DNA from: Catellatospora tritici
GTDB taxonomy: Bacteria; Actinomycetota; Actinomycetes; Mycobacteriales; Micromonosporaceae
Length of the DNA: 64,000 nucleotides
Direction: 5' to 3'
Assembly: GCF_019083965.1 (NCBI RefSeq)
Contig: NZ_JAHRCY010000002.1
Location: 310,001 to 374,000, forward strand
Below the pieces are notes generated by a model. It was not told the origin of the DNA. It made no database searches and was given only the letters and a program-made list of their open reading frames with translations. Below are positions 1 through 64,000 of this stretch, in pieces. Each line of letters begins with the position of its first letter. The stretch's first letter is position 1. Made by a program: the position numbers and the translations under genes.

Positions 1-415
1 CGTTCCAGGTGACGCTGCCGGGCTCGTTGGCCAGCTCGAAACCCTCGTGCCGGTTCGGCTGCCAACCGGAGAAGAACGCGCCGGTCGGATCGAGGAAGAC
101 CGCCATCCGGCCCTGGTCCATCACGTCCATGGCCGGGGCGACCACCTGGCCGCCGTGCTCCTCGACCTTGCGGGCGATGTCGTCGACGTCGCCGGCGGCG
201 AAGTAGGTCGACCAGGAGGAGCCGCGCTCGGGATCGGTGGCCGGACCGAGCCCGGCGACCTGCCTGCCGTCCTTGCGGAAGATCCGGTAGCCCCCCGCCT
301 CCGGGCCCAGGTCGTCGGCGGTCCAGCCGAACAGGCGACTGTAGAAGGCGACCGAACCGTCGACGTCGGTGCTGCCCAGATCGACCCAGTTGGGTGTGCC
401 CTGTGCGTACCTCAT
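1..415 (-). CDS. VOC (glyoxalase-fold) family protein, C-terminus cut by window edge
   Basis: On the minus strand an ATG at 415 opens a frame beginning MRYAQGTPNWVDLGSTDV that runs off the left edge. The visible 138 residues have the glyoxalase/VOC pattern: 'WVDLGSTDVDGSVAFYSRLFGW' type opening, a GGYRIF strand, and the later 'DPTGAFFSGWQ' segment typical of two-module VOC proteins. Such proteins are small metal-dependent isomerases, dioxygenases or antibiotic-binding proteins; the substrate cannot be read from sequence. It is transcribed away from tspO at 536. Family confidence is high and function is unknown. Confidence 0.8.
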   Translation of the reverse strand, partial: MRYAQGTPNWVDLGSTDVDGSVAFYSRLFGWTADDLGPEAGGYRIFRKDGRQVAGLGPATDPERGSSWSTYFAAGDVDDIARKVEEHGGQVVAPAMDVMDQGRMAVFLDPTGAFFSGWQPNRHEGFELANEPGSVTWN

Positions 416-535
416 GCCGCCATCGTCGCCCGCGGCCCGAGCGGGTGCGCCGCCATCCGCGAAAATCGGCAGGTCGAATCGGCGCATCGGGGCAAACCGG
501 GTTTCCCGGTCGTTGATCTCGGATAGGCCACCGGT

Positions 536-1027
536 ATGACAGCGAACCTGGTGCGGCACCCGTCGGCGCGACAGTGGTGGGTCCTGGCGGGATTCGTCGC
601 CGCGGTGACGGTGGTCGCGGTGGTCGGCGCGCTGGCCGTGGCCCAGCCCGCCGACGACTACGCGGCGCTGGCCCGGCCCGGCTGGGCACCGCCGTCGTGG
701 CTGTTCGGCCCGGTCTGGACCCTGCTCTACGCGATGATCGCGCTGGCCGGGTGGCTGGTGTGGCGGGCGGTGGGCTGGGGACCCCAGCTGGTGCCGTACG
801 CGGTCCAGCTGGTGCTCAACGCGGCCTGGACCCCGCTGTTCTTCGGCGCGGGCCAGCGCGGGGTGGCGCTGGTCGACATCGTGGCGCTGTGGGTGGCCGT
901 CGGCGTGACCGTGCTGGCGTTCCGGAAAGTGTCCACGGCCGCCGCCTGGCTGCTGGTGCCGTACTGGCTGTGGGTGACTTTCGCGACCGCGCTCAACTTC
1001 AGCATCTGGCAGCTCAACCAGGGCTGA
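536..1027 (+). CDS. tspO: TspO/MBR family tryptophan-rich sensory protein
   Basis: This 163-residue integral membrane protein has five predicted hydrophobic helices. The family signature is clear: 'YAALARPGWAPPSWLFGPVWTLLYAMIALAGWLVWR' includes the P-W-x-P-P-x-W-x-F-x-P-V-W-x-x-L-Y motif, and an A-x-N-F-S-I-W-x-L-N segment closes the last helix. TspO proteins bind tetrapyrroles and are linked to oxidative stress and porphyrin handling. Its length is normal for the family. It is followed after 113 bases by dps, another oxidative-stress gene, but the spacing does not prove an operon. Confidence 0.9.
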   Translation: MTANLVRHPSARQWWVLAGFVAAVTVVAVVGALAVAQPADDYAALARPGWAPPSWLFGPVWTLLYAMIALAGWLVWRAVGWGPQLVPYAVQLVLNAAWTPLFFGAGQRGVALVDIVALWVAVGVTVLAFRKVSTAAAWLLVPYWLWVTFATALNFSIWQLNQG

Positions 1028-1140
1028 CTCTGCCAGACTCGGACACGGCACGCCGTTCCTGCCCCCGATGAGGCACGTCTGCGCTGCTCAAGCGCAGTGC
1101 GCAGGCAGCGACTCCGGCTTGTACGAGAAGGAGACGATCG

Positions 1141-1731
1141 ATGGCTTCGAAGACTCCGGCCAAGAGCGCCGCCCGTGGCGGCAGCCAGCCGAACCTGCAC
1201 CAGAAGGGGGTGCAGATCCAGGAGTTCGGGACGGTGCGCCAACTGCCGGTCGGACTGTCCCACGACGCCCGGATGTACTCGTGCGAGCGGCTCAACCAGA
1301 CGCTGGCCGACAGCCAGATCCTCTACAGCCTCTACAAGAAGCACCACTGGCTCATGCGCGGTCCGACCTTTTACCAACTGCACCTGCTGCTGGACAAGCA
1401 CGCGGGCGAGCAGCTGGAGCTGATCGACACGATCGCCGAACGCATCCAGAGCCTGGGCGGCGTGGCCATCGGCGACCCGCGCCACGTCGCGGAGATCACC
1501 GTGATCAAGCGGCCGCCGGACGGCGTCGAGGAGGTCCCGGCGATGATCTCCCGGCTGCTGGAGGCGCACGAGTCGATCCTGATCGCCGCGCACGACGCCG
1601 CGTCGCGCGCCGCCGAGATGGGCGACGACGGCACCAACGACCTGCTGGTGTCGGACGTGATCCGCACCGGCGAGATGCAGGCCTGGTTCCTGGCCGAACA
1701 CCTCGTCGAAACGCCCCTCACCGAAGCCTGA
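1141..1731 (+). CDS. dps: Dps-family ferritin-like DNA-protection protein
   Basis: The 196-residue product matches Dps/mini-ferritin proteins. The four-helix core contains 'YKKHHWLMRGPTFYQLHLLLDKHAGEQLELIDTIAERI', which carries the conserved ferroxidase residues (H in KKHHW, D in LLDKH, E in EQLELID) at the subunit interface. The N-terminal 30 residues are Lys/Arg-rich and probably flexible, as in Dps proteins that bind DNA directly. The protein would oxidise and store iron using peroxide and shield DNA. A GAGAAGGAG-like ribosome binding site lies just before the ATG. It converges on the YCII gene across a palindromic repeat. Confidence 0.9.
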   Translation: MASKTPAKSAARGGSQPNLHQKGVQIQEFGTVRQLPVGLSHDARMYSCERLNQTLADSQILYSLYKKHHWLMRGPTFYQLHLLLDKHAGEQLELIDTIAERIQSLGGVAIGDPRHVAEITVIKRPPDGVEEVPAMISRLLEAHESILIAAHDAASRAAEMGDDGTNDLLVSDVIRTGEMQAWFLAEHLVETPLTEA

Positions 1732-1760
1732 CCACCACCGCCCCACCCCGCCCGCGGGGC

Positions 1761-1848
1761 GCCAAGATCGGCGCAAGTTGCCGGGCAATCGTGGGTATGG
1801 GACCTCAAGATACGCACGATTGCCAGGCAACTCAGCCGATCTTGGGCG
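1761..1848. repeat. Imperfect intergenic palindrome between convergent genes
   Basis: Two arms of about 33 bases (about 1761-1793 and 1815-1848) are inverted copies with a few mismatches; the outer arms read GCCAAGATCGGC and GCCGATCTTGGG and the inner parts GGGCAATCGTG and CACGATTGCC. The element fills the gap between dps and the convergent YCII gene. It could be a bidirectional terminator or a member of an interspersed palindromic repeat family. Confidence 0.6.
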
Positions 1849-1878
1849 GCCCGGAGCACCGCCGTGAGCGGGTCTCCG

Positions 1879-2229
1879 TCAGCCCGCCCGGCCCGCCAGC
1901 GGGCGTACCTCGATCGGCAGCGTGGTGACCTGGGCGATGCGGTCGGCCCAGCCCAGAGCCGCGTCCAGGTCCGGCGACTCGACCAGCCAGAAGCCGCCGA
2001 CGTGCTCCTTGCCCTCCGCGTACGGGCCGTCGGTGAGCAGCGTCTCGCCATCGCGGTGGCGCACCACGGTGGCGGCACTGGCCGGGGTCAGCGGGCTGGT
2101 GAACACCCAGGCTCCGGCCGCCCTGATCTCCTCGTTGACCGCTTCCAGCTCGATCATCACCCGGTCCAGCATCTCCGGCGGCGGGATCACCCCGTCCGGC
2201 TGGTAGATGCTCAGCAGGTACTGCGTCAT
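1879..2229 (-). CDS. YCII-related (DGPF-domain) protein
   Basis: The ATG at 2229 is chosen because it follows a strong GAGGAGGAAGAC ribosome binding site; longer in-frame starts lack one. The 116-residue product begins MTQYLLSIYQPDG and has 'LLTDGPYAEGKEHVGGFWLVESPDLDAALGWA', the D-G-P-[YF] and G-G-[FY] motif of YCII-related/DGPF proteins. These are small dimeric alpha-beta proteins, often next to ECF sigma factors or dehydratase-like enzymes, with mostly unknown roles. No sigma factor is adjacent here. Confidence 0.85.
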   Translation of the reverse strand: MTQYLLSIYQPDGVIPPPEMLDRVMIELEAVNEEIRAAGAWVFTSPLTPASAATVVRHRDGETLLTDGPYAEGKEHVGGFWLVESPDLDAALGWADRIAQVTTLPIEVRPLAGRAG

Positions 2230-2369
2230 GGTCTTCCTCCTCGTCTCGGTGACGGCCCCCGTGACCGCCGCACCCTCTATACGAACGGGCGAACGCGGAA
2301 TCGACACGCCACGCGCCACCAATTCGGCCGCGATTCCGGTCGAGGTGCCCGGACCTGGCGCCAGATAGG

Positions 2370-2431
2370 TGCAGTTTCAGGGAAAGTGCACGAATCTTGG
2401 GCTCGATAGCCGCAATTTCCCCGAAACTGCA
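2370..2431. repeat. Imperfect inverted repeat, 20-bp arms
   Basis: The left arm TGCAGTTTCAGGGAAAGTGC (2370-2389) and right arm GCAATTTCCCCGAAACTGCA (2412-2431) are inverted copies with two mismatches in 20, around a 22-base loop. It lies just downstream of the ABC transporter stop at 2445. It may terminate that gene or be an interspersed palindromic element. Confidence 0.55.
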
Positions 2432-2444
2432 GCCTCCGCATCGA

Positions 2445-4370
2445 TCACGCCTGGTAGCCGGCGGCCTGGAGGGTGAAGAGTTCGGCGTAGCGGGCGGGGT
2501 TGGCCATGAGTTCGGTGTGGGTGCCGGACTCGATGAGGACGCCCTCGTGCATGACGAAGATTCGGTCGGCGTGGCGGACGTTGGCCAGGCGGTGCGTGAT
2601 GAGGATGGTGGTGCGGTGGCCCTGGCGGTCGCGCAGCGCCTGGAACAGGGCGTCCTCGGCGCGGGGGTCGAGGGCCGAGGACGGCTCGTCCATGATCAGC
2701 AGCTCGGCGTCGCGGAGGAACCCCCGGGCGGCGGTGATGCGCTGCCACTGGCCGCCGGACAGGTCCTGGCCCTGGGCGAAGGTGCGGTCCAGCAGCGTCT
2801 CGTACCCGTTCGGCAGCGCCACGATCATCTCGTGGGCCGCGGCGCGCTCGGCCGCGGTCTCGATCCGCGCCCGTCGCGGCAGCCCGGCGATGTCGCCCAG
2901 CGCGATGTTGGTGGCCGCGGTGAACGGCCACTTGTGGTAGTCCTGGGTCACCACCGCGATCCGCCCGCGCAGCGCGGCCGCGTCCAGTTCGGCCAGCGGG
3001 ACGCCGTTCCAGGTGAGCACGCCGCCGCTCGGCACCCGCAGTCCGGCGATCATGGCGGCCAGGGTCGACTTGCCCGATCCGTTCTCGCCCACGAACGCCA
3101 CCGTCTGGCCAGCCTTGATCTCCAGTGACACCGCGTCGACGGCGCGGGTGTCGCGGTCGGGGTAGACCAGGCTGACCGCCTCCACGCGCAGCTCGCGCAG
3201 CGGGGGCGGCTCGACCGCGCCGGAGGTGTCGGGCAGGTGGTCGGCGGCGCGGCGCAGCAGCGCGGTGTAGTCGCCGAAGTGCCGCCCGTCGGTGTAGAGG
3301 CGGTCCACGTGGATGGTGACCGTCGACAGCGCCCGTGACGCCGCCTGCAGCGCCACGACGCAGGTCGCCGCGGCGGCCAGCGGGATCGACCCGGTGAGCA
3401 GCAGCCAGCCGAGCAGCGCGTACACGGCGCCGCTGGCGACGCCGCCGATCAGCGAACCGACGGTCGTGGTGGTGGTGACCTTGCGGGCCAGGTCGAGTTG
3501 GATTCTCGTCTCCACCTCCATGACCTGGTCGTACTGGCCGAGCAGGAACTGGCGCAGGTCGTAGCTGCGCAGCTCGGCGGCGGTCTGCCGGTCGGCCATC
3601 AGCCGGTGCAGGATCCACAGCCGACGGCGGCGCACCGAGCCCGCCACGTACGTCTGGTAGCGCTGGTGCCCGGCCTTGAGCGCCGCCCACGCGTTGGGCA
3701 CGGTGGCCACCAGCAGGGCCAGCAGCAGCAGCGGGTGGATCAGGATCACCGCCACGGTGACCGCGAGCAGCGACACCACGCCCGCGAGCAGGTTCATCGT
3801 GCCCTGCACCAGGCCCATCGCCGCGTCGGTGCCCCGGCTGGCCCGTTCGACGTCGTCGGCGAAGGCGTCCTGGTCGAACGCGTCGAGGCGGACGGCGGTG
3901 GTGGTCTCGAACAGCTTGCGCTCCACCACCCGGTCGACTCGGGGCGTGAGCCCGTTCTGGGCGTACCCGCTGGCGATGCCGAGCCCGGCGCGCGTCGCGG
4001 TCGCCAGCGCCAGCGCGATCAGCGCGGGCAGCGCGGCGGTGACCCGGTCGGGGGTCGGCCCGGCGGAGAACAGTCCGACCAGTACGCGCTGGGTGGCCAG
4101 CAGCCCGAACGTGGCCATCGCGCCGGCGGCGACGGTGGTCGCGGCGACGACCAGAGTGCGGGTGCGGTCGGCGTTCCAACTGATGCCGACGGCGGTGGAG
4201 ACCAGCTTGGGCAGTTCGGTGAAGACGGCGAACAGGCCCGCGTCGGCGCGGGCGCGCATGCCGGTCTCCCACCACATGGCACGGAGTTCGGGCAGCGCGG
4301 GCTCGTACGCGGGCGGGGCTGAATCGGGGTCTTCGGTCGAGGTGGTGGCGCCGGTGGCGGTCGCGGTCAC
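2445..4370 (-). CDS. ABC transporter, fused permease and ATPase (exporter type)
   Basis: The 641-residue half-transporter has an N-terminal membrane domain (about residues 60-330, five or six hydrophobic helices) and a C-terminal nucleotide-binding domain. Walker A is FVGENGSGKST near residue 428, the signature is LSGGQWQ near 536, and Walker B is LLIMDEPSSALD near 556, followed by the H-loop in ILITHRLANV. All catalytic motifs are intact. Such half-transporters act as dimers to export peptides, lipids or drugs across the cytoplasmic membrane. No partner subunit is adjacent, so a homodimer is likely. The substrate is unknown. Confidence 0.9.
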   Translation of the reverse strand: MTATATGATTSTEDPDSAPPAYEPALPELRAMWWETGMRARADAGLFAVFTELPKLVSTAVGISWNADRTRTLVVAATTVAAGAMATFGLLATQRVLVGLFSAGPTPDRVTAALPALIALALATATRAGLGIASGYAQNGLTPRVDRVVERKLFETTTAVRLDAFDQDAFADDVERASRGTDAAMGLVQGTMNLLAGVVSLLAVTVAVILIHPLLLLALLVATVPNAWAALKAGHQRYQTYVAGSVRRRRLWILHRLMADRQTAAELRSYDLRQFLLGQYDQVMEVETRIQLDLARKVTTTTTVGSLIGGVASGAVYALLGWLLLTGSIPLAAAATCVVALQAASRALSTVTIHVDRLYTDGRHFGDYTALLRRAADHLPDTSGAVEPPPLRELRVEAVSLVYPDRDTRAVDAVSLEIKAGQTVAFVGENGSGKSTLAAMIAGLRVPSGGVLTWNGVPLAELDAAALRGRIAVVTQDYHKWPFTAATNIALGDIAGLPRRARIETAAERAAAHEMIVALPNGYETLLDRTFAQGQDLSGGQWQRITAARGFLRDAELLIMDEPSSALDPRAEDALFQALRDRQGHRTTILITHRLANVRHADRIFVMHEGVLIESGTHTELMANPARYAELFTLQAAGYQA

Positions 4371-4501
4371 GTGGTGTCCTCCCTCGTCGGTGGGCCACCA
4401 GTCTTTCGCGCGGGACCGACAGTCAACGAGCGATTTCGATTGCTGTCAGCCAGTAGAGTGGTGAATGATCATCCACGATCGGATCACGGGGAGCGTTCGA
4501 C

Positions 4502-5383
4502 ATGTCCAGCCGGGCCCAGCCCATCGTGTTCGCCACGCAGCCGCCGGTCGCCCGGCCACTGGACGTGTCCTGGATCCACGGCTCGCCGTCGGCCAAGTAC
4601 AACACCGACCCCGATCTCCAGGTGTACGCCCACGACGAGCACACCTACATCCTGCGGCAGAACAAGGCGGTGCACTACGAGGCGCCGTTCCTGTTCCTGC
4701 TGTTCGGCAACGACCGGGCGGTGCTGATCGACACCGGCGCCACCGCGAACCCCGAGCACATGCCCCTGCGTACGGTCGTCGACGAGCTGATCGCCGACTG
4801 GCTGGCCCGGCACCCGCGCCCCGGCTACCGGCTGCTGGTCCTGCACACGCACTCGCACGGCGACCACACCGCCGGTGACGGCCAGTTCGCCGACCGGCCC
4901 GACACCGAGCTGGTCGGGGCCAAACGCGAACCGGCGCACGCCTTCTTCGGCTTCGACACCGACCCAGACCGCACCGCCCTGCTCGACCTGGGCGGCCGGG
5001 TGCTGGAGTGCCTGGCCATCCCCGGCCATCACGACGCGTCGGTCAGCTTCTACGACCCGCACACCGGCTTCCTGCTCACCGGCGACACCGTCTATCCGGG
5101 GCGGCTGTATGTGCAGGACTGGGCCGCGTTCGGGCGCAGCATCGACCGGCTGGTGGAGTTCGCCGAGCGCCGGCCGGTGACGCACGTGCTGGGCTGCCAC
5201 ATCGAGATGAGCACCACCCCGGGTCAGGACTATCCGGTGGGCTGGAACTACCAGCCGGACGAGCCGCCGCTGGAGATGACGGTCGAGCACCTGCGGCAGG
5301 TGCAGCGGGCGGTCGCGGAAGTGGGCGATCGGCGCGGGCGGCACCCGTACCAGGACTTTGTCATCGACCGCACCAACGGCTGA
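4502..5383 (+). CDS. MBL-fold metallo-hydrolase
   Basis: The 293-residue product carries the metallo-beta-lactamase motif HTHSHGDH at residues 115-122, preceded by the strand AVLIDTGATANPEHMP. Further ligands are seen in CLAIPGHHDASVSFYDPHTGFLLTGDTVYPG (GHH and GDT motifs). This gives a complete two-metal site. The family hydrolyses thioesters, lactones, phosphodiesters and similar bonds. No signal peptide is visible, so it should be cytoplasmic. The C-terminus ends with an ordinary helix and the substrate is unknown. It is divergent from the ABC transporter and 169 bases before the subtilase. Confidence 0.85.
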   Translation: MSSRAQPIVFATQPPVARPLDVSWIHGSPSAKYNTDPDLQVYAHDEHTYILRQNKAVHYEAPFLFLLFGNDRAVLIDTGATANPEHMPLRTVVDELIADWLARHPRPGYRLLVLHTHSHGDHTAGDGQFADRPDTELVGAKREPAHAFFGFDTDPDRTALLDLGGRVLECLAIPGHHDASVSFYDPHTGFLLTGDTVYPGRLYVQDWAAFGRSIDRLVEFAERRPVTHVLGCHIEMSTTPGQDYPVGWNYQPDEPPLEMTVEHLRQVQRAVAEVGDRRGRHPYQDFVIDRTNG

Positions 5384-5552
5384 CCCGCGCTAATCACTCA
5401 GCGTCAGTCCTTTGTGGAACCAACAGCAGCTCAGGCAGGGGGTCGACGCCAAATTCGAGCCGTAGGGATGATACGACTCACCCGATCAAGCGACATACCT
5501 TCTACCCGCGCGGGCACGCGGACGTGCCCGCCGGAGCAGGAGGTTACCCCTC

Positions 5553-8531
5553 GTGAGAATCCAGCGACTGACCCGCAACCGCGCGGTCACGCTCGCGCTC
5601 GCCACTGTGACCGTTGCCTTCGTGGCCGGTGCCGGTGTGCAGGGTGCGCAGGCCGCGCCGTCCGGCGCCGGCCCCACGAAGCTGTACATCGTCCAGACCG
5701 ACAGCGCTCCCACCGGCGTGTACGAGGGCGGCATCGCCGGCTACCAGGCGACCAAGCCCGCTGAGGGCGAGCGCTTCGACTCCTCGACGGCCGCCGCGAA
5801 GGCGTACACGAAGCTGCTGACCTCGCGCCACGACAACGTGCTGCGCAAGGTCGGTGCCACCGGCAAGAAGCGGTCGGACCTGTCCACCGTGTTCGACGGC
5901 TTCATCGCCGACCTGACCGAGGCCCAGGCCGCGCAGCTGTCCAAGACCGCGGGTGTGGTGCGGGTCTGGGAGAACAAGGTCTACACCGTCGACACGACGA
6001 CCACCCCGAAGTTCCTGGGTCTGTCGGGCGACACCGGCGTGTGGCAGCAGCGGTTCGGCGGCGCCGAGAAGGCCGGCCAGGGCATCATCATCGGCGACAT
6101 CGACTCCGGCATCTGGCCGGAGAACCCGGCGTTCGCCGCGCTGCCGACCCCGCGCCCGGACCAGTGGATCATCAACCACAAGTGGCGCGGTGTCTGCGAC
6201 GCGGGCACCGAAGAGCCGATCACCTGCAACAACAAGCTCATCGGTGCGCGCTACTACCCCGGGTTCGGCAACACGGTCACCGAGGACGAGTTCGTCGGCC
6301 CGCGTGACCTGAGCAGCCACGGCACGCACACCGCGTCGACGGCGGCGGGCAACTACAACGTGCCCGCGACCATCAACGGCGGCTCGGTCGGCTCGATCAG
6401 CGGCATGGCCCCGGCCGCCCGCATCGCCGTCTACAAGGCGCTGTGGGAGAAGGAGGACCGGTCCGGCGCCAGCGGCACCACGGCCGGTCTGGTCCAGGCC
6501 ATCAACGACGCCGTCGCCGACGGCGTGGACATCATCAACTACTCGATCTCCGGCTCGACCGACTCCGTGGTGGGCCCGGACGAGGTGGCGTTCCGCAACG
6601 CCGCCGCGGCGGGCGTGTTCATCTCCACCTCGGCGGGCAACAGCGGCGACTCGGGCCCGTCGACGGTGGCGCACAACTCGCCGTGGACCACCACCGTCGC
6701 GGCGAGCAGCCACGACCGGGGCAACCAGAAGAGCATCGTGCTGGGCAACGGCGCGACCTACACCGGCGTCGGCGTCGTCCCGGCCGCGGTGGCCTCCACC
6801 GGCCTGGTGAACGCCAAGGACATCGTGGCCGCCGGACAGGACCCGGCCATGGCCGAGCTCTGCATGCCGGGCACCCTCGACCCGGCGCTGGCCGCCGGCA
6901 AGATCGTGATCTGCACCCGGGGCATCAACGCCCGCGTCGAGAAGAGCGCGGTCGTCGCGGCCGCCGGTGGCGTGGGCGCGGTGCTGGCGAACTCGTCCGC
7001 GTCGCAGACCGGCGTCGGCGACTTCCACGCCGTGCCGACCGTGCACGTGAGCTTCGCCGACGGCGTCGCCATCAAGGCGTACGTCGCGAGCGCGGGCGCC
7101 GGTGCCACCGCCAGCCTGACCGAGACCGACCCGACCCCGGTCGTGGCTCCGGTCATGGCGGGCTTCTCCTCGTACGGCCCGGCCCTGGCCGGTGGCGGTG
7201 ACCTGCTCAAGCCCGACATCACCGCGCCGGGCGTGGACGTCATCGCGGCGACCTCCCCGGCCAGCGACGGCAACAACTTCAACGCGCTGTCGGGCACCTC
7301 GATGTCGGCGCCGCACATCTCCGGCCTGGCCGCCCTGATCATGGCCAAGCACCCGCTGTGGCCGCCGATGTGGGTCAAGTCGGCGATCATGACGACCGCC
7401 TACCAGACCGACAACGCGGGCAACCCGATCCAGACCGCGTCCGGTGACGCGACCCCGCTGAACTACGGCGCGGGCCACGTCGACCCGACCAAGATGTTCG
7501 ACCCGGGCCTGGTGTACTCGTCGCGTCCGCGCGACTGGGACGCGTACGCCTGCGCGATCGGGCAGACCCCGGAGAAGGGCTGCGCGTCGGCCGCCAAGAT
7601 CGACCCGAGTGACCTGAACTACCCGTCGATCGCCATCGGCGACATCACGGGCGAGCAGGTCGTCAAGCGGACGGTCACCAACACGACCACCTCGGCAGCC
7701 ACCTACAAGGCGACCGTCACGGCTCCGGCCGGGTTCACGGTGACCGTCAGCCCGAGCAGCCTCACGCTCGGGTCGCTGCAGTCCAAGAGCTTCACCGTCA
7801 AGATCACGCGTACCACCGCGCCGCAGGGTGCCTGGGCGTTCGGTTCGCTGACCTGGACGCAGACGGTCAAGGGCAAGACGCTGCACGCGGTGCGCAGCCC
7901 GATCGCGGTCCGGCCGGTGCCGGTCGCGGCCCCGCTGAACATCAGCGCGACCGGCTCGGGCACCACGGTCAAGGTCAAGGGCGGCTACGCCGGTACCCTG
8001 ACCAGCACCGTGTCCGGCCTGGTTCCGGCCGCCGTCACCGGCGAGGCACTCGACCCGGACGGCCCGGAGTTCAGCTCCAGCAGCCCGGCCGCGTCCACCC
8101 GGACCACCAAGATCACGGTAACCGTGCCGGACGGCGGATTCGGCCGGGTGCAGACCTTCGACGCCGACTACGCCATGGGCACCGACATCGACGTGTTCGC
8201 GTACGTGGCGGGCACGGCCAACGAGGTCGCCGAGAGCGCCGGCGGTACCGCGGCTGAGGTCATCGACCTCGGCCCCGGCACCTACGACATCTACTACACC
8301 CTGTTCGACGCCGCCGGCATGACCACGGTGAAGGGCCACTCGTGGGCGGTCGCGCCGGTCGCGGCGGGCAACTTCACCGCCACCCCGGCCAGCCAGCCGA
8401 TCACCGTCAACGGCACGGTCACCGTGACGCTGTCGTGGACCGGCCTGGTCGCGGGCACCCGCTACCTGGGCGTGGTGACGTACGGCGACGGCACGGCCGT
8501 GGTCGGCCAGACGGTCGTCACCGTCAGCTGA
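5553..8531 (+). CDS. Secreted S8 family serine peptidase (subtilase) with PA insert
   Basis: The 992-residue protein starts at GTG after a GGAGCAGGAGG region. Residues 1-34 are a Sec signal peptide ending near AQA/AP. An I9-type propeptide follows (about 45-140). The catalytic triad is intact: Asp in IGDIDSGIWPE (about 184), His in SSHGTHTAS (256) and Ser in SGTSMSAPH (583). A protease-associated (PA) domain is inserted between His and Ser, and fibronectin-like Fn3_6 domains lie C-terminal. The architecture matches large plant-cucumisin-like bacterial subtilases that degrade extracellular protein. The gene ends just before a perfect terminator hairpin. Confidence 0.93.
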   Translation: MRIQRLTRNRAVTLALATVTVAFVAGAGVQGAQAAPSGAGPTKLYIVQTDSAPTGVYEGGIAGYQATKPAEGERFDSSTAAAKAYTKLLTSRHDNVLRKVGATGKKRSDLSTVFDGFIADLTEAQAAQLSKTAGVVRVWENKVYTVDTTTTPKFLGLSGDTGVWQQRFGGAEKAGQGIIIGDIDSGIWPENPAFAALPTPRPDQWIINHKWRGVCDAGTEEPITCNNKLIGARYYPGFGNTVTEDEFVGPRDLSSHGTHTASTAAGNYNVPATINGGSVGSISGMAPAARIAVYKALWEKEDRSGASGTTAGLVQAINDAVADGVDIINYSISGSTDSVVGPDEVAFRNAAAAGVFISTSAGNSGDSGPSTVAHNSPWTTTVAASSHDRGNQKSIVLGNGATYTGVGVVPAAVASTGLVNAKDIVAAGQDPAMAELCMPGTLDPALAAGKIVICTRGINARVEKSAVVAAAGGVGAVLANSSASQTGVGDFHAVPTVHVSFADGVAIKAYVASAGAGATASLTETDPTPVVAPVMAGFSSYGPALAGGGDLLKPDITAPGVDVIAATSPASDGNNFNALSGTSMSAPHISGLAALIMAKHPLWPPMWVKSAIMTTAYQTDNAGNPIQTASGDATPLNYGAGHVDPTKMFDPGLVYSSRPRDWDAYACAIGQTPEKGCASAAKIDPSDLNYPSIAIGDITGEQVVKRTVTNTTTSAATYKATVTAPAGFTVTVSPSSLTLGSLQSKSFTVKITRTTAPQGAWAFGSLTWTQTVKGKTLHAVRSPIAVRPVPVAAPLNISATGSGTTVKVKGGYAGTLTSTVSGLVPAAVTGEALDPDGPEFSSSSPAASTRTTKITVTVPDGGFGRVQTFDADYAMGTDIDVFAYVAGTANEVAESAGGTAAEVIDLGPGTYDIYYTLFDAAGMTTVKGHSWAVAPVAAGNFTATPASQPITVNGTVTVTLSWTGLVAGTRYLGVVTYGDGTAVVGQTVVTVS

Positions 8532-8543
8532 TCCGAGCACACC

Positions 8544-8580
8544 AGAAAGGGCCCGGCGGATCTCCCGCCGGGCCCTTTCT
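8544..8580. terminator. Intrinsic bidirectional terminator
   Basis: A perfect 16-bp stem (8544-8559 with 8565-8580) closes a 5-base loop; the arms read AGAAAGGGCCCGGCGG and CCGCCGGGCCCTTTCT. A-run and T-run edges let it serve both the subtilase gene and the convergent small membrane protein gene. Confidence 0.9.
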
Positions 8581-8585
8581 CCGTC

Positions 8586-8807
8586 CTATGCCGCCTGAGT
8601 CGCGCCTCGTCTGCCCCGCCGCCGGGCGATATACGGCAGTGCGAACAGGTACAGGCCGGTGAGCAGCAGCACCGCGAGCGGAAGCAGCGGGATGTACGAC
8701 ACCCAGATGGCCGGATCCTTCTGGGCCAGGGCGATGAATGACGCGATGACGGTGACCGTGAAGGCGATCGCCGTCCAACGGTGGATCTGCCGAATCGTCT
8801 TGTTCAC
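8586..8807 (-). CDS. Small two-helix membrane protein
   Basis: The 73-residue product begins MNKTIRQIHRWTAIAF and contains two hydrophobic helices separated by a short DPAIWVSY turn, ending with a basic tail of RRRGRRG type. The HRW-T-A-I-x-F opening resembles small PepSY-like or DoxX-like membrane proteins, but no family is certain. A longer in-frame opening exists upstream without better support. It precedes the VOC gene's stop by 50 bases on the same strand, so the two may be cotranscribed. Confidence 0.7.
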   Translation of the reverse strand: MNKTIRQIHRWTAIAFTVTVIASFIALAQKDPAIWVSYIPLLPLAVLLLTGLYLFALPYIARRRGRRGATQAA

Positions 8808-8857
8808 TGGGATCTCCTGTGCGGTGGGGTTCGAGCCGGAGCGGACGCGGACGGCGG

Positions 8858-9214
8858 TCAGCGGTCCTGGATGAGGCCGAGGACGTTGCCGTCCGGGTCG
8901 GTGATCGTGGCCACCAGACGGCCGCCGCCGACGTCACGCACGGACTCCTTCACGGTGGCGCCCGCCGCCGTCACCTCGGCCAACTTCGCCTCGATGTCGG
9001 GCACGTGCCAGTAGGCCACCGGTGCGGTCATCGCCTGCGGTCCGCCGCCGGGCACCAGCCCGATCTGCTGGCCCTCGACCTCGAAGCCGACGTAGTAGGA
9101 CCCGTCGGTCTGCGGTGCCACGCCGAGCAGCGCGGCGTACACGGCCTTGGCCGCGGCCAGATCGGACACCGGGTGCAGCACGGTCTTGATGCCCTGGGTG
9201 GCAGAGCCGGTCAT
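8858..9214 (-). CDS. VOC family protein (glyoxalase/bleomycin-resistance fold)
   Basis: The ATG at 9214 follows AAGGAGTGACC and gives a 118-residue single-domain VOC protein. It reads MTGSATQGIKTVLHPVSDL, then YYVGFEVEGQQIGLVPGG, then VATITDPDGNVLGLIQ, the usual beta-alpha-beta-beta-beta pattern with the terminal D-P-D-G-N. Longer in-frame extensions are antisense to the regulator at 9362 and are rejected. It may bind or modify a small molecule; the substrate is unknown. It is divergently placed to the LuxR-type regulator, which might control it. Confidence 0.88.
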   Translation of the reverse strand: MTGSATQGIKTVLHPVSDLAAAKAVYAALLGVAPQTDGSYYVGFEVEGQQIGLVPGGGPQAMTAPVAYWHVPDIEAKLAEVTAAGATVKESVRDVGGGRLVATITDPDGNVLGLIQDR

Positions 9215-9361
9215 GGTCACTCCTTCGTGGGTCGCCTCGACCCGGTTTCTCGTGGAAGTGGCCGCCGACGACCACGGATACAGCCTCGTCCGGCGGCCGT
9301 CGGCCCACATCCGTGCCGACCACGGGGACCACCACTGAGTCGGGCGTACGTATCCGGCAGG

Positions 9362-12190
9362 ATGGGACCGGTGACGGCTCAATCGGGGATCTCCGCTCGG
9401 GAAGCGGAGGTGCTGACTCTGCTCGGCGAGCACCTCAGCAACGCGGAGATCGGCGCACGGCTGTTCATCTCCGTCCGTACCGTCGAGACCCACGTCTCGT
9501 CGCTGCTGCGCAAGCTCGACGCACCGGACCGGCGCGCACTGGCGCAGCTCGCGGCCGAGTGGAGCCGGGCGGCGCGGGGCGGCAAGGCCGTCTCCGGGCT
9601 GCCCGCGGCGGTGACCTCGTTCGTCGGCCGGGCCGGTGAGCGGGCGGCACTGGCCGCCGCGGTCAAGGCGCATCGCCAGGTGAGCGCGGTCGGACCCGGC
9701 GGGGTCGGCAAGACCCGGCTGGCGCTGGCGGTCGCGGCGGACACGGCCGGTGACTTCCCCGACGGCGTATGGTTCGTCGACCTGGTCCCGATCACCGACC
9801 CGGCGATGGTCGGGGCGGCGGTGGCCGCGGCGGTCGGCGTCGGCGAGCAGCAGAGCCGCGGCATCGACGAGTCGGTGCTCGCCGCGCTGGCCGACCGGCA
9901 CGCCCTGCTCGTGCTGGACAACTGCGAGCACGTACGCGACGGGGTGGCGCCTTTCCTGGAGCGGCTGCTCACCAAGTGCCCCCGACTGACCGTGCTGGCC
10001 ACCAGCCGGGCCCGGTTGATGGTGCCGTTCGAACGGGTCCACCCCGTGCCACCGCTGTCACTGACCGGCGACGGCGACTCCGACGCGGTCGCGCTGCTGC
10101 TCGACCGGGCCGCCGCCGTGGGCTGGCCGCTGGCGCCGGAGCAGCTCCAGCAGTCCGCCGAGATCTGCCGAGGCCTGGACGGCGTGGCGCTGGCGATCGA
10201 ACTGGCCGCCGCCCGACTGCCCACGCTCGGGCTGGACGGCCTCGCCGACCTGCTCTCCGACCAGCTGCGGCTGACCGGCGGCGCCCGCGCCGACGACCGG
10301 CACCGCTCGGTCCGGGCCATGCTCGACTGGAGCCACGAGCTGCTCGACCCGGCCGACCGGACGCTGCTGCGCCGCGTCTCGGTCTTCGTGGCCCCGTTCA
10401 CCGCCGACGCCGCCGGGCAGGTCGCCGGGTTCGGGCCGCTCGCACCGGCGGTCGCGGACGGCCTCGCCCGCCTCACCGAGCAGAGCCTGCTCACGGTGCT
10501 CCCATCCGCCGGCGGCACCCGCTACCGCACCCTGGAGACCATCCGCCAGTACGGCGTGGAGCAGCTGACCGCCCACGGCGAACTCGACGAGCTCCGCACC
10601 CGGCACCTGCGCTGGTGCCTGAGGAGCGCGGGCAGCCTCGCCGAGGCGGCGGGCAACGCCGACGGGCCGTGGCGGGCGCGCTTCGACGCGGTCGCCGACG
10701 ACCTGCGGGCCGCGCTGGGCTGGGCGACGACCGTGCCCGAGCACCGCGATGACGCGTACCGGCTGGCGGTGGCCCTGGCCGGGCTCGCCTTCGCCCGCAA
10801 CCTGGTCGGCGAGTCGCAGCAACGGTACGAGCAGGCCGCCGCCCTCACCGCCGATCCGGCCGCCGCCGCTGCCGCGCTGCGGTCCGCTGCCTCGGTAGCA
10901 GGCTGCCGACTGCTCGGCGACGACATGTACCGCCTGCGCCAAGCCGCCGCCGAGGCCGCGCTTCAGGCGGGCGACCAGGCCACCGCCGCCCGCGACCTCG
11001 CCACCGCGGCCACCACCGCATACCGCTTCTCCGGCATGTTCACCCGGGTCCCGTCGGCGGCCGAGACCATGGCTCAGCTGACCGCCGCCCGGGAACTGGC
11101 CGCCGACGACGCGGCCGGGCGCGCCGCCGTCGCGCTGGCCGAGGCGGCGGTGCTCACCGACACGTTCGGGTCCGACCAGGGACCCCCCGAGAACACCGTC
11201 GCCGACACGCTCGCCGCCGCCACCCGGGCCGTCGAACTGGCCCGCCTCGCCGACGACCCGCTGACCGCCTCCGCCGCCCTCGACGGCCTCGCCGGTGCCC
11301 AGAGCTGGGCGGGTGACAGCTTCGGCGCCGCCGCCACGGCGCGCGGCCGGATCGAGATGCTGTCGGCGGTGCCGGTGACCCCGTCCAGCCTGCACGAGCT
11401 GACCGACGCGCTGGTGTCGGGCATCGACACCAGCCTGGGCGTCGGCGACCTGCCGATGGCGCGCCGCTGGGCACGGCAGCTGGCCGACCTGCCGCTGCTG
11501 GCCGAGGTCGGCCATTACGCCACGTGCTGGCTGCTGATGGTCGAGGCGATGGCCGTGGAAGTGGACACGGTGCTCGTGGCGGGCGAGCGGTTCCGGGAGG
11601 CGTGGGAGCGCACCGGGCGGCTGCGGGCGCCGCGCCTGGCCATCGCCGCGGCGGCGGTTGCGATGATCCACGGGCTGCGCGGCGACGACGCGGCTCGGGC
11701 GGACTGGCTGGGCATCGCGGAGCAGCTCGGGTCGACCCCGGAGCGCAGCGCGGGCTACGGCGCCGTATTCGACGCGATCGTGGATCTGCACCACGGTCGG
11801 GTCGGTGCTGCCCTGGACCGAGTGGCCGCAGAGCCCGAGGACGTGTGGAAGTGGGTCACCTGGATCTGGCTGCACTGGTACGTGGTCCTGCGCGCCGAGG
11901 CGGCCGCGCTCGCCGGGCACCCGGATGCGCGCAAGCGCATCGAGGCGGCGAGGGTCATCGTGTCCGGCAACCCGATCGCGAGCGCCCAGGTGGAACGAGC
12001 GGCGGCGCTTCTCACCGGCGATCGAGACGCGATCCTGGCCACCGGTGCGGCATTCGACGCCGCAGGGTGCCGCTATCAGTGGGCGCGGACGCTCGTGCTC
12101 GCCGGAGGTGAGCACACCGCAATCGGGGCGTCAGCTCTCGCCGCGACCGGTTGCGTCACACCGGCCGCAACACCGCAGTCCGGCCGGTAA
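9362..12190 (+). CDS. LuxR-HTH / NB-ARC-type ATPase transcriptional regulator
   Basis: The 942-residue protein has a LuxR-type helix-turn-helix at its N-terminus (residues about 10-65, SAREAEVLTLLGEHLSNAEI then VRTVETHVSSLLRKLDAPD). An AAA/NB-ARC ATPase follows, with a P-loop GPGGVGKT at 111-118 and Walker B HALLVLDNCEH near 182. The remaining residues to the end are helical, TPR-like repeats. Most large LuxR ATPase regulators carry the HTH at the C-terminus, so the order is reversed. ATG at 9362 is chosen; GTG at 9371 is an alternative. It probably responds to a ligand and activates nearby genes. Confidence 0.85.
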   Translation: MGPVTAQSGISAREAEVLTLLGEHLSNAEIGARLFISVRTVETHVSSLLRKLDAPDRRALAQLAAEWSRAARGGKAVSGLPAAVTSFVGRAGERAALAAAVKAHRQVSAVGPGGVGKTRLALAVAADTAGDFPDGVWFVDLVPITDPAMVGAAVAAAVGVGEQQSRGIDESVLAALADRHALLVLDNCEHVRDGVAPFLERLLTKCPRLTVLATSRARLMVPFERVHPVPPLSLTGDGDSDAVALLLDRAAAVGWPLAPEQLQQSAEICRGLDGVALAIELAAARLPTLGLDGLADLLSDQLRLTGGARADDRHRSVRAMLDWSHELLDPADRTLLRRVSVFVAPFTADAAGQVAGFGPLAPAVADGLARLTEQSLLTVLPSAGGTRYRTLETIRQYGVEQLTAHGELDELRTRHLRWCLRSAGSLAEAAGNADGPWRARFDAVADDLRAALGWATTVPEHRDDAYRLAVALAGLAFARNLVGESQQRYEQAAALTADPAAAAAALRSAASVAGCRLLGDDMYRLRQAAAEAALQAGDQATAARDLATAATTAYRFSGMFTRVPSAAETMAQLTAARELAADDAAGRAAVALAEAAVLTDTFGSDQGPPENTVADTLAAATRAVELARLADDPLTASAALDGLAGAQSWAGDSFGAAATARGRIEMLSAVPVTPSSLHELTDALVSGIDTSLGVGDLPMARRWARQLADLPLLAEVGHYATCWLLMVEAMAVEVDTVLVAGERFREAWERTGRLRAPRLAIAAAAVAMIHGLRGDDAARADWLGIAEQLGSTPERSAGYGAVFDAIVDLHHGRVGAALDRVAAEPEDVWKWVTWIWLHWYVVLRAEAAALAGHPDARKRIEAARVIVSGNPIASAQVERAAALLTGDRDAILATGAAFDAAGCRYQWARTLVLAGGEHTAIGASALAATGCVTPAATPQSGR

Positions 12191-12269
12191 CGCCGCGCTT
12201 CTCGTGGCCGGGGTCAAGGCCGGTCTGCGGACTGGGCTGGATAACCCCCTTGCGCACCCGCCCTTGCCG

Positions 12270-13361
12270 CTAACTCGCGATGTTCCTGACCGCGCTCCGG
12301 ATCGCGTCGGCGTAAAGGTAGATGTCGTCCAGCGAGTCGATCAGGTGCCGGGTCTCCACCTTGTTCTCGTCGAACGTGCCGAGGTACTTCCTTGCCTTGC
12401 CGTTGAAGTGCAGGCGGGCGATGGGTCTACGGTTGTTGTCGTCGAGAAGGATCGCGAAGTAGGACTTGGCGTCGCGACCCACGATCCGCTGCGGCTTGAC
12501 CTCGCTGCAGGCGATCGCTTTGACGATCTGGTAGCCGGTGAGCTCCTCAAGTGTGGTCTCTACCTCGGTATCACGACCGGCATCGACTACTTCAGCCGTT
12601 TCATTGTCCGGCGCCTCCGCGGCGGTCGACACATCCGGCTGATTGTTGTTCGCGTAGAGCGCGCTCTTGAGCCGGTCGTTCACCTGGTCCCGGATGAACT
12701 GAGCGGCCGCCTTCGCGACGAGCGGCCGGAACTGCTGCCGTACCTTCTGGGTGAACGATCCCTCGTGGAGACGCGCCGCGAAGTACCTGACCCAATCGTC
12801 GTCGGGCTCCTTGAACTGCGCTGCCAGCGTGCGCTTGATCTGGCTGAGCTGCCTCAGTTCCTCAGCCGCGTAAATTACCGAGTCGAGATCGAAGTGCTCT
12901 TTCGACAGCTTGCGCAACTCCGGCAGGAGAGCCTCGTCGATGTCCTCCAGATCCAGTACGAGGAACGGCTTCTCGTCCATGAGGTTCGGAGCGTCGAGGT
13001 CCGAGTAGAAGTGGTAGACCTGACCGTTGGTGAGGATCGCGATCCGGGCCCGCGTGACGGAGAAGTACCGATACAGCTGCGACGCATGGACCACCTTCAG
13101 TGAGTCGCGTGGTTGCTTGCATTCGATGAGGATCTGGACCTCGCCGTTGCGCACGATCGCGTAGTCGATCTTCTCGCCCTTCTTCGTCCCGAAGTCGGCC
13201 GTGTACTCCGGGACGACCTCCTTCGGATCGAACACGTCGTAGCCGAGGATCTGTATGAACGGCATGATCAACGCGTTCTTGGCGGCTTCCTCCGTCTGGA
13301 TCGCGCTCCGACGGTCGCGAACCTTCGTGGCCAGCTCGGCGATTCGATCCTCGAACTCCAT
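12270..13361 (-). CDS. Orphan type I restriction HsdR N-terminal domain protein
   Basis: The 363-residue product matches HsdR_N-type proteins. The nuclease core is visible: 'AKNALIMPFIQILGYDVFDP', then 'KKGEKIDYAIVRNGEVQILIECKQPRD', giving a PD-(D/E)xK site with D and E-x-K. After about residue 210 there is a linker rich in acidic residues and a C-terminal segment (KSYFAILLDDNNRRPIARLHFNGKARKYLGTFDENK) that resembles a small DNA-related domain. No methylase, specificity or helicase subunit is adjacent, so it is not a complete restriction system. It could be a lone defence nuclease or a regulator. Confidence 0.8.
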   Translation of the reverse strand: MEFEDRIAELATKVRDRRSAIQTEEAAKNALIMPFIQILGYDVFDPKEVVPEYTADFGTKKGEKIDYAIVRNGEVQILIECKQPRDSLKVVHASQLYRYFSVTRARIAILTNGQVYHFYSDLDAPNLMDEKPFLVLDLEDIDEALLPELRKLSKEHFDLDSVIYAAEELRQLSQIKRTLAAQFKEPDDDWVRYFAARLHEGSFTQKVRQQFRPLVAKAAAQFIRDQVNDRLKSALYANNNQPDVSTAAEAPDNETAEVVDAGRDTEVETTLEELTGYQIVKAIACSEVKPQRIVGRDAKSYFAILLDDNNRRPIARLHFNGKARKYLGTFDENKVETRHLIDSLDDIYLYADAIRSAVRNIAS

Positions 13362-13653
13362 ATGGCACGCCCTTCTGTGAACCCTGCACCGGGGGATGAC
13401 GGGATGTTACCGACCGATTGCGGAGCGCGTAGCCACGAAAATCGGCCGACTGATACCTCCGTTCGTCGGACAGATACAGCGAAAGGCATGGGGACCACGT
13501 CCCTATCGCACCTGGGCGATCGGGTGTGCGGTCCAGTCCAGGATGGATCCCATAGGTCCGAGCGGTGCCTGTGCTAGTCCGCAACCCGACGTCCCGTCAA
13601 CCCCCCAGCGACATCGCCTCATCACCTGGACCCGCACCCTCTGATCGGAGCGT

Positions 13654-13789
13654 GGGGGGGGGGGGGGGGGGGGGGGGCGGGGGGGCGGCGGGCGGGGCCA
13701 GTGCCCCAACAACCACGACACGGGGTGGGGGCGTGGGGCGCCCCCCCCCCCCCCCCCCCCCCGCCCGCCCCCCCCCCCCCCCCCCCCCC
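13654..13789. repeat. G- and C-homopolymer tract
   Basis: A run of 24 G (13654-13677) and shorter G runs are followed about 60 bases later by runs of 22 C (13741-13762) and 22 C (13768-13789). The two halves are complementary and could fold into a hairpin. Such mirrored G/C runs are also what faulty joining of reads with spurious poly-G tails would produce, so the local sequence should be treated with caution. Confidence 0.85.
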
Positions 13790-13813
13790 ACTTCCAGACC
13801 GTGCGCGCCGTCC

Positions 13814-13857
13814 GATGACGCCCTTGAGGAGCCGGCGGGCCATGACGATGCGCTGGA
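13814..13857 (-). pseudogene. Remnant of acyl-CoA dehydrogenase 3' end (left copy of direct repeat)
   Basis: On the minus strand this encodes LQRIVMARRLLKGVI, matching the last residues of the intact acyl-CoA dehydrogenase at 54936-56090 (VQRIVMARQLLKGVI). The nucleotide match is 38 of 44 with a 19-base identical core, GCCATGACGATGCGCTGGA. Similarity ends abruptly on both sides: the preceding codons do not resemble ITQIYEGTNQ, and the stop codon is lost. It is either a trace of insertion into a dehydrogenase gene or the relic of a paralogue. Confidence 0.65.
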
Positions 13858-14145
13858 GCAGTGGCAATGCCGCCGATTCAGAGAATCCCAGGCAACGCCG
13901 CGACCATTACGACGCCGCGGACCCCTCCGAGCACGCCGAAGGCTCTTCGCGCAACCTTTCGGCGGGGCAATCCATGGTCGACGGACCGACGGCGCGCTCC
14001 GGCCGCCCGCCGCACATACGATCACGCCTCGAACATCCGACCGCGAGCATGTAACGACCACGCCGGAAGCGCCATTGCGCGCCCGAATCCGGCGTGGCTT
14101 CTGGTGTACGGCGACAGGGATACAACCCCGATCGCCGATCGAAGG

Positions 14146-14163
14146 TGTCCCGCCAGCGGGACA
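14146..14163. promoter_or_regulatory. Candidate LmbU-type operator, site 1
   Basis: TGTCCCGCCAGCGGGACA is an 18-base palindrome except at the central pair. It lies 94 bases before the start of the thymidylate-kinase-like gene that opens the first biosynthetic operon. It matches the other three sites in the island and carries a near match to the CGCCGGCG core known for LmbU regulators. Confidence 0.6.
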
Positions 14164-14256
14164 GCGCGCCCTCGGGTAAGGCGTCGCATCCCTACCCTTC
14201 CGCCGGGAAAAGTCAGAACATGGTCACGGTTGCCGAATGGAAAGGAGAACTTCATC

Positions 14257-14937
14257 GTGGGTCTCCGCGACAGGGCGCCGTACGACGGCGCACTCATTGC
14301 CATCTGTGGACTCGATGGCTCGGGAAAGACCACACAGGTGAAGCTCCTTGCGGAGAGTCTCAGCGCCGTGGCCAGTGTGTCCGTGTTCCGCCCGGTCACC
14401 GACGCGTTCCGCAATGACCCGACCGTGACCGCTTACCTGGACGGCACCATGCCCGCCGACCAGCGGCACGACATGGTCGCGGAACTCGCGCTGCTCGCCG
14501 CCGCGGACGGCTTCAGGCAGATGCGGACCGCGATTCTGCCCCGACTGCAGGCCGGCGACGTCGTGCTCTGCGACCGCTACATCTACAGCGCTTTTGCCCG
14601 GACCCTTGCTCGCGGTTTCGAGGACCAGGACTGGCTCAGCCGGTTGTACCGGTACATGCCGGTACCAGACTTGACCCTCTTCCTCGACATACCGCCGGAG
14701 AAGGCGTTGGAACGCATTCGCTCCCGCGGCTCGGCGCCTCGGTGGGAGGAGGCGGATCCGGCCAAGACCGCGGCCGCCCGAGCGGCGTTCCTCGAGCAGC
14801 CGTGGGGGCGGCAGGACACGTACCGGATCATCGACGCCGAGCGGTCGGTGGACGAGCTCGCCGCCGCCGTGCGACAGGTCGTCACCGAGACACTGCGGCT
14901 CCCGATCGACGCGGGGACAGCCGCCTCGCCGAGGTGA
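14257..14937 (+). CDS. Thymidylate kinase-like nucleotide kinase
   Basis: The GTG at 14257 follows AAAGGAGAAC; upstream in-frame codons have no ribosome binding site. The 226-residue product has the P-loop CGLDGSGKTTQ (residues about 18-28), a CDRYIYSAFA segment with the DRY/DRF-type motif of dTMP kinases, and DLTLFLDIPPEKALERIRSRG followed by a lid-like region. It should phosphorylate dTMP or a related nucleotide with ATP in the cytosol. It begins a plus-strand run of biosynthetic genes, so a pathway-specific or resistance copy is more likely than the housekeeping tmk. Confidence 0.8.
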   Translation: MGLRDRAPYDGALIAICGLDGSGKTTQVKLLAESLSAVASVSVFRPVTDAFRNDPTVTAYLDGTMPADQRHDMVAELALLAAADGFRQMRTAILPRLQAGDVVLCDRYIYSAFARTLARGFEDQDWLSRLYRYMPVPDLTLFLDIPPEKALERIRSRGSAPRWEEADPAKTAAARAAFLEQPWGRQDTYRIIDAERSVDELAAAVRQVVTETLRLPIDAGTAASPR

Positions 14938-15051
14938 GCGCGAAGAGTCCGCAGGCGGCCGGGGATGGCATCCGGTGCGGCCGTGCCGGCGCGCTCGTGA
15001 CCGCACCCGTATCCCAGAACCGCACGTCTCATACCAGGGAGTAAGCCCGAC

Positions 15052-15954
15052 ATGTCAGCCGCCCTTGTCTGGGACAGCGAGATCGCCTCGGTCGTGGAGA
15101 GGCTCACGAAGGCCTCGATCGACGACTACTACAACCCCTACCGCGCCTTCGACTGGCCGGAGTCCATTCCGTCCGGCTCGCTGTGGATGAGTTCCAGCCT
15201 GATGACCGTCCACGGCTCGAAGGCCGCCGCATCCCTGAGCGAGGAGCAGCTCAGGGAGCTGTCCCGCTGGGAGAGCATCCACTTCTACAGCCTCAACGTG
15301 CACGGGATCCGCGAACTCCTGATGGAGGTTGTCCGGCGGATCCACACCCCCGGCTTCGAGGTGCCCACACCGTTCTTCCACCACTTCCTCGGTGAGGAGA
15401 ACGAGCACATGTGGTTCTTCGCCGAGTTCTGCCTGCGCTACGGCGGCAAGCTGTACGCGGATCGAGCCCTGCCCTTCTCCGAGCGTGAGCAATCGCCGCT
15501 GTTGGACAGCTTCCTGGTGTTCAGCCGGATTCTGATCTTCGAACAGATCGTCGACTACTACAACAGCACCATGGCCGCCGACGAGCAGCTGCCTGAGGTG
15601 ATCCGGGCCATCAACCGGGTCCACCACCAGGACGAGTCCCGCCACATCGCGTTCGGCTGCCAGCTGGTGCGGGCGCTGTACGCGAACCTGAAGAAGCACG
15701 GCGACCAGGACGAGCTCGCGTTCGCCAAGGACTACCTGCAGCGCTACCTCAACACGTCCCTGGCCAAGCTCTACAGCGTCGACGTCTACCGTGACGCCGG
15801 CATACCCGATCCGTACGGGTTCCGGGCCGCGCTGCTCGCCGACCCCGCCCGCCTGCCCGAACACGATCGCATCACCGCTCGGACGCGCGCCTTCTACCGG
15901 CGCATCGGTGTGTTTTCCGACCAGCCCGCCTCGCGGGGCACCACCACGGCCTGA
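15052..15954 (+). CDS. AurF-like diiron N-oxygenase (first copy)
   Basis: The 300-residue protein matches the AurF/PF11583-like ferritin-fold oxygenases. Likely iron ligands are in ESIHFYSLNVHGIREL, HHFLGEENEHMWFF (E-E-x-x-H), FEQIVDYYN and VHHQDESRHIAFG (D-E-x-x-H). Members such as AurF and CmlI oxidise amines to hydroxylamine, nitroso or nitro groups, sometimes on carrier-bound substrates. The next genes are an amino acid:carrier-protein ligase and a nitronate monooxygenase, which fits N-oxidation of an amino acid on the ACP. The substrate is inferred. Start ATG follows an AGGGAG-type site. Confidence 0.85.
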   Translation: MSAALVWDSEIASVVERLTKASIDDYYNPYRAFDWPESIPSGSLWMSSSLMTVHGSKAAASLSEEQLRELSRWESIHFYSLNVHGIRELLMEVVRRIHTPGFEVPTPFFHHFLGEENEHMWFFAEFCLRYGGKLYADRALPFSEREQSPLLDSFLVFSRILIFEQIVDYYNSTMAADEQLPEVIRAINRVHHQDESRHIAFGCQLVRALYANLKKHGDQDELAFAKDYLQRYLNTSLAKLYSVDVYRDAGIPDPYGFRAALLADPARLPEHDRITARTRAFYRRIGVFSDQPASRGTTTA

Positions 15955-15983
15955 GCAGGCACCCGAGTAGGAAGGCTGGCTCC

Positions 15984-16826
15984 ATGCATGCACTGCCCAC
16001 AGGTCTCTCCCTGACCGACCCCGGCCCTGGCCTCGTGGTCCTCGGCCCCGCTGAAGCAGCGCTCCTGCGCGAGTTGGACGCCGTCTTCCTCCGGCTGGCG
16101 GACGAGACCGGCGCCGCCGAGGTCGTCCCGCCGACGCTGCTGCCGTCCGCCGGGCTCGCCGATCTGGACTACTTCAAGAACTTTCCCCATCTCTGCGTGA
16201 CCGCGGACCGGTTCTCCCCGCAGGCGACCGAAGCCCTCGCGGGCGGAACGGCGGTCGACGCCCTCCCGGAGGGCAGCCGTGCGGGAACCGGGTACGTCCT
16301 CGCCTCCGCCACCTGCTACGGCCTGCTGCTCTCGCTACGCGGCGCGCAGTTGCCGGGCGAGGCGCGGTTGACCGCGGTGAGCCGCTGCCATCGCAACGAG
16401 GATCATTTCGACGGGCTGCGCCGCCTGTGGGGCTTCCACATGCGCGAGATCCTGTATCTGGGCACCCGCGACGGAGCCGAGGAGCACCTGCAGGTCTGCC
16501 GCTCGTTCATCGAACGGTTCGCCGATCGGGTCGGCCTCAAGCTGTCGATCGTCGCCGCCAACGACCCCTTCTACGACCGGACGAGTTCGCGGGCCGCGCT
16601 GACCGCGCTGGATCCGGTCAAGTACGAGTTCGTGTCCGAGGACGGGACGGCCATCGCGTCGATCAACCGGCACCGCAACTTCTTCGGGCAGCGGCTGGGC
16701 ATCACTCACGCGGACCAGGCGGCCTTCAGTAGCTGCACCGCCTTCGGCCTCGAACGCTGGATCCATGCCCTCACTCAGGCTCACGGTTCGGTCGCACACG
16801 CCCTCGAGAAGGTGAAGGATGGCTGA
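15984..16826 (+). CDS. Class II aminoacyl-tRNA-synthetase-like amino acid:[carrier protein] ligase
   Basis: The 280-residue product is a stand-alone class II catalytic core related to seryl-tRNA synthetase but without the tRNA-binding arm. Motif 2 is CHRNE (135-139) and motif 3 is FGLERW (254-259). Cys111, Glu155 and Cys251 sit where the family of amino acid:carrier-protein ligases binds zinc. Such enzymes adenylate a small amino acid and load it onto a phosphopantetheine carrier instead of tRNA. The partner is probably the carrier protein at 18935. It overlaps the next gene by 8 bases. No NRPS adenylation domain is present in the window. Confidence 0.87.
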   Translation: MHALPTGLSLTDPGPGLVVLGPAEAALLRELDAVFLRLADETGAAEVVPPTLLPSAGLADLDYFKNFPHLCVTADRFSPQATEALAGGTAVDALPEGSRAGTGYVLASATCYGLLLSLRGAQLPGEARLTAVSRCHRNEDHFDGLRRLWGFHMREILYLGTRDGAEEHLQVCRSFIERFADRVGLKLSIVAANDPFYDRTSSRAALTALDPVKYEFVSEDGTAIASINRHRNFFGQRLGITHADQAAFSSCTAFGLERWIHALTQAHGSVAHALEKVKDG

Positions 16827-17859
16827 TCCCTGCGCCGCGGCCGCTCGGGCCCTCGGGGTCGACTTTCCCCTCGTGCAGGCGGGGATGGGCGGTATCGCGA
16901 CACCCGCGCTGGCGGCCGCGGTGAGCGGTGCCGGGGCGCTCGGGACGGTCGCGCTGTACAAGATGGAGGCCGAGGGTGCCCGCGCGGTCGTGGCCGACAC
17001 GGCAGCCCGCACCAGCTCCACGTTCGGCGTGAACGTGATTCCCGAGGTGGCGGGCGACGCGCTGCTGCGGCGGCAGGTCGACGCGGCCCTCGCCGCGCTG
17101 CCGGATCGCCGGTCGGCCGTGTTCAACACATACGGACTGCCCCCGCGCTGGTTGGCCGCCGCGTTACGCGGCAGCCCGTACCGGCTGCTGGTCCAGGTGG
17201 GATCCGCAGACGACGCCGCTCGCGCCGCCGAACTCGGCGCCCAGGTCATCGCCCTGCAGGGGGTGGAGGCGGGTGGTCATCTCCTCGGCCGGCGCGGGGT
17301 GCGCGACCTGGTCGCCGAGACGGCGCCGCAGGACCTCGGCGTCCCGCTGCTGGCCGCGGGCGGCCTGCACGACGGGCGGCAGCTGGCCGAGCTGATCCGG
17401 CTCGGTGCGGGCGGTTGGCTGATGGGCACCGCGTTCATCGCCACGCCCGAGTCGGGCGCACACCCCGACTACCGGACCGCGCTGATCAGCGCCGGCCCGG
17501 CCAGCACCGTGATCACCGACCGGTTCGACATCGGCTGGCCCGGACGTCGGCACCGCGTGCTGCGCAGCCCGGTCACCGAGAGCAGGACCCGGCTGCCCTC
17601 GTCGTTCATCGCCTGGACGGATGTGGCCGGCGGGCGGCAGCCGGTCTTCCGCGGCTCGGCCGCGGCGCCGACGGCCGAGGCGCAGGGTCGCGTGGACGAG
17701 ATGGCCAGGTATGCCGGAACCGGCGCCGCCTGGGTGAACACCGTTGCTCCCGCCGCCGATCTCGTGGCCCGAATCCGTGCGGAGTACCTGGCCGCGTCCG
17801 GCGGCCGCACCATCCGGACCGATGTCGAACGCCCATCCGAAGGAGCCGTCAGCATATGA
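16819..17859 (+). CDS. Nitronate monooxygenase (FMN-dependent)
   Basis: The 346-residue TIM-barrel protein has the family pattern: LVQAGMGGIATPALAAAVSGAGALGT at the N-terminus, an ALQGVEAGGHLLGRRG loop with the conserved Q-G-x-E-A-G-G-H, LLAAGGLHDGRQ and the FMN phosphate segment GAGGWLMGTAFIAT. These enzymes oxidise alkyl nitronates to carbonyls and nitrite. Next to an AurF-like N-oxygenase this suggests a nitro or nitronate intermediate that is cleaved or detoxified. It overlaps the ligase gene upstream and the methyltransferase downstream (ATGA). Confidence 0.9.
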   Translation: MADPCAAAARALGVDFPLVQAGMGGIATPALAAAVSGAGALGTVALYKMEAEGARAVVADTAARTSSTFGVNVIPEVAGDALLRRQVDAALAALPDRRSAVFNTYGLPPRWLAAALRGSPYRLLVQVGSADDAARAAELGAQVIALQGVEAGGHLLGRRGVRDLVAETAPQDLGVPLLAAGGLHDGRQLAELIRLGAGGWLMGTAFIATPESGAHPDYRTALISAGPASTVITDRFDIGWPGRRHRVLRSPVTESRTRLPSSFIAWTDVAGGRQPVFRGSAAAPTAEAQGRVDEMARYAGTGAAWVNTVAPAADLVARIRAEYLAASGGRTIRTDVERPSEGAVSI

Positions 17860-18863
17860 AAGTCGATCTGGGAATGGCGCAGCTCAACCAGCTCGCCTTC
17901 GGCTACTGGCAGTCCCAGGCGCTGTTCGCCGCCGTCACGGTCGGCGTCTTCGATGCCCTGGCCGACGGACCGCTGCCCGCCGCCGAAGTGGGCAGCCGCT
18001 GCGGTGTCCCCGCCGACCCCGCGTTGCGGCTGCTCGACGCGTGCGTCGCCATCCGGCTGCTCACCCGGTCACCGGACGGCGAGTACGCGAACACGCCGCA
18101 CACGCAGCGTCTGCTGACCACCGCGTCGCCGGAGTCCGTCGTCCGCTGGACCCGGGTGATGGCTCGCTGGTATGAGCCGTGGGGAGACATCACGCAGGCG
18201 CTGCGGGACGGCAAACCGGTCGAGGACCGGGCCCTGCGGCTCGGCGAGGACCCGGTGTATCTCGCGGACTTCATCCTCGGGATGCACCAGTACAACGTGC
18301 GGTCGGCGGACCTGCTGGCCCACGCGGTCGACCAGCAGGGTGCACGCACGCTGGTCGATGTCGGCGGCGGGGCGGGCACCTACAGCATCGCCTTCTGCCG
18401 CGCCTGGCAGGACCTGCGGTGCGAGGTGGTGGACCTCGGCGCGGTCGTGCCCCTGGCCCGAGAGACGGTAGAGGCCGCAGGGCTCACCGACCGGATCCGT
18501 GTACGCACCGGCGACTACTACAGCGACGCGTTCGGTGCCGCGGACGTCGACGTCGTCCTACTGTCCAACGTGCTCCACCAGGAGTCCCCGCAGGTGTGCG
18601 TGGACATTCTGCGCCGTGCGCGGGCCGCGCTCGCCGAGGGCGGCCGTGTCCTGGTACACGGCCACTTCCTCGACGAGGCCCGCACCTCGCCCGCGTTCAC
18701 CACGCTGCACAACCTGTCCGCGCTGGTGCTGTGGGACGGCGGACGCAGCTACACCGTCGCGGAGATGACCGCGCTGATGCAGGAGGCGGGGCTGGGCAGC
18801 ATCCAGGAACTTCCCGCGCCGGAGGGTTCGGCCAAGCTGCTGGTCGGACAGGCGTCGGCGTAG
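17856..18863 (+). CDS. SAM-dependent O-methyltransferase (Methyltransf_2 type)
   Basis: The ATG at 17856 overlaps the previous stop as ATGA and is preceded by CCGAAGGAG. The 335-residue protein has an N-terminal dimerisation winged helix (GYWQSQALFAAVTVGVFDALADGPL) and a Rossmann domain with SAM motif LVDVGGGAGTYSI near 166-178 and VVLLSNVLHQESP. This is the architecture of small-molecule O-methyltransferases such as the DmpM and CmoB-unrelated TcmN types. It could methylate a hydroxyl or N-hydroxyl created by the neighbouring N-oxygenase; that substrate is inferred. Confidence 0.88.
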   Translation: MKVDLGMAQLNQLAFGYWQSQALFAAVTVGVFDALADGPLPAAEVGSRCGVPADPALRLLDACVAIRLLTRSPDGEYANTPHTQRLLTTASPESVVRWTRVMARWYEPWGDITQALRDGKPVEDRALRLGEDPVYLADFILGMHQYNVRSADLLAHAVDQQGARTLVDVGGGAGTYSIAFCRAWQDLRCEVVDLGAVVPLARETVEAAGLTDRIRVRTGDYYSDAFGAADVDVVLLSNVLHQESPQVCVDILRRARAALAEGGRVLVHGHFLDEARTSPAFTTLHNLSALVLWDGGRSYTVAEMTALMQEAGLGSIQELPAPEGSAKLLVGQASA

Positions 18864-18934
18864 GCGGCCCTGCGGCGATCCGGGCTCACCCCGAAGCGAA
18901 CCAGTTCCCCACGACCCAAGGAGTCGGTACCACG

Positions 18935-19192
18935 ATGATGGAAGAAGTCCTGGCCTGGATCCTGGAGAAGAACCCGGATCTGCCGGAGCCCCCGACCGAA
19001 GACGAAGACCTCATCGGGGGGCGGCTCATCGACTCCCTTGCCTTCCTCGAGTTCATCTACCTGCTGGAGCAGCTGACCGGGAGCCCGATCAGCCTGCAGG
19101 AGGTCACGGTGGAGGACTTCCGCACCCTCGCCCGGATCGAGAAGCGCTTCTTCGGCGCGGCCGCCGAGCCGCAGCGTTCCGCCTCCGCGTGA
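18935..19192 (+). CDS. Acyl/aminoacyl carrier protein
   Basis: The 85-residue product is a stand-alone carrier: the motif GGRLIDSLAFLEFIYLLEQLTG contains the phosphopantetheine serine in D-S-L, followed by the usual helix III/IV pattern. AAGGAG lies 11 bases before the first of two consecutive ATG codons. It sits between the methyltransferase and condensation-domain genes and in the same strand block as the amino acid:carrier-protein ligase, which probably loads it. The tail FFGAAAEPQRSASA is unstructured. Confidence 0.87.
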   Translation: MMEEVLAWILEKNPDLPEPPTEDEDLIGGRLIDSLAFLEFIYLLEQLTGSPISLQEVTVEDFRTLARIEKRFFGAAAEPQRSASA

Positions 19193-19251
19193 TCGCGGCT
19201 GCTCCCACGACCGCCTCAGCGAACGCTCGGCGCCGCCCGCAGAAAGGGACC

Positions 19252-20652
19252 ATGACCATGCCCATCCGCCCCCCGCTGACCCGCGCGGACCGCAACGGCC
19301 CGACACCTGCGTCGTTCACGCAGGAGGAGCGCATCCTCTGCAGCCGCGGCATCCAGGTGCCCAACACCACCGTCGCCATGGGGCTGCACCTCGTCGGCCA
19401 GTTGGACGTCGAGGCGCTGGAACGAAGCGTCCACCAGCTCGTCGAGCGTCAAGAGAGCCTGCGCCTGACGTTCCAGGAGCACCCGACCGGCTGCCTGCTC
19501 ACCGTCACGGACGGGCAGGCGGTCACCCTGCGCCGGCACTCCGTCGAGAACGAGGCACCGGAGCACCGGATGACCCGTGCCCTCGGCGTGCTGGCGCAGG
19601 CCGCGGAGATCCCCTTCGATCTCGCCCGGGGCCCGCTCTTCCGGGCCGAGCTGGTCCGCCTGTCGGACACCGAGCACGTGCTCGGGCTCATGGTCGACAA
19701 GATCCTGGTGGACCGCAATTCCTGCGTCATCCTTCAGCGTGACCTCCTCGCCCTCTACGACGAGGCCGCCGGCGGGGCGGATGCCGGCCTGCCCGAGCTG
19801 TCGTTGCAGTTCGCCGACTATGCGGCGTGGGAGCGGGACTACCTGCGGGGCGCCACCCTGGACCGGCTCACCACCTACTGGCGCACCGCGCTGGCCGGGG
19901 TGGACGCGATCCCGGACGTCGGCCTGACCGATCCCGGTGCGCCATCGGGGCAGCCGCTGGGGCTGGCGATGTGCACACGGACCGTCCCGGTGGAGGTGTG
20001 CCGGGAGCTGGAGGCGCTGGCGCGGGCCGAGGGCACCTCCATGTTCGTGGTGCTCGCGAGCGCGCTGAAGGCCGTCATCCACGCCCGGCGCAGCGAGGCC
20101 ATGGGCACCGAGGCAGCGGCTGACGTCCCCGTGTTCGGCTCGATCGCCAATCGCAGCCACCATACGATGAACGACGTGGTCGGCTATTTCGCCACCTACA
20201 CGGTGTTCCGCACCGACCTCTCCGGCGATCCCACGCTGGCGGCGCTGATGGAGCGCGAGTCCCGCACAATCTTCGGGGCGCTGTGCCACCAGGAGATCCC
20301 GCATACGCTGATCGCCCGTGCGGTGAGCGCCGGGCAGTACGGCATCCTGCACCGCTTCGGGCAGGCGGACGTGCCCCACTTCCTCCATTTCGACATGGAC
20401 GACGACTGGAGCAGCGGCTTCCGGCAGCCCGCGAAGCTGCGGGTGAAAGCCGTGCGCGTTCCCGTCGCCGAGGTCCCGCGGGGGTGGCTGCGGTTGATCG
20501 CCCGGAACAAGGCGGGCGCTCTGGTGCTGCAGTTCCGCTTCCGGACGGACCATTACAGCACCGGCTGGGCGGACGCCTTCCTCACCGACTACGCCGACCT
20601 GCTGCGGATCTGGCCGCAGCGGCTGGACTCCCGCCTGTCGTCCCTCCGGTAG
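19252..20652 (+). CDS. Condensation-domain protein with degenerate HHxxxDG motif
   Basis: The 466-residue free-standing protein has the NRPS condensation fold: QEERILCSRG opening, LVERQESLRLTFQEH (the usual 'nHpiLRTxf' region), LQFADYAAWERDYL, and a DFG-less C-terminal lobe ending with FRTDHYSTGWADAF. The catalytic HHxxxDG is replaced by D149-K150-ILV-D154-R155, so the general-base histidine is missing. It may catalyse a different acyl transfer, serve as a docking or scaffold protein, or be inactive. A GTG at 19189 overlapping the ACP stop is an alternative start; ATG at 19252 follows AGAAAGGGACC. Confidence 0.85.
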   Translation: MTMPIRPPLTRADRNGPTPASFTQEERILCSRGIQVPNTTVAMGLHLVGQLDVEALERSVHQLVERQESLRLTFQEHPTGCLLTVTDGQAVTLRRHSVENEAPEHRMTRALGVLAQAAEIPFDLARGPLFRAELVRLSDTEHVLGLMVDKILVDRNSCVILQRDLLALYDEAAGGADAGLPELSLQFADYAAWERDYLRGATLDRLTTYWRTALAGVDAIPDVGLTDPGAPSGQPLGLAMCTRTVPVEVCRELEALARAEGTSMFVVLASALKAVIHARRSEAMGTEAAADVPVFGSIANRSHHTMNDVVGYFATYTVFRTDLSGDPTLAALMERESRTIFGALCHQEIPHTLIARAVSAGQYGILHRFGQADVPHFLHFDMDDDWSSGFRQPAKLRVKAVRVPVAEVPRGWLRLIARNKAGALVLQFRFRTDHYSTGWADAFLTDYADLLRIWPQRLDSRLSSLR

Positions 20653-20678
20653 CGCAGCCGGGGCGCCGCGGGCGGGGC

Positions 20679-21698
20679 TCAGGCGGCCAGGAGCGCGCCG
20701 AAAGCGTCGGCCGTGGCGGGATCGTCGAGCGCACCCACCTCGCGGAAGTAGCGGATGGTCGACTGCGCCGCCTCGGCCGAGCGAGCCAGCACCTGCTGCC
20801 GGGGGTATGACTCGACGAGCACCGCCTCGATCTGCTCGGTGGTCAGCCCGATGCCGTCGAGCGCCTGCCCGACCGCGCGGTAGTCCGGTTCCAGGAAGGC
20901 CAGGATGATCGACGGCAGCCACGGGCCGACCGACCGCCGCTCCGCCGGGGTCAGGGCGTGCCAGACCACGCCCAGCACGTCCCGGAAGTAGGCATGGTGC
21001 CGCCCCTCGTCCATGGCGTGGTCGGCCACCGTGTCGCGGACGGCCGCGGGCAGCCGCTGATCGTGGGGGATGCGTGCCAGCAGTGACGACACGAGCGTCT
21101 CGCTGACCACGGCGAACAGCAGCCGCCCGAGCGCCGGCACGTTGGTGTGCAACCGATCGGCGATGCCCGTGAGCCGGTCCACGAACTGCGGTGCCGGCAG
21201 GAGCGGCAGGGTCTCGCCAGTCTGCGCCTCCACCTGGCGACTCAGGTCGTCGGAGAACTGGGCGTGCCACGCCTCGTCGGTCACGATGCGGTAGGCGTCC
21301 TGGCGCGCGGCGGCCGAGAGGAAGAAACCGGCCCGGCCGCGGGCGAGCTCCGTGGCCACCGGGATCACGGCGAGACTCTCGAGCTCGGCGGTGAAGTGAA
21401 GGTAGTTGTAGAGCGACCGGATCAGCAGGCGTCGCCGCGCATCCGTCCCCGCTGCCCGGACCAGGGGATGATCGAAGCAGGGCACCAGCTCCGGCGGGAA
21501 GTACAGCTGGTCGTCAGCGGCGCCGTCCGCGACTACCCGCCGGGGACGGCTGCGCACGGACGCCGAGGTGTCCCAGTTCGTGAAGCGGCTGCGGTAACCG
21601 GCGGCCATCCGCTCGTCGAGCGCCCCGGCCAGCCCCGAAGCGGTCTGCGCCAGCCGCGCCGACTCCTGGACGCCCTGGCTGAGGAAACTGGCTGTCAT
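20679..21698 (-). CDS. AurF-like diiron N-oxygenase (second copy)
   Basis: The 339-residue product is a second PF11583-type oxygenase, longer than the one at 15052 and only distantly similar to it. Candidate diiron ligands are in YNYLHFTAELESL, TDEAWHAQFSDDL (D-E-x-x-H), VVSETLVSSLL and DHAMDEGRHHAYF (D-E-x-x-H). Its start overlaps the stop of the asparagine synthetase gene by 4 bases, so the two are translationally coupled. It therefore belongs to the minus-strand peptide/asparagine-synthetase operon and may N-oxidise that product rather than the one built on the ACP. Confidence 0.83.
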   Translation of the reverse strand: MTASFLSQGVQESARLAQTASGLAGALDERMAAGYRSRFTNWDTSASVRSRPRRVVADGAADDQLYFPPELVPCFDHPLVRAAGTDARRRLLIRSLYNYLHFTAELESLAVIPVATELARGRAGFFLSAAARQDAYRIVTDEAWHAQFSDDLSRQVEAQTGETLPLLPAPQFVDRLTGIADRLHTNVPALGRLLFAVVSETLVSSLLARIPHDQRLPAAVRDTVADHAMDEGRHHAYFRDVLGVVWHALTPAERRSVGPWLPSIILAFLEPDYRAVGQALDGIGLTTEQIEAVLVESYPRQQVLARSAEAAQSTIRYFREVGALDDPATADAFGALLAA

Positions 21699-23896
21699 GT
21701 GCCCGGCTCCGCATCGGTGATCACAACGAGCAGCCCTGACTCCAGCGACTCCCCGACCTCGTCGGCGATCTGCGCGTACTCGGCCTGCGCACTGTCCAGC
21801 AGGGCACGCAGCGTACGGGTTCCGTCGATCAGCGCCACGACCCGGCGCCAGGCAGCCGCGTCACCGTCCACAACGAACTCGATCGAGCCGTCGCGCAGCA
21901 GGTAGCAGATGTCGGGATCGTGCGGGTCGTTGAGCACCATGACCCCGTCGGCCCAGCCGAGCACGGCCGTGTCGGAGGGCTGCACCCAGCCGAGGACCCG
22001 CCGTGCCAGGTCCCGGCCTTCCTCGCCGTCATGGACGGGCGCGGGCCAGGCACTGAGGGGAGCCGGCGCGGGAATGTCGATGATCGGGGGCGGCAGTTGG
22101 GCCAGCATCTCTTCGAGCAGGCCCAGATTCACCAGGCGGACGACCAGGTCGACCGCCTCGAGCCGCTCGCCGCGGCCGAAGCCGTCGATCAGGGCGTGCA
22201 CGGCCTTGTCGTCGAGGTGCTCCTTGGCCCCCGGCATGCTGAGGGCGGACCGGACCAGGGTCCGCTGCTCCTGCTCGAGCAGGCCCACGAGCATCCGGCG
22301 GGTATGGCGGACCCCGTTGCCGTGCAGGAAGGGCACCTTCTCCCGCCAGGCCACGTGCTGCGGCAGCACGTCGCGCAGGCCGTCGCGCAGGATCCGCTTG
22401 TCCCACAGCAGGCTCGCCCGCCGGTGTGCGGGGACGGCTGCCACGTACTCGACCAGCCGGTGATCGAGGAACGGCACCCGCGCCTCCACGCCGCTGCCCG
22501 CGGCGGAACGGTCCTCGTGCCAGACGTTGTACTGGTAGATCTTGCGGTACTGGCCGCGGATGTACCGCAGGTAGACGTCGGTGTCGGTGGTGTCGGCGGC
22601 CGCACCGCGCAGCACGGGCGCGCCCACCGCCGCGGTCCACTCGGATCCGGTCACATCGCTTCGCGCCATACCCCGGCGCAGCATGGTGTCCAGGTGGCCC
22701 GCGAAGGACGACCAGTCGCCACCACCGGCGATGTCGGTGGAGTATCCGCCATTGAACTCGTCACTGGCCGCGCCGAGCAGCATCCCCTTGAGCTGGGGCC
22801 GAGTCTGCCGCGCGTACCGGTAGAGCTCGTGCTTGAAGTAGGCCTCGGCCCCCGTCATCGGGTTCTCCATGAGCCACAGGAGCCGGCGCCACTCGTCCGG
22901 CGACGGGACATGGTCACGGGGCACGTACATCTGGTGGTGCGCGAGTCCGAGCCGCCGGGCGATCTGATCGGCGTGGTAGGCGTCGCCGCTCTCGATCGTG
23001 GCCGGGCTCAGGATCGTGAAGGTGTGCAGGTCGGTGGTGCGCACGGCCAGCGCCGCGACGGCGGCCGAGTCCACACCGCCACTGAGGAAGAGCCCGAGTT
23101 CCGCGTCGGCGTGGGCGCAGTCGGCCACCGATGCGGCGAGCAGCCGCGCGTACTCGGCGATGATCTCTTCGTCCGAGGCCTCCCCGATCTGCGCGTCGCC
23201 GGGAAAGTCCCAGTACCGGTGGACGGATCTGGCACCGGAGTGCAGGTCGATCTCGACGACGGTGCCGGGTTCGACGTACTCGATGCCGGAGAACCAGCTG
23301 GTGGGCGCCGTATCGGTGATCAGCGGGGCGCCCTGCAGTGCCGTGCTGGTCAGCGCGGCCTGCCAGTCCACCATGCGGGGGGTCGCCGGGTCCTGGAACA
23401 GCGCCTTGATCTCCGAGCCGAAGACGACGCGGTCGGCGTTCTGGTGGAAGTACAACGGCTTGATGCCGAAGCGGTCACGGGCCAGGATGAGGCGGTTCGC
23501 GGCGACGTCGTACAGCACGATCGCGAACATGCCGTTGACGGCTCGCAGGAAGTCCCGGCCGTGCTCCTGGTACAGGTAGCCGAGGACCTCGCAGTCGGAC
23601 CCGTTCGGCCGGGCGGGGAATTTCGGCAGCCCGCGGGCGAGCTCTGCGTGGTTGTAGACCTCGCCGTTGGCGATCACGACAACCTGCCGGTCCTCGGTCC
23701 AGATGGGCTGGTCCCCGGCGTCCGGGGCGATCAGCGCCAGCCGGCTGAAGCAGAAACCCACCTGGGGACCCACCCGCAGGGCGACTCGCTCGTCGGGGCC
23801 GCGATGGGCGACCGCGACGGCCAGGGCCTGGAGCCGGAGTGCGTCGCGGTCGGTCAGACCACGTCCGAGTGCTGCGATACCAGCTATGCCACACAT
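21695..23896 (-). CDS. Asparagine synthetase (glutamine-hydrolysing) with C-terminal PqqD/RRE-like domain
   Basis: ATG at 23896 is preferred over 23908 because it places Cys directly after Met (MCGIAGIA), which the glutaminase needs, and follows AGGAAG. Of 733 residues, about 2-210 form the class II amidotransferase and about 235-600 the synthetase, with the ATP pyrophosphatase motif SGGVDS at 272-277. Residues about 645-733 are extra: YLLRDGSIEFVVDG, LIDGTRTLRALL and ESGLLVV match the PqqD/RiPP-recognition-element pattern. Lasso cyclases are AsnB-type enzymes, but they use a separate RRE. The upstream 22-residue peptide is the proposed substrate. It would make an amide from a carboxylate using ATP and glutamine. 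Confidence 0.88.
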   Translation of the reverse strand: MCGIAGIAALGRGLTDRDALRLQALAVAVAHRGPDERVALRVGPQVGFCFSRLALIAPDAGDQPIWTEDRQVVVIANGEVYNHAELARGLPKFPARPNGSDCEVLGYLYQEHGRDFLRAVNGMFAIVLYDVAANRLILARDRFGIKPLYFHQNADRVVFGSEIKALFQDPATPRMVDWQAALTSTALQGAPLITDTAPTSWFSGIEYVEPGTVVEIDLHSGARSVHRYWDFPGDAQIGEASDEEIIAEYARLLAASVADCAHADAELGLFLSGGVDSAAVAALAVRTTDLHTFTILSPATIESGDAYHADQIARRLGLAHHQMYVPRDHVPSPDEWRRLLWLMENPMTGAEAYFKHELYRYARQTRPQLKGMLLGAASDEFNGGYSTDIAGGGDWSSFAGHLDTMLRRGMARSDVTGSEWTAAVGAPVLRGAAADTTDTDVYLRYIRGQYRKIYQYNVWHEDRSAAGSGVEARVPFLDHRLVEYVAAVPAHRRASLLWDKRILRDGLRDVLPQHVAWREKVPFLHGNGVRHTRRMLVGLLEQEQRTLVRSALSMPGAKEHLDDKAVHALIDGFGRGERLEAVDLVVRLVNLGLLEEMLAQLPPPIIDIPAPAPLSAWPAPVHDGEEGRDLARRVLGWVQPSDTAVLGWADGVMVLNDPHDPDICYLLRDGSIEFVVDGDAAAWRRVVALIDGTRTLRALLDSAQAEYAQIADEVGESLESGLLVVITDAEPGT

Positions 23897-23922
23897 GGGC
23901 TTCCTCATCTCTGCCGTCGGGA

Positions 23923-23960
23923 GAGCCGGTGCGTCCGGCCAGGGCCGGGCGCACCGGCTC
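23923..23960. terminator. Stable hairpin between the peptide gene and the asparagine synthetase gene
   Basis: Arms 23923-23940 and 23943-23960 pair over 18 positions with one G-T wobble and a 2-base nominal loop (arms GAGCCGGTGCGTCCGGCC and GGCCGGGCGCACCGGCTC). No T-run follows, so termination may be partial. Placed after the short peptide gene and before its enzyme gene, it fits the read-through attenuators that keep RiPP precursor mRNA in excess. Confidence 0.7.
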
Positions 23961-23965
23961 GTCGA

Positions 23966-24034
23966 TCACGCCTCGGAGCGGAGCACCGTCGAGGTGCTGA
24001 CCGGGCGAACCTTCGGAGAGCTGTACTTCTTCAT
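23966..24034 (-). CDS. Candidate RiPP precursor or leader-only peptide, 22 residues
   Basis: The ATG at 24034 follows GGGGGAGGTGAATGGA, a near-ideal ribosome binding site at 8 bases spacing. The peptide begins MKKYSSPKVRPVS, continues with a Ser/Thr/Val stretch and ends LRSEA. Y4-x-x-P7-x-V9 resembles the YxxPxL recognition motif of lasso leaders, which binds PqqD/RRE domains; the next gene's enzyme carries such a domain. It is shorter than known lasso precursors, has no obvious core glycine, and no B2 transglutaminase-type protease gene is nearby. It could be a scaffold peptide modified at its C-terminus, or a regulatory leader peptide for asnB. Confidence 0.5.
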   Translation of the reverse strand: MKKYSSPKVRPVSTSTVLRSEA

Positions 24035-24083
24035 TCCATTCACCTCCCCCGTGTGGGTGGTCCGGCGTCATCCCTTGCGACCC

Positions 24084-24118
24084 ATCCCGATACGGGGCGC
24101 AGCATGCTGCATCGGGAT
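24084..24118. promoter_or_regulatory. Nested palindrome, candidate operator
   Basis: A perfect 12-base palindrome GCAGCATGCTGC (24099-24110) lies inside outer arms ATCCCGAT (24084-24091) and ATCGGGAT (24111-24118). It is 50 bases upstream of the 22-residue peptide gene and downstream of the ArsR-type regulator gene, so it may be that regulator's operator or a terminator for it. Confidence 0.5.
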
Positions 24119-24200
24119 CGGAACTCGCGGCCGGATGTGGGGAGCTAAACAAAGACCGAACCAGCCGCGCCACACATTCGGGAATAGCCGAACGCGGCGG

Positions 24201-25199
24201 TCAGCTCTCGCTCGGTTCCTGCGCGGATCGAAGCAGCAGCCTGCCCCCGTCGGACAGGCTGTAGAGCACCTTGTTGGTGCGGCGGGTGCGCACGGCCATG
24301 CCGCAACCGACCAGGCGGCCGAGGTGCTCCGAGACGGTGCTCGGTGCGAGCGCGAGCTCCCGGGCGATCGCGGCCGTCGTACGTGGTGACACGAGCAGCC
24401 GCAGAATGTCGGCACGGGCCCTGCCCAGCAGCAGCTCGAGCCGATCCGGCGTGCCGCTGCGCCGACGGTCCATCCGGATCGCCAGGTCACCGGCCCCCCG
24501 CGCCTGATAGCCGATCGCCAGCCCGCCGGCCCCGTCGCAGGACGTGATCACCCGGTCGCGCAGGAACACCACCGGCACCAACGTGACCGACGCCGGTTCC
24601 CGTTCGCAGACCGGTGCGCCGGTCACCAGCGACAGCGACGGCCGGTTCCACCGAACCCGGGTATGGAGGTTGCCGAGGACGTCGTCCACACCGGCGACGG
24701 CCAGCCGCTCCGCCCGCGCCGCCAGGTCCTCTTTGAGGATCTCCCACACCGCGCCCCAGTCGGGACGCAGGATCGCCTCGATGTACTCGTCCAGCAGATC
24801 GGCGAGTTCGGCCAGGGCGCGCGCCGGTGCGGATTCGAACGACCGGAACGCCGGGGGCACTTCCAGGGAATGGTGGTGGCGCAGCCGCGCGCTGATCTCC
24901 TCAGGCGGCTGGGCCCGGAACTCGGCGCAGGCGTCGCGCAGGCTGGTCACGCGGGTCGGCGGAGACGGCAGCAGGAAGGCGGGCGGCAGACCGTCCGGCC
25001 ACCCGGCCGCCCATCGGACCAGCCGGGCGCCTCGGCCGGAGGCCACCGCCACCGACGCCTCGCGAGCCCAGAGGCGATAGGGGAACTGGGGCGTGCCGTG
25101 ATGGGCGAGCAGTGCCGCGCTGGCCAGGACCTCCCAGAGTGCGTGCGGCACGATCCGCAGCCTGGACAGCGCTTTCGCGGTCAGCGGGATGGGATCCAC
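24201..25199 (-). CDS. ArsR-type winged-helix transcriptional regulator
   Basis: GTG at 25199 is chosen because AGGAGGG lies 7 bases before it; an ATG at 25238 is weaker. Of 332 residues, the first 250 form a long N-terminal domain found in actinomycete ArsR-family regulators, and about 250-320 form the winged helix: ELLLGRARADILRLLVSPRTTAAIARELALAPSTVSEHLGRLVGCGMAVRTRRTNKVLYSLS. No metal-binding Cys cluster is seen, so it probably senses a small molecule or DNA state. It is upstream of, and codirectional with, the peptide/asparagine-synthetase operon and divergent from the MFS exporter, which it may also control. Confidence 0.85.
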   Translation of the reverse strand: MDPIPLTAKALSRLRIVPHALWEVLASAALLAHHGTPQFPYRLWAREASVAVASGRGARLVRWAAGWPDGLPPAFLLPSPPTRVTSLRDACAEFRAQPPEEISARLRHHHSLEVPPAFRSFESAPARALAELADLLDEYIEAILRPDWGAVWEILKEDLAARAERLAVAGVDDVLGNLHTRVRWNRPSLSLVTGAPVCEREPASVTLVPVVFLRDRVITSCDGAGGLAIGYQARGAGDLAIRMDRRRSGTPDRLELLLGRARADILRLLVSPRTTAAIARELALAPSTVSEHLGRLVGCGMAVRTRRTNKVLYSLSDGGRLLLRSAQEPSES

Positions 25200-25307
25200 G
25201 GCCGAGCCCTCCTCGCGAGAGAAGCGGCGTTTCATCATGCGGTGGAGGACGACCAGCCGCCCGGTCGACGGGCATGGCGGCCCATCAGGGCCGATGCACG
25301 GGGCAGC

Positions 25308-25556
25308 CTACCAAGTGAACCGCCCCTGTTGGGGGTGCCCGTCGGCCGACTTGTCAGCGCCATCTCCCGCGCTCGCGCGATCGTCATCGAATGGCTGCGG
25401 CAGGAGCGGAAAGGCCTGGCCGTCCTTGATCGACGAGGGCGGCGACCATTGCCAATGGATACCGCCTCCACTACCGTCCAGCGGCAGGCCGCCCCAGCGG
25501 CCGATGGCCTTGCGCCGACGGGGGTTCATCTCATGCATCGCGACGGGCGCAAGCAC
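25308..25556 (-). CDS. Possible small hypothetical protein
   Basis: An 82-residue frame in the gap between the ArsR-type regulator and the MFS gene contains AIGRWGGLPLDGSGGGIHW then QWSPPSSIKDGQAFPLLP. Third positions are G/C-rich in the first half, as in coding DNA, but no good ribosome binding site precedes it. The aromatic, Gly/Pro-rich sequence matches nothing I recognise. It may be a chance frame. The rest of the 25200-25634 gap shows no other gene and must hold the divergent promoters. Confidence 0.25.
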   Translation of the reverse strand: MLAPVAMHEMNPRRRKAIGRWGGLPLDGSGGGIHWQWSPPSSIKDGQAFPLLPQPFDDDRASAGDGADKSADGHPQQGRFTW

Positions 25557-25634
25557 GGTCGGCGCGGCTCACGTGGTTGTCACCGCCGACCCGCGACGGG
25601 CTGATCGACACGAGCGACAGTAGGGATTTCGAGC

Positions 25635-26906
25635 ATGAGCGTCGCAGCGACCACCGCCCCGGCGTCGGACGTCCGGCCCGCATCCGCATTCTGGCAGTAC
25701 TGGACGGCCTCGGTGATCAGCCAGATGGGCTCGGCTGTCACCAAGATCGCACTGCCCGTGCTCGCCCTCGTCGCGCTGAACGCCTCCAATTTCGAGGTCA
25801 GCCTCATCACAGTCGCCTCGTACGCCGCCATCATCCTGATCGGCCTGCCCGCCGGTGTGATCGCCGATCGCCTGCCGCTGCGCGCCCTGCAGGTGACGAT
25901 GGACCTGTCCCGGGCGGCACTCGTGGCGAGCATCGCGGTGGCGTGGTGGCTCGGCGCGCTCACGCTCGCACACGTCATCGCGGTCGCCTTCATCGTCGGG
26001 CTCGCCTCGAACATCGCCTTCGTCGCCAACGCCTCCTTCCTGCCCGCGGTCGTGCCCAAGGACCAGCTGACCCTGCGAAACGGCCAGCTGTCGGCGACGT
26101 TGTCGATCACCCAGCTCATCGGCCCCGCTTTCGGCGGCCTGCTCGTCCAGGCGGCCGGTGCCGCGGTCAGCACGATCGTCGACGCCGTCAGCTACGTGAC
26201 CTCCGCGGTCCTGCTCGGCCGGCTTCGCGGCACCGACCAGCGACGACCGGCCCGGCCGCAGGGCTCCTTCGTCTCCCAGATCGCCGTGGGGCTGCGGTTC
26301 GTGATGCGGCACCCGATCATCAGGCCGTCCATCCTCGCCGCGAGCGCCGTGAACTTCTCCAACGGCGCCATCCTGGCGGCGACGCCGCCCTTCGTCCTGC
26401 GGACCCTGCACCTGCCGGCCTCGATGGTGGGTGTGGTCATGTCGCTCGAGGCGGTGGGCGTCTTCGTGGCCGCCCTCTTCACCGCCCGCCTGTCGGCACG
26501 GTTCGGCGACGCCCGAGTCATCCTGTGGGCCACGGCAGCAGGTGGTGCCATCTCCGTACTGATGCCGCTGGCGTTCGGCGGCGTGGTCTCCGTCATCGTG
26601 CTCTACGGAGTGGGCAGCGCCGGGCTGGCGGCCGGGGTGACCCTCCTGAGCGTCATCACCCGCACCCACCGCCAGGTCGTTTCGCCGCCGGAGGTCCTGA
26701 GCCGGGTGATGGCGTCGGTGCGCTTCATCACCTGGGGCGCGACCCCGCTCGGCGCCCTGGCGGCCGGCGTCGCCGCCACCGTGTGGGGACCGCGCGAAGG
26801 CCTGGTGTGCGGTGTCGTCGGCGCACTTCTCGCGCCGGTCGCGCTGCTCTTCAGCCAGGTGTCCAAGGTGCGGACGCTGCTGGATGCGGAGCCCGCCGCG
26901 CACTGA
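25635..26906 (+). CDS. MFS exporter
   Basis: The 423-residue protein has about 12 hydrophobic helices and the MFS_3/EntS-like layout. The motif-A-like loop between helices 2 and 3 reads GLPAGVIADRLPLRALQ, and the central loop is RLRGTDQRRPARPQGSF. This subfamily exports siderophores, macrolides and other secondary metabolites by proton antiport across the cytoplasmic membrane. It is the only obvious small-molecule exporter in the island, so it is the likely exit or immunity route for the product. It is divergent from the ArsR-type regulator. Confidence 0.9.
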   Translation: MSVAATTAPASDVRPASAFWQYWTASVISQMGSAVTKIALPVLALVALNASNFEVSLITVASYAAIILIGLPAGVIADRLPLRALQVTMDLSRAALVASIAVAWWLGALTLAHVIAVAFIVGLASNIAFVANASFLPAVVPKDQLTLRNGQLSATLSITQLIGPAFGGLLVQAAGAAVSTIVDAVSYVTSAVLLGRLRGTDQRRPARPQGSFVSQIAVGLRFVMRHPIIRPSILAASAVNFSNGAILAATPPFVLRTLHLPASMVGVVMSLEAVGVFVAALFTARLSARFGDARVILWATAAGGAISVLMPLAFGGVVSVIVLYGVGSAGLAAGVTLLSVITRTHRQVVSPPEVLSRVMASVRFITWGATPLGALAAGVAATVWGPREGLVCGVVGALLAPVALLFSQVSKVRTLLDAEPAAH

Positions 26907-27049
26907 CCGGACGGTGCAAGCGCCCGGGACGGCCGGTGGGCCGCCGGTCCATGATCTTGACATGCATCAGGGCGGATGCCGACGATCGAGCGTCGGCATT
27001 CGCCCTGTGCAGTGCTCGTGGATCGCGCGGGATCATCCCGGGAGGACGC

Positions 27050-28036
27050 ATGGAATACACCAGTCTGGGTCGTACGGGTCTGCAGGTGAGCCGCCTGTGC
27101 CTCGGCACGATGAACTTCGGTGCGACGACCCCGGAGGACGAGTGCGTCGCCATCATGGACCGCGCGTCGCACGGCGGGATCAACTTCTTCGACACCGCGA
27201 ACATCTACGGCCGGAAGCTGCACGTCGGTGCCAGCGAGGAGATCATCGGACGGTGGTTCGCGGCCGAGCCCGGCCGCCGCGACCGGACCGTCCTGGCCAC
27301 CAAGGTGTACGGCTCGATGAGCGACGTTCCCAACGACGGAGGGCTGTCCGCGCGCCACATCATCGCCGCGTGCGAGGGATCGCTGCGGCGGCTCCAGACG
27401 GACTGGATCGACCTCTACCAGATGCACCACATCCCGCGCGCCACGCCGTGGGAGGAGATCTGGCAGGCGATGGACGTGCTCGTCGCGCAGGGCAAGATCC
27501 GGTACGTCGGCTCGTCCAACTTCGCCGGGTGGCACCTGGGCGCGGCCCAGGAGGCCGCGAACCGGCGGCACTCGCTGGGGCTGGTCAGCGAGCAGTGCAT
27601 CTACAACCTGCTCGTCCGGCATGTCGAACTGGAAGTGGTGCCGGCGGCGATGGCGTACGGCATCGGGATCCTGCCCTGGGCGCCGCTGCACGGCGGTCTG
27701 CTGGGCGGCGCGATCCGGAAACTGCGCGAGGGTAGCGCGGTGCGCACCAAGGAAGGCCGGGCGGCCAAGGGCATGCCGGCCAACGCCGACACCATCGAGG
27801 CGTACGAGAATCTGTGCGCGGAACTGGGCCACAGCCCGGCCGATGTGGCGCTCGCCTGGCTCCTGTCGCGCCCCGGCGTCACCGCCCCGGTCCTCGGTCC
27901 CCGCAGCTTCGAGCAGCTGGACGCCTCCTTCGCCAGCCTGCACATCACGCTCGACCCCGGCGTCCTCGCCCGGCTCGACGAGCTGTTCCCGCCGATCGGC
28001 GGGGGCGGCCCCGCGCCTGACGCCTGGACCTGGTGA
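27050..28036 (+). CDS. Aldo/keto reductase
   Basis: The 328-residue protein starts at an ATG preceded by GGGAGGACGC. The family pattern is clear: MEYTSLGRTGLQVSRLCLGTMNFG, the catalytic Asp/Tyr segment FFDTANIYG, Lys in LATKVYG, His in YQMHHIP, and an NADPH-binding end PVLGPRSFEQLDASF. It should reduce an aldehyde or ketone with NADPH. It follows the MFS gene by 143 bases on the same strand. A candidate LmbU-type site lies after it. Confidence 0.92.
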   Translation: MEYTSLGRTGLQVSRLCLGTMNFGATTPEDECVAIMDRASHGGINFFDTANIYGRKLHVGASEEIIGRWFAAEPGRRDRTVLATKVYGSMSDVPNDGGLSARHIIAACEGSLRRLQTDWIDLYQMHHIPRATPWEEIWQAMDVLVAQGKIRYVGSSNFAGWHLGAAQEAANRRHSLGLVSEQCIYNLLVRHVELEVVPAAMAYGIGILPWAPLHGGLLGGAIRKLREGSAVRTKEGRAAKGMPANADTIEAYENLCAELGHSPADVALAWLLSRPGVTAPVLGPRSFEQLDASFASLHITLDPGVLARLDELFPPIGGGGPAPDAWTW

Positions 28037-28064
28037 CTGCGGCCGGATTCACCACCCACTCCGG

Positions 28065-28082
28065 TGTCCCGCCGGCGGGACG
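28065..28082. promoter_or_regulatory. Candidate LmbU-type operator, site 2
   Basis: TGTCCCGCCGGCGGGACG matches the island consensus at 17 of 18 positions and is flanked by CCGG on both sides, extending the dyad. It lies in the 101-base gap between the aldo/keto reductase gene and the methyltransferase gene, 56 bases before the latter's ATG. Confidence 0.65.
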
Positions 28083-28137
28083 CCGGTGCTGCTCGGCAAA
28101 CGTTCGCCTCGTCGATGCGTTCGCGTAGGTTTCGAGC

Positions 28138-28899
28138 ATGAACCCTCCGCTTCCCTTCGACACCATCGCGCCGGTCTACGACCAGACCCGCAATAGTCTC
28201 GAAGGCCGCAGGCACCTTTCTGTCGATGTCGAATCCTGGCTCGTTGCCGGGATGACGCTCGATGTCGGTGTCGGCACGGGCCTCATCGGCGGCGCACTTC
28301 GCGAGCGAGGCCACCCCGTCTGCGGAGTGGACATCTCACTGCCGATGCTGCGGCGTGCCCGAGAACGCCTCGGCGACAGCCTCGTCTGCGGCGACGCTTG
28401 CGCCCTGCCGTTCGCCAGCGGAGTGATGGGCAACGCCGTCTTCGTGGCGTCACTGCACACCATCGTCGACGTGCCTGGCGCGATCCATGAGGCAGCACGG
28501 GTGTTGCGGCCCGGTGGCCGGCTGATCGCGACGTACGGCGATCCGAGCATCGAGCCCGTGGCCGGTCCCACCGACGACATCATGGAGACCTTCGCCCCGC
28601 TCGAGGAACTCGAGGCCTTCCAGCGGCCCGATGCCAGGGCCGTCCTCGACAGCGCGGCGCACGAGGCCGGACTCACCGCGATCCACCACGGCACGACCGA
28701 GAAGACGCTGCGGCACACGGCACCGGCGTGGTTGGCCCAGCAACTGGAGGATCGGACGTTCTCCGTCCTCTGGCACGTCGACGAGGACTCGTGGAACCGG
28801 GTCGTGCGACCGGTGATCCGGAATCTGCGCGCGCTGCCCGACCCGGATCGGCCCCGGCTGCGCCACCACGGTCACTACATCGTCGTCTACGAGCGCTGA
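28138..28899 (+). CDS. Class I SAM-dependent methyltransferase
   Basis: The 253-residue product has a UbiE/Methyltransf_11-type fold: FDTIAPVYDQTRN opening, SAM motif I TLDVGVGTGLIGGAL near residue 40, acidic motif II CGVDISLPMLRRAR, and the post-motif ARVLRPGGRLIATYG. The methyl acceptor is unknown. The C-terminal 100 residues are a substrate-binding cap. A candidate LmbU-type operator lies just upstream, so it probably belongs to the pathway regulon. Confidence 0.87.
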   Translation: MNPPLPFDTIAPVYDQTRNSLEGRRHLSVDVESWLVAGMTLDVGVGTGLIGGALRERGHPVCGVDISLPMLRRARERLGDSLVCGDACALPFASGVMGNAVFVASLHTIVDVPGAIHEAARVLRPGGRLIATYGDPSIEPVAGPTDDIMETFAPLEELEAFQRPDARAVLDSAAHEAGLTAIHHGTTEKTLRHTAPAWLAQQLEDRTFSVLWHVDEDSWNRVVRPVIRNLRALPDPDRPRLRHHGHYIVVYER

Positions 28900-29004
28900 T
28901 CGGACTGTAGAAGCTGATCGGCAGAAGACAGCCCGGAGCCAGCGCATCCGCGGGCGGCGAACAGGGCGGCGGCCCGGTTCGCGGCCCGCGACGCGCACAC
29001 CGCG

Positions 29005-29105
29005 GCGTGGCGGCGGTGGCGGCGGTGGCGGCGGTGGCGGCGGTGGCGGCGGTGGCGGTGGCGGTGGCGGCGGTGGCGGTGGCGGTGGCGGTGGCGGTGG
29101 CGGCG
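29005..29105. repeat. GGCGGT/GGCGGCGGT tandem repeat
   Basis: About 100 bases consist of GGC and GGT triplets in alternating hexamer and nonamer units. It lies between the convergent methyltransferase and cytidylate-kinase-like genes. Frames through it encode only Gly or Ala/Val runs. It is a variable-number-type simple repeat, possibly slippage-prone or an assembly artefact. Confidence 0.85.
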
Positions 29106-29116
29106 ACGCTATCCGA

Positions 29117-29974
29117 TCATGCCGCTGCGGGTGAGAGCATGGGCGGCATCGTGATGCCATGTGCCCGCTCCCAGGCGGCGATGCCGTCGGGAGTCGGACG
29201 CTCGCTGCCTGCCTCGGCATGCACCAGGTGGACGCGGACGAGCGGCGGCCCCGCCGCGACCGCGGCACTGAGACCGGAGTGGTCGTGCACGGCGAAGAAG
29301 TTCGGCGACGAGTACGCGACCTCGATCGGTGCATCCACTTCGGAAGACCGCCGCGCGGACGGCGGCAGCGCCGTCGGATAGATCCGGCGCGGATCGAGGA
29401 AGCATGCCGGTCCCGAAGCGTCGGACCGGTCCTCGTCCAGCGCTGCCATGATCAGGTCGGCGATCTGCTCGGGCGTGGCCCGCGTGCTGTCACACACGAG
29501 GTCGTAGTTGCGCAGCCGGGTCTTGTCCACGTTGTACCGGTCGAGGAACCGCACCCGCTCGATCTCGCTTCGCATCGCCAGGTGGTTGCGCGCCTCGTCC
29601 AGGGAGGTGTAGCTCTCGACCGTGTCCGCGGGCCGCCCGAGCACGCGGCGGGCGGCGACCGTGGGTTCGGTGAGCAGGTGAACCTTCAGCGCGTCCGCGA
29701 AGAAGTGCCAGGCCAGGCGGCTGTCCACGACGAGCTGCTCGCCTGACGCGGCGATGTCGCGTTGGAGCTGGTCCACGTAGTGATCGGTCTTGTCGTCAAG
29801 CTGCGCGTGCAGGTTGATCTGCATCGCGTTCATGCCGAGATCGGCGGCCAGTTTCCGATACAGGTCACCCACACTGACTCGCCGGATCCCCAGGCGCTCC
29901 GCCAGGATGATCGATACAGTGCTCTTGCCGCTTCCCAGATCCCCATTGAGGACTACGGTCCTTTTACGTGCCAT
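29117..29974 (-). CDS. Cytidylate-kinase-like P-loop kinase with extra C-terminal domain
   Basis: The 285-residue protein begins [21 protein letters not shown], a P-loop of the (d)CMP/AMP kinase kind, followed by GIRRVSVGDLYRKLAADLG, an LVVDSRLAWHFF segment and a lid with several Arg residues (RSEIERVRFLDRY). Residues 1-180 therefore look like a cytidylate kinase-2 type enzyme. About 100 further residues (FLDPRRIYPTALPPS onward) form an unrecognised domain. It overlaps the upstream guanylate-kinase-like gene by 22 bases. A nucleotide or nucleoside-like intermediate is the likely substrate. Confidence 0.75.
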   Translation of the reverse strand: MARKRTVVLNGDLGSGKSTVSIILAERLGIRRVSVGDLYRKLAADLGMNAMQINLHAQLDDKTDHYVDQLQRDIAASGEQLVVDSRLAWHFFADALKVHLLTEPTVAARRVLGRPADTVESYTSLDEARNHLAMRSEIERVRFLDRYNVDKTRLRNYDLVCDSTRATPEQIADLIMAALDEDRSDASGPACFLDPRRIYPTALPPSARRSSEVDAPIEVAYSSPNFFAVHDHSGLSAAVAAGPPLVRVHLVHAEAGSERPTPDGIAAWERAHGITMPPMLSPAAA

Positions 29975-30588
29975 GTCTCACCATAGCGTCCGGTTGCGGC
30001 GACTCCCCCGCCGGGAACGGCGGTGCGCCCGGTCGGTGGGCCGGCGCCTGCTCCCAGCGCCGCGAGCAGCCGTTCCATCGCCTCGGTGACCGATCCGTCG
30101 TTCGGCACGAGCGCGAGCGGCGGCCTGGCGAACCGCCGATCCTCCTGCCGCTGGCGCTGGTCCTGCGCATCCGCCGGACGTCCGTCCGCGGCCAGCCGCT
30201 CATCCAGCACCTCATCGGCGGCGTCGACGAATGCCCCCGCCCATCCCGCTCCCGACGGACCGGCCAGCAGGCCGTATGCCTGCCGGGGCGCGACCGTCAG
30301 CAGGGGACGCCAACCCGCGCGCAGGACCGACTCGATGTCCGACACGGCGATCCCGTACTGGAAGGCCCCATAGCTGCCCACCAGGACCAACTGCCCGTCG
30401 GCCTGCAGCCGTGCGAAGTCGCCCGCCGAACCGAACCGGTAGGTCCCCGGCAGGTCGTCTGCCCGCGGAGGCCGGGTGGTGAAGGAGGGGACGCGCCTCA
30501 TCGCGGTGCCTGACTCGCGTAGCAGCAGCTCGGCCAGCGTGGTCTTGCCGGCGCCACGGGTACCGGTGATGACAAGGCCAAGGGTCAT
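29953..30588 (-). CDS. Guanylate-kinase-like P-loop protein
   Basis: ATG at 30588 opens a 211-residue protein: [22 protein letters not shown] (P-loop), then [20 protein letters not shown], the FTTRxxRxxE-like guanylate-binding segment of GMP kinases, [23 protein letters not shown], and a ribose/base-binding helix [17 protein letters not shown]. The C-terminal 70 residues are Arg/Gly-rich and poorly conserved. It should phosphorylate a purine-like nucleotide or be a degenerate relative. It forms an operon with the cytidylate-kinase-like gene and is divergent from the uracil-DNA glycosylase fusion gene. Confidence 0.75.
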
Positions 30589-30699
30589 GGATCCGAGTAC
30601 ACGCGGCGGACGCGATCCGGAGCAAGCGATCACGAGCGGATCGACGGCCGTGGCCCCGGAAGGCGGACGCAGCCCGCGGCACCTTCGTATGATCTTCGC

Positions 30700-32118
30700 A
30701 TGCCGACTGGCACGACACGGTTGACGTGCGTAAATATCCGGTCCAGCGAGGACTACGCCGCGTATCGCGATGACCCGACGGCCTGCCTGCACATCCTCGA
30801 CGGCGACCACCCCGTCGTGGACGGCCGCGCGTTCGTCGACTCCATCCTCTGGACCGCACGGGTCGGCGCCGTTCTCGGCTCCACCCGGGTGCAGTCGATA
30901 CGCGGGTCGGCGACGGTGGATGTGGTGGGGGAACACGCCCGGATCGGGATCGTGCACGACTCGGCCAGGATCGGCTACGTACGCGATCATGCCGTGATCG
31001 ATGCCGTCCGCGACTGCGCCCGCGTGGGATCCGTCCTGGGCGCCGCCCGCGTGCTCGAGCTGGCGGACTGGGCGAGCCTCGGACGGCTGGGCGGGACGGC
31101 GCGGGTGGAACTCGTGCGAGGATTCGCCCGGCTCGGTGAGGTCGGCGAGCAGGCCGGGATCGGCCGGGTGGAAGGCATGGCCGCCCTCGCGCGGGTCACC
31201 GGCTCGGCCGTGGTCGACCGGCTGGCCGAGCGCGCCGTCGCGCACCACGTCGAGGGCTCGGCCCGAGTGGCCGCCTGCGGCATGGCGGTGGTCCACGCCC
31301 ACGGCGGCACGGTCACCGCGGCCGAGTCGGCCACGGTGCTGCGCTATGGCGAAGCGGCCGAGGCCGGCCGGGTCACCGACACGACAGCGCCCGCAACCGG
31401 CGGCGAGGGCGCGGAGCCGGGGTCCGCGACCACGGCTCCTGCGCTGTCGGAGCTGCGGCAGCAGCGTGTCCACCAGTCCTGGCACGCCCCGCTGGCACCC
31501 TGCCTGGACCAGCTCGCCGCCATGATGGCGTTCCTGCGCGACGAGGTCGGCAGCGGCCATGCCTGCCAGCCCGCGCAGGACGCGGTGCTGCGCGCCTTTC
31601 GGCAGCCGTTCGAAGACGTGCGGGTGGTGATCGTCGGACAGGACCCCTATCCGGCACCCGGCCACGCGGTCGGGCTGAGCTTCTCGGTCGCCCCGGAGGT
31701 CACCCGGCTGCCGGGCAGCCTGCGCAACATCTTCCACGAGTATTCCGACGATCTCGGGCTGCCCGTACCCGGGTCCGGTGACCTGACCGCGTGGACCCGA
31801 CGCGGCGTGCTGCTGCTCAATCGCGTGCTGACGGTCCGCGAGGGCATGCCCGCGTCGCATCGCGGGAAGGGCTGGGAGGCCGTGACCGACGCGGTGATCC
31901 GCGCCCTCGCGGCCCGGCCCGCGCCGCTGGTGGCGATCCTGTGGGGTACGGATGCTCGAGCACTCACCGAACTGCTCGGCGATACGCCAGTGGTGGCGTC
32001 GCCGCACCCCAGTGCGATGTCCGCGGCGAGCGGCTTCTTCGGCTCGCGCCCGTTCAGTACGGCGAACCGCCTGCTCGCCGAGCAGGGCGGGCAACCGGTC
32101 GACTGGCGATTGCCATGA
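30700..32118 (+). CDS. Uracil-DNA glycosylase fused to an N-terminal 9-residue tandem-repeat domain
   Basis: The C-terminal half of this 472-residue protein is a family 1 uracil-DNA glycosylase: GQDPYP (313-318, catalytic Asp315), LLLNRVLTV (Asn374) and HPSAMS (436-441, His436 and the minor-groove loop). It removes uracil from DNA. Residues about 53-220 are about 15 tandem 9-residue units of the form A-R-V-x-x-V-x-G-x ([27 protein letters not shown]), predicting a beta-solenoid. Normal Ung proteins are about 225 residues with no such extension. The gene sits among nucleotide kinases and a dCTP deaminase, so protection from uracil or a uracil analogue is plausible. Confidence 0.85.
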
Positions 32119-32161
32119 CGTCTCCTGGCTGCCCGCCCTGCTCGGCGACGGCGGTGCGGGA

Positions 32162-33133
32162 TCAGTCGCTGAGCCCCAGTTCCCGCAGACCCTTGTTGAC
32201 GAACGCCCCCCACGGCTCACCGAGCATGCGGACCTGCTCTTCCTCGGTGATGGTCCACTGTTCTCCGCTGTGGTCCGGGTGCACGAACACCACCGACGAC
32301 CAGCGTCGTTCGCTCATCGCCATCGGCGAGCGGTGCACCCGGTGCGTCGACGGGCGCACCCGGCGCCCCGAGGCCTCCGACAGCATGCGCCCGATGTTGC
32401 AGAGCAGAACGTCGGTGCCCCAGATGATCGGCTCCACCCACGTGCCGTCATTGAGGATGTACTGCAGCCCGCCCTCGGAGGCCGGGAACTGCACGCCGAG
32501 CATCTGGATCCCGGAGTGCTCGTGGGCCAGGATCTCTCGGCGCTGCGAATCCTGGTAGTGGATGACCCGCAGGATGCTGGAGTGCCGCGACAGCCCCAGT
32601 TCCGGTGCCTGTCCGGGCAGGATCTCGCGGACCACGTCACCGAGCGACGCCGCGACCCGAATGCCTAGTTCGAAGATGAACCGGGATTGCTCGGCCAGCG
32701 CCGGAAACGCCTCGAGCAGCGCCGCCGATCCTGCCGGATGGTTGTCGAGCATGGCGCCGCTCACGTGCAGGAATTCCTTGGGGTCGGCGACCCCGTTGGC
32801 CAGGCGCGGCACCTCAGAACCAGGGCGGAAGAAACCGTGGTTGCCGCCCGCCGAAGCCTGCGGAACCCGGTCGACGGCGAATTCGTACAGGCTCGGCGAA
32901 GTCGACGCCAGCGCAGCATCGAAAGCGCCATACAGCTCGGTTACCCGATCGCCGATCCCGGGCACCTCAAGCGCCATGAATCCCCAGGTGGCCAGCTGTT
33001 CGCGAAACTCCTCGATGTTGCGAATAGCGTCATCTTCGACAGATTCGACGTGCAATTGCGGCACCTTCCCGGCAAGGGGAAGGAGTTCAACTTCGGACAA
33101 CCCGGAACACCACCAATCATCGACGTTTAGCAC
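32162..33133 (-). CDS. Isopenicillin-N-synthase-like Fe(II)/2-oxoglutarate oxygenase with altered metal site
   Basis: The start is uncertain; GTG at 33133 gives 323 residues and TTG at 33100 (reading LSEVELLPLAGK) gives 312. The jelly-roll signature is IPNS-like, with NHGFFRPGSEVPR, SRHSSILRVIHYQ, ILAHEHSGIQMLGVQ, NIGRMLSEASGRRVRPSTHRV and RRWSSVVFV. The usual iron motif H-x-D is H204-E-H206, so the Asp ligand appears replaced by His, while His264 and the R-x-S 2-oxoglutarate site remain. Changed ligand sets occur in halogenases and other altered reactivities. Substrate unknown; it is convergent with the glycosylase gene. Confidence 0.8.
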   Translation of the reverse strand: MLNVDDWWCSGLSEVELLPLAGKVPQLHVESVEDDAIRNIEEFREQLATWGFMALEVPGIGDRVTELYGAFDAALASTSPSLYEFAVDRVPQASAGGNHGFFRPGSEVPRLANGVADPKEFLHVSGAMLDNHPAGSAALLEAFPALAEQSRFIFELGIRVAASLGDVVREILPGQAPELGLSRHSSILRVIHYQDSQRREILAHEHSGIQMLGVQFPASEGGLQYILNDGTWVEPIIWGTDVLLCNIGRMLSEASGRRVRPSTHRVHRSPMAMSERRWSSVVFVHPDHSGEQWTITEEEQVRMLGEPWGAFVNKGLRELGLSD

Positions 33134-33252
33134 TGCCGAAAAACGGGTCAGCGCCGCTTCGGAATATGATCCATCCAATCTGGGCCAGGCGCCATGAAAG
33201 CATTGATGAAGGCGCCGGCAAAGGCACTGAATGGGAGACGGCCGAATCGGGG

Positions 33253-33924
33253 CTACTGACGCTCGGCCGCGGTCAGCAGGACGAAGGTGGCCCACCGGTC
33301 CACGGTCAGGCCCCGCTTCATGGCCGCTTCCTCACAACGCCGCAACTCCGAAGAGGTCAGCTGCAGTGACAGTTTGTCAGCGATCAGATCCCGTCCCCGG
33401 GTGCCGACGGAGGTGTCCCCCGGCCGCGAGACCTCGTAACGGGCCTCGGTCGCGCCGTCGGCGAGCCGCTCGCGACGGCTGGCCCGCACCTCGTTGCGCA
33501 ACTGGTTGCGCGACCAGCCGTGTTCCTCGGCCTTGCGCAGCCAGTAGGTCTGCTCCGGCGGCTCGAGCGCCGCGACCTCGGCATGGTGGCCGAAGCTGAG
33601 GCTGTCCCGCCGGCGGGACATGTCCAGGCGCCTGGCCACCCAGGTGTAGTTGCGCAGCGTCTGGTAGCTCAGCGAGGTTCTTTTGACGGCTTCCTCGTAC
33701 CGGTCCTGGAACCGGGCCTCCCCGTAGGCGAGCCAGTCGGCGATCCACCAACTGGCCGAATCCGCATAGGCCAGCAGTCGCTTTCCGATTCCCTCCCAGG
33801 CCATGAGACTGAGGTCGTCGTGGAAGACGATGCCGCATCTCTCCACACGCATGGCCCGACCGGCCTGCCCTGTCAGCCCGACATCGGTGAGGATGTGTGT
33901 GCTTCGCGTCAAAGCTTGTGTCAT
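33253..33924 (-). CDS. LmbU/HrmB/NovE-family transcriptional activator
   Basis: The 223-residue product (ATG at 33924 after GAGAGGACC) matches the LmbU family: WEGIGKRLLAYADSASWWIADWLAYGEARF, RTSLSYQTLRNYTWVARRLDMSRRRDSLSFGHHAEVAAL and GWSRNQLRNEVRASR. Family members HrmB, NovE and LmbU activate hormaomycin, novobiocin and lincomycin clusters, and LmbU binds palindromes with a CGCCGGCG core. Four such palindromes are found in this island, one within this gene. It is therefore the best candidate for the pathway-specific activator. A longer start at 33984 is possible. Confidence 0.88.
   Translation of the reverse strand: MTQALTRSTHILTDVGLTGQAGRAMRVERCGIVFHDDLSLMAWEGIGKRLLAYADSASWWIADWLAYGEARFQDRYEEAVKRTSLSYQTLRNYTWVARRLDMSRRRDSLSFGHHAEVAALEPPEQTYWLRKAEEHGWSRNQLRNEVRASRRERLADGATEARYEVSRPGDTSVGTRGRDLIADKLSLQLTSSELRRCEEAAMKRGLTVDRWATFVLLTAAERQ
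33603..33620. promoter_or_regulatory. Candidate LmbU-type operator, site 3 (inside the lmbU-like gene)
   Basis: TGTCCCGCCGGCGGGACA is a perfect 18-base palindrome. It lies within the coding sequence where it encodes the conserved SRRRD segment, so codon constraint could partly explain it. It may still act in autoregulation. Confidence 0.4.
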
Positions 33925-34450
33925 TTCCCGTGGTCCTCTCGTTAATCGCGAAGACCGGCGCCACATGATCCACCAAAATGCCAAAATAGAAAGTGATCAC
34001 ATGTGCCCCCGTGGGCGCCAATGCTAGTGGCAGCTCTGTACCCGCGCACTCCCTTCACCGCCCGGGGCGCCGATGAGCGCGGAAAACGCTGCGACGGAAC
34101 CACAGCGGACTGACCGTTTACAAAGCTTTTGTCTATTAGGTACTTGTACTCCGTAACAGAGGGTAAACGCGGGCAATTAGGATAGTGACCGCGCGCGGGC
34201 GCGGTTGGCCGTCTCGTCGGCTCGCGCCGCGGCGGACGGCGGGCGGATCGCCGGCCGGGACGAGCGCTCGCCCGCCGCCCGGCGGGGTCTGCCGATGGGC
34301 GTCGCGCACCACCTGACAGGCTCGCCGGGCCCTTTGTAGGCGGTCGGTGGATGTGTTTGGCTTCGGTACTGGCATGCGGCGGGACGCCCGGCAATGAGGT
34401 GAATCCCCAGAAATCACGGACCGGATCCTGTCGGAAGGAGGAAGCAGCAG
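33925..34450. other. Divergent promoter region of 526 bases
   Basis: No gene is supported here. The stretch separates the LmbU-type activator from the dikinase gene. An unusually AT-rich segment (about 34110-34190) contains inverted CGTTTAC (34115-34121) and GTAAACG (34163-34169) arms and is the probable promoter area. The dikinase gene's ribosome binding site GGAAGGAGG lies at its right end. Confidence 0.6.
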
Positions 34451-36400
34451 ATGGCCGATACGACCGGCGGACAGAGATTTCCGTCCCTGCACGAAGGCTG
34501 GGACGCGGCGGCGGTGGGAAACAAATTCGCCTCACTCGCGCATGCCAGTCGCCTCTTTTCGGTGCCCGCCGCGATCGTCGTGCCCGTCGGCGAGTTCCGG
34601 CAGGCCGTGCCGCAGGCCGTCCGCGCCGGGATTCAGTCGGTCATGAACGATCTCGAGGCGACGGTCGGCGCCTACTTCCACGAATCCGTCCAGCGCATAG
34701 CGGAAATCGCCGCGGACATCCGGCTGCCGGACGCGGCCCGGCGCCAGCTCGCCGAGCGCGTCGATGCGGTGATCGGCCGATCGTCGGTCGTGGCCGTGCG
34801 GTCTTCCGGCCTGGCCGAGGACGGACCCGCGAACAGCCTCGCGGGCGCCTATCAGAGCTTCCTCGACGTCCATGGCGCCGAAGCGGTCGCCGACGCGGTA
34901 GAGCGCTGCTGGCGATCGTTCTACGGACCCACCGCGGTCGCGGCGCGGATCCGGGCCGGCGACTTCACCGCCGAACCGGCCCTGGCCGTCATCATCCAGC
35001 AGTTCGTCGCGGCCACGATGTCCGGCGTGGCGTTCAGCGGTCTCGACGCCGACGCGGGCGCAGCTGACATCACGGTCGAGTTCGTGGAGGGAACGGCCGA
35101 GGACCTCGTTGGCGGAGCCCGCAGCGCGCAGACCGTGAGCGATGTGTCACAGGAAGTGGTGCTCGGTCAGGTCAGGCGGATCGCCGCAGCATTGCGCGTC
35201 GAGCGCGGTCATGAGATCGACCTGGAATGGGCCGCGGACCGACACGGCACGATCCACGTTCTTCAGGTGCGCCCGCTGACAGCGCGTCGCTTCGACTCCC
35301 CCGACGAGATCTGGCTGCGGCGGCTGTACTTCGCACACCCGCCGGCCAACGCCCAGCTGGGCGACGTCGCCGCCGTCTACGCCGGGTTCGAGGCCAAGCG
35401 AGGGCCGGCCAACCGGCTGGCCGCAGCGCACGGGGTCGACGTCACCACCGGGTGGCTCATGGGCTTCACCACCCGGGCCCTACATCGCGATCACGACGCC
35501 GAAGCGGCCGAGCGGTGCCTGGACACTGGGCGCAGCCAGGAGTGCCTGCTCGACCTCGGCCCCGCGCTACGCCAGCTGGTGATTCCGAAGACGCAGCTCA
35601 TCCCGCGCCTGCGGGACATCCATCGGGCCGACCGCCACGGCGACCAGGCCGGCGCCGCCGTCGTCCGGGACTACCTGCGGGGCGAGCTCGGCTTCATCTC
35701 TCACATCAGTGGTGACCGCGTCGTGGTGGAGTACGCGCCCGAGGGCCTGCTGGCGCTCAACCGCGGCACCGCCGGAGCCGAGCGGCTCAGTACCGATCTC
35801 AGCGGATCCCTGATCAACGCACCCGATTCGGCACAGCCCCTGCTCGCGCATCTCGGCCGCATCGCCACCTTCACACAGGCGATGAGTGACGAGTTCGGCC
35901 CGGCCGCGGTGGAGTGGGTCCTCGACGGCGGAGTGCCGGTCTTCCTCGACTATTCGCTCGGCCTGGGCACCCGGCACACCGCGTACAGCGGCACGGTGAT
36001 CTCCGCGGGCACAGCCCGGGGTCCGGTGCTCACCGTCCCGGACGAGGAACTGATAACCCGCGTGTCCGTGGCCGCGGCGATCAGCATCGGGGGCGAGGCA
36101 CACGCCGCGACCGCGGGGTATCTGGCCGACCTGCTCGACCGGGTGCGCCAGTGCGCACAGCCGCCGATCATCCTGGCGAGCAGGCCGTACGCCGCGCTGT
36201 CGATGCTGATCGGCTCCGTGGCGGGCTTCGCGTTCGAACGGGGCTCGGTCCTGTCGCACCTGGCCATTCTGCTGCGGGAGTCGGGAACCCCGGCGGTGTA
36301 TGGCATCGCGGCCGGCGCCGTGCCCGACGGCACGCACGCGGTGATCAGCGCGGGCGCGTTCAGCGCCAGCCCGGCGCCGCCGATGCACAGCGACCGCTAG
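34451..36400 (+). CDS. PEP-synthase/rifampin-phosphotransferase-like dikinase
   Basis: The 649-residue protein has an N-terminal ATP-grasp-like pyruvate-phosphate-dikinase domain (VVAVRSSGLAEDGPANSLAGAYQSFLDV, then LAVIIQQFVAATMSGVAFS and IHVLQVRPLTARRF, residues about 20-280), a unique central domain (about 290-530) and a C-terminal swivelling phosphohistidine domain (SVLSHLAILLRESGTPAVYG, catalytic His603). The PEP-binding TIM barrel is absent, as in rifampin phosphotransferase. Such enzymes split ATP to AMP and phosphate and phosphorylate a bound substrate through the His. The substrate here is unknown; a nucleoside or pathway intermediate is plausible. The gene heads a three-gene operon. 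Confidence 0.82.
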   Translation: MADTTGGQRFPSLHEGWDAAAVGNKFASLAHASRLFSVPAAIVVPVGEFRQAVPQAVRAGIQSVMNDLEATVGAYFHESVQRIAEIAADIRLPDAARRQLAERVDAVIGRSSVVAVRSSGLAEDGPANSLAGAYQSFLDVHGAEAVADAVERCWRSFYGPTAVAARIRAGDFTAEPALAVIIQQFVAATMSGVAFSGLDADAGAADITVEFVEGTAEDLVGGARSAQTVSDVSQEVVLGQVRRIAAALRVERGHEIDLEWAADRHGTIHVLQVRPLTARRFDSPDEIWLRRLYFAHPPANAQLGDVAAVYAGFEAKRGPANRLAAAHGVDVTTGWLMGFTTRALHRDHDAEAAERCLDTGRSQECLLDLGPALRQLVIPKTQLIPRLRDIHRADRHGDQAGAAVVRDYLRGELGFISHISGDRVVVEYAPEGLLALNRGTAGAERLSTDLSGSLINAPDSAQPLLAHLGRIATFTQAMSDEFGPAAVEWVLDGGVPVFLDYSLGLGTRHTAYSGTVISAGTARGPVLTVPDEELITRVSVAAAISIGGEAHAATAGYLADLLDRVRQCAQPPIILASRPYAALSMLIGSVAGFAFERGSVLSHLAILLRESGTPAVYGIAAGAVPDGTHAVISAGAFSASPAPPMHSDR

Positions 36401-36520
36401 CCCCGCCCGATGCCGCCCGCAGGCGTCGGTGCGGTGGCACCGGCACCGCCCGAATCCACACGACCGCACCACCGGCCGGGACCTCGCCCGGACAAGCGAG
36501 CCGCCCAGAGAGGTAGGAAG

Positions 36521-37081
36521 TTGAACATCGAGCCAGCTGGTGAGCCGACTCGCATCTGCCTGTACGGCCCGACGGGATCCGGGAAGACGACGATCGCACG
36601 TCATCTCGTCCGGCGGTACGACGGCGAGCTCATCAAGATCGCCGAGCCGTTGCACCGGTTCCAGCAGATGTTCTATGACATGCTGCAGAAGCCGGTGACC
36701 GGCCAGGACGGCGAGTTGCTGCAGTTCCTCGCGGACAAGATCGAACGCGAGCAGCCGGGCTGGCTCGGGCGCAGCGCGACCGCGCGGGTCCACGCGTCCG
36801 GTCGCACGGTCGTCGTCAACGACGACTGCCGCCGCAACAGCTATGCGGCGCTGGACCAGGCCGGGTTCGTCTTCGTCCGCGTGCTGACGTCGCCGGAGCG
36901 CATCGCGCAGCGCGCCCGGCCGGACCATACGCCCGTAAACACCGCCCACGCTGTCGAGGCGGGGTTCGACACGTTCCGGGCGGACCACACGATCACCAAC
37001 GACGGCACGCTCGCGCAGGCCCTGGTGCAGGCCGAGGAAATTGTGGAACGTCTGCTCGAGAGGCAGAGGGTGGGACGCTGA
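36521..37081 (+). CDS. P-loop nucleotide-type kinase
   Basis: TTG at 36521 follows AGAGAGGTAGGAAG; no ATG is as well placed. The 186-residue product begins LNIEPAGEPTRICLYGPTGSGKTTIARHL with a P-loop, then LIKIAEPLHRFQQMFYD and VVVNDDCRRNSY (an Asp pair like the DRx motif), VFVRVLTSPERIAQRARPDH (lid arginines) and a final DHTITNDGTLAQALVQAEEI typical of deoxynucleoside-monophosphate kinases and dephospho-CoA kinases. It shares TGATG with the dCTP deaminase gene, which suggests a deoxynucleotide substrate. Confidence 0.75.
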   Translation: MNIEPAGEPTRICLYGPTGSGKTTIARHLVRRYDGELIKIAEPLHRFQQMFYDMLQKPVTGQDGELLQFLADKIEREQPGWLGRSATARVHASGRTVVVNDDCRRNSYAALDQAGFVFVRVLTSPERIAQRARPDHTPVNTAHAVEAGFDTFRADHTITNDGTLAQALVQAEEIVERLLERQRVGR

Positions 37082-37692
37082 TGGACGCGATGTACAGCCT
37101 GGCGGACGGCGCGCAGGCAATGGACTCGATCACCGCGCCGATCAGCGCCCACGGCTGGCTCACCGGCCACAAGATCAGCGAAGAGGTCGCCGCCAAGCGC
37201 ATCGTCATCGAGCCCTTCCTGCCGGATCACCTCAATCCGAATTCCTACAACTACCGGCTCTCGCCCTCGCTCAAGCGCATCACCTCGGAGGTGATCGACT
37301 GCAAGGCCGAGGACGAGTACGACGAGATCGAGATCCCGGAGGAGGGTTACATCCTCGAACCCGGCGAGTGCTATCTCGGCGCGACCATGGAGGTCTTCGG
37401 TTCGCTGCACTACGCGTCGCTCGTCACCGGACGCAGTTCCATCGGGCGCAAGTTCGTCACGAACCACATCACGGCAGGCCTCATCGATCAGGGGTTCTTC
37501 GGCAACATCACCCTGGAGATCGTGGCCCAAAAGCGGACCCGGGTCTATCCGGGCATGAGATTCGGCCAGATCTTCTGGTTCACCACCGCGGGTACGCCCC
37601 TGCTATACGAAGGGAAGTACCAGGGGCAACGCGGGCCGACCCCGTCGAGGCTGCGGGAGGACGCCTTCCCCTTCGGCGGACTCGCGCGCTGA
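37081..37692 (+). CDS. dcd: dCTP deaminase family protein
   Basis: The 203-residue protein matches dCTP deaminase/dUTPase trimers: PNSYNYRLSPSLKRI, GECYLGATMEVFG, LVTGRSSIGRKF and HITAGLIDQGFFGNITLEIVAQ, which holds the catalytic Glu. Dcd enzymes convert dCTP to dUTP (monofunctional) or dUMP (bifunctional). In place of the usual DPGF the loop reads DQGF, and the C-terminus is short. It overlaps the kinase gene by one base. Together with the uracil-DNA glycosylase it implies altered deoxyuridine metabolism, either as product precursor or as self-protection. Confidence 0.87.
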   Translation: MDAMYSLADGAQAMDSITAPISAHGWLTGHKISEEVAAKRIVIEPFLPDHLNPNSYNYRLSPSLKRITSEVIDCKAEDEYDEIEIPEEGYILEPGECYLGATMEVFGSLHYASLVTGRSSIGRKFVTNHITAGLIDQGFFGNITLEIVAQKRTRVYPGMRFGQIFWFTTAGTPLLYEGKYQGQRGPTPSRLREDAFPFGGLAR

Positions 37693-37715
37693 CCCGCGCA
37701 CGGCCCTGCCGCCGG

Positions 37716-38432
37716 TCAGTGCAACCCGACGACGGTCCCTCCGTCGACACCCATGGCGACGCCGTTGACGAACCCCGCCTGCCGGGAACAGAGGAACGCC
37801 ACGACCTGGCCGAAGTCGTCCGGATCGGCTATCCGGCCCGATGCGGCGCCGCCGCGCGCGATGAGGCGCTCGGTGGCATGTTTGCCCGGACAGGCGAGGT
37901 TGACCGTGATCCCGTCGTCAGCCAGGTCCTGCGCCGCCGTCTTGGTCCACGACCACAGGGCGGCGCGTGCGACGTTGGACAGCGCGAGGTCGCGGGCCGG
38001 CTGGCGCACCGTGGCCGAGGCGATGAAGCAGATCCGCCCCCATCGCTGCCGGCGCATGTGCGGCACGGCGGCGCGGGCCAGCCGGATCGAGGCGAGCATG
38101 TTCGCATTCATCGCCGCCATGATCTGATCGTCATCGACCTCGAGGGCCCCACCCAGCGGAGGCCCCGCGGCATTGCCGACCACGATGTCCAGGCGCCCCC
38201 ACCTGGCCAGGGCGGTGTCCACCAGCCGCTGCGGCACCGCCGGATCCGTGATGTCCCCCGGCACCGCGCAGGCGTCCGCCATGCTCGCCGTCAGCGTGTC
38301 GAGCGCACCCTCGCTGCGCGCGTTGACCAGGACGCGGGCGCCCTCGGCCGCGAGAGCGAGCGCACACGCCCGGCCCAGGCCCTTCGACGCCGCGGTGACG
38401 ATCGCCACGCGGTCGCGCAGTCCCAGATCCAT
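37716..38432 (-). CDS. Atypical short-chain dehydrogenase/reductase
   Basis: The 238-residue SDR has the cofactor motif TAASKGLGRACA, the NAAG-like GNAAGPPLGG, and VNLACPGKHATERL. The classical Tyr-x-x-x-Lys is absent: the aligned segment reads LSNVARAALWSW, with Ser and Arg at those positions, while Ser in IASATVRQPARD remains. A recognised SDR subgroup shares the S-N-x-x-R pattern, so it may be active with a different mechanism. Substrate unknown. It converges on dcd and may be cotranscribed with the nucleotidyltransferase gene upstream. Confidence 0.85.
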   Translation of the reverse strand: MDLGLRDRVAIVTAASKGLGRACALALAAEGARVLVNARSEGALDTLTASMADACAVPGDITDPAVPQRLVDTALARWGRLDIVVGNAAGPPLGGALEVDDDQIMAAMNANMLASIRLARAAVPHMRRQRWGRICFIASATVRQPARDLALSNVARAALWSWTKTAAQDLADDGITVNLACPGKHATERLIARGGAASGRIADPDDFGQVVAFLCSRQAGFVNGVAMGVDGGTVVGLH

Positions 38433-38542
38433 CTACCGGTGCCCGTCCGGGTGCAACATCCGATCGAGGGGCATGCCCGCCCGCCTTTCCTGCGTTGGTG
38501 TGTCTGCGCGGGCGGATCCCCACGATGCGGCCTGGCCGGGCC

Positions 38543-39319
38543 TCAGCCCTCGACCTCCAGGATGATCTGGCGGCAGGTCTCCAGCACCGACTCGACCCAC
38601 ACCTGCGGCTTGTCCGGGTCGTACGTCCGGAAGGTGGCGATCTCCCAGTAGCGGTCGGCCGACAGCACCTCCAGATTCGCCTCCTCCAGGCGCCGCACCC
38701 GCCACTTCGCCACCGAGGTCATGTCGCCCCGGCTGCTGAGCAGCGCCTCGACAACCCGTTCCAACGCCGTCTGCGCGGCGATGGCGGCGGCCCGGTGGTC
38801 CCCGGACTCGAGCAGCCCCAGTGCGTCTTCGACGTGGCCGTCAACGATGTCCAGCAGTTGCGCCACGACCATGGACCGGTACGCCGACCCGGCGAGCTGC
38901 TCGCGCCGGCCGACCAGCCAGTCCTCACCGTCGATCGGCACCGCGTACTTGACCCGGGACAGAAGAGCCGCCTCGAACGCGCTCAGGTCGGCCAGGCGCC
39001 GTTCGCGCTCGAACTCCGACCAGGTCAGTTTCGCGAACAGCTGGTCGACCTGGCTGTCCAACCAGAAGCGCACCTCGCAGCGACGGCCCCCGACGTCGAA
39101 GATCCGCAGCGGAATGACCGGTGGATCGAGCTTGACCCTGTTGTGCCCGTCGGCTGGGCCGCTCCACGGGATGGTGCTGACGATGTAGGCGTCGACATCG
39201 CTGCGCGCATGGCCCCAGCCGCGCGACAGGGAGCCGCCGATGAAGATCGCGCTGCATGTCTCCGGGCGAAGCCCGAGACGGTCGATCTCGGCCGCGATCT
39301 CGGCGATCTGGGCGCTCAT
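38543..39319 (-). CDS. Nucleotidyltransferase-fold protein (copy 1)
   Basis: ATG at 39319 follows GGAGGTTACCGAG. The 258-residue product has the minimal nucleotidyltransferase motif FIGGSLSRGWGHARSDVDAYIVS, i.e. G-S-x(8,9)-S-D-x-D with both catalytic Asp, then a helical C-terminal domain (AAQTALERVVEALLSSRGD). It is clearly related to the protein at 54043 (shared RGWG, SD-D-Y-VS-PWSG, LLSSRG, KWR-RR and WVE-ETCR elements). The family adenylylates drugs, proteins or small molecules. It lies downstream of the PqqD protein gene. Confidence 0.8.
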   Translation of the reverse strand: MSAQIAEIAAEIDRLGLRPETCSAIFIGGSLSRGWGHARSDVDAYIVSTIPWSGPADGHNRVKLDPPVIPLRIFDVGGRRCEVRFWLDSQVDQLFAKLTWSEFERERRLADLSAFEAALLSRVKYAVPIDGEDWLVGRREQLAGSAYRSMVVAQLLDIVDGHVEDALGLLESGDHRAAAIAAQTALERVVEALLSSRGDMTSVAKWRVRRLEEANLEVLSADRYWEIATFRTYDPDKPQVWVESVLETCRQIILEVEG

Positions 39320-39427
39320 GCTCGGTAACCTCCGCACCTGGGACCTACGGCCGCGCACTGCGGCACGTGGGACGCATGACGATTCTGGATGTGCTCCATG
39401 CCGGGTTCTGCTCGGCGGCTGACGTCG

Positions 39428-39703
39428 TCAGAGTTTGACGAGATCGGACTCACCGAAATCACGCACCACTTCGATCGTGTCCTCGGTTGCCGTCTCCACA
39501 TCGATCTCGAACTCCGCGGCGAGCATGGCGGCGATGTCGGCGATCGTATTTCTGCCGTCGATCTGCTTCCAGATCCACACGGCCGTCTCGGACAGTTCGT
39601 AGGTCATGTTCGCGAGCGAGACGGTGACTGTTCCGCGCACGTTGCGCACGCGCAGATCCAGACGCGGACGTGGGACCGTCTCCGTGGTCACGGGAAGGGA
39701 CAT
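39428..39703 (-). CDS. Stand-alone PqqD-family peptide-binding protein (RRE)
   Basis: ATG at 39703 follows GGAGGTGGGCTGAC. The 91-residue protein has the PqqD pattern: VTVSLANMTYELSETAVWIWKQIDGRNTIADIAAMLAAEFEIDVETATEDTIEVVRDF is summarised as a beta-hairpin, T-A-x-x-I-W, I-D-G-R-x-T, and an acidic helix. PqqD and the RRE of lasso B1 proteins bind leader peptides and present them to modifying enzymes. It is the best candidate to bind the 22-residue peptide at 23966. Stop and start are 1 base apart from the upstream hydrolase gene. Confidence 0.82.
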   Translation of the reverse strand: MSLPVTTETVPRPRLDLRVRNVRGTVTVSLANMTYELSETAVWIWKQIDGRNTIADIAAMLAAEFEIDVETATEDTIEVVRDFGESDLVKL

Positions 39704-39704
39704 G

Positions 39705-40583
39705 TCAGCCCACCTCCGACAGCACACTGGCAGCCGCGACGACGGGGTTGCGGAGTCGGCCGATTCCCTCGACGTGGGCCTCCACCACGTCCCCGTCGCG
39801 GATGACACCCGCGCCCGGAGTGCCCGTGGCGATCACCGTCCCGGCCTCCAGCGTCATACCCGCCGAGAAGTGGCTGACCAGCCAGAATGGATCACGCATC
39901 ATCGCGGCGACCACGTTGTCGGCGATGGTCTCTCCGTTCACGATGGTCGCCACGCGGGTGGCCGTCAGGTCCTCGACCTCGTCCGGGGTGACCAGCCAGG
40001 GTCCGATGGAGCAGAAGGTGTCGAACGCCTTCGCCCACGGGATGAAGCGCGGATTGATCCGGATCGCGTCCTCGGCCGTCATGTCCAGCACCGTCGTGTA
40101 GCCGGCGATGACGCTGCGGGCGTCCTCGGGGCGCACGTCTCGGCAGGTCACGCCGATGACCACACCCAGCTCGGCCTCGGCGGTGACGCGCTGGGACTGC
40201 CGCGGGATGATGATCGCGTCGCCATCGCCGATGACCGTGCTCGACGGCCGCAGGTAGGAACCGGGCATCCCCTCGGGCTGCTCGACCTCGAGGTCCGCCG
40301 CGTGGCGCGCGTAGTTCAGACCGGCACCCCAGAGCTTCGGCGGTTCGCGCAGGAGCGGTGCGAACACCACGGGGCCCTGGTATCCGAGGTCGTCGCCCAG
40401 CTCCGTCAGGGCGGCCACCGCGCGGGCGATCTCGGGCAACTGGCGGTGGCGGATGATGTCGAGCAGGCTCGGCCCCAGCCGCGCACCGGTCAACCGATTG
40501 ACGGTGCTCAGCAGCACGATGCCCGTGCCGGTGGCTATGCCGACGTCCTCACCGCCGTCGTGTCGGACGCTACTCAGTCGCAT
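39705..40583 (-). CDS. Fumarylacetoacetate-hydrolase family protein
   Basis: The 292-residue protein (ATG at 40583 after AAGGCGGGGACCAC) has the FAH fold: KLWGAGLNYARHAAD, EAELGVVIGVTCRDV (E-x-E metal ligands), IAGYTTVLDMTAED, and the terminal VIATGTPGAGVIRDGDVVEAHVEGIGRLRNPV. FAH enzymes cleave C-C bonds, decarboxylate or hydrate 2-oxo acids using Mg2+. Its start lies inside the end of the XRE/NB-ARC regulator gene (10-base overlap), so the regulator, hydrolase and PqqD genes form one operon. Substrate unknown. Confidence 0.87.
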   Translation of the reverse strand: MRLSSVRHDGGEDVGIATGTGIVLLSTVNRLTGARLGPSLLDIIRHRQLPEIARAVAALTELGDDLGYQGPVVFAPLLREPPKLWGAGLNYARHAADLEVEQPEGMPGSYLRPSSTVIGDGDAIIIPRQSQRVTAEAELGVVIGVTCRDVRPEDARSVIAGYTTVLDMTAEDAIRINPRFIPWAKAFDTFCSIGPWLVTPDEVEDLTATRVATIVNGETIADNVVAAMMRDPFWLVSHFSAGMTLEAGTVIATGTPGAGVIRDGDVVEAHVEGIGRLRNPVVAAASVLSEVG

Positions 40584-41854
40584 GTGGTCCCCGCCTTCCC
40601 GTCTGGAGCGCCATCGCGCCGGATCACGGCCTTCACTGTGTTGAGGCATTCGAAAAGGGCGAGGTCGCCGTCACTGCGGCGGCGCAGCAGCCCCAGCATG
40701 TACAGGGCGAAGATGTCATCGGCGCACCGGCGGGCGTCGGTGCCCGTCGTGGCCGAGGCCTCGGGAACGCTCCAGGCCAGTCCTCGATCAGCCATCAGCG
40801 ACAGCAGCTCGCGCCGGTGGCCGGGCAACTGGGCGACCGCCTCGTGCACCGACTCCAGCAGCGGTCGCGCGCCGTCGGTGCGACTCAGCAGCACCAGCGG
40901 GTCGACGGAGACGAGGTCCGCGACGTGCTGCGGCAGGTACAGCAGACTCGACCGGGCGGCCGACGCCAGCAGGGCGGGGATGCCGTCGACGGCGTGGCAG
41001 ATCTGCGCGACCACGGCCGCGTTCGAGGTGTCGAGCCGAAACGCCGGGTCGAGCGGCTTGAGGTGAGCCAGGAACAGCTGCACGGACGCGACCTGCTCGA
41101 GCACGGCCGGGTCGTGGTCCCGGTCGACGGCGGGAACCGGCAGCGCGGCCAGGGGCAGCAGCGACTCCGCGGCGAACCCGATCGGCCGGCGGGCGGTGAT
41201 GAGGATCCGCACCTGGGGAATGACGGCGAGCAGCGAGTCGATCGTCGGCATGAGCTGTTCCTGCGGCCATTCGCCGTCGAACACGATCAGCGCCCGGCGT
41301 CCGGCGATCGCGTCGCGCAGCTGCATGACGCCCGACTCACCGGCGGAGACGAGATCGCGCGCGATCGCGGCGAGCGGTCGTGCGTCCAGCGCCGCAGACC
41401 CGCCCTGCATCCAGACCACCAGCAGCTCTTCCCGCTGCTGCATCCTGCGGACGAACTCCACGCAGAGGCGCGTCTTGCCGACCCCCTCGATGCCGGTGAC
41501 GGTGACGACGAGCTGGTGCTCCGAGTCGAAGAGGTCCGCCAGCGCTTCGAGTTCGTCGTGACGGCCCACGAACGGGCCGTCGGCCCAGTGCCCGCGGACC
41601 GGTATCCGCACCGGTGTCTCCTGGGCGGCGCAGCCGTCCGGCCGACCGATGTCGAGCACCCTCAGGAGCAGCTCGCATGTGTCCTGCCTGGGGCGCCGGA
41701 CCCGGCCGTTCTCGATGTCGCGAATGGCACGCACGCTCAGCGTGCTCAGGTCGGCCAGCTGCTGCTGCGACAACCCGGCCCGAAGCCGGGAATGCCGCAG
41801 ACGCGAGGCAAAAGTGGTCGAACGGTGATGGAGTTCAGCGGTGTCACTCGGCAT
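40574..41854 (-). CDS. XRE-HTH / NB-ARC-type ATPase regulator
   Basis: The 426-residue protein carries an N-terminal XRE helix-turn-helix (FASRLRHSRLRAGLSQQQLADLSTLSVRAIRDIENGR, residues about 15-55) and an ATPase with P-loop TGIEGVGKTRLC and Walker-B-like ALIVFDGEW, then a helical arm. This is a SARP-cluster-associated type of STAND regulator. The TPR region usual in larger members is lacking. A candidate LmbU-type site lies 98 bases upstream of its start, so it may be activated by the LmbU-like protein. It overlaps the FAH gene. Confidence 0.83.
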   Translation of the reverse strand: MPSDTAELHHRSTTFASRLRHSRLRAGLSQQQLADLSTLSVRAIRDIENGRVRRPRQDTCELLLRVLDIGRPDGCAAQETPVRIPVRGHWADGPFVGRHDELEALADLFDSEHQLVVTVTGIEGVGKTRLCVEFVRRMQQREELLVVWMQGGSAALDARPLAAIARDLVSAGESGVMQLRDAIAGRRALIVFDGEWPQEQLMPTIDSLLAVIPQVRILITARRPIGFAAESLLPLAALPVPAVDRDHDPAVLEQVASVQLFLAHLKPLDPAFRLDTSNAAVVAQICHAVDGIPALLASAARSSLLYLPQHVADLVSVDPLVLLSRTDGARPLLESVHEAVAQLPGHRRELLSLMADRGLAWSVPEASATTGTDARRCADDIFALYMLGLLRRRSDGDLALFECLNTVKAVIRRDGAPDGKAGTTCD

Positions 41855-41951
41855 GCGTTCCCCCCGTGTCCATGTGACCTCGTTCGCACGGCCCAGTACT
41901 CGTGGAAGAGTCTGGGACGTGCGACAACCGCGCGCCAGGTTCGGATGACCG

Positions 41952-41969
41952 TGTCTCGCCGGCGGGACA
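41952..41969. promoter_or_regulatory. Candidate LmbU-type operator, site 4
   Basis: TGTCTCGCCGGCGGGACA matches the island consensus at 17 of 18 positions and extends as a dyad by one base on each side. It contains the full CGCCGGCG core. It lies in the 130-base gap upstream of the XRE/NB-ARC regulator operon. Confidence 0.65.
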
Positions 41970-41984
41970 CGCGGCCACGTACGA

Positions 41985-42557
41985 TCAGCGATCGTCCTCG
42001 GCCGCGACGATGCTCATCACCTCCTCGTACCAGTCGGTCTGCTGTTCGCGGCCGACCCGTTGCAGGAGATACCAGCCGTCGGATTCACCGATGCCGAGCC
42101 CCTTGCTGGCAGCCCGCAGCCGCCGGAGCCCGTTGGCCCAGGAACGGATCGCCTCGACTTTGGACACCCCCTCCGGCACGCCGAGTCGCTCGCCGAGGAA
42201 CCTCCTGGTGTCGGCGATCTCCGAGGCGAGTTCGGTCTCGGTCTCGGGTGCGCCGCGCAGCAGCAGGTCCCACGTGTCACGGGCGAGGTCGGGGTCGAGC
42301 ACCTCGAGGTGCCGAAGCACCGACGGCGCGGTCGCGGTGTGGTCGCCGGAACTCGGCGGGTACACGCCCCAGCGGCGCAGCCGGAGCTCCGCCGCGAAAA
42401 CGATGATCGCCGCGCGGGCGCGCCAGGCCAGCTCAGGCTGACCGGCGACGACCGCACCGTCGACGTCGAAGTGCTGGATCCACAGGATCTCCTGGATCAC
42501 GTTGGTTCGGCGCTCTCGCTGCAGCCAGGGCAGAAGCGGCTCGACTTGAGTGTTCAC
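41985..42557 (-). CDS. Unknown protein, last gene of the carrier/nucleotidyltransferase operon
   Basis: GTG at 42557 shares GTGA with the stop of the CCA-type nucleotidyltransferase gene. The 190-residue product begins VNTQVEPLLPWLQRERR and is largely alpha-helical, with no transmembrane segment or signal peptide. Notable stretches are FDVDGAVVAGQPELAWRARA and HLEVLDPDLARDTWDLLLRG. I do not recognise the family. Tight coupling with two nucleotidyltransferases and a carrier protein suggests a dedicated helper or enzyme of that pathway, perhaps a helical nucleotidyltransferase-associated (HEPN/KNTase-C-like) partner; that is speculative. Confidence 0.75.
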   Translation of the reverse strand: MNTQVEPLLPWLQRERRTNVIQEILWIQHFDVDGAVVAGQPELAWRARAAIIVFAAELRLRRWGVYPPSSGDHTATAPSVLRHLEVLDPDLARDTWDLLLRGAPETETELASEIADTRRFLGERLGVPEGVSKVEAIRSWANGLRRLRAASKGLGIGESDGWYLLQRVGREQQTDWYEEVMSIVAAEDDR

Positions 42558-43306
42558 GACGCACCCCGGTATATCGTCATCAACTTCTGCTGCCAGCTCT
42601 CGGGCAAGTACTCGATCACGTTCGTTCGCTGCAGCACCGCGATGCCCGCACCCGGGTTGTCCGAGGTCAAGATCTTGGTCAGCGAGACGATCACGCCCCA
42701 GTTGACCTCGTCCTTGATCGTGTCGGCGAGCTCGGTCATCGCGGCGAGCACCTCGGGGGCCACCTCGAAGCCGAGTTCGGCGGCGAAGCGCGCGTACCGG
42801 ATCATGGTGTGCGGGTTGCAGGAGATCGTCACGTACGGGTCGATCGGCGGCCGCAGGAGTTTCGCCTGGATGTCGGCCGCCGCCCCGAACGGGTCGATCC
42901 ACTGCCCGCCCGGAAACGTGATGGTCCCGCTGTTGATGGTCACGTCGGCGCAAAGCAGCTGGTTCAGCAAGGGATCGTCGTGCAGCAGCGCCGGGTCCAG
43001 CGCCGGATACCAGTCCCGAGGGGTGTGGAACGTCAGCACCTGGACCTTCAGCCGCTCCACGGTCGCCGTCACGACGCCGAACTTGTTGAGGCTCTTGGTC
43101 GCGTTGCCCGCCCATTCCGTGAGGATCTGCGCGGTGGCGTCGGGATCGGCATCACTGGTCAGGTCGAAGTCGCGTGGCTTCTTACCGAGGAGGAAGTCCC
43201 GGGTCGCACCCCCGGTGAGCGCCAGTCGGTAGCCTCTGGCCCGATACACCTGGGACAGGTCCTCGAAGACCGCCAAGGCCGGATGGTCGAAGGTGCGCAC
43301 GGTCAC
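42554..43306 (-). CDS. CCA-adding/poly(A)-polymerase-type nucleotidyltransferase
   Basis: GTG at 43306 shares GTGA with the carrier-protein stop. The 250-residue protein has the class II polymerase-beta head: LALTGGATRDFLLGKKPRDFDLTSDADP (G-G-x-x-R-D-x-L-L-G, then D-x-D), a neck segment with QLLCADVTINSG and an R-Y-A-R-F-A-A-E-L-G-F motif. True CCA enzymes are about 400 residues with body and tail domains that bind tRNA; these are missing. It may transfer a nucleotide to a small molecule or peptide. It is one of four nucleotidyltransferase-fold proteins in the island. Confidence 0.82.
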   Translation of the reverse strand: MTVRTFDHPALAVFEDLSQVYRARGYRLALTGGATRDFLLGKKPRDFDLTSDADPDATAQILTEWAGNATKSLNKFGVVTATVERLKVQVLTFHTPRDWYPALDPALLHDDPLLNQLLCADVTINSGTITFPGGQWIDPFGAAADIQAKLLRPPIDPYVTISCNPHTMIRYARFAAELGFEVAPEVLAAMTELADTIKDEVNWGVIVSLTKILTSDNPGAGIAVLQRTNVIEYLPESWQQKLMTIYRGAS

Positions 43307-43527
43307 TCGCTGTCGAGGCAGTAGCGGAAGAACTTCTCCACGCTCTCCGCCTGGACCAGGTCGAACGTGTTGATGTCGAGGCCGGCCCGGTCCTTGACGT
43401 GCACCGTCAGCTGGATCGCGTGCAGCGAGTTGCCGCCGAGGTCGAAGAACGGCTGGTCGGCGTTGACGGTGCCCCCGAAGACCTCGTCCACGGCGGCAAG
43501 GCATATCGCCAGTCGGTCCGTTGCCAT
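43303..43527 (-). CDS. Peptidyl carrier protein
   Basis: The 74-residue product is a free-standing PCP: DQPFFDLGGNSLHAIQLTVHVKDR carries the phosphopantetheine serine in G-G-N-S-L. The motif is NRPS-type, unlike the D-S-L carrier at 18935. It overlaps the CCA-type nucleotidyltransferase gene by GTGA and follows the PqqD-tailed nucleotidyltransferase gene by 65 bases. No adenylation domain is nearby, so the loading enzyme is not obvious; the condensation protein at 44582 is the probable partner. Confidence 0.88.
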   Translation of the reverse strand: MATDRLAICLAAVDEVFGGTVNADQPFFDLGGNSLHAIQLTVHVKDRAGLDINTFDLVQAESVEKFFRYCLDSE

Positions 43528-43592
43528 GCTGTCGTACCCACTTCCTGAATCAGTTCGATGATGATCGAAGTCGAGATGAGCCCCACGGTTGC

Positions 43593-44585
43593 TCACACGA
43601 GCAGTCCCTGCGCGCGGGCGGGCTGGAGTTCGGCCCAGAGCGCCGTCCTGAGCTGCGTCCCGGACAGCTCGAGCGTGGCCGCGACGGTGTCGGTGGCAGC
43701 GCGCCACGTGCCGCCCGCCTCGACCGCGCGCAGGACCGCGGCCGTCGCGTTGTCGATCTGCGCGATCGAGCGGCCCGCGTTGAGGAGGAAGGAGTCGTCC
43801 CCGGCGTGCAGCACGTGGACCCCTGCGGCCAGCCCGCATGATCTGCTCTCGATCAAGGTCGCCAGCTCCGGCGGAGCCGTGGCCGTCGTGCCGAGCAGCG
43901 CCACGCGCGCGCCGAGATCGCCGCTCGGACGCACCGACGGGCTGATGAGCTGGTCGAACCGGGCCGAGTCCCGCCCGTAACGGCGGGCGGCCTTCTCGCC
44001 GACCCACTTGAGTGAGGCGTAGCCCTCGCCGTCCTCGGCCAGGCGGGCGGTGGCGTACCACGCGCTGCCCTCCCGTGCCAGCAGGTCGGCCTCGCACCGA
44101 CGGCCGACCGCGTGAAGGTAGGCGGCGCGAGCTGCGTGTTCGAACGCCCGAAACGTGCCGAGCATGGACAGGGCGCGGGCGGCCGCCTGCTTCGTGAAGG
44201 CGTGGAGCGTCTGCTCGGTGGCCGCGGTCACCACGATGCGGTGGCTGATCGCGATGCGGTAGTAGCGGTCGACGTCCTTGAGGCTGACGCGCTCGGTCTC
44301 GATATCGGCCCAGGTGCAGCCGTTGACTCGCTCGCCGAGATGCTGAATGGCCGCCTGCTTGAAGTATTCGCAGTCGACGTAGCCCGACTGCCTCAGCCCG
44401 AACGAAGAGCTCTGGCCCGGCGCTTGATCATCGCTGATCATGTAGAGATCGACGTCGGAGTCCGCGTTGCCGAGCCCCTCCACCAGCGATCCGGTGGCCA
44501 CGCAGGACACCGTCGGCGGCAGCGGCTCGACCAGCTTCGCGATATCTGTCGCGAAGTGGGCCAGGGCGGCGGGAAGCTCGGTCAT
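43593..44585 (-). CDS. Nucleotidyltransferase with C-terminal PqqD-like domain
   Basis: The 330-residue protein begins with a nucleotidyltransferase motif, CVATGSLVEGLGNADSDVDLYMIS (G-S then S-D-x-D), and a helical middle. Residues about 250-330 (GVHVLHAGDDSFLLNAG, AQIDNATAAVLRAVEAGGTWRAA, ARAQGLLV) resemble a PqqD/RRE winged domain. If so, the enzyme could bind a leader peptide and nucleotidylate it or a carrier-bound substrate. It overlaps the condensation gene by ATGA. The PqqD assignment is by pattern only. Confidence 0.75.
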   Translation of the reverse strand: MTELPAALAHFATDIAKLVEPLPPTVSCVATGSLVEGLGNADSDVDLYMISDDQAPGQSSSFGLRQSGYVDCEYFKQAAIQHLGERVNGCTWADIETERVSLKDVDRYYRIAISHRIVVTAATEQTLHAFTKQAAARALSMLGTFRAFEHAARAAYLHAVGRRCEADLLAREGSAWYATARLAEDGEGYASLKWVGEKAARRYGRDSARFDQLISPSVRPSGDLGARVALLGTTATAPPELATLIESRSCGLAAGVHVLHAGDDSFLLNAGRSIAQIDNATAAVLRAVEAGGTWRAATDTVAATLELSGTQLRTALWAELQPARAQGLLV

Positions 44586-45976
44586 TTCGATATACCCCCG
44601 TAGATGGTTTCGCCGGCGCCGACGGTCACGGGCGAGGCGGCCGAGAGCACCTCGGCCACCAATGCGTCCGGGTCGGCGGCCACCGCCGCCGGATCCGCCA
44701 GTCGTGCGGCGGCCGCTTCGATCGCGCAGAGCATGGCGGCCGCCGTGAGGTCGGGAAAGACCGCCGGGTCCACACTGAGCGACAGCTCGGGAGCCGCGGC
44801 GGTGCCGCCGACGGAGAGCTGAATGGTCCGGGTGATGCCACGCGGCACCAGCCGGATCGGCTCCAGCTCCGTCAACGTCCTGACCCCGGCGGCGCCGGTC
44901 CGCACCGGTCCGCCGGCGGGGACCTGATTGCAGTTCAGCACGCAGTCGACGTGGTCGAGCGCGGTCAGCCCGCCGGCGGCGGCGAGCTCCTCCACGTCGT
45001 AGGCGGCGTTGGCCATGCTTTCGAGGCTCGCCACCTGCGCCCGTCTGAGCAGGTCGGCCAGGCCGATGCCGGCCACCGGCAGACCGATGAGGCCGTACTG
45101 GTTGAGAGTGCCCGCGTAGGAACGCCCGCCGTGCACCCAGCGGTTGGACGCCACCATGCTGAACAGCGACTGCCGGCGGTTCGCGAGCACGGCGGTGAAC
45201 AGCCCCATGAGCGTGACGTACACCGACGTGTCGGTCACCCGGTGCCGCTCCGCCAGCGCGATCACCGCTTCGCCGAGGGGCGGCGACGTGAGCTTCACCT
45301 TCGGCCGCGGGGCCGGGCTGTACGCGCCGGGGGTGAACATCGGCGAGGGGAAGGCATCCAGCAGCCCGGCGAGATAGGCGACCGCCCGGCGCCCCGTCGC
45401 CACCGCCTCCGGCGTGGCTTCGTCGGCCGCGCGGTCGAGCGGTTGGTAGCGCCGGGCCACCGGCCGCTCCGCCCCGGTCAGCTTCCCGTGCAGCGCGGCC
45501 CGCACCACCCGGCAGCCCGCCGAGTCCACGGACAGGTGGGAGATCTCCAGGAGCACCTGTTTCGGCCGGTGCGCCTCCGTCACCACCACGACCCGCACGG
45601 GCAGCTCGCGGGCGTAGTCGAACTCGTGCCCGAAGCCGGGAAGCCCGGTGGCCACCGGCGCCCCGGGCGCGAGCTCGACCACCCGAACGGTGATCTCACC
45701 CTGCCGGTGCAGGAGCTGGCACGGCCGACCGGTCTCATCGACGGGATAGGTCGTCCGCAGTGCCTCGTGCTCCTCGACCAGGCAGCGCAGCGCGTCGGTG
45801 AGGTCCGCCATGGTGGCGCCAGCGGGCACATCCACCACGGCACGGAGGTTGGCGAAGGCACCGTGCGGTGAATACCGCAGCAGTCCGCGATGGATGTCGC
45901 GCTGCCCCCACGTCAGCGCCGCCGTGCCGTCCCTGGCCCCGCAGAACCCCACCACCACCTCGTCGTACGGTGTCAC
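44582..45976 (-). CDS. Condensation-domain protein with SHLSVDS active site
   Basis: The 464-residue stand-alone condensation-fold protein has TWGQRDIHRGLLR, LVEEHEALRTTYPV, ISHLSVDSAGCRVVRAAL and NRWVHGGRSYAGTLNQYGLIGLP. The active-site motif is S146-H147-LSV-D151-S152: the second, catalytic His and the Asp of HHxxxDG are kept, while the first His and Gly are changed. It could form an amide or ester between substrates on the PCP and another acceptor. It overlaps its neighbours on both sides by ATGA, so stoichiometric expression with the dioxygenase and nucleotidyltransferase is likely. Confidence 0.84.
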   Translation of the reverse strand: MTPYDEVVVGFCGARDGTAALTWGQRDIHRGLLRYSPHGAFANLRAVVDVPAGATMADLTDALRCLVEEHEALRTTYPVDETGRPCQLLHRQGEITVRVVELAPGAPVATGLPGFGHEFDYARELPVRVVVVTEAHRPKQVLLEISHLSVDSAGCRVVRAALHGKLTGAERPVARRYQPLDRAADEATPEAVATGRRAVAYLAGLLDAFPSPMFTPGAYSPAPRPKVKLTSPPLGEAVIALAERHRVTDTSVYVTLMGLFTAVLANRRQSLFSMVASNRWVHGGRSYAGTLNQYGLIGLPVAGIGLADLLRRAQVASLESMANAAYDVEELAAAGGLTALDHVDCVLNCNQVPAGGPVRTGAAGVRTLTELEPIRLVPRGITRTIQLSVGGTAAAPELSLSVDPAVFPDLTAAAMLCAIEAAAARLADPAAVAADPDALVAEVLSAASPVTVGAGETIYGGISK

Positions 45977-46890
45977 TGGGCTGCCTGCGCCGATCCGTCG
46001 GTGGCCGGGACCTCATGGGAGAAGTAGCCGGTCGTCGACTTGCGGCCCGACGCCGTCAAGTGCGACCCCTCCTGGATCTGGTACAGCGAGTTGAACTCCG
46101 CCGCGGCGATGGGCAGCCGCCAGTGCGCCGACTCGCAACGCACCGTCGTGGCGCTGCGGCCGCGCAGCAGCCGCGCGTTCGGCTCGTTGTGCGCCGCGTG
46201 CGGCCCGTAGTAGATCGGCAGCGCGTCGGCGCTGCGGTAGGCGGGAATGAAGGCGCGTCGGTACCGGTCGGAGGTGTTCTTCTCCGACGCGTGCACGACC
46301 AGCGGGTGCAGGAAGATGGCGGCGCCCGCGGGCGCCTCGCAGTCGACCACGCTCGCGGGATCGACACCCACCTGCTCCAGCGAGCTGATCTTCCCGCCGA
46401 AGGCGCCGTCCACGTCGTGGTCGAGCAGGCCAAGGCGATGCGAGCCCGACGCCACCTTGAGACAGGCGTTCTCCCGGGTGGCGTCGTCGAGGTAGATGAG
46501 GACCGCCACGAGATCGGTGTTGGTGTGCGGGTAGTACGCGAAGTCCTGGTGCCAGGCGACCATGCTGCCGACCTGCGGCGCTTTGACGTTGAGCTTGGAG
46601 TACTGGTAGACCACGTTGGCGCCGACGAGCTCGCAGACCCCGTCGAGCAGGGGTCCGCTCTCCACGATCTGTGTGAACACCTCGTCGCGGCTGGTGGGCG
46701 CCCAGATCCGCCGGACCATCGAGGGATCGGCCGGTTCGCGCTCACCCACGTCCTTGGTGTCGGAGGCGAGCAGCCGGTCGACGACGTCGCGGGCGCGCCG
46801 GATCAGACTGTCGTCGACGAGTCCCTCCACGACGCAGAAACCGTTGTCCGTATAGGACTTCAGATGCTCACTGGTAAAAGCGCCGGCCAT
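45973..46890 (-). CDS. Phytanoyl-CoA-dioxygenase-type Fe(II)/2-oxoglutarate oxygenase
   Basis: ATG at 46890 is chosen over TTG at 46932. The 305-residue protein opens FTSEHLKSYTDNGFCVVEGLVDD and has an intact facial triad: H114-Q-D116 in VAWHQDFAYYPH and H200 in HPLVVHAS, with R212 for 2-oxoglutarate in SDRYRRAF. It probably hydroxylates or otherwise oxidises a carrier-bound or free amino acid. It is the first gene of the minus-strand operon that ends at 41985 and is divergent from the lyase gene at 47140, with a 249-base shared promoter region. Confidence 0.9.
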   Translation of the reverse strand: MAGAFTSEHLKSYTDNGFCVVEGLVDDSLIRRARDVVDRLLASDTKDVGEREPADPSMVRRIWAPTSRDEVFTQIVESGPLLDGVCELVGANVVYQYSKLNVKAPQVGSMVAWHQDFAYYPHTNTDLVAVLIYLDDATRENACLKVASGSHRLGLLDHDVDGAFGGKISSLEQVGVDPASVVDCEAPAGAAIFLHPLVVHASEKNTSDRYRRAFIPAYRSADALPIYYGPHAAHNEPNARLLRGRSATTVRCESAHWRLPIAAAEFNSLYQIQEGSHLTASGRKSTTGYFSHEVPATDGSAQAAQ

Positions 46891-47139
46891 GGCACACGCC
46901 CCCGTCTTGTCGGCTGTAACCGTCGCCAGCAAGTGTCGAAGTGAGTGATCGCGCGGACAAGTGCCTGGTCAGCTCATGCCGGAGGCAGTTTGCGGAGCTC
47001 ATTCCGCCGCCCATCTGCCGGTCCAAGTGCCGCTCTGCCAGGGGATGGGGTCCATAGAATCGTCCGACTGAGCATTACGTCCGCTTACCGCCACTGTGCG
47101 ATCAGGACATGTCGCCTGCAATCAAACACGGGATGTGCG

Positions 47140-48174
47140 ATGACAGATTCATTCGTCACGAACACCGAGGACACCTATCCGGCGCCTATCCGCCTGCTCG
47201 ACTGCACGCTCCGCGACGGGAGCTACGCGGTGGGCTTCCAGTTCACGGAGCAGGCGATCGGTGACATCCTGACCGGGCTCGAAGCAGCGGGTGTCATGTA
47301 TGTCGAACTCGGTCACGGACTCGGGCTGGGCGCGGGCGATGTCAAAGACCCGATGCGCGTCCCCGAGGAGCAGTGCTTCAAAATCGCCGGCTCCTGCCTG
47401 CGCGACAGCGCCTGGGGCATGTTCTGCATCCCCGGGATCGCCAGCCTCGACCGCCTGCGTGAGGCCGCCGCGGCCGGCATGCGGTTCGTACGGGTGGGTG
47501 TCGACATCACCGAGGTCAGCCCGGCGGCGGAGTTCCTCGCGGCGGCCAGGGACCTGGGGCTCGAGACGTTCGCCAACCTGATGAAGACGAACGTCCTGGA
47601 CACCGCCGGTGTCGTGGCCGCGGTGCGGCAGTGCGAGGACTACGGCGCCGACGCCGTCTACCTGGTGGATTCCGTCGGCGGATTCCTGCCCCACGAGGTC
47701 GCCGAGCTGTTCACCGCGGTCGGCGCGGCGTCGGATCTCCCGCTGGGCTTCCACGGGCACGACAACCTGGGGCTGGCGAACGCGAACGCGCTGGCGGCCG
47801 TCCAGAGCGGTGCCGTGTTCGTCGACGCCACGCTGGACGGGCTGGGGCGGGCGGCCGGCAACACCGCGACCGAGCGCTTCGCCGCGATCCTGCGCCGCCT
47901 GGGCCGCGGCGACGGATACGACTGCCTGGCTCTGTCGCAGCTCAGCGAACGGGTGGTGCGTCCCCTGACCCGGCTGCCCGACGACCGCGCCTTCCAGGTG
48001 ATGGGGGGCCTCACCCAGACCCACTCCAGCCACTTTCCGCTCATCATCCGCTGTGCCCGGACGCACGGCGTCGATGTCTTCGACCTCATGGCCGCGGTCT
48101 CCCGGATCGATCCGGTGAGCCCGAGCGAGAGTCTCGTGCTGGGAACGGCGGCCCGCCTGGCCGAGGCGCGATGA
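47140..48174 (+). CDS. DRE-TIM metallolyase (HMG-CoA-lyase / 4-hydroxy-2-oxovalerate-aldolase-like)
   Basis: The 344-residue TIM barrel has LLDCTLRDGSYAVGFQF (metal Asp and catalytic Arg), VRVGVDITEVSPAAEF, YLVDSVGGFLPHEV and the GFHGHDNLGLANANAL His pair. It is closest in pattern to 4-hydroxy-2-oxovalerate aldolases and related lyases; homocitrate-synthase-like Claisen chemistry is also possible. It makes or breaks a C-C bond at a 2-oxo acid. Its stop overlaps the KAS III-like gene by ATGA, tying it to a carbon-skeleton-building module. Confidence 0.85.
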   Translation: MTDSFVTNTEDTYPAPIRLLDCTLRDGSYAVGFQFTEQAIGDILTGLEAAGVMYVELGHGLGLGAGDVKDPMRVPEEQCFKIAGSCLRDSAWGMFCIPGIASLDRLREAAAAGMRFVRVGVDITEVSPAAEFLAAARDLGLETFANLMKTNVLDTAGVVAAVRQCEDYGADAVYLVDSVGGFLPHEVAELFTAVGAASDLPLGFHGHDNLGLANANALAAVQSGAVFVDATLDGLGRAAGNTATERFAAILRRLGRGDGYDCLALSQLSERVVRPLTRLPDDRAFQVMGGLTQTHSSHFPLIIRCARTHGVDVFDLMAAVSRIDPVSPSESLVLGTAARLAEAR

Positions 48175-49223
48175 TCATCACGAGCGCCGCGATCGACGGC
48201 GACATCGCGCTGTGCGGTGCCAATGTCTGGCTCCCCGAGACGGTGGAGCGCACCGCGGACGCGATCGCCCGGGGCCGGATCGATGCCGGCTCGGCCGCGG
48301 AGATCGGCGTCGACGCGGTGCACGTGGCCGACGGCGACCTGACGCCGCCGGATATGGCCGCCGCCGCAGCGCTGGCGGCCCTGGCCGCGGCCGGCCGCCC
48401 AGCCTCCACCGTCGGCCTGCTGTTGCACTGCCACGTGTGGCACCAGGGATACGACATCTGGTGCGCGCCGCACTACGTCGCCGAGCGCATCGGCGCGGAC
48501 GGATGCCTGCCGATCACCCTCTCGCAGGGCTGCAACGCCGCCATGGCAGCGTTCGAGCTGGCCATTCCGTGGCTCACGGCGCACGACGACGGCCGCACCG
48601 TGCTGGTCAGCGCGGCTGACCGCTTCCCGCAGCCGGGGTTCGACCGCTGGCGGGGGGCGTACGGCTGCGTCTACGGTGACGGAGCCGCGGCAGCCGTGCT
48701 GGCCCGTGGACCCGTCCCCGGCGCTCTCGCGATCCGTGCGCTCGCCAGCACCGCCCGGCCCGAACTCGAAGAGGTCAACCGGGCGGGGCTGGCCGCCACG
48801 ACGGCGCCACGGATGCACGGCGCGGACATCGACCTCCGCAGGCCGAAGAAGGAATACTTCCAGCGCCACGGCATGGCCCGCTTCCTCGAGGTCACCCAGG
48901 CGGCGCTGCGATCGGTGGTCGAGCAGAGCCTCGCCCAGGCGGGAGTCGCGGCCGACGATCCGCGCATCCGGGGCATCGCCGTGCCGCGAATCAGCACCGC
49001 CGCCATCGGGACGAGCTACGCCCCGCTTCTCGGATCGATCACCGCGGCACCGGTGCTCAGCATGCACCGAGACACCGGGCACCTGTCGTGCGCCGACGTC
49101 GTGGCCAACGTCGCGGACCTGCGCTCCCAGGTGCTGCACCAGCCGGGCGACCTGGGCATCGTCGTCAATGTCGGCGGCGGCTACACGTGGTCGTCGCTGA
49201 TCGTGGAGGCAACGGACTGGTGA
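48171..49223 (+). CDS. KAS III-like (FabH-type) beta-ketoacyl synthase
   Basis: The 350-residue thiolase-fold protein has the nucleophile Cys121 in LSQGCNAAMAAFEL, then VSAADRFPQPGFDRW, a MHRDTGHLSCADVV segment with the catalytic His region, and GIVVNVGGGYTWSSLIVE at the C-terminus. Stand-alone actinomycete homologues catalyse C-C, ester or amide bond formation with CoA- or carrier-bound acyl groups. It overlaps both neighbours, so it should work with the DRE-TIM enzyme and the KGD-like enzyme. Substrates are unknown. Confidence 0.86.
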   Translation: MIITSAAIDGDIALCGANVWLPETVERTADAIARGRIDAGSAAEIGVDAVHVADGDLTPPDMAAAAALAALAAAGRPASTVGLLLHCHVWHQGYDIWCAPHYVAERIGADGCLPITLSQGCNAAMAAFELAIPWLTAHDDGRTVLVSAADRFPQPGFDRWRGAYGCVYGDGAAAAVLARGPVPGALAIRALASTARPELEEVNRAGLAATTAPRMHGADIDLRRPKKEYFQRHGMARFLEVTQAALRSVVEQSLAQAGVAADDPRIRGIAVPRISTAAIGTSYAPLLGSITAAPVLSMHRDTGHLSCADVVANVADLRSQVLHQPGDLGIVVNVGGGYTWSSLIVEATDW

Positions 49224-52200
49224 TGATCGATCGAACCGTCGCGGTCCTGCGCGGCGCGGCCGCCCGCCTCGCCGCCAACATGGACGCCTCGCTGTCCGTG
49301 CCCGTGGCCACCAGCTCGCGGGTCGTCTCCGCCACCCGTCTCGTGCACCACCGGCGCGCGTTCAACGAGGCTCTCGCCGACAGCGGCCGGGTGTCGGTCA
49401 GCCAGCTCGTGGCGTACGCCCTGCTGCGCGCGATCGCCGCGGCGCCGCACCTCAACGGGCACTTCACGCAGACCGCGGGCAAGCCGTCCATGGTGACGCC
49501 CACGCACGTCAACCTCGGTGTCGCCGTCACCGTCGACCGGCCCGGCCGGCCGCGCTCGCTGCTGGTCCCCACCATCAAGGCCGCGGACCTGATGAGCTTC
49601 GCCGACTTCGGCAAGGCTTACGACGACGTCGTCGGCCGCGCCCGGCGCCTCGAGGCCGGCCCCGAGGACCTGTCGGGTGCGACGGTGTCGCTCACGAACA
49701 CCGGCGTCTTCGGGACGTCGCACTCGGTGCCCAGACTGCTGCCGGGACAGGGGCTGATCCTGGCGGTCGGTTCGGTCGGCCATCCGCCGGAGTTCCGCGA
49801 CACGCCGGCGGCGACGCTGGCCGGACTGGGCATCGGCCCCACCGCCACGCTCAGCGTCACCTTCGACCACCGCATCGTGCAGGGCGCCGACGCGGCGCTG
49901 CTGCTGCGCGCGATCGATGAACTCCTGCAGGGCGGGGACTCCTTCTACGAGGACATCGCAGCCTCGCTCGGCGTCTGCTTGCCGCCCGCGTCGGCCGCGT
50001 CGGCCGCGTCGGTGCCGCCCGCCGCCGAGGCGGACGCGGTAGGCGTGGCCGCGCTGATCCACGCCTACCGCGCCTACGGGCACCTCGCCGCCGCGACGGA
50101 TCCGCTGTCGAAACCGGGGATCGGCCATCCCGAACTCGACCCCGCCGCCCACGGCCTGCGCGAAACCGACACGGTCCGGACCGGCACGGCGGGGACGGGC
50201 GGCGCCGCCGGAGTCGGCGACCTCGTCGCCCGCCTCACCGAGTACTACTGCGGCACGATCGGCTGGGAGTACATGCACCTGCCCGATCCGCAGCGGCGCC
50301 GCTGGTTCCAGGAGCGCGTCGAGCGCCCCCGCACGGCCCTGCCGGACGCACAGCGGGCGAGGATCCTCCAGCGGCTGATCGAGGCCACGGGCCTGGAGTC
50401 CTACCTGAACACGAAATACGTCCGGCAGAAGCGCTTCTCCCTCGAGGGAGGGGAGGCTCTGGTGATCCTGCTGGACCGGATCTGTGAGCGGGCCGCCGGA
50501 GCCGACCTGGCGGAGACCGTCATCGCCATGTCGCACCGAGGCAGGCTCAACGTCCTGGTCAACGTCATGGACAAGCCGCCGGCCGAGCTCTTCGCCGAGT
50601 TCGAGGGCGCCGTCAATCCGCTCGCCGGTGACGGTTCCGGGGATGTGAAGTACAACTTCGGCGCCGGCACGACCCGCACCACGACGTCCGGCGCACCGAT
50701 GCGGATGCGCCTGCTGCCGAACGCCTCGCACCTGGAGGCGGTGGGACCGGTCCTGCAGGGCTTCGCCCGCGCGCGGCAGGACCTGGCGGACAGGGCGGCG
50801 GCGGTGCTGGCCGTACAGGTCCACGGTGATGCGGCTGTCACCGGCCAGGGCGTGGCGGCGGAGACGCTCAACATGTCCCGGCTGCGCGGTTTCAGCACCG
50901 CCGGGACCATCCACATCGTGATCGACAATCAGGTCGGGTTCACCACCACGGCCACCGACGGCAGGTCGGGGCACTATCCGACCAACCTTGCCCGCGTCAT
51001 CGACGCGCCCGTCCTGCACGTGAACGGCGACGATCCCGACGCGTGCGCGCACGCCGTGGACGTGGCGTTCGCATACCGGCAGGAGTTCGGGCAGGACGTC
51101 TTCATCCACCTGCTGTGCTACCGCCGCCACGGCCACAACGAGCTGGAGGATCCGTCGACGACGCTGCCGGGCCTCTACCGCGCGATCGCCGCGAAGCCCG
51201 CCGCGCTCGACGGGTACACCCGGCTGCTCGTCGAGGCGGGAGTCACCACGCCGGAGCAGTCGCAGGAGCTGCGCCTGCGCCACAACCGACTGCTGGCGGG
51301 CACCCGGGCGGCGGCCCGAACCGCCGCGGCGCCCGCACCGGCGACGCCGGTGGCGCCGACCTCGGCCCCCGCCCCCGCCACCGCCGTCGCCCGGACGGAG
51401 CTGGCCCGGGTGCTCACCGCGCAGGGCGACCTGCCGACCGGGTTCCAGGCCCACCCCAAGATCCTCGGACAGCTCCAGCGACGCGCCGCCGCGCTGGCCG
51501 AGGACACCATCGACTGGGCCGCCGCCGAGACGCTCGCGATCGGATCGCTGTTGGCGCAGGGCGTTGCGGTGCGCCTGTCCGGCCAGGACTGCCGGCGGGG
51601 CACCTTCTCCCAGCGCCATCACGTCGTCGTCGACCAGACCACCGGCGCCGAGCACACACCGCTGGCGCACCTGGCCTCCGGCCAGGCTCGCTACGCCGTG
51701 TACGACTCGATGCTCTCCGAGTTCGCCGCGCTCGGCTTCGAGTACGGCTACTCCGCCGCCCGGCCGCAGGCCCTCGTGATCTGGGAGGCGCAGTTCGGCG
51801 ACTTCGCCAACGGCGCCCAGGTGATCATCGACGAGTATCTCGCCGCCGGGCAGCGCAAGTGGGGCCAGCGGTCGGCGCTGACGCTGCTGCTTCCGCACGG
51901 GCAGGAGGGCCAGGGGCCCAACCACTCGTCGGCCCGGGTGGAACGGTTCCTGCAGCTGTGCGCCGAGCAGAACCTGACGGTCGCCATGCCCTCGCTCCCC
52001 TCGTCCTACTTCCACCTGCTGCGCCGCCAGGGGCTCGCCGGTACGCGTCCGCTGGTGGTGTTCACCCCCAAGTCCATGCTGCGGCTGCGGGCGGCGGCGT
52101 CGACCGCGGCGGAGTTCACCCAGGGCGGGTGGTCGCCGGTGCTTGCCGACACCACCGTCGACGCCCGCACCGTCAGCCGGGTGCTGCTGTGCAGCGGCAA

Positions 52201-52564
52201 GCTGTACTGGGACCTCGCCGGCGAGCGCGCGGCCGCGCGACGGGACGACATCGCGATCGTGCGGCTCGAGCAGCTGTACCCGTTCCCCGGTGACGAGCTC
52301 CGAGCGGCGCTCGACGCCTACCCGGCGGAGGCCGAGGTGTGCTGGGTCCAGGAGGAGCCGGAGAACCAGGGCGCCGCCCGATTCGTACGGTCGAATCTTC
52401 CGGCCGTCGATCCGGCCCGGCCCCTCGCCTACGTCTCGCCGCCGGAACTGGCGTCCACCGCCCTCGCCTCACCCGAGCGGTACCAGGCCGAGCGGCGCGA
52501 CGTCCTGGCACGCGCGTTCCGGCGCGACACCGCCGCCGGATCCGAACCCCCACGACCGAGCTGA
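49223..52564 (+). CDS. KGD-type multifunctional 2-oxoglutarate decarboxylase/dehydrogenase (E2-E1 fusion), cluster paralogue
   Basis: The 1113-residue protein joins an acyltransferase (E2) core (residues 1-265, ending TFDHRIVQGADAALLL) to a ThDP-dependent E1 (AVGVAALIHAYRAYGHLAAATDPL, AMSHRGRLNVLVNVMDK, VHGDAAVTGQGVAAETLNMS, HIVIDNQVGFTT, CYRRHGHNELEDP). This is the layout of mycobacterial KGD/SucA, which is about 1230 residues; the N-terminal extension of about 115 residues is missing. It decarboxylates 2-oxoglutarate and passes on succinic semialdehyde, succinyl-CoA or a carboligation product. Its place in an operon with a lyase and a ketosynthase implies a dedicated biosynthetic copy. An Ala/Pro-rich stretch lies near residue 700. 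Confidence 0.9.
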   Translation: MIDRTVAVLRGAAARLAANMDASLSVPVATSSRVVSATRLVHHRRAFNEALADSGRVSVSQLVAYALLRAIAAAPHLNGHFTQTAGKPSMVTPTHVNLGVAVTVDRPGRPRSLLVPTIKAADLMSFADFGKAYDDVVGRARRLEAGPEDLSGATVSLTNTGVFGTSHSVPRLLPGQGLILAVGSVGHPPEFRDTPAATLAGLGIGPTATLSVTFDHRIVQGADAALLLRAIDELLQGGDSFYEDIAASLGVCLPPASAASAASVPPAAEADAVGVAALIHAYRAYGHLAAATDPLSKPGIGHPELDPAAHGLRETDTVRTGTAGTGGAAGVGDLVARLTEYYCGTIGWEYMHLPDPQRRRWFQERVERPRTALPDAQRARILQRLIEATGLESYLNTKYVRQKRFSLEGGEALVILLDRICERAAGADLAETVIAMSHRGRLNVLVNVMDKPPAELFAEFEGAVNPLAGDGSGDVKYNFGAGTTRTTTSGAPMRMRLLPNASHLEAVGPVLQGFARARQDLADRAAAVLAVQVHGDAAVTGQGVAAETLNMSRLRGFSTAGTIHIVIDNQVGFTTTATDGRSGHYPTNLARVIDAPVLHVNGDDPDACAHAVDVAFAYRQEFGQDVFIHLLCYRRHGHNELEDPSTTLPGLYRAIAAKPAALDGYTRLLVEAGVTTPEQSQELRLRHNRLLAGTRAAARTAAAPAPATPVAPTSAPAPATAVARTELARVLTAQGDLPTGFQAHPKILGQLQRRAAALAEDTIDWAAAETLAIGSLLAQGVAVRLSGQDCRRGTFSQRHHVVVDQTTGAEHTPLAHLASGQARYAVYDSMLSEFAALGFEYGYSAARPQALVIWEAQFGDFANGAQVIIDEYLAAGQRKWGQRSALTLLLPHGQEGQGPNHSSARVERFLQLCAEQNLTVAMPSLPSSYFHLLRRQGLAGTRPLVVFTPKSMLRLRAAASTAAEFTQGGWSPVLADTTVDARTVSRVLLCSGKLYWDLAGERAAARRDDIAIVRLEQLYPFPGDELRAALDAYPAEAEVCWVQEEPENQGAARFVRSNLPAVDPARPLAYVSPPELASTALASPERYQAERRDVLARAFRRDTAAGSEPPRPS

Positions 52565-52621
52565 CCTGCCGTGGCGTGGCGTCTCTGACGGTCGACCGCG
52601 CCGGCGACTCCTGGAGGAACC

Positions 52622-53920
52622 GTGCTGAAAGCTGATGCGCTTACGTCGTTACTGCTGGCCGTACCGATGGTGATGCTGGCCTGCCAGGCGGGCGGCTGGG
52701 CCGTCCGCCGGATAGGGCAGCCGCCCGTCGTCGGTGAGATGCTCGCCGGGGTGATGCTCGGTCCGTCGGTGCTGGGATGGCTCGCCCCCGGACTCCGAGA
52801 GCAGCTCCTGCCCGACAGCGTCCTTCCCTTCATCTCCGCGCTCGGCAACCTCGCGCTGCTGGCGTTCCTCTTCCTGATGGGACTCGAACTCGACGTCCGC
52901 TCCCTGCGGGCGGCCAAGAACGCGGTCGTCGCCGTCAGCCTCGCCAGCATCCTGCTGCCCGCGGCGGTCGGCGCCGCGCTCGGCCTGGCGATGTATCCGC
53001 GGCTGGCCCCTCCGGGCGTCGGGCGACTGGCGTTCGTCCTGTTCATCGCCGTATCGCTGAGCATCACCGCGTTCCCGGTCCTCGCCCGCATCCTCACCGA
53101 CCGGGGGCTGGACGGCAGCTACCTCGGCACGTTCGTCATGGCCTGCGCCGCTGTCGACGACGCCATCGCCTGGTGCGCGCTCATCGCCGTCGTCGCGCTC
53201 TGCACCGCGGGCAGCCCGCTGTCCGCCCTCGGCGCCGTCGCGCTCGTCGTCGTCCTGGTCGCCATGTTGCTGCTGCTGCGTCCGGCGTTGCGAGCGCTGC
53301 TGACCCGCGCCGGGCGTAGCTCCGACGACCTGGTCCTCGTGATCCTCTGCGCGGGTCTGTTCCTGAGCGCGTACACCACCGATCGAATCGGCGTGCATCC
53401 CGCGTTCGGCGCCTTCCTGTTCGGCGCGGCCATCCCGCGGGGAGTCGCGGCGGTGGAGCGCAGCGCCGCCCGCATGCGCGCGGTGTTCGTCCCCGCGCTG
53501 CTGCCCCTGTTCTTCGTGAGCACGGGACTGAAGACCGACCTCGGGCACCTGTCGTTCGAGTTGTGGGGCTGGGGCCTGCTGATCCTGGCCGGGGCCGTCT
53601 GCGGAAAGTGGATCGGCGCCGCGGGAGCGACCAGGCTGACCGGGTCCGACTGGCGCTGGGCGTCGGCGGTGGGCACGCTCATGAACTGCCGGGGGCTGAC
53701 CGAGCTGGTGGTGCTGGGAATCGGCCTGCAGATCGGCGTCATCACCCCGCAGCTGTACGCCGTCCTCGTGCTCATGGCGATCATCACGACGGCGGTCACC
53801 GTGCCGGTACTCCGCCGCCTGACCCGCAACGACCCCCGGCTGGAAGCCCGACAGGCATCCCCGGAGCCCGCCCCGGCCGCTCTCGCCGCGACGACGGCAC
53901 CGGAGACAGCGCGCTCATGA
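52622..53920 (+). CDS. CPA2-type cation:proton antiporter (Kef/NapA-like)
   Basis: GTG at 52622 follows GGAGGAACC. The 432-residue protein has about 12 hydrophobic helices with QPPVVGEMLAGVMLGPSVLGW, FLFLMGLELDVRSL and the ion-binding region FVMACAAVDDAIAW (Asp-Asp), all typical of monovalent cation:proton antiporters. No TrkA-N domain is attached. In actinomycete clusters such antiporters occur next to polyether or metal-chelating products and give pH or ion homeostasis. It follows the KGD-like gene by 57 bases and is probably cotranscribed. Confidence 0.88.
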   Translation: MLKADALTSLLLAVPMVMLACQAGGWAVRRIGQPPVVGEMLAGVMLGPSVLGWLAPGLREQLLPDSVLPFISALGNLALLAFLFLMGLELDVRSLRAAKNAVVAVSLASILLPAAVGAALGLAMYPRLAPPGVGRLAFVLFIAVSLSITAFPVLARILTDRGLDGSYLGTFVMACAAVDDAIAWCALIAVVALCTAGSPLSALGAVALVVVLVAMLLLLRPALRALLTRAGRSSDDLVLVILCAGLFLSAYTTDRIGVHPAFGAFLFGAAIPRGVAAVERSAARMRAVFVPALLPLFFVSTGLKTDLGHLSFELWGWGLLILAGAVCGKWIGAAGATRLTGSDWRWASAVGTLMNCRGLTELVVLGIGLQIGVITPQLYAVLVLMAIITTAVTVPVLRRLTRNDPRLEARQASPEPAPAALAATTAPETARS

Positions 53921-54042
53921 GCAGTGCCGGTCCGGGAGCGGGCAGGCGTGCCCCTCCCGGACCGGCTGCCAGCGTGTACGGGGTCTGTCGGAGTGGATAG
54001 GGTGATGGCCGCAAGCGTCGTCGCCGGCCGTGGAGCAAATCG

Positions 54043-54822
54043 ATGCCATTGGATAGGGACAGGTGCCTGCGGGAGTTGCAGCATCGTGAGCTGCTGCCCT
54101 CGGATGTGCGGTGCGTATACCTGTCGGGTTCGCTCGTGCGCGGGTGGGGCAATCCGCAGAGCGATCTGGATGTCTATGTGGTGAGCGACAGCCCCTGGTC
54201 TGGCGACTCGGCCGCGGTCGTGCCGCTGCGAGGTCTGTCCGGCAGCATCCCGGTGAACGCCTTCTACGTCGACGGATGCCGGTGGGATGTCGAGCACTGG
54301 CAGGTCGTGCAGATCGATGCGCTGCTCGCCGAGGTCTCGTGGGATAGGTACGACAGCGGCGAGCTGAGCCATCTCGGCTTGAGCCGGCACGAGATCGACG
54401 TCCTGGAGCGGCTTGCCTATGCGCAGCCGCTGCTGCAGCCCGACTGGCTCGCCTCCAGGCAGGAGGCGCTCAAGCAGTCCGCGCTGAGAACGGCGCTGGT
54501 GGCCGAGCGGCTGAACCTGACCGACCTGTTCATCGAAGACGCCGTCGGCCAGCTCCGCGCCGGCGATGAGGAGTGCGCCGTGCTGTCGGCGCGGCTGGCG
54601 TTCGAGCATGTCGTCGACGCGCTTCTGGCCAGCCGGGGAGAGTTCGGGCACAGCTCGAAATGGCGGCCGCGCCGCTTCCGGGCCGTGCAGCAGGACCTGC
54701 TCAGCTTCGAGGACTACTGGCGTTTGGAGACGATGGCGTCATACGACCACCGCCGACCGGCGAGCTGGGTGGAGGAGACCGTCGAGACCTGCCGACGCAT
54801 CGCCCAGCAGGTCGTCTCCTGA
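54043..54822 (+). CDS. Nucleotidyltransferase-fold protein (copy 2)
   Basis: The 259-residue product has the catalytic motif YLSGSLVRGWGNPQSDLDVYVVS with both Asp residues and a helical C-terminal half (ARLAFEHVVDALLASRGEFGHSSKWRPRRF). It is a paralogue of the protein at 38543. As the last gene before the acyl-CoA dehydrogenase boundary, it marks the right end of the island. It could adenylylate a small molecule as resistance or tailoring; its partner is not visible. Confidence 0.8.
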   Translation: MPLDRDRCLRELQHRELLPSDVRCVYLSGSLVRGWGNPQSDLDVYVVSDSPWSGDSAAVVPLRGLSGSIPVNAFYVDGCRWDVEHWQVVQIDALLAEVSWDRYDSGELSHLGLSRHEIDVLERLAYAQPLLQPDWLASRQEALKQSALRTALVAERLNLTDLFIEDAVGQLRAGDEECAVLSARLAFEHVVDALLASRGEFGHSSKWRPRRFRAVQQDLLSFEDYWRLETMASYDHRRPASWVEETVETCRRIAQQVVS

Positions 54823-54935
54823 CCCCGGCCCCGAGTGCGAAGCCGCCGGGCAGCGGGCACGGACACCCGGACCGCCCGGCGGCTCGCACGCGCTCATGCC
54901 CAGTTGGCGGATCGTGCTCCCACCTGCAAGAACGA

Positions 54936-56090
54936 CTAGATGACGCCCTTCAGCAGCTGCCTCGCCATGACGATGCGCTGGACCTGGTTGGTGCCCTCGT
55001 AGATCTGGGTGATCTTGGCGTCGCGCATCATGCGCTCCAGCGGGAAGTCCTTGGTGTACCCGTACCCGCCGAGCAGCTGCACCGCGTCGGTGGTGATCGC
55101 CATGGCCACGTCGGAGGCGAAGCACTTGGCCGCCGCCCCGAAGTAGGTCAGGTCGGCGTCGCCGCGCTCGGACCGGGCCGCCGCCGCGTAGGTCAGCTCG
55201 CGGGCGGCGGTCAGCCGCATGCCCATGTCGGCGAGCATGAACTGCACGCCCTGGAAGTCGGCGATCGGCTTGCCGAACTGCTTGCGCTCCTTGACGTACG
55301 CCAGCGCCGCGTCCAGGGCGCCCTGGGCGATGCCGACGGCCTGGGCGGCGATGGTGACCCGGGTGTGGTCCAGGGTGCGCATGGCGCTGGCGAAGCCGGT
55401 GCCCGGTTCGCCGATCATGCGGTCGGCGGGGATGCGTACCTGGTCGAGGTAGACCTCGCGGGTCGGCGAGCCCTTGATGCCGAGCTTCTTCTCGGGGGCG
55501 CCGAAGCTGACGCCGGGGTCGCTCTTCTCCACGACGAACGCGGAGATGCCCTTGGCGCCGATGCCCGGCTCGGTGACGGCGAACACGGTGTAGAAGTCGC
55601 TCACACCCGCGTTGGTGATCCACCGCTTGACGCCGTTGAGCACATAGTGACCATTGTCATAGATCGCCCGAGTGGTCATGGCGGCGGCGTCGCTGCCGGC
55701 CTCGGGCTCGCTCAGGCAGTACGAGAACATGCCCTCACCGGAGGCGACCCGGGGCAGGTAGCGGCGCTTGAGGTCGGCGGAGCCCGACAGCAGTAGGGGC
55801 ATGGTGCCGAGCTTGTTCACGGCGGGGATGAGCGAGCTCGACGCGCAGGCGCGGGCGACCTCCTCGATCACGATCGCGGTCGCGAGCGCGTCGGCACCGG
55901 CGCCGCCGTACTCCTCGGGGATGTGCGGGGCGTGGAAGTCCGAGGCGCGCAGCGCGTCAAAGCTGGCCTGCGGGAACTCGCTGTTCTCGTCCGCTTCGGC
56001 GGCGTTCGGGGCGACCTTGGCGTCGCACACCTCACGAACCGCCTCGCGGATCGCAAGGTGCTCGTCCGAGAGCTGGTAGAGGTCGAACAT
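54936..56090 (-). CDS. Acyl-CoA dehydrogenase
   Basis: The 384-residue protein has the full family pattern: MFDLYQLSDEHLAIREAVREV, FSYCLSEPEAGSDAAAM (FAD/substrate loop), AITTDAVQLLGGYGYTKDFP and the C-terminal ITQIYEGTNQVQRIVMARQLL with the catalytic Glu in Y-E-G-T. It oxidises short- or branched-chain acyl-CoA to enoyl-CoA. In related genomes it neighbours nucleotide and sugar genes as here, so it looks like native chromosome. Its last 44 bases are duplicated in diverged form at 13814-13857 on the other side of the biosynthetic region. Confidence 0.94.
   Translation of the reverse strand: MFDLYQLSDEHLAIREAVREVCDAKVAPNAAEADENSEFPQASFDALRASDFHAPHIPEEYGGAGADALATAIVIEEVARACASSSLIPAVNKLGTMPLLLSGSADLKRRYLPRVASGEGMFSYCLSEPEAGSDAAAMTTRAIYDNGHYVLNGVKRWITNAGVSDFYTVFAVTEPGIGAKGISAFVVEKSDPGVSFGAPEKKLGIKGSPTREVYLDQVRIPADRMIGEPGTGFASAMRTLDHTRVTIAAQAVGIAQGALDAALAYVKERKQFGKPIADFQGVQFMLADMGMRLTAARELTYAAAARSERGDADLTYFGAAAKCFASDVAMAITTDAVQLLGGYGYTKDFPLERMMRDAKITQIYEGTNQVQRIVMARQLLKGVI
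54939..54982. repeat. Right copy of the acyl-CoA dehydrogenase 3'-end direct repeat
   Basis: This segment matches 13814-13857 at 38 of 44 positions in the same orientation, with a 19-base identical core. The repeats bracket about 41 kb. The arrangement resembles attachment-site duplication at a gene's 3' end, but no integrase gene is seen between them. Confidence 0.6.
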
Positions 56091-56285
56091 CTCCGCTTCC
56101 TCCCACGCATGAAAAGCCGTACCGGCGGGTAGCTTAACGCTCGATAAGAATGTGCTGTCCAGCGGCTCCGGTAAACTTTCCTTGGCGTCAGTACAGGGCG
56201 TAGGCTCTGCACCTGCTCAACCAAAGGCCCCTTACGGCGCTCCTCAGCTGAATGCGGCGCCACTGCAGAATCTAGGAGAAAACGC

Positions 56286-57701
56286 GTGACTCTCCCGTAC
56301 GCGAGCCCGGCCCCCGTCACCCCACCGTCCGGTGCCCCCCGGCCGCGCCTGACGTTCCTCGGCACCGGCTACCTGGGCGCCACCTACGCCATCTGCTACG
56401 CGGAGCTCGGTTACGAGGTCATCGGCTTCGACGTCGACGTGGACAAGATCGAGAAGCTGAGCCGGGGCGAGGTGCCGTTCCACGAGCCCGGACTCGACGA
56501 GATGCTGCGCCGCAACCTGGCCGCCGGTCGGCTGCGCTTCTCCACGTCGTACCAGGAGACCGCCGACTTCGGCGACGTCCACTTCATCTGCGTGGGCACC
56601 CCGCAGCGGGCCAACGGCCTCGGCGCCGACCTGCAGTATGTCGAGGCGTCGGTGAGCAACCTCGCCCAGCACCTCACCCGCAAGGCCCTCATCGTGGGCA
56701 AGTCCACCGTGCCCGTCGGCACCGCCGAGTGGGTGGAGACCCTGGTCGCCAAGCACGCCCAGCCGGAGCTGGGCGTCGAGGTCGCGTGGAGCCCCGAGTT
56801 CCTGCAGGAGGGCTTCGCCGTCGACGACGTCATGCGCCCGAACCGCATCGTGGTGGCCACCAAGACCGACTGGGCCAACTCGCTGCTGCACGCCGCGCAC
56901 AAGGGCGTCTTCGACCTGGCCTCGGTCGAGGACCGCGAGGTGCCGGTGGTCGCCACCGACTTCGCCACCGCCGAGCTGGTCAAGGTCGCCGCGAACTCGT
57001 TCCTGGCCACCAAGATCTCCTTCATCAACGCCATGGCCGAGGTCTGCGAGGTCGCGGGCGGCGACATCACCCAGCTCGCCCGCGCGCTGGGCTACGACCC
57101 GCGGATCGGCAACCGCTTCCTGCAGTCGGGCGTCGGCTTCGGCGGCGGCTGCCTGCCCAAGGACATCCGCGCGTTCCAGGCCCGCGCCCAGGAGCTGGGC
57201 GCCGGTGAGGCGCTGCGCTTCCTGCACGAGGTCGACCTGATCAACCTGCGCCGCCGCCAGCGCGTGCTGAACCTGGCCGCGGGCCTGCTCAACCGTCGCT
57301 TCGGCCCGGCCGGTCCGGACCTGTCCGGGGCCCGGATCGCCGTGCTCGGCGCCACCTTCAAGCCCAACTCCGACGACGTACGGGACGCGCCCGCGCTCGC
57401 CGTCGCCGGCATGCTGGCCCGCGCGGGCGCCGACGTCCGCGTCTACGACCCGCAGGGTATGGAGAACGCCAAGCGCGCCCTGCCCGACGTGGCGTACCAG
57501 AAGTCGCTGGTCGACGCCGTCACCGAGGCCGACCTGGTCTGCGTGCTGACCGAGTGGGCCGAGTTCCGCAACGCCGACCCGGTGGTGCTGGGCGAGGTGG
57601 CCGCGCACAAGCTCATCATCGACGGCCGCAACTGCCTCGACGCCAACGCGTGGAAGTCGGCGGGCTGGACCCTGCGCGCCCTGGGCCGTCCCACGGTCTG
57701 A
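56286..57701 (+). CDS. ugd: UDP-glucose 6-dehydrogenase
   Basis: GTG at 56286 follows TAGGAGAAAACGC. The 471-residue protein has the NAD motif TFLGTGYLGATYAICYAELGYEVIGFDVD, VGTPQRANGLGADLQYVEASV, Lys in VKVAANSFLATKISFIN and the catalytic Cys in GVGFGGGCLPKDIRAF. It oxidises UDP-glucose to UDP-glucuronate with 2 NAD+. Length and motifs are normal for the family. A strong terminator follows. Confidence 0.95.
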   Translation: MTLPYASPAPVTPPSGAPRPRLTFLGTGYLGATYAICYAELGYEVIGFDVDVDKIEKLSRGEVPFHEPGLDEMLRRNLAAGRLRFSTSYQETADFGDVHFICVGTPQRANGLGADLQYVEASVSNLAQHLTRKALIVGKSTVPVGTAEWVETLVAKHAQPELGVEVAWSPEFLQEGFAVDDVMRPNRIVVATKTDWANSLLHAAHKGVFDLASVEDREVPVVATDFATAELVKVAANSFLATKISFINAMAEVCEVAGGDITQLARALGYDPRIGNRFLQSGVGFGGGCLPKDIRAFQARAQELGAGEALRFLHEVDLINLRRRQRVLNLAAGLLNRRFGPAGPDLSGARIAVLGATFKPNSDDVRDAPALAVAGMLARAGADVRVYDPQGMENAKRALPDVAYQKSLVDAVTEADLVCVLTEWAEFRNADPVVLGEVAAHKLIIDGRNCLDANAWKSAGWTLRALGRPTV

Positions 57702-57720
57702 CCCGCACCTGCTTCACCAG

Positions 57721-57758
57721 CCGAGGCCCGTCCCGCAACCACGCGGGGCGGGCCTCGG
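57721..57758. terminator. Intrinsic terminator after UDP-glucose dehydrogenase
   Basis: A 16-bp stem with one G-T pair (57721-57736 with 57743-57758) closes a 6-base loop; the arms read CCGAGGCCCGTCCCGC and GCGGGGCGGGCCTCGG. It lies 20 bases past the stop codon. The rest of the 307-base gap to 58009 shows no gene and should hold the next promoter. Confidence 0.85.
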
Positions 57759-58008
57759 CGCATCCCCGCCCAGCCGGTCCCCACCCCGCTCCCGACGCCT
57801 CCGTTTGTCGATCACGGTCCCAGGGTGGTGACACACCGTCGAACACACCCATAAGTTCATGATCAACCGAATCGTCACCGGTGGGGTGCGGAGGTGGCGG
57901 TGGGGGGAATGGGGGTTTTCAAGGGGTGGGGGGATTCGGCATGCTGCGGGGGTAGCGATCCATACTCGTCGTCGCTGGATGGTGACGGGGGGCTAGTCGG
58001 AGGTTGCC

Positions 58009-61000
58009 ATGGCTGCGGACAGCGAATGCTCGATGTGCGGCCGCCTGCGCGATCCCGCGCAGCGCTGCCCGCACTGCGGCAACACCCCCGCAGTGCTGGG
58101 CGACGAGGTGGCGCGGCTGACCAAGGCCATCGCCGACATGAACGCCGAGGACGTCCGGTTGTCCGGCGAACGCAAGAAGCTCTCCGGCAAGCTGCAGGCG
58201 GCCATCTACCAGCGCGACATCCTCATGCACGAGGAGGCGGAGCGGCAGAAGAAGGGCGCGCCGAAGCAGCGTCGTTGGATTCCCCGGCCGCCCGGGGTCA
58301 AGGCGCCCACCGCCGCGACCGAGCCCGGCCCCGCCGCCGCCGAACCGGCGACCGTCCCGTTCGGCGCGGGCCAGGCTGCCCAGGCCGGTGACCCGGGCGC
58401 GCCGACGGTGCCCAGGCAGCCCGTGGGCGCGGCCGGGCAGGGACCCGGTGGACCGCCGACCCGGCCCCGGGTCGCGCCGCTGAGCCAGCCGTCGGGGCCG
58501 CCGCCGGAGGCCTCGCCACGCGAGGTCCAGAACGTGATGCTGGTGCTCGGCTCGCTGCTGCTGGCCATCGCCGCCGTGGTGTTCGCGGTGGTCGCGCTGA
58601 GCAACGTGGCCCCGCAACTGCGCCTCGGGGTGCTCGCCCTGGCCACGCTGGCGCTGCTGGGCGTCGCTCCGCAGCTGGTACGGGCCCGGTTGACCTCCAC
58701 CGCCGAGTCGCTGGCCGCGGTCGGCCTGGCGCTGCTGCCGATCGACGGTTACCTGCTGGTGCAGGTCGTCAATCGGGGCGAGGCCGGGCCGCTGGTGGCC
58801 GGGCTGGTGTTCGCGGTGACCGCCGCGGTCGCCCTCGGATACCACCGCCTGACCCGGCTCACCACGCCCCGGTACGTGGTGGTGCTGGCCGCGCAGCCGG
58901 TGCTGCCGCTGCTGGCGTACGGCATGGTCAAGGGTCCGGCGGGGTGGGCCGTGGTGCTCACGGGTGTCGCCGCGCAGAACGCCGTGCTGGCCCGCGCGGT
59001 GGAGCTGTCCAAGGTGCCCGAGCGCAACCCGATCGGCTGGTCGGCGTACTGGCTGCGCGAGCTGATCTGGGTGCTGCACGGGCTGGCCGTCGGCGGGGCG
59101 CTGGTCTACGGCGTCGCCGCCCTGCTCACCGCCAACACCGTGCCGTCGGTGCTGCTGGCCGGGCTGGCACTGCTGGCGGCCGCCGCGACCGGGCTGCTCG
59201 GCGCGCTGATGCTGCGGCGGCAGCCGCTGAGCGAGGTGGCCGCGGCCGCGATGGTGCTGGCCGTGATCGGCTCGGCGGCCCGGGTCGCCGTGGTGACGCT
59301 GCCCGGCCGGGCCCTGGTGGTGATCGCGGCCGTGGTCGCGCTGACCGGTCTGGCCGTACGCGCGGTGCCCGCCGCGATCCGGCGCGGGCCGCAGCTGGCC
59401 GCCACCGTGGCGCTGGGCGTGCTCGCCCTGTTCACCGTGGGTGCGGCGCTGCGCGCCGCGCTGGCCCTGCCCGTCGCGGCGCGCCCGGTCTGGCACGCCG
59501 ACACCGCGGCGTTCACCGCCGAGGTGGTCCGCCGCGCCGGATCGCCGGGCTGGTCGCTGGCCGCCACGGCGGCCCTGCTGGCGATCGCCGCGGCGCTGGC
59601 CCTGCCCCCGGCGTACCGACGGGAGGCGGCGGTGGCCGCGGCGGCGCTGGCGGCGCTGTCCGCCCCCGCCTCGTTCGGGCTGAGCTGGGCCGCCGGCCAG
59701 TGGTTGCTGGTCGCGGCGGCCGTCGCGGTGCTCGCGGTCGGCATCGGCGCCGGAGCGGTGGTGCTGATCCGCACCACGACCGGCCCGGACACCCCCGACG
59801 CCGAGCCCTGGGGGGCGAGCACCCAACGCTCGGCGCGGGCCTACGTGCTGGCGACGGTGACCCTGGCCGCGGCCGCGCTCAGCGTGGCCCTGGCCGAGCA
59901 GGCCGCGACCGCGGCGGTGCTGGCCGCGCTCACCGTGGCGGGCGTGCTGCTGGCGATGGGGCCGCGCGTGGTGGTGGCACCGCCGGAGGCGGCCGTGCTC
60001 GGCGACACCGCCGCCGGTATCGCCGCGTTCAGCGCCCCCGGCGCGATCGGGGTCGGGGTGCTCACCCTGTTCCCCCTGGCCGGTCAGGCCGCCGCGCTGG
60101 CCTGTGCCCAGCTCGCCTGCGCCGCCACGCTGGGCCTGGTCGCGGCGCGGCTGGTGTCCCAGCGCCGGATCGGGCCGCCGCTGGCCGTCGGAGCCGGACT
60201 CGGCACGCTGCTGGTCGCGGGCGCGGCCTTCGTCGCCACCGGCGCCAGCACGCTCGACGCGGCCGTGGGGGCGCTGCTGCTCTTCGCCGCGATCCTGCTC
60301 GCGCTGGCGCCCTCGATCGACTCGGGCCGCCGGGTCGACCGGCTGCTCGACGGCGCCGACATCGCCTCGGGCGCGGTCACCATCGCACTGATCGCCGCAC
60401 TGGGCCGCATCGCGTACCAGGTGGTGCCACAGGCGTGGCTGGTGGTCGCGGCGGCGATCGTGCTGGTGGTGGCGATGGCCGTCCGTTCGCTGCCGGAGGA
60501 GCTGCGCCGCGGCCCGGCCGCGGGCACCGGCGTGGCCGGGGCGGTGCTCATCGTCGTGGCCGGATATCCGGCGCTGGCCGGGGGTGTCCGGGCGCTGGCC
60601 CGGCCGGGTGAGCTGTGGTCGGCCCAACTCGCCCCGGCCGACACCACCGTCGGTTTCGGCTGGCAGGGGCCGGTGGCGCTGCTCGTGCTCGCCGCCGCGG
60701 CGGCGGTGGTGCTGCCCGCGCCCCGCAACTACCACGTCGCCGCGGTCGCGGTGGTGCTGGCGACGGTCGGCACGCCCGCCGCGCTGGGCTGGCCGTGGTG
60801 GGCGCCGATCGTGCTCGGCCTGACCATCGCCACCGGGTACGCCATCGCCGCGGTGATCGCACAGGACGCACGGGCCGGATACACCCGGCTCGCTGTCGCG
60901 GTGGCCGTGTCGCTGCACGCGCTCGGGGCGAGCCTGGTCCGGCCGTGGACCACCACCGCCGCCCTGGCCATGGTCGCGCTCGTCTCGGCCGCCCTGGTGC

Positions 61001-62886
61001 TGATGTCGGTGCTGGTCACCCGGCAGGCCACCGCCGACGGCACGCAGCCGCCCGGCCACGTCGAGGTCATGGGCGGCACCGGCACGGCCGGGGTGCTGTT
61101 GGCGGCCCCGGCGGCCCTGGCCGCGCTCGCGGCGACCGCGGGCAACGCGTCCGACATCATCCTGACCGCCGCGCTCGGCGGGGTCAGCATCGCGCTGGCG
61201 GCGTTCGCGGCCGCCCGCAGGCACGTCGCGCCGTACCTCGGGTGGTGCACCGTGGGCGTGGCCGTGTCGAGCACGATGGTGGCGCTGCTCGCGCTGCCCA
61301 CCGGCCACCCCGCCGGGGTGTACGCGGCGGCCGCGGTGCTGCTGGTGGTGCTCGCCGAACTGCTGCGCACCACCACCCGCGCCCAGCTCGGGCTGGCGCC
61401 CGCGCCCCCGCGTCAGTGGCGGCGGCGCGGGGAGTTCACCGGACCGCAGCGCTGGCGGATCAGCTTCGACGGCAGTGCACAGCTGATCGAGCGAACCCGC
61501 AACTGGCCGTCGTACCCGGGCGCCATGGCCGTCGCCGCGTCGGTCGCGCCCGCCGTGATCGCGCTGGTGTCGCTGGCCCCGGCGCTGCAGGCGGCACTGA
61601 TCCGGCCATACGAGAGCCTCGGTGCCATCTGGCAGGGCCCGCCTCCGCCCGCACCCAGCTCCGTCGACGTCGCCGCCGCCCTGACCGCGCTGCTGCTCAC
61701 CGTCGCCGCCGCGATCGCCGCGGTCGGGTTCGGCGGCGGTCCGACCCGGGCCGTCTCCGTGGTCGTGCCCGGCGCCGCGATCACGCTGCTCATCACCCCG
61801 GTCAGCCTCGACCTGGCCTGGCCCGCCGGGGTGCTCGCGGCCCTGGCGGTGTTCACGGTGTGCATGCTCAGCGTCGCGCTGACCGACCCGCCGTCGAGCG
61901 ACGACAGCGACCGGGCCGTCCGCGCGGCCCGGGTCGCGGTGCTGCTCATCGGCCTCGTCGCGGGCGGTGCCGGGCTCGCGGGCGCCCTGGCCACCGCTGG
62001 GTTGACCATCTTCACCTTCGGCGGCGCGATCGCGGTCGGGGCGGCCGCCGCCCTGGGCGGGCAGTCGCAGCCCGCGCGCATCCTCGGCTGGCTGGGCGGT
62101 GCCGTGGCCGCCGAACTGTTCGTGCTCACGGTCAGCCTGGAGATCGGGGCGCGGCCCGAGTGGTCGGCGTTCGGCGTGCTGGCGGTCGGCGCCGTGCTGA
62201 TCGTCGGCACCGCGCTGCACCCCCGCTTCCAGCGCCCGGAGGCGCTGCGCGAGGCCAGCGCGGTCGAGTGGGCCGGGTACGCCGCCGGAGCGATCGGTTT
62301 GGCGCTGGCCTCGCGGTCCACCACCCACGCGGCGGCGCTGCTGGTCGGCTGGGGTGCGGTGCTCGGCATCGCGGCGACCCGGGCGCAGCGGCCGCAGCTG
62401 GAGCGGCGCATCCTGTTCTGGGCGGCGGCGGCCAGCGAGATCGCCGCCTGGTGGCTGATCATGCGGACCGCGGCGGTGGCGCTGCCGGAGGCGTACACGC
62501 TGCCGTTCGCGCTGCTCGCACTCGTCGTCGGCCTGCTGGAACTGCGTCAGCGTCCGCGACTGGGCAGCTGGGCCGCATACGGGCCCGCGCTGATCGCGGC
62601 GTTCGGACCCACGGTGATCGTGGTGCTGGTGACCGACACCAACCCGATCCGCGAGGTCGGGCTGCTGGTGGCGGGCATTCTGACGCTGATCCTCGGCTCC
62701 CAGCGGCGGCAGCAGGCGCCGGTGGCGATCGGCGCGGCGGTCACGGTGATCACCGCGCTGCACGCGCTGACGCTGGTGGGCTACACCTGGCTGGGTGTCC
62801 TGATCGGCGGCATTGTGCTGATCATCCTGGGCGCCAACAACGAACGCCGCCGCCAGGCCACCGACCGCTACAACCAGATGCGCTGA
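58009..62886 (+). CDS. Giant polytopic membrane protein (SCO7613 C-terminal-domain type)
   Basis: The 1625-residue protein starts with a zinc-ribbon-like CSMCGRLRDPAQRCPHCG (four Cys in two C-x-x-C pairs), then a charged coiled segment (EDVRLSGERKKLSGKLQ), a Pro/Ala/Gly-rich linker (about 85-165) and more than 30 hydrophobic helices to the end. This matches large actinomycete membrane proteins annotated with an SCO7613 C-terminal domain, whose function is unknown. A GGAGGTTGCC site precedes the ATG. Antisense frames across it are artefacts of GC content. Confidence 0.85.
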   Translation: MAADSECSMCGRLRDPAQRCPHCGNTPAVLGDEVARLTKAIADMNAEDVRLSGERKKLSGKLQAAIYQRDILMHEEAERQKKGAPKQRRWIPRPPGVKAPTAATEPGPAAAEPATVPFGAGQAAQAGDPGAPTVPRQPVGAAGQGPGGPPTRPRVAPLSQPSGPPPEASPREVQNVMLVLGSLLLAIAAVVFAVVALSNVAPQLRLGVLALATLALLGVAPQLVRARLTSTAESLAAVGLALLPIDGYLLVQVVNRGEAGPLVAGLVFAVTAAVALGYHRLTRLTTPRYVVVLAAQPVLPLLAYGMVKGPAGWAVVLTGVAAQNAVLARAVELSKVPERNPIGWSAYWLRELIWVLHGLAVGGALVYGVAALLTANTVPSVLLAGLALLAAAATGLLGALMLRRQPLSEVAAAAMVLAVIGSAARVAVVTLPGRALVVIAAVVALTGLAVRAVPAAIRRGPQLAATVALGVLALFTVGAALRAALALPVAARPVWHADTAAFTAEVVRRAGSPGWSLAATAALLAIAAALALPPAYRREAAVAAAALAALSAPASFGLSWAAGQWLLVAAAVAVLAVGIGAGAVVLIRTTTGPDTPDAEPWGASTQRSARAYVLATVTLAAAALSVALAEQAATAAVLAALTVAGVLLAMGPRVVVAPPEAAVLGDTAAGIAAFSAPGAIGVGVLTLFPLAGQAAALACAQLACAATLGLVAARLVSQRRIGPPLAVGAGLGTLLVAGAAFVATGASTLDAAVGALLLFAAILLALAPSIDSGRRVDRLLDGADIASGAVTIALIAALGRIAYQVVPQAWLVVAAAIVLVVAMAVRSLPEELRRGPAAGTGVAGAVLIVVAGYPALAGGVRALARPGELWSAQLAPADTTVGFGWQGPVALLVLAAAAAVVLPAPRNYHVAAVAVVLATVGTPAALGWPWWAPIVLGLTIATGYAIAAVIAQDARAGYTRLAVAVAVSLHALGASLVRPWTTTAALAMVALVSAALVLMSVLVTRQATADGTQPPGHVEVMGGTGTAGVLLAAPAALAALAATAGNASDIILTAALGGVSIALAAFAAARRHVAPYLGWCTVGVAVSSTMVALLALPTGHPAGVYAAAAVLLVVLAELLRTTTRAQLGLAPAPPRQWRRRGEFTGPQRWRISFDGSAQLIERTRNWPSYPGAMAVAASVAPAVIALVSLAPALQAALIRPYESLGAIWQGPPPPAPSSVDVAAALTALLLTVAAAIAAVGFGGGPTRAVSVVVPGAAITLLITPVSLDLAWPAGVLAALAVFTVCMLSVALTDPPSSDDSDRAVRAARVAVLLIGLVAGGAGLAGALATAGLTIFTFGGAIAVGAAAALGGQSQPARILGWLGGAVAAELFVLTVSLEIGARPEWSAFGVLAVGAVLIVGTALHPRFQRPEALREASAVEWAGYAAGAIGLALASRSTTHAAALLVGWGAVLGIAATRAQRPQLERRILFWAAAASEIAAWWLIMRTAAVALPEAYTLPFALLALVVGLLELRQRPRLGSWAAYGPALIAAFGPTVIVVLVTDTNPIREVGLLVAGILTLILGSQRRQQAPVAIGAAVTVITALHALTLVGYTWLGVLIGGIVLIILGANNERRRQATDRYNQMR

Positions 62887-62952
62887 CCGCACCGCCCGAG
62901 GCCGCCTCATCGGGGTGCGCGGGGCCGCGCCCGAGCCGGCGGCCGTCCGACA

Positions 62953-63453
62953 TCAGAGGGTGGCGCGCAGGGCCTTGTCCTTCTCGGCGACCAGTTCCGT
63001 GAGCGAGTGGGCGTAGTCGGTGAGCTTGGCCCGCAGCGTGGCGTCGTGGATGCCGAGCATCCGCACCGCCAGCAGCCCGGCGTTGCGCGCCCCGGCTATC
63101 GACACCGTCGCGACCGGGATCCCGGCGGGCATCTGCACGATGGACAGCAGCGAGTCCATGCCGTCGAGGTACTTCAACGGCACCGGCACCCCGATCACCG
63201 GCAGCGGCGTGGCCGAGGCGACCATGCCGGGCAGGTGGGCCGCCCCACCCGCCCCCGCGATGATCACCTTGAGGCCGCGGTCGGCGGCGGCACCGGCGTA
63301 CTCGAGCATGAAGTGGGGCGTACGGTGCGCCGACACGACCCGCACCTCGAACTCGACGCCGAACTCGGTCAGCGCCTCGGCCGCGCCGCGCATCACCGGC
63401 CAGTCCGAGTCCGAGCCCATGATCACCGCGACCTGCGGAGCCGCCTCGGTCAT
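62953..63453 (-). CDS. purE: N5-carboxyaminoimidazole ribonucleotide mutase
   Basis: The 166-residue PurE has [34 protein letters not shown] (catalytic His), [20 protein letters not shown] and [25 protein letters not shown]. It moves the carboxylate of N5-CAIR to give CAIR in purine synthesis. Its start overlaps the purK stop by 4 bases, the standard purK-purE operon order. Confidence 0.97.
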
Positions 63454-64000
63454 CCCATCGCCTTTCCGTAGGTGAGCCAGTGCGCCGCGCGGGCCGCGCG
63501 GGCCCGGCAGTCGGCGAGGTCGGCGCCCAGCGCCGTGACGTGCCCGATCTTGCGGCCGGGCCGGGTCTGCTTGCCGTACAGGTGCACCTTGACGCCGGGT
63601 TCGGCAGCCATCAGGTGGTGCACCCGCTCGTCGACGCCGATGCCGCCCTCGGGGCCGCCGAGCACGTTGACCATGGCCACGGCCGGGGCGGCCAGCGACG
63701 TCTCGCCCATCGGATAGTCGAGCACGGCCCGCAGGTGCTGCTCGAACTGCGAGGTGCGGGCGCCTTCGATGGTCCAGTGGCCGGAGTTGTGCGGCCGCAT
63801 CGCCAGCTCGTTGATCACGAGCCCGTCCGGCGTCTCGAACAGCTCCACGGCGAGCATGCCGACCACGCCCAGCTCGTGGGCGATGCGGATGGCCAGCTGC
63901 TGCGCCTCCAGCGCCGCGTCGTCGGACAGGTCCGGCGCGGGCGCGAGCACCTCGACGCAGATGCCGTCGCGCTGCACCGTCTCGACGACCGGGTAGACCG
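63450..64000 (-). CDS. purK: N5-carboxyaminoimidazole ribonucleotide synthase, 5' part beyond the window
   Basis: The visible 183 residues are the C-terminal part of the ATP-grasp enzyme Pur[66 protein letters not shown] and [20 protein letters not shown]. It carboxylates AIR to N5-CAIR with ATP and bicarbonate. The frame is open to the right edge, so the start is outside. It is coupled to purE by ATGA. Confidence 0.96.

What the first reader, a model, noticed from the sequence alone, without database searches (positions are those of the whole stretch)
21695..24034. Hidden 22-residue precursor-like peptide feeding an asparagine synthetase with a fused PqqD/RRE-like domain
Seen: a 69-base gene (23966-24034, minus) with a near-perfect ribosome binding site encodes a peptide opening MKKYSSPKVRPVS, with Y-x-x-P-x-V like the lasso-leader recognition motif. 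The next gene is an asparagine synthetase homologue with an extra C-terminal domain of about 90 residues that fits the PqqD/RRE pattern. Known: RRE domains bind such leaders, and lasso cyclases are AsnB-type. Inference: a new RiPP-like class in which the AsnB enzyme carries its own recognition domain and acts on a very short peptide, perhaps at the C-terminal residue, together with the coupled AurF-like N-oxygenase. No lasso protease is present, so it is not a standard lasso locus.
Basis: partly seen in the sequence, partly recalled or inferred. Interest (0 to 1): 0.88.

Follow-up and report, generated by a model that had tools for sequence, protein, structure and literature searches.

The report
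New 22-residue modified-peptide gene family
A tiny gene for a peptide of exactly 22 amino acids sits beside enzymes that probably turn the end of that peptide into a metal-gripping hydroxamic acid, and the same arrangement recurs in dozens of soil bacteria, so this looks like an undescribed family of gene-encoded peptide natural products.

Summary
The 69-base ORF (23966-24034, minus) belongs to a precursor family: in 60 related loci (1.2 Mb), ORFs of 16-31 codons fitting M[KRQT].Y..P....[VI] have exactly 22 codons in 59 of 60 cases, and 53 of 60 loci carry one. Shuffled upstream DNA gave 1 hit in 22,400, against 44 of 56 real regions. The AsnB's last ~85 residues model as a winged-helix RRE and align with free-standing PqqD proteins encoded in 43 of 60 loci and in the window at 39428-39808.

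Mechanism: the 'AurF-like' partner is 39-40% identical to TsnB7, which makes glutamyl hydroxamate for trichostatin. The AsnB's nearest solved structure is the hydroxyamidotransferase TsnB9. Glutaminase residues are invariant, and 28 of 54 peptides have no Asp or Glu, so their only carboxylate is the C-terminus. Best reading: a RiPP family in which an RRE-bearing AsnB puts hydroxylamine on the C-terminal carboxylate, giving a peptide hydroxamic acid. Precursor family and RRE are supported by computation; the chemistry is inferred. Ten full-text searches found no description. It is not a lasso locus.

The parts
23966..24034 (-). 22-residue precursor peptide MKKYSSPKVRPVSTSTVLRSEA (with stop)
   Evidence: family of 54 distinct 22-mers in 53 of 60 loci; shuffle control
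21695..23896 (-). AsnB-like enzyme, 733 aa, with intact glutaminase residues; nearest solved structure TsnB9
21698..21964 (-). RRE-like winged-helix domain of the AsnB (residues 645-733)
   Evidence: AlphaFold models, Foldseek, one-to-one alignment with PqqD profile E 8e-8; no Pfam PqqD call
20679..21698 (-). TsnB7-like diiron oxygenase (PF11583), inferred maker of glutamyl hydroxamate
39428..39808 (-). free-standing PqqD (RRE) protein; the true start may be the Met at about 39703
   Evidence: family profile E 1.1e-27, Pfam PqqD 3.5e-14, ORF
38543..39358 (-). nucleotidyltransferase-like protein of the family found in 41 of 54 loci
   Evidence: family profile E 8e-94; Pfam itself gives no NTP_transf_2 hit at E 0.05
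25635..26906 (+). MFS exporter of the family found in 28 of 64 loci
24201..25238 (-). ArsR-type winged-helix regulator of the family found in 16 of 64 loci
54043..54822 (+). second member of the same nucleotidyltransferase-like family; membership of this locus uncertain
   Evidence: family profile E 7.7e-101, Pfam NTP_transf_2 7e-5
13861..14937 (+). thymidylate-kinase-like protein (kinase domain from residue ~146), family in 10 of 64 loci; role unknown

Best explanation
A RiPP locus. The 22-residue peptide is the precursor. Its N-terminal M-K-K-Y-x-x-P-x-x-x-x-V part is held by RRE domains: the free-standing PqqD and the winged-helix domain at the end of the AsnB. The TsnB7-type diiron oxygenase makes glutamyl gamma-hydroxamate from glutamine. 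The AsnB's glutaminase domain releases hydroxylamine from it, its synthetase domain adenylates the peptide's C-terminal carboxylate, and the two are joined to give a peptide C-terminal hydroxamic acid. A peptidase then trims the N-terminal part and an exporter releases a short peptide hydroxamate, perhaps a metalloenzyme inhibitor as actinonin is. Supported by computation: precursor family, fixed length, RRE, enzyme relationships. Inferred: C-terminal chemistry, hydroxamate product, trimming, activity. Loci without the oxygenase would by the same logic make a C-terminal amide.
For: Fixed precursor length and recurrence. RRE fold at the AsnB end and likeness to the loci's own PqqD proteins. LanM beside the operon in some loci: Pfam-tested in L023, L025, L053 and L120, clustered only in L032 and L068. 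Oxygenase 39-40% identical to TsnB7 (E 5e-58 and 3e-56) against E 1e-8 for AurF; TsnB7 lies among the family in the tree; expected iron-binding positions kept in 41 of 41. AsnB nearest to TsnB9 by sequence and fold. Glutaminase residues and SGGxDS invariant in 69 of 69. 28 of 54 peptides without Asp or Glu. AurF-like plus AsnB-like pairs make hydroxamates in trichostatin and benzohydroxamic acid and are proposed for actinonin and matlystatin.
Against: No product is known. TsnB9 likeness is weakly specific: 233 of 392 Streptomyces genomes hold a match at E <= 1e-120, mostly 52-57% identical in the rows shown, and our AsnB is only 26-28% identical to TsnB9. TsnB7 works with a helper, TsnB6, which has no match at E 1e-3 in the 64 loci. 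The oxygenase was not found in 14 of 54 loci (L045 is a 3.5-kb contig). No leader peptidase is common to the loci. Foldseek E-values for the RRE are 0.009 or worse and include GdmN. L031's oxygenase has an extra N-terminal stretch that might be an RRE (E 0.063 only), which would favour direct action on the peptide.
Confidence: 0.6

Rival explanations
1. Same product by the other order: the AsnB first makes a C-terminal peptide amide with ammonia from glutamine, and the oxygenase then N-hydroxylates that amide on the peptide.
For: The authors of PMC5719088 preferred this order for actinonin and matlystatin, where a TsnB6 helper is also missing; no TsnB6 match in the 64 loci; possible RRE-like stretch on L031's oxygenase (E 0.063).
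Against: The best-matched characterised pair, TsnB7 and TsnB9, works by hydroxylamine transfer.
Confidence: 0.15
2. The AsnB makes a plain C-terminal amide or nitrile, and the oxygenase acts elsewhere or on another substrate.
For: AS-like RiPP enzymes TsrC and ScdTA amidate and PesC makes nitriles at the C-terminus; 14 of 54 loci show no oxygenase.
Against: Oxygenase in 40 of 54 loci, overlapping the AsnB gene here; its nearest characterised relative is an amide oxygenase.
Confidence: 0.1
3. The peptide is a carrier: a small amine is ligated to its C-terminus by the AsnB, modified there, and cut off, as in pearlin-type pathways.
For: Very short precursor with a variable end; amino acid:carrier-protein ligase-like gene and free-standing condensation domains elsewhere in the window.
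Against: Active-site residues for releasing ammonia or hydroxylamine are invariant; no PEARL-type gene was recognised among the neighbours I annotated (no dedicated search); LanM company implies that the peptide's own residues are modified.
Confidence: 0.08
4. Lasso-type or other macrolactam formation between a side-chain carboxylate and an amine.
For: Y-x-x-P leader-like motif (recalled) and an AsnB-family enzyme.
Against: No PF13471 peptidase in the held genome; lasso cyclase model 173 bits against a cut-off of 525; 28 of 54 peptides have no Asp or Glu; glutaminase residues intact.
Confidence: 0.04
5. The short ORF is a regulatory leader of the AsnB gene, not a precursor.
For: Lies a median 92 bases upstream of AsnB in 44 of 49 same-strand cases.
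Against: 1.4-6.3 kb away in 5 of 49, on the opposite strand in L031, three 22-mers each in L023 and L084; PqqD, RRE and LanM company.
Confidence: 0.02

Closest known systems
TsnB6/7/9 hydroxamate cassette (trichostatin A; SaAmOx-AS/SaAmOx/SaHAT for benzohydroxamic acid)
   Same: AurF-superfamily amide oxygenase (39-40% identical) paired with an AsnB-family transferase (nearest solved structure).
   Different: Substrate there is a small carboxylic acid; here the AsnB carries an RRE and is paired with a ribosomal peptide; no TsnB6 match found.
Nitrilobacillins / PesC, and the C-terminal amidases TsrC and ScdTA
   Same: AS-like RiPP enzymes acting on the peptide C-terminus with glutamine nitrogen.
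   Different: No mention of an RRE in that paper's text; precursors there end in R(V/T)DN, the 54 peptides here do not; an AurF-type oxygenase here.
Lasso peptides
   Same: Y-x-x-P-type leader motif (recalled), RRE, AsnB-family enzyme.
   Different: No PF13471 leader peptidase in the genome, no long core, no obligatory Asp/Glu.
Actinonin and matlystatin (ActI/ActJ, MatA/MatC)
   Same: AurF-like plus AsnB-like pair proposed to make a hydroxamate.
   Different: Not ribosomal; no precursor peptide.

Membership tests
RiPP biosynthetic locus | gene-encoded precursor peptide conserved with the enzymes | tested here: met
   53 of 60 loci with an exact 22-mer
RiPP biosynthetic locus | leader recognition by an RRE | tested here: met
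   presence only: RRE fold on the AsnB and PqqD in 43 of 60 loci and the window; binding not tested
RiPP biosynthetic locus | post-translationally modified product | not testable with these tools
   needs mass spectrometry
Lasso peptide | PF13471-type leader peptidase | tested here: not met
   0 matches in the held genome
Lasso peptide | AsnB meets the lasso cyclase model | tested here: not met
   NF033535 173 bits, cut-off 525
Lasso peptide | acceptor Asp/Glu in the core | tested here: not met
   28 of 54 distinct peptides have no Asp or Glu; the window's peptide has one Glu
TsnB-type hydroxamate cassette | TsnB7-like amide oxygenase next to an AsnB-like transferase | tested here: met
   oxygenase in 40 of 54 loci
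TsnB-type hydroxamate cassette | TsnB6 helper | tested here: not met
   no tblastn match at E 1e-3 in 64 loci
TsnB-type hydroxamate cassette | hydroxylamine transfer from glutamyl hydroxamate | not testable with these tools
   needs enzyme assay
Nitrilotides (PesC) | conserved C-terminal R(V/T)DN in the precursor | tested here: not met
   none of the 54 listed peptides ends in DN

The most novel reading that the evidence does not exclude
A new RiPP class defined by an AsnB with a built-in RRE and a precursor of fixed length, whose C-terminal hydroxamic acid is further O-nucleotidylated by the companion nucleotidyltransferase (41 of 54 loci), giving a stable mimic of a peptidyl- or aminoacyl-adenylate: a ribosomal counterpart of microcin C made by wholly different enzymes. 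Tailoring varies by clade: TsnB7-type oxygenase, LanM, JmjC dioxygenase plus methyltransferase, TauD plus ATP-grasp.
Probability: 0.12. Interest if true: 0.96.

Novelty: new variant of a known kind. Interest (0 to 1): 0.87.

Why it matters
C-terminal hydroxamic acids are strong metal chelators and inhibitor warheads. The cases I read about are polyketide-derived, metalloproteinase-inhibitor or simple aromatic products; a search for ribosomal ones listed none by title. A RiPP route would make peptide hydroxamates programmable by DNA. The precursor is short enough to escape gene calling: the PLSDB gene tables of the two annotated plasmids I opened do not list it (these tables are incomplete), which may explain how the family stayed hidden. 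It may account for some of the ~300 uncharacterised AS-like RiPP candidates mentioned in PMC13060819.

Tried and rejected
Lasso or macrolactam reading: rejected on peptidase, cyclase model and missing Asp/Glu. Aryl-amine N-oxygenase reading of the AurF-like gene: rejected as second best. The first genome-contig scan with the AsnB alone gave no relative; the alignment scan worked. Phage records: no match at E 1e-60. Codon-position test: not informative, the third position was no more variable than the first, and pN/pS over all pairs was 0.93.

Rows dropped: 20 of the 74 loci (L071, L072, L074, L076-L079, L081-L083, L085-L092, L094, L096; other phyla) are outside the 54-locus counts, though L082, L087 and L091 among them carry short peptides of a related kind, and L071, L072, L074, L082, L087 and L091 are inside the 64-locus counts. 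L084 and L095 were left out of the oxygenase residue count, and L034, L065, L084 and L095 out of the tree, because my gene starts looked wrong. L020 covers only AsnB residues 1-524 and was not used. The genome sets overlap. The PqqD profile was built from 25 proteins of these same loci, so its hits there are partly by construction; the window's was not among them. Two of the three Streptomyces plasmids were opened.

Papers, what was seen: PMC13060819 abstract, sections 6 and 10, first part of section 12, passages; PMC13418202 first of four parts and passages; PMC5719088 and PMC11160463 passages; PMC12710340 and PMC7470986 passages. Other papers: search listing only. The trichostatin paper of Kudo et al. 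was not seen. Recalled, from no call: the lasso leader motif, the iron-ligand roles, the roles of E. coli AsnB residues, the protein name LynD, pearlin and microcin C pathways, and which PDB hits bear an RRE.
Full report
WHAT IS THERE. The window belongs to an actinomycete genome (G000, 9.59 Mb). Its family is Micromonosporaceae by inference: G213 is in the same family, and its contig has the length, 109,302, of the Micromonospora marina contig of L036. On the minus strand run the 22-residue ORF (23966-24034), the AsnB-like gene (21695-23896) and an AurF-superfamily gene (20679-21698) overlapping it by 4 bases. Pfam and NCBIfam call the AsnB a glutamine-hydrolysing asparagine synthase up to residue 580; no model reaching its cut-off covers the C-terminal remainder.

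IS THE PEPTIDE REAL. The same genome holds a second copy, 39% identical in AsnB, in an ordered operon NTase-PqqD-MFS-AurF-peptide-AsnB; its peptide is MRKYQKPSAKPVSAAAVMKMMS, again 22 residues. Relatives were found in other genomes (beyond the own genome: 1 of 61 searched, 4 of 397, 3 of 394, none of 396) and by an alignment-driven scan of genome contigs (74 loci, of which I took 54 actinobacterial ones as the family). In 60 loci (those 54, the window, L008, L009, L014 and two plasmids), 53 carry at least one ORF M[KRQT].Y..P....[VI] of exactly 22 codons. Over their 1,200,015 bases, both strands, lengths 16-31, 59 such ORFs have 22 codons, one has 21, and no other length occurs. In 56 upstream regions of 300 bases, 44 hold an ATG ORF of 20-24 codons with M[KRQ].Y..P; dinucleotide shuffles gave 1 of 22,400. 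Of 49 same-strand upstream copies, 48 begin with ATG and 48 have a ribosome-binding-like stretch by a loose pattern. Four loci have more than one 22-mer (L023 and L084 three, L051 and L052 two). Of the seven loci without an exact match, L026 has a 47-residue version whose last Tyr-to-C-terminus distance is still 19, L027 a 20-mer with a distance of 17, L031 a 22-mer without the Tyr and Pro at the usual places, on the opposite strand, and L075 a 21-mer ending GGH. L065, L070 and L093 showed none with the patterns tried. DNA inside the ORF differs by about 0.4 per site between pairs, against about 0.7 in the flanks. The coding signature is weak because composition is extreme; the 32 close pairs give pN 0.093 and pS 0.234, all pairs 0.391 and 0.422.

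THE EXTENSION. Residues 606-733 with 67 relatives give an AlphaFold model with mean pLDDT 87.6. The full-length model (87.4) places strands 645-648, 652-656, 664-668, 671-676, helices 678-689, 696-703, 707-719 and a last strand 723-727. Foldseek's best matches to the extension are cyanobactin heterocyclases, TigE and ThcOx, with McbBCD and MccB further down, but also GdmN; no E-value is below 0.001, the best being 0.0089, with probability near 1. A profile of the extension finds PqqD structures only weakly (E 0.02-0.04, below several transcription-regulator hits), and Pfam on 68 members lists winged-helix families and, in 4 members, the PaaA-like N-terminal domain; PqqD is not among the 25 families shown. 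Aligned one to one with 25 free-standing PqqD proteins of the same loci it scores E 8e-8, probability 94.5. I take it as a diverged RRE.

THE SYSTEM IS LARGER THAN THE FINDING. A profile of the free-standing PqqD proteins hits 43 of 60 loci and the window at 39431-39832 (E 1.1e-27; Pfam PqqD 3.5e-14). A nucleotidyltransferase-like family is in 41 of 54 loci and twice strongly in the window (38543-39358 and 54043-54822). MFS exporters (28 of 64 loci), an ArsR-type regulator (16), ABC parts (14) and CPBP-type membrane peptidases (5, median 8 bases from AsnB) recur. LanM-like lanthipeptide synthetases cluster in 5 of 64 loci (Pfam-tested in three of them), and one lies beside the operon on the Streptomyces scopuliridis plasmid. 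That plasmid and one of S. europaeiscabiei list asnB, diiron oxygenase, MFS, PqqD, nucleotidyltransferase and HTH genes; the 22-mer is there but not in the listed genes.

CHEMISTRY. Trichostatin loci were located through TsnB9 (97-98% identity). Two genes on from TsnB9, as in the order TsnB7-TsnB8-TsnB9, lies a 313-residue AurF-like protein, which I take as TsnB7 by position and by the passages in PMC5719088. It is 39-40% identical to the window's oxygenase over 303 residues (E 5e-58 and 3e-56), while AurF gives E 1e-8 and 5hyg E 3e-4, and the window's own second AurF-like protein is 15% identical to TsnB7. All 41 oxygenases of the loci are 31-40% identical to TsnB7. Positions expected to bind the two irons (E107, E142, H145, E200, H227, E231, H234; roles recalled) are kept in 41 of 41 sequences, that is 39 locus proteins and two TsnB7. 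In a maximum-likelihood tree TsnB7 joins the group holding the window's oxygenase and L093 (84/96), with the aryl-amine enzymes on a long separate branch; long branches make exact places unsure. The AsnB is closest to TsnB9 among solved structures by sequence (E 5e-39 against 2e-34 for E. coli AsnB) and by fold. This is weak on its own, since relatives of TsnB9 are common in Streptomyces (233 of 392 genomes at E <= 1e-120). The glutaminase residues and the SGGxDS motif are invariant in 69 AsnBs, so a nitrogen donor of the glutamine type is likely. Since 28 of 54 distinct peptides have no Asp or Glu, the C-terminal carboxylate is the only one the enzyme could activate in them; the fixed length fits an enzyme that holds the N-terminal part in its RRE and reaches the end. 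An AurF-like plus AsnB-like pair is the established way to hydroxamates in trichostatin and benzohydroxamic acid and a proposed one in actinonin and matlystatin. Hence the reading of a C-terminal peptide hydroxamic acid.

VARIATION. Eight loci with peptides ending in Arg (L038, L040, L041, L055, L060, L064, L069, L080) show no oxygenase. Seven of them carry a biotin-carboxylase-like ATP-grasp gene (Pfam-tested in L060), and L060 also a TauD-type dioxygenase and methyltransferases. Loci in Bacillus, Anoxybacillus and Sorangium have 21-22-residue peptides ending in GGH or GAH, in 5, 2 and 2 copies, and Streptantibioticus one 21-mer; all four have PqqD and a shared methyltransferase gene. A JmjC-domain protein is Pfam-tested in Anoxybacillus; the like-sized gene in Bacillus resembles it by eye. 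So the stable core is AsnB, RRE and a precursor of fixed length; the oxygenase is one of several tailoring choices.

JUDGEMENT. Precursor family about 0.97; RRE on the AsnB about 0.93; action at the C-terminal carboxylate about 0.8; hydroxamate by either order about 0.75 (0.6 plus 0.15). Activity unknown. No description was found in searches of the held open-access library; most subscription papers are not held, so a report elsewhere is possible.

Noticed in passing
L008:16879-17925, L009:8603-9619, also L014, L049, L054, L056-L058, L061, L062, L066, L070, L093: Thirteen of 41 family oxygenases begin MCG..G[LM]F.GC.A...CP, a three-cysteine start that resembles the N-terminus of glutamine amidotransferases. 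The window's does not.
   Followed up: no
L082:5063-5591, L087:7223-7411, L091:6568-6798, L075:5250-5315: Short peptides ending GGH or GAH in Bacillus xiamenensis (5 copies), Anoxybacillus mongoliensis (2), Sorangium cellulosum (2) and Streptantibioticus silvisoli (1), near AsnB, PqqD and methyltransferase genes: a related but distinct branch.
   Followed up: partly
L026:8818-8961: A 47-residue precursor with two Y..P motifs, the second in the usual register to the C-terminus.
   Followed up: no
window 15052-20652: Second AurF-like protein, amino acid:carrier-protein ligase-like protein, nitronate monooxygenase-like protein, methyltransferase-like gene and a free-standing condensation domain: apparently a separate carrier-protein pathway.
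   Followed up: partly
window 29117-37692: Cluster of cytidylate-, guanylate- and deoxynucleotide-kinase-like genes, a uracil-DNA-glycosylase-family protein and a dCTP-deaminase-like protein.
   Followed up: no
window 42554-46932: PolyA-polymerase head-domain protein, nucleotidyltransferase-like protein whose C-terminus looks RRE-like by eye only, a condensation domain and a PhyH dioxygenase.
   Followed up: no
window 13861-14937: Thymidylate-kinase-like gene; its family occurs in 10 of 64 related loci, role unknown.
   Followed up: no
L031:11216-12436: Oxygenase with an extra N-terminal stretch that may be an RRE (PqqD profile E 0.063; no Pfam PqqD call).
   Followed up: partly
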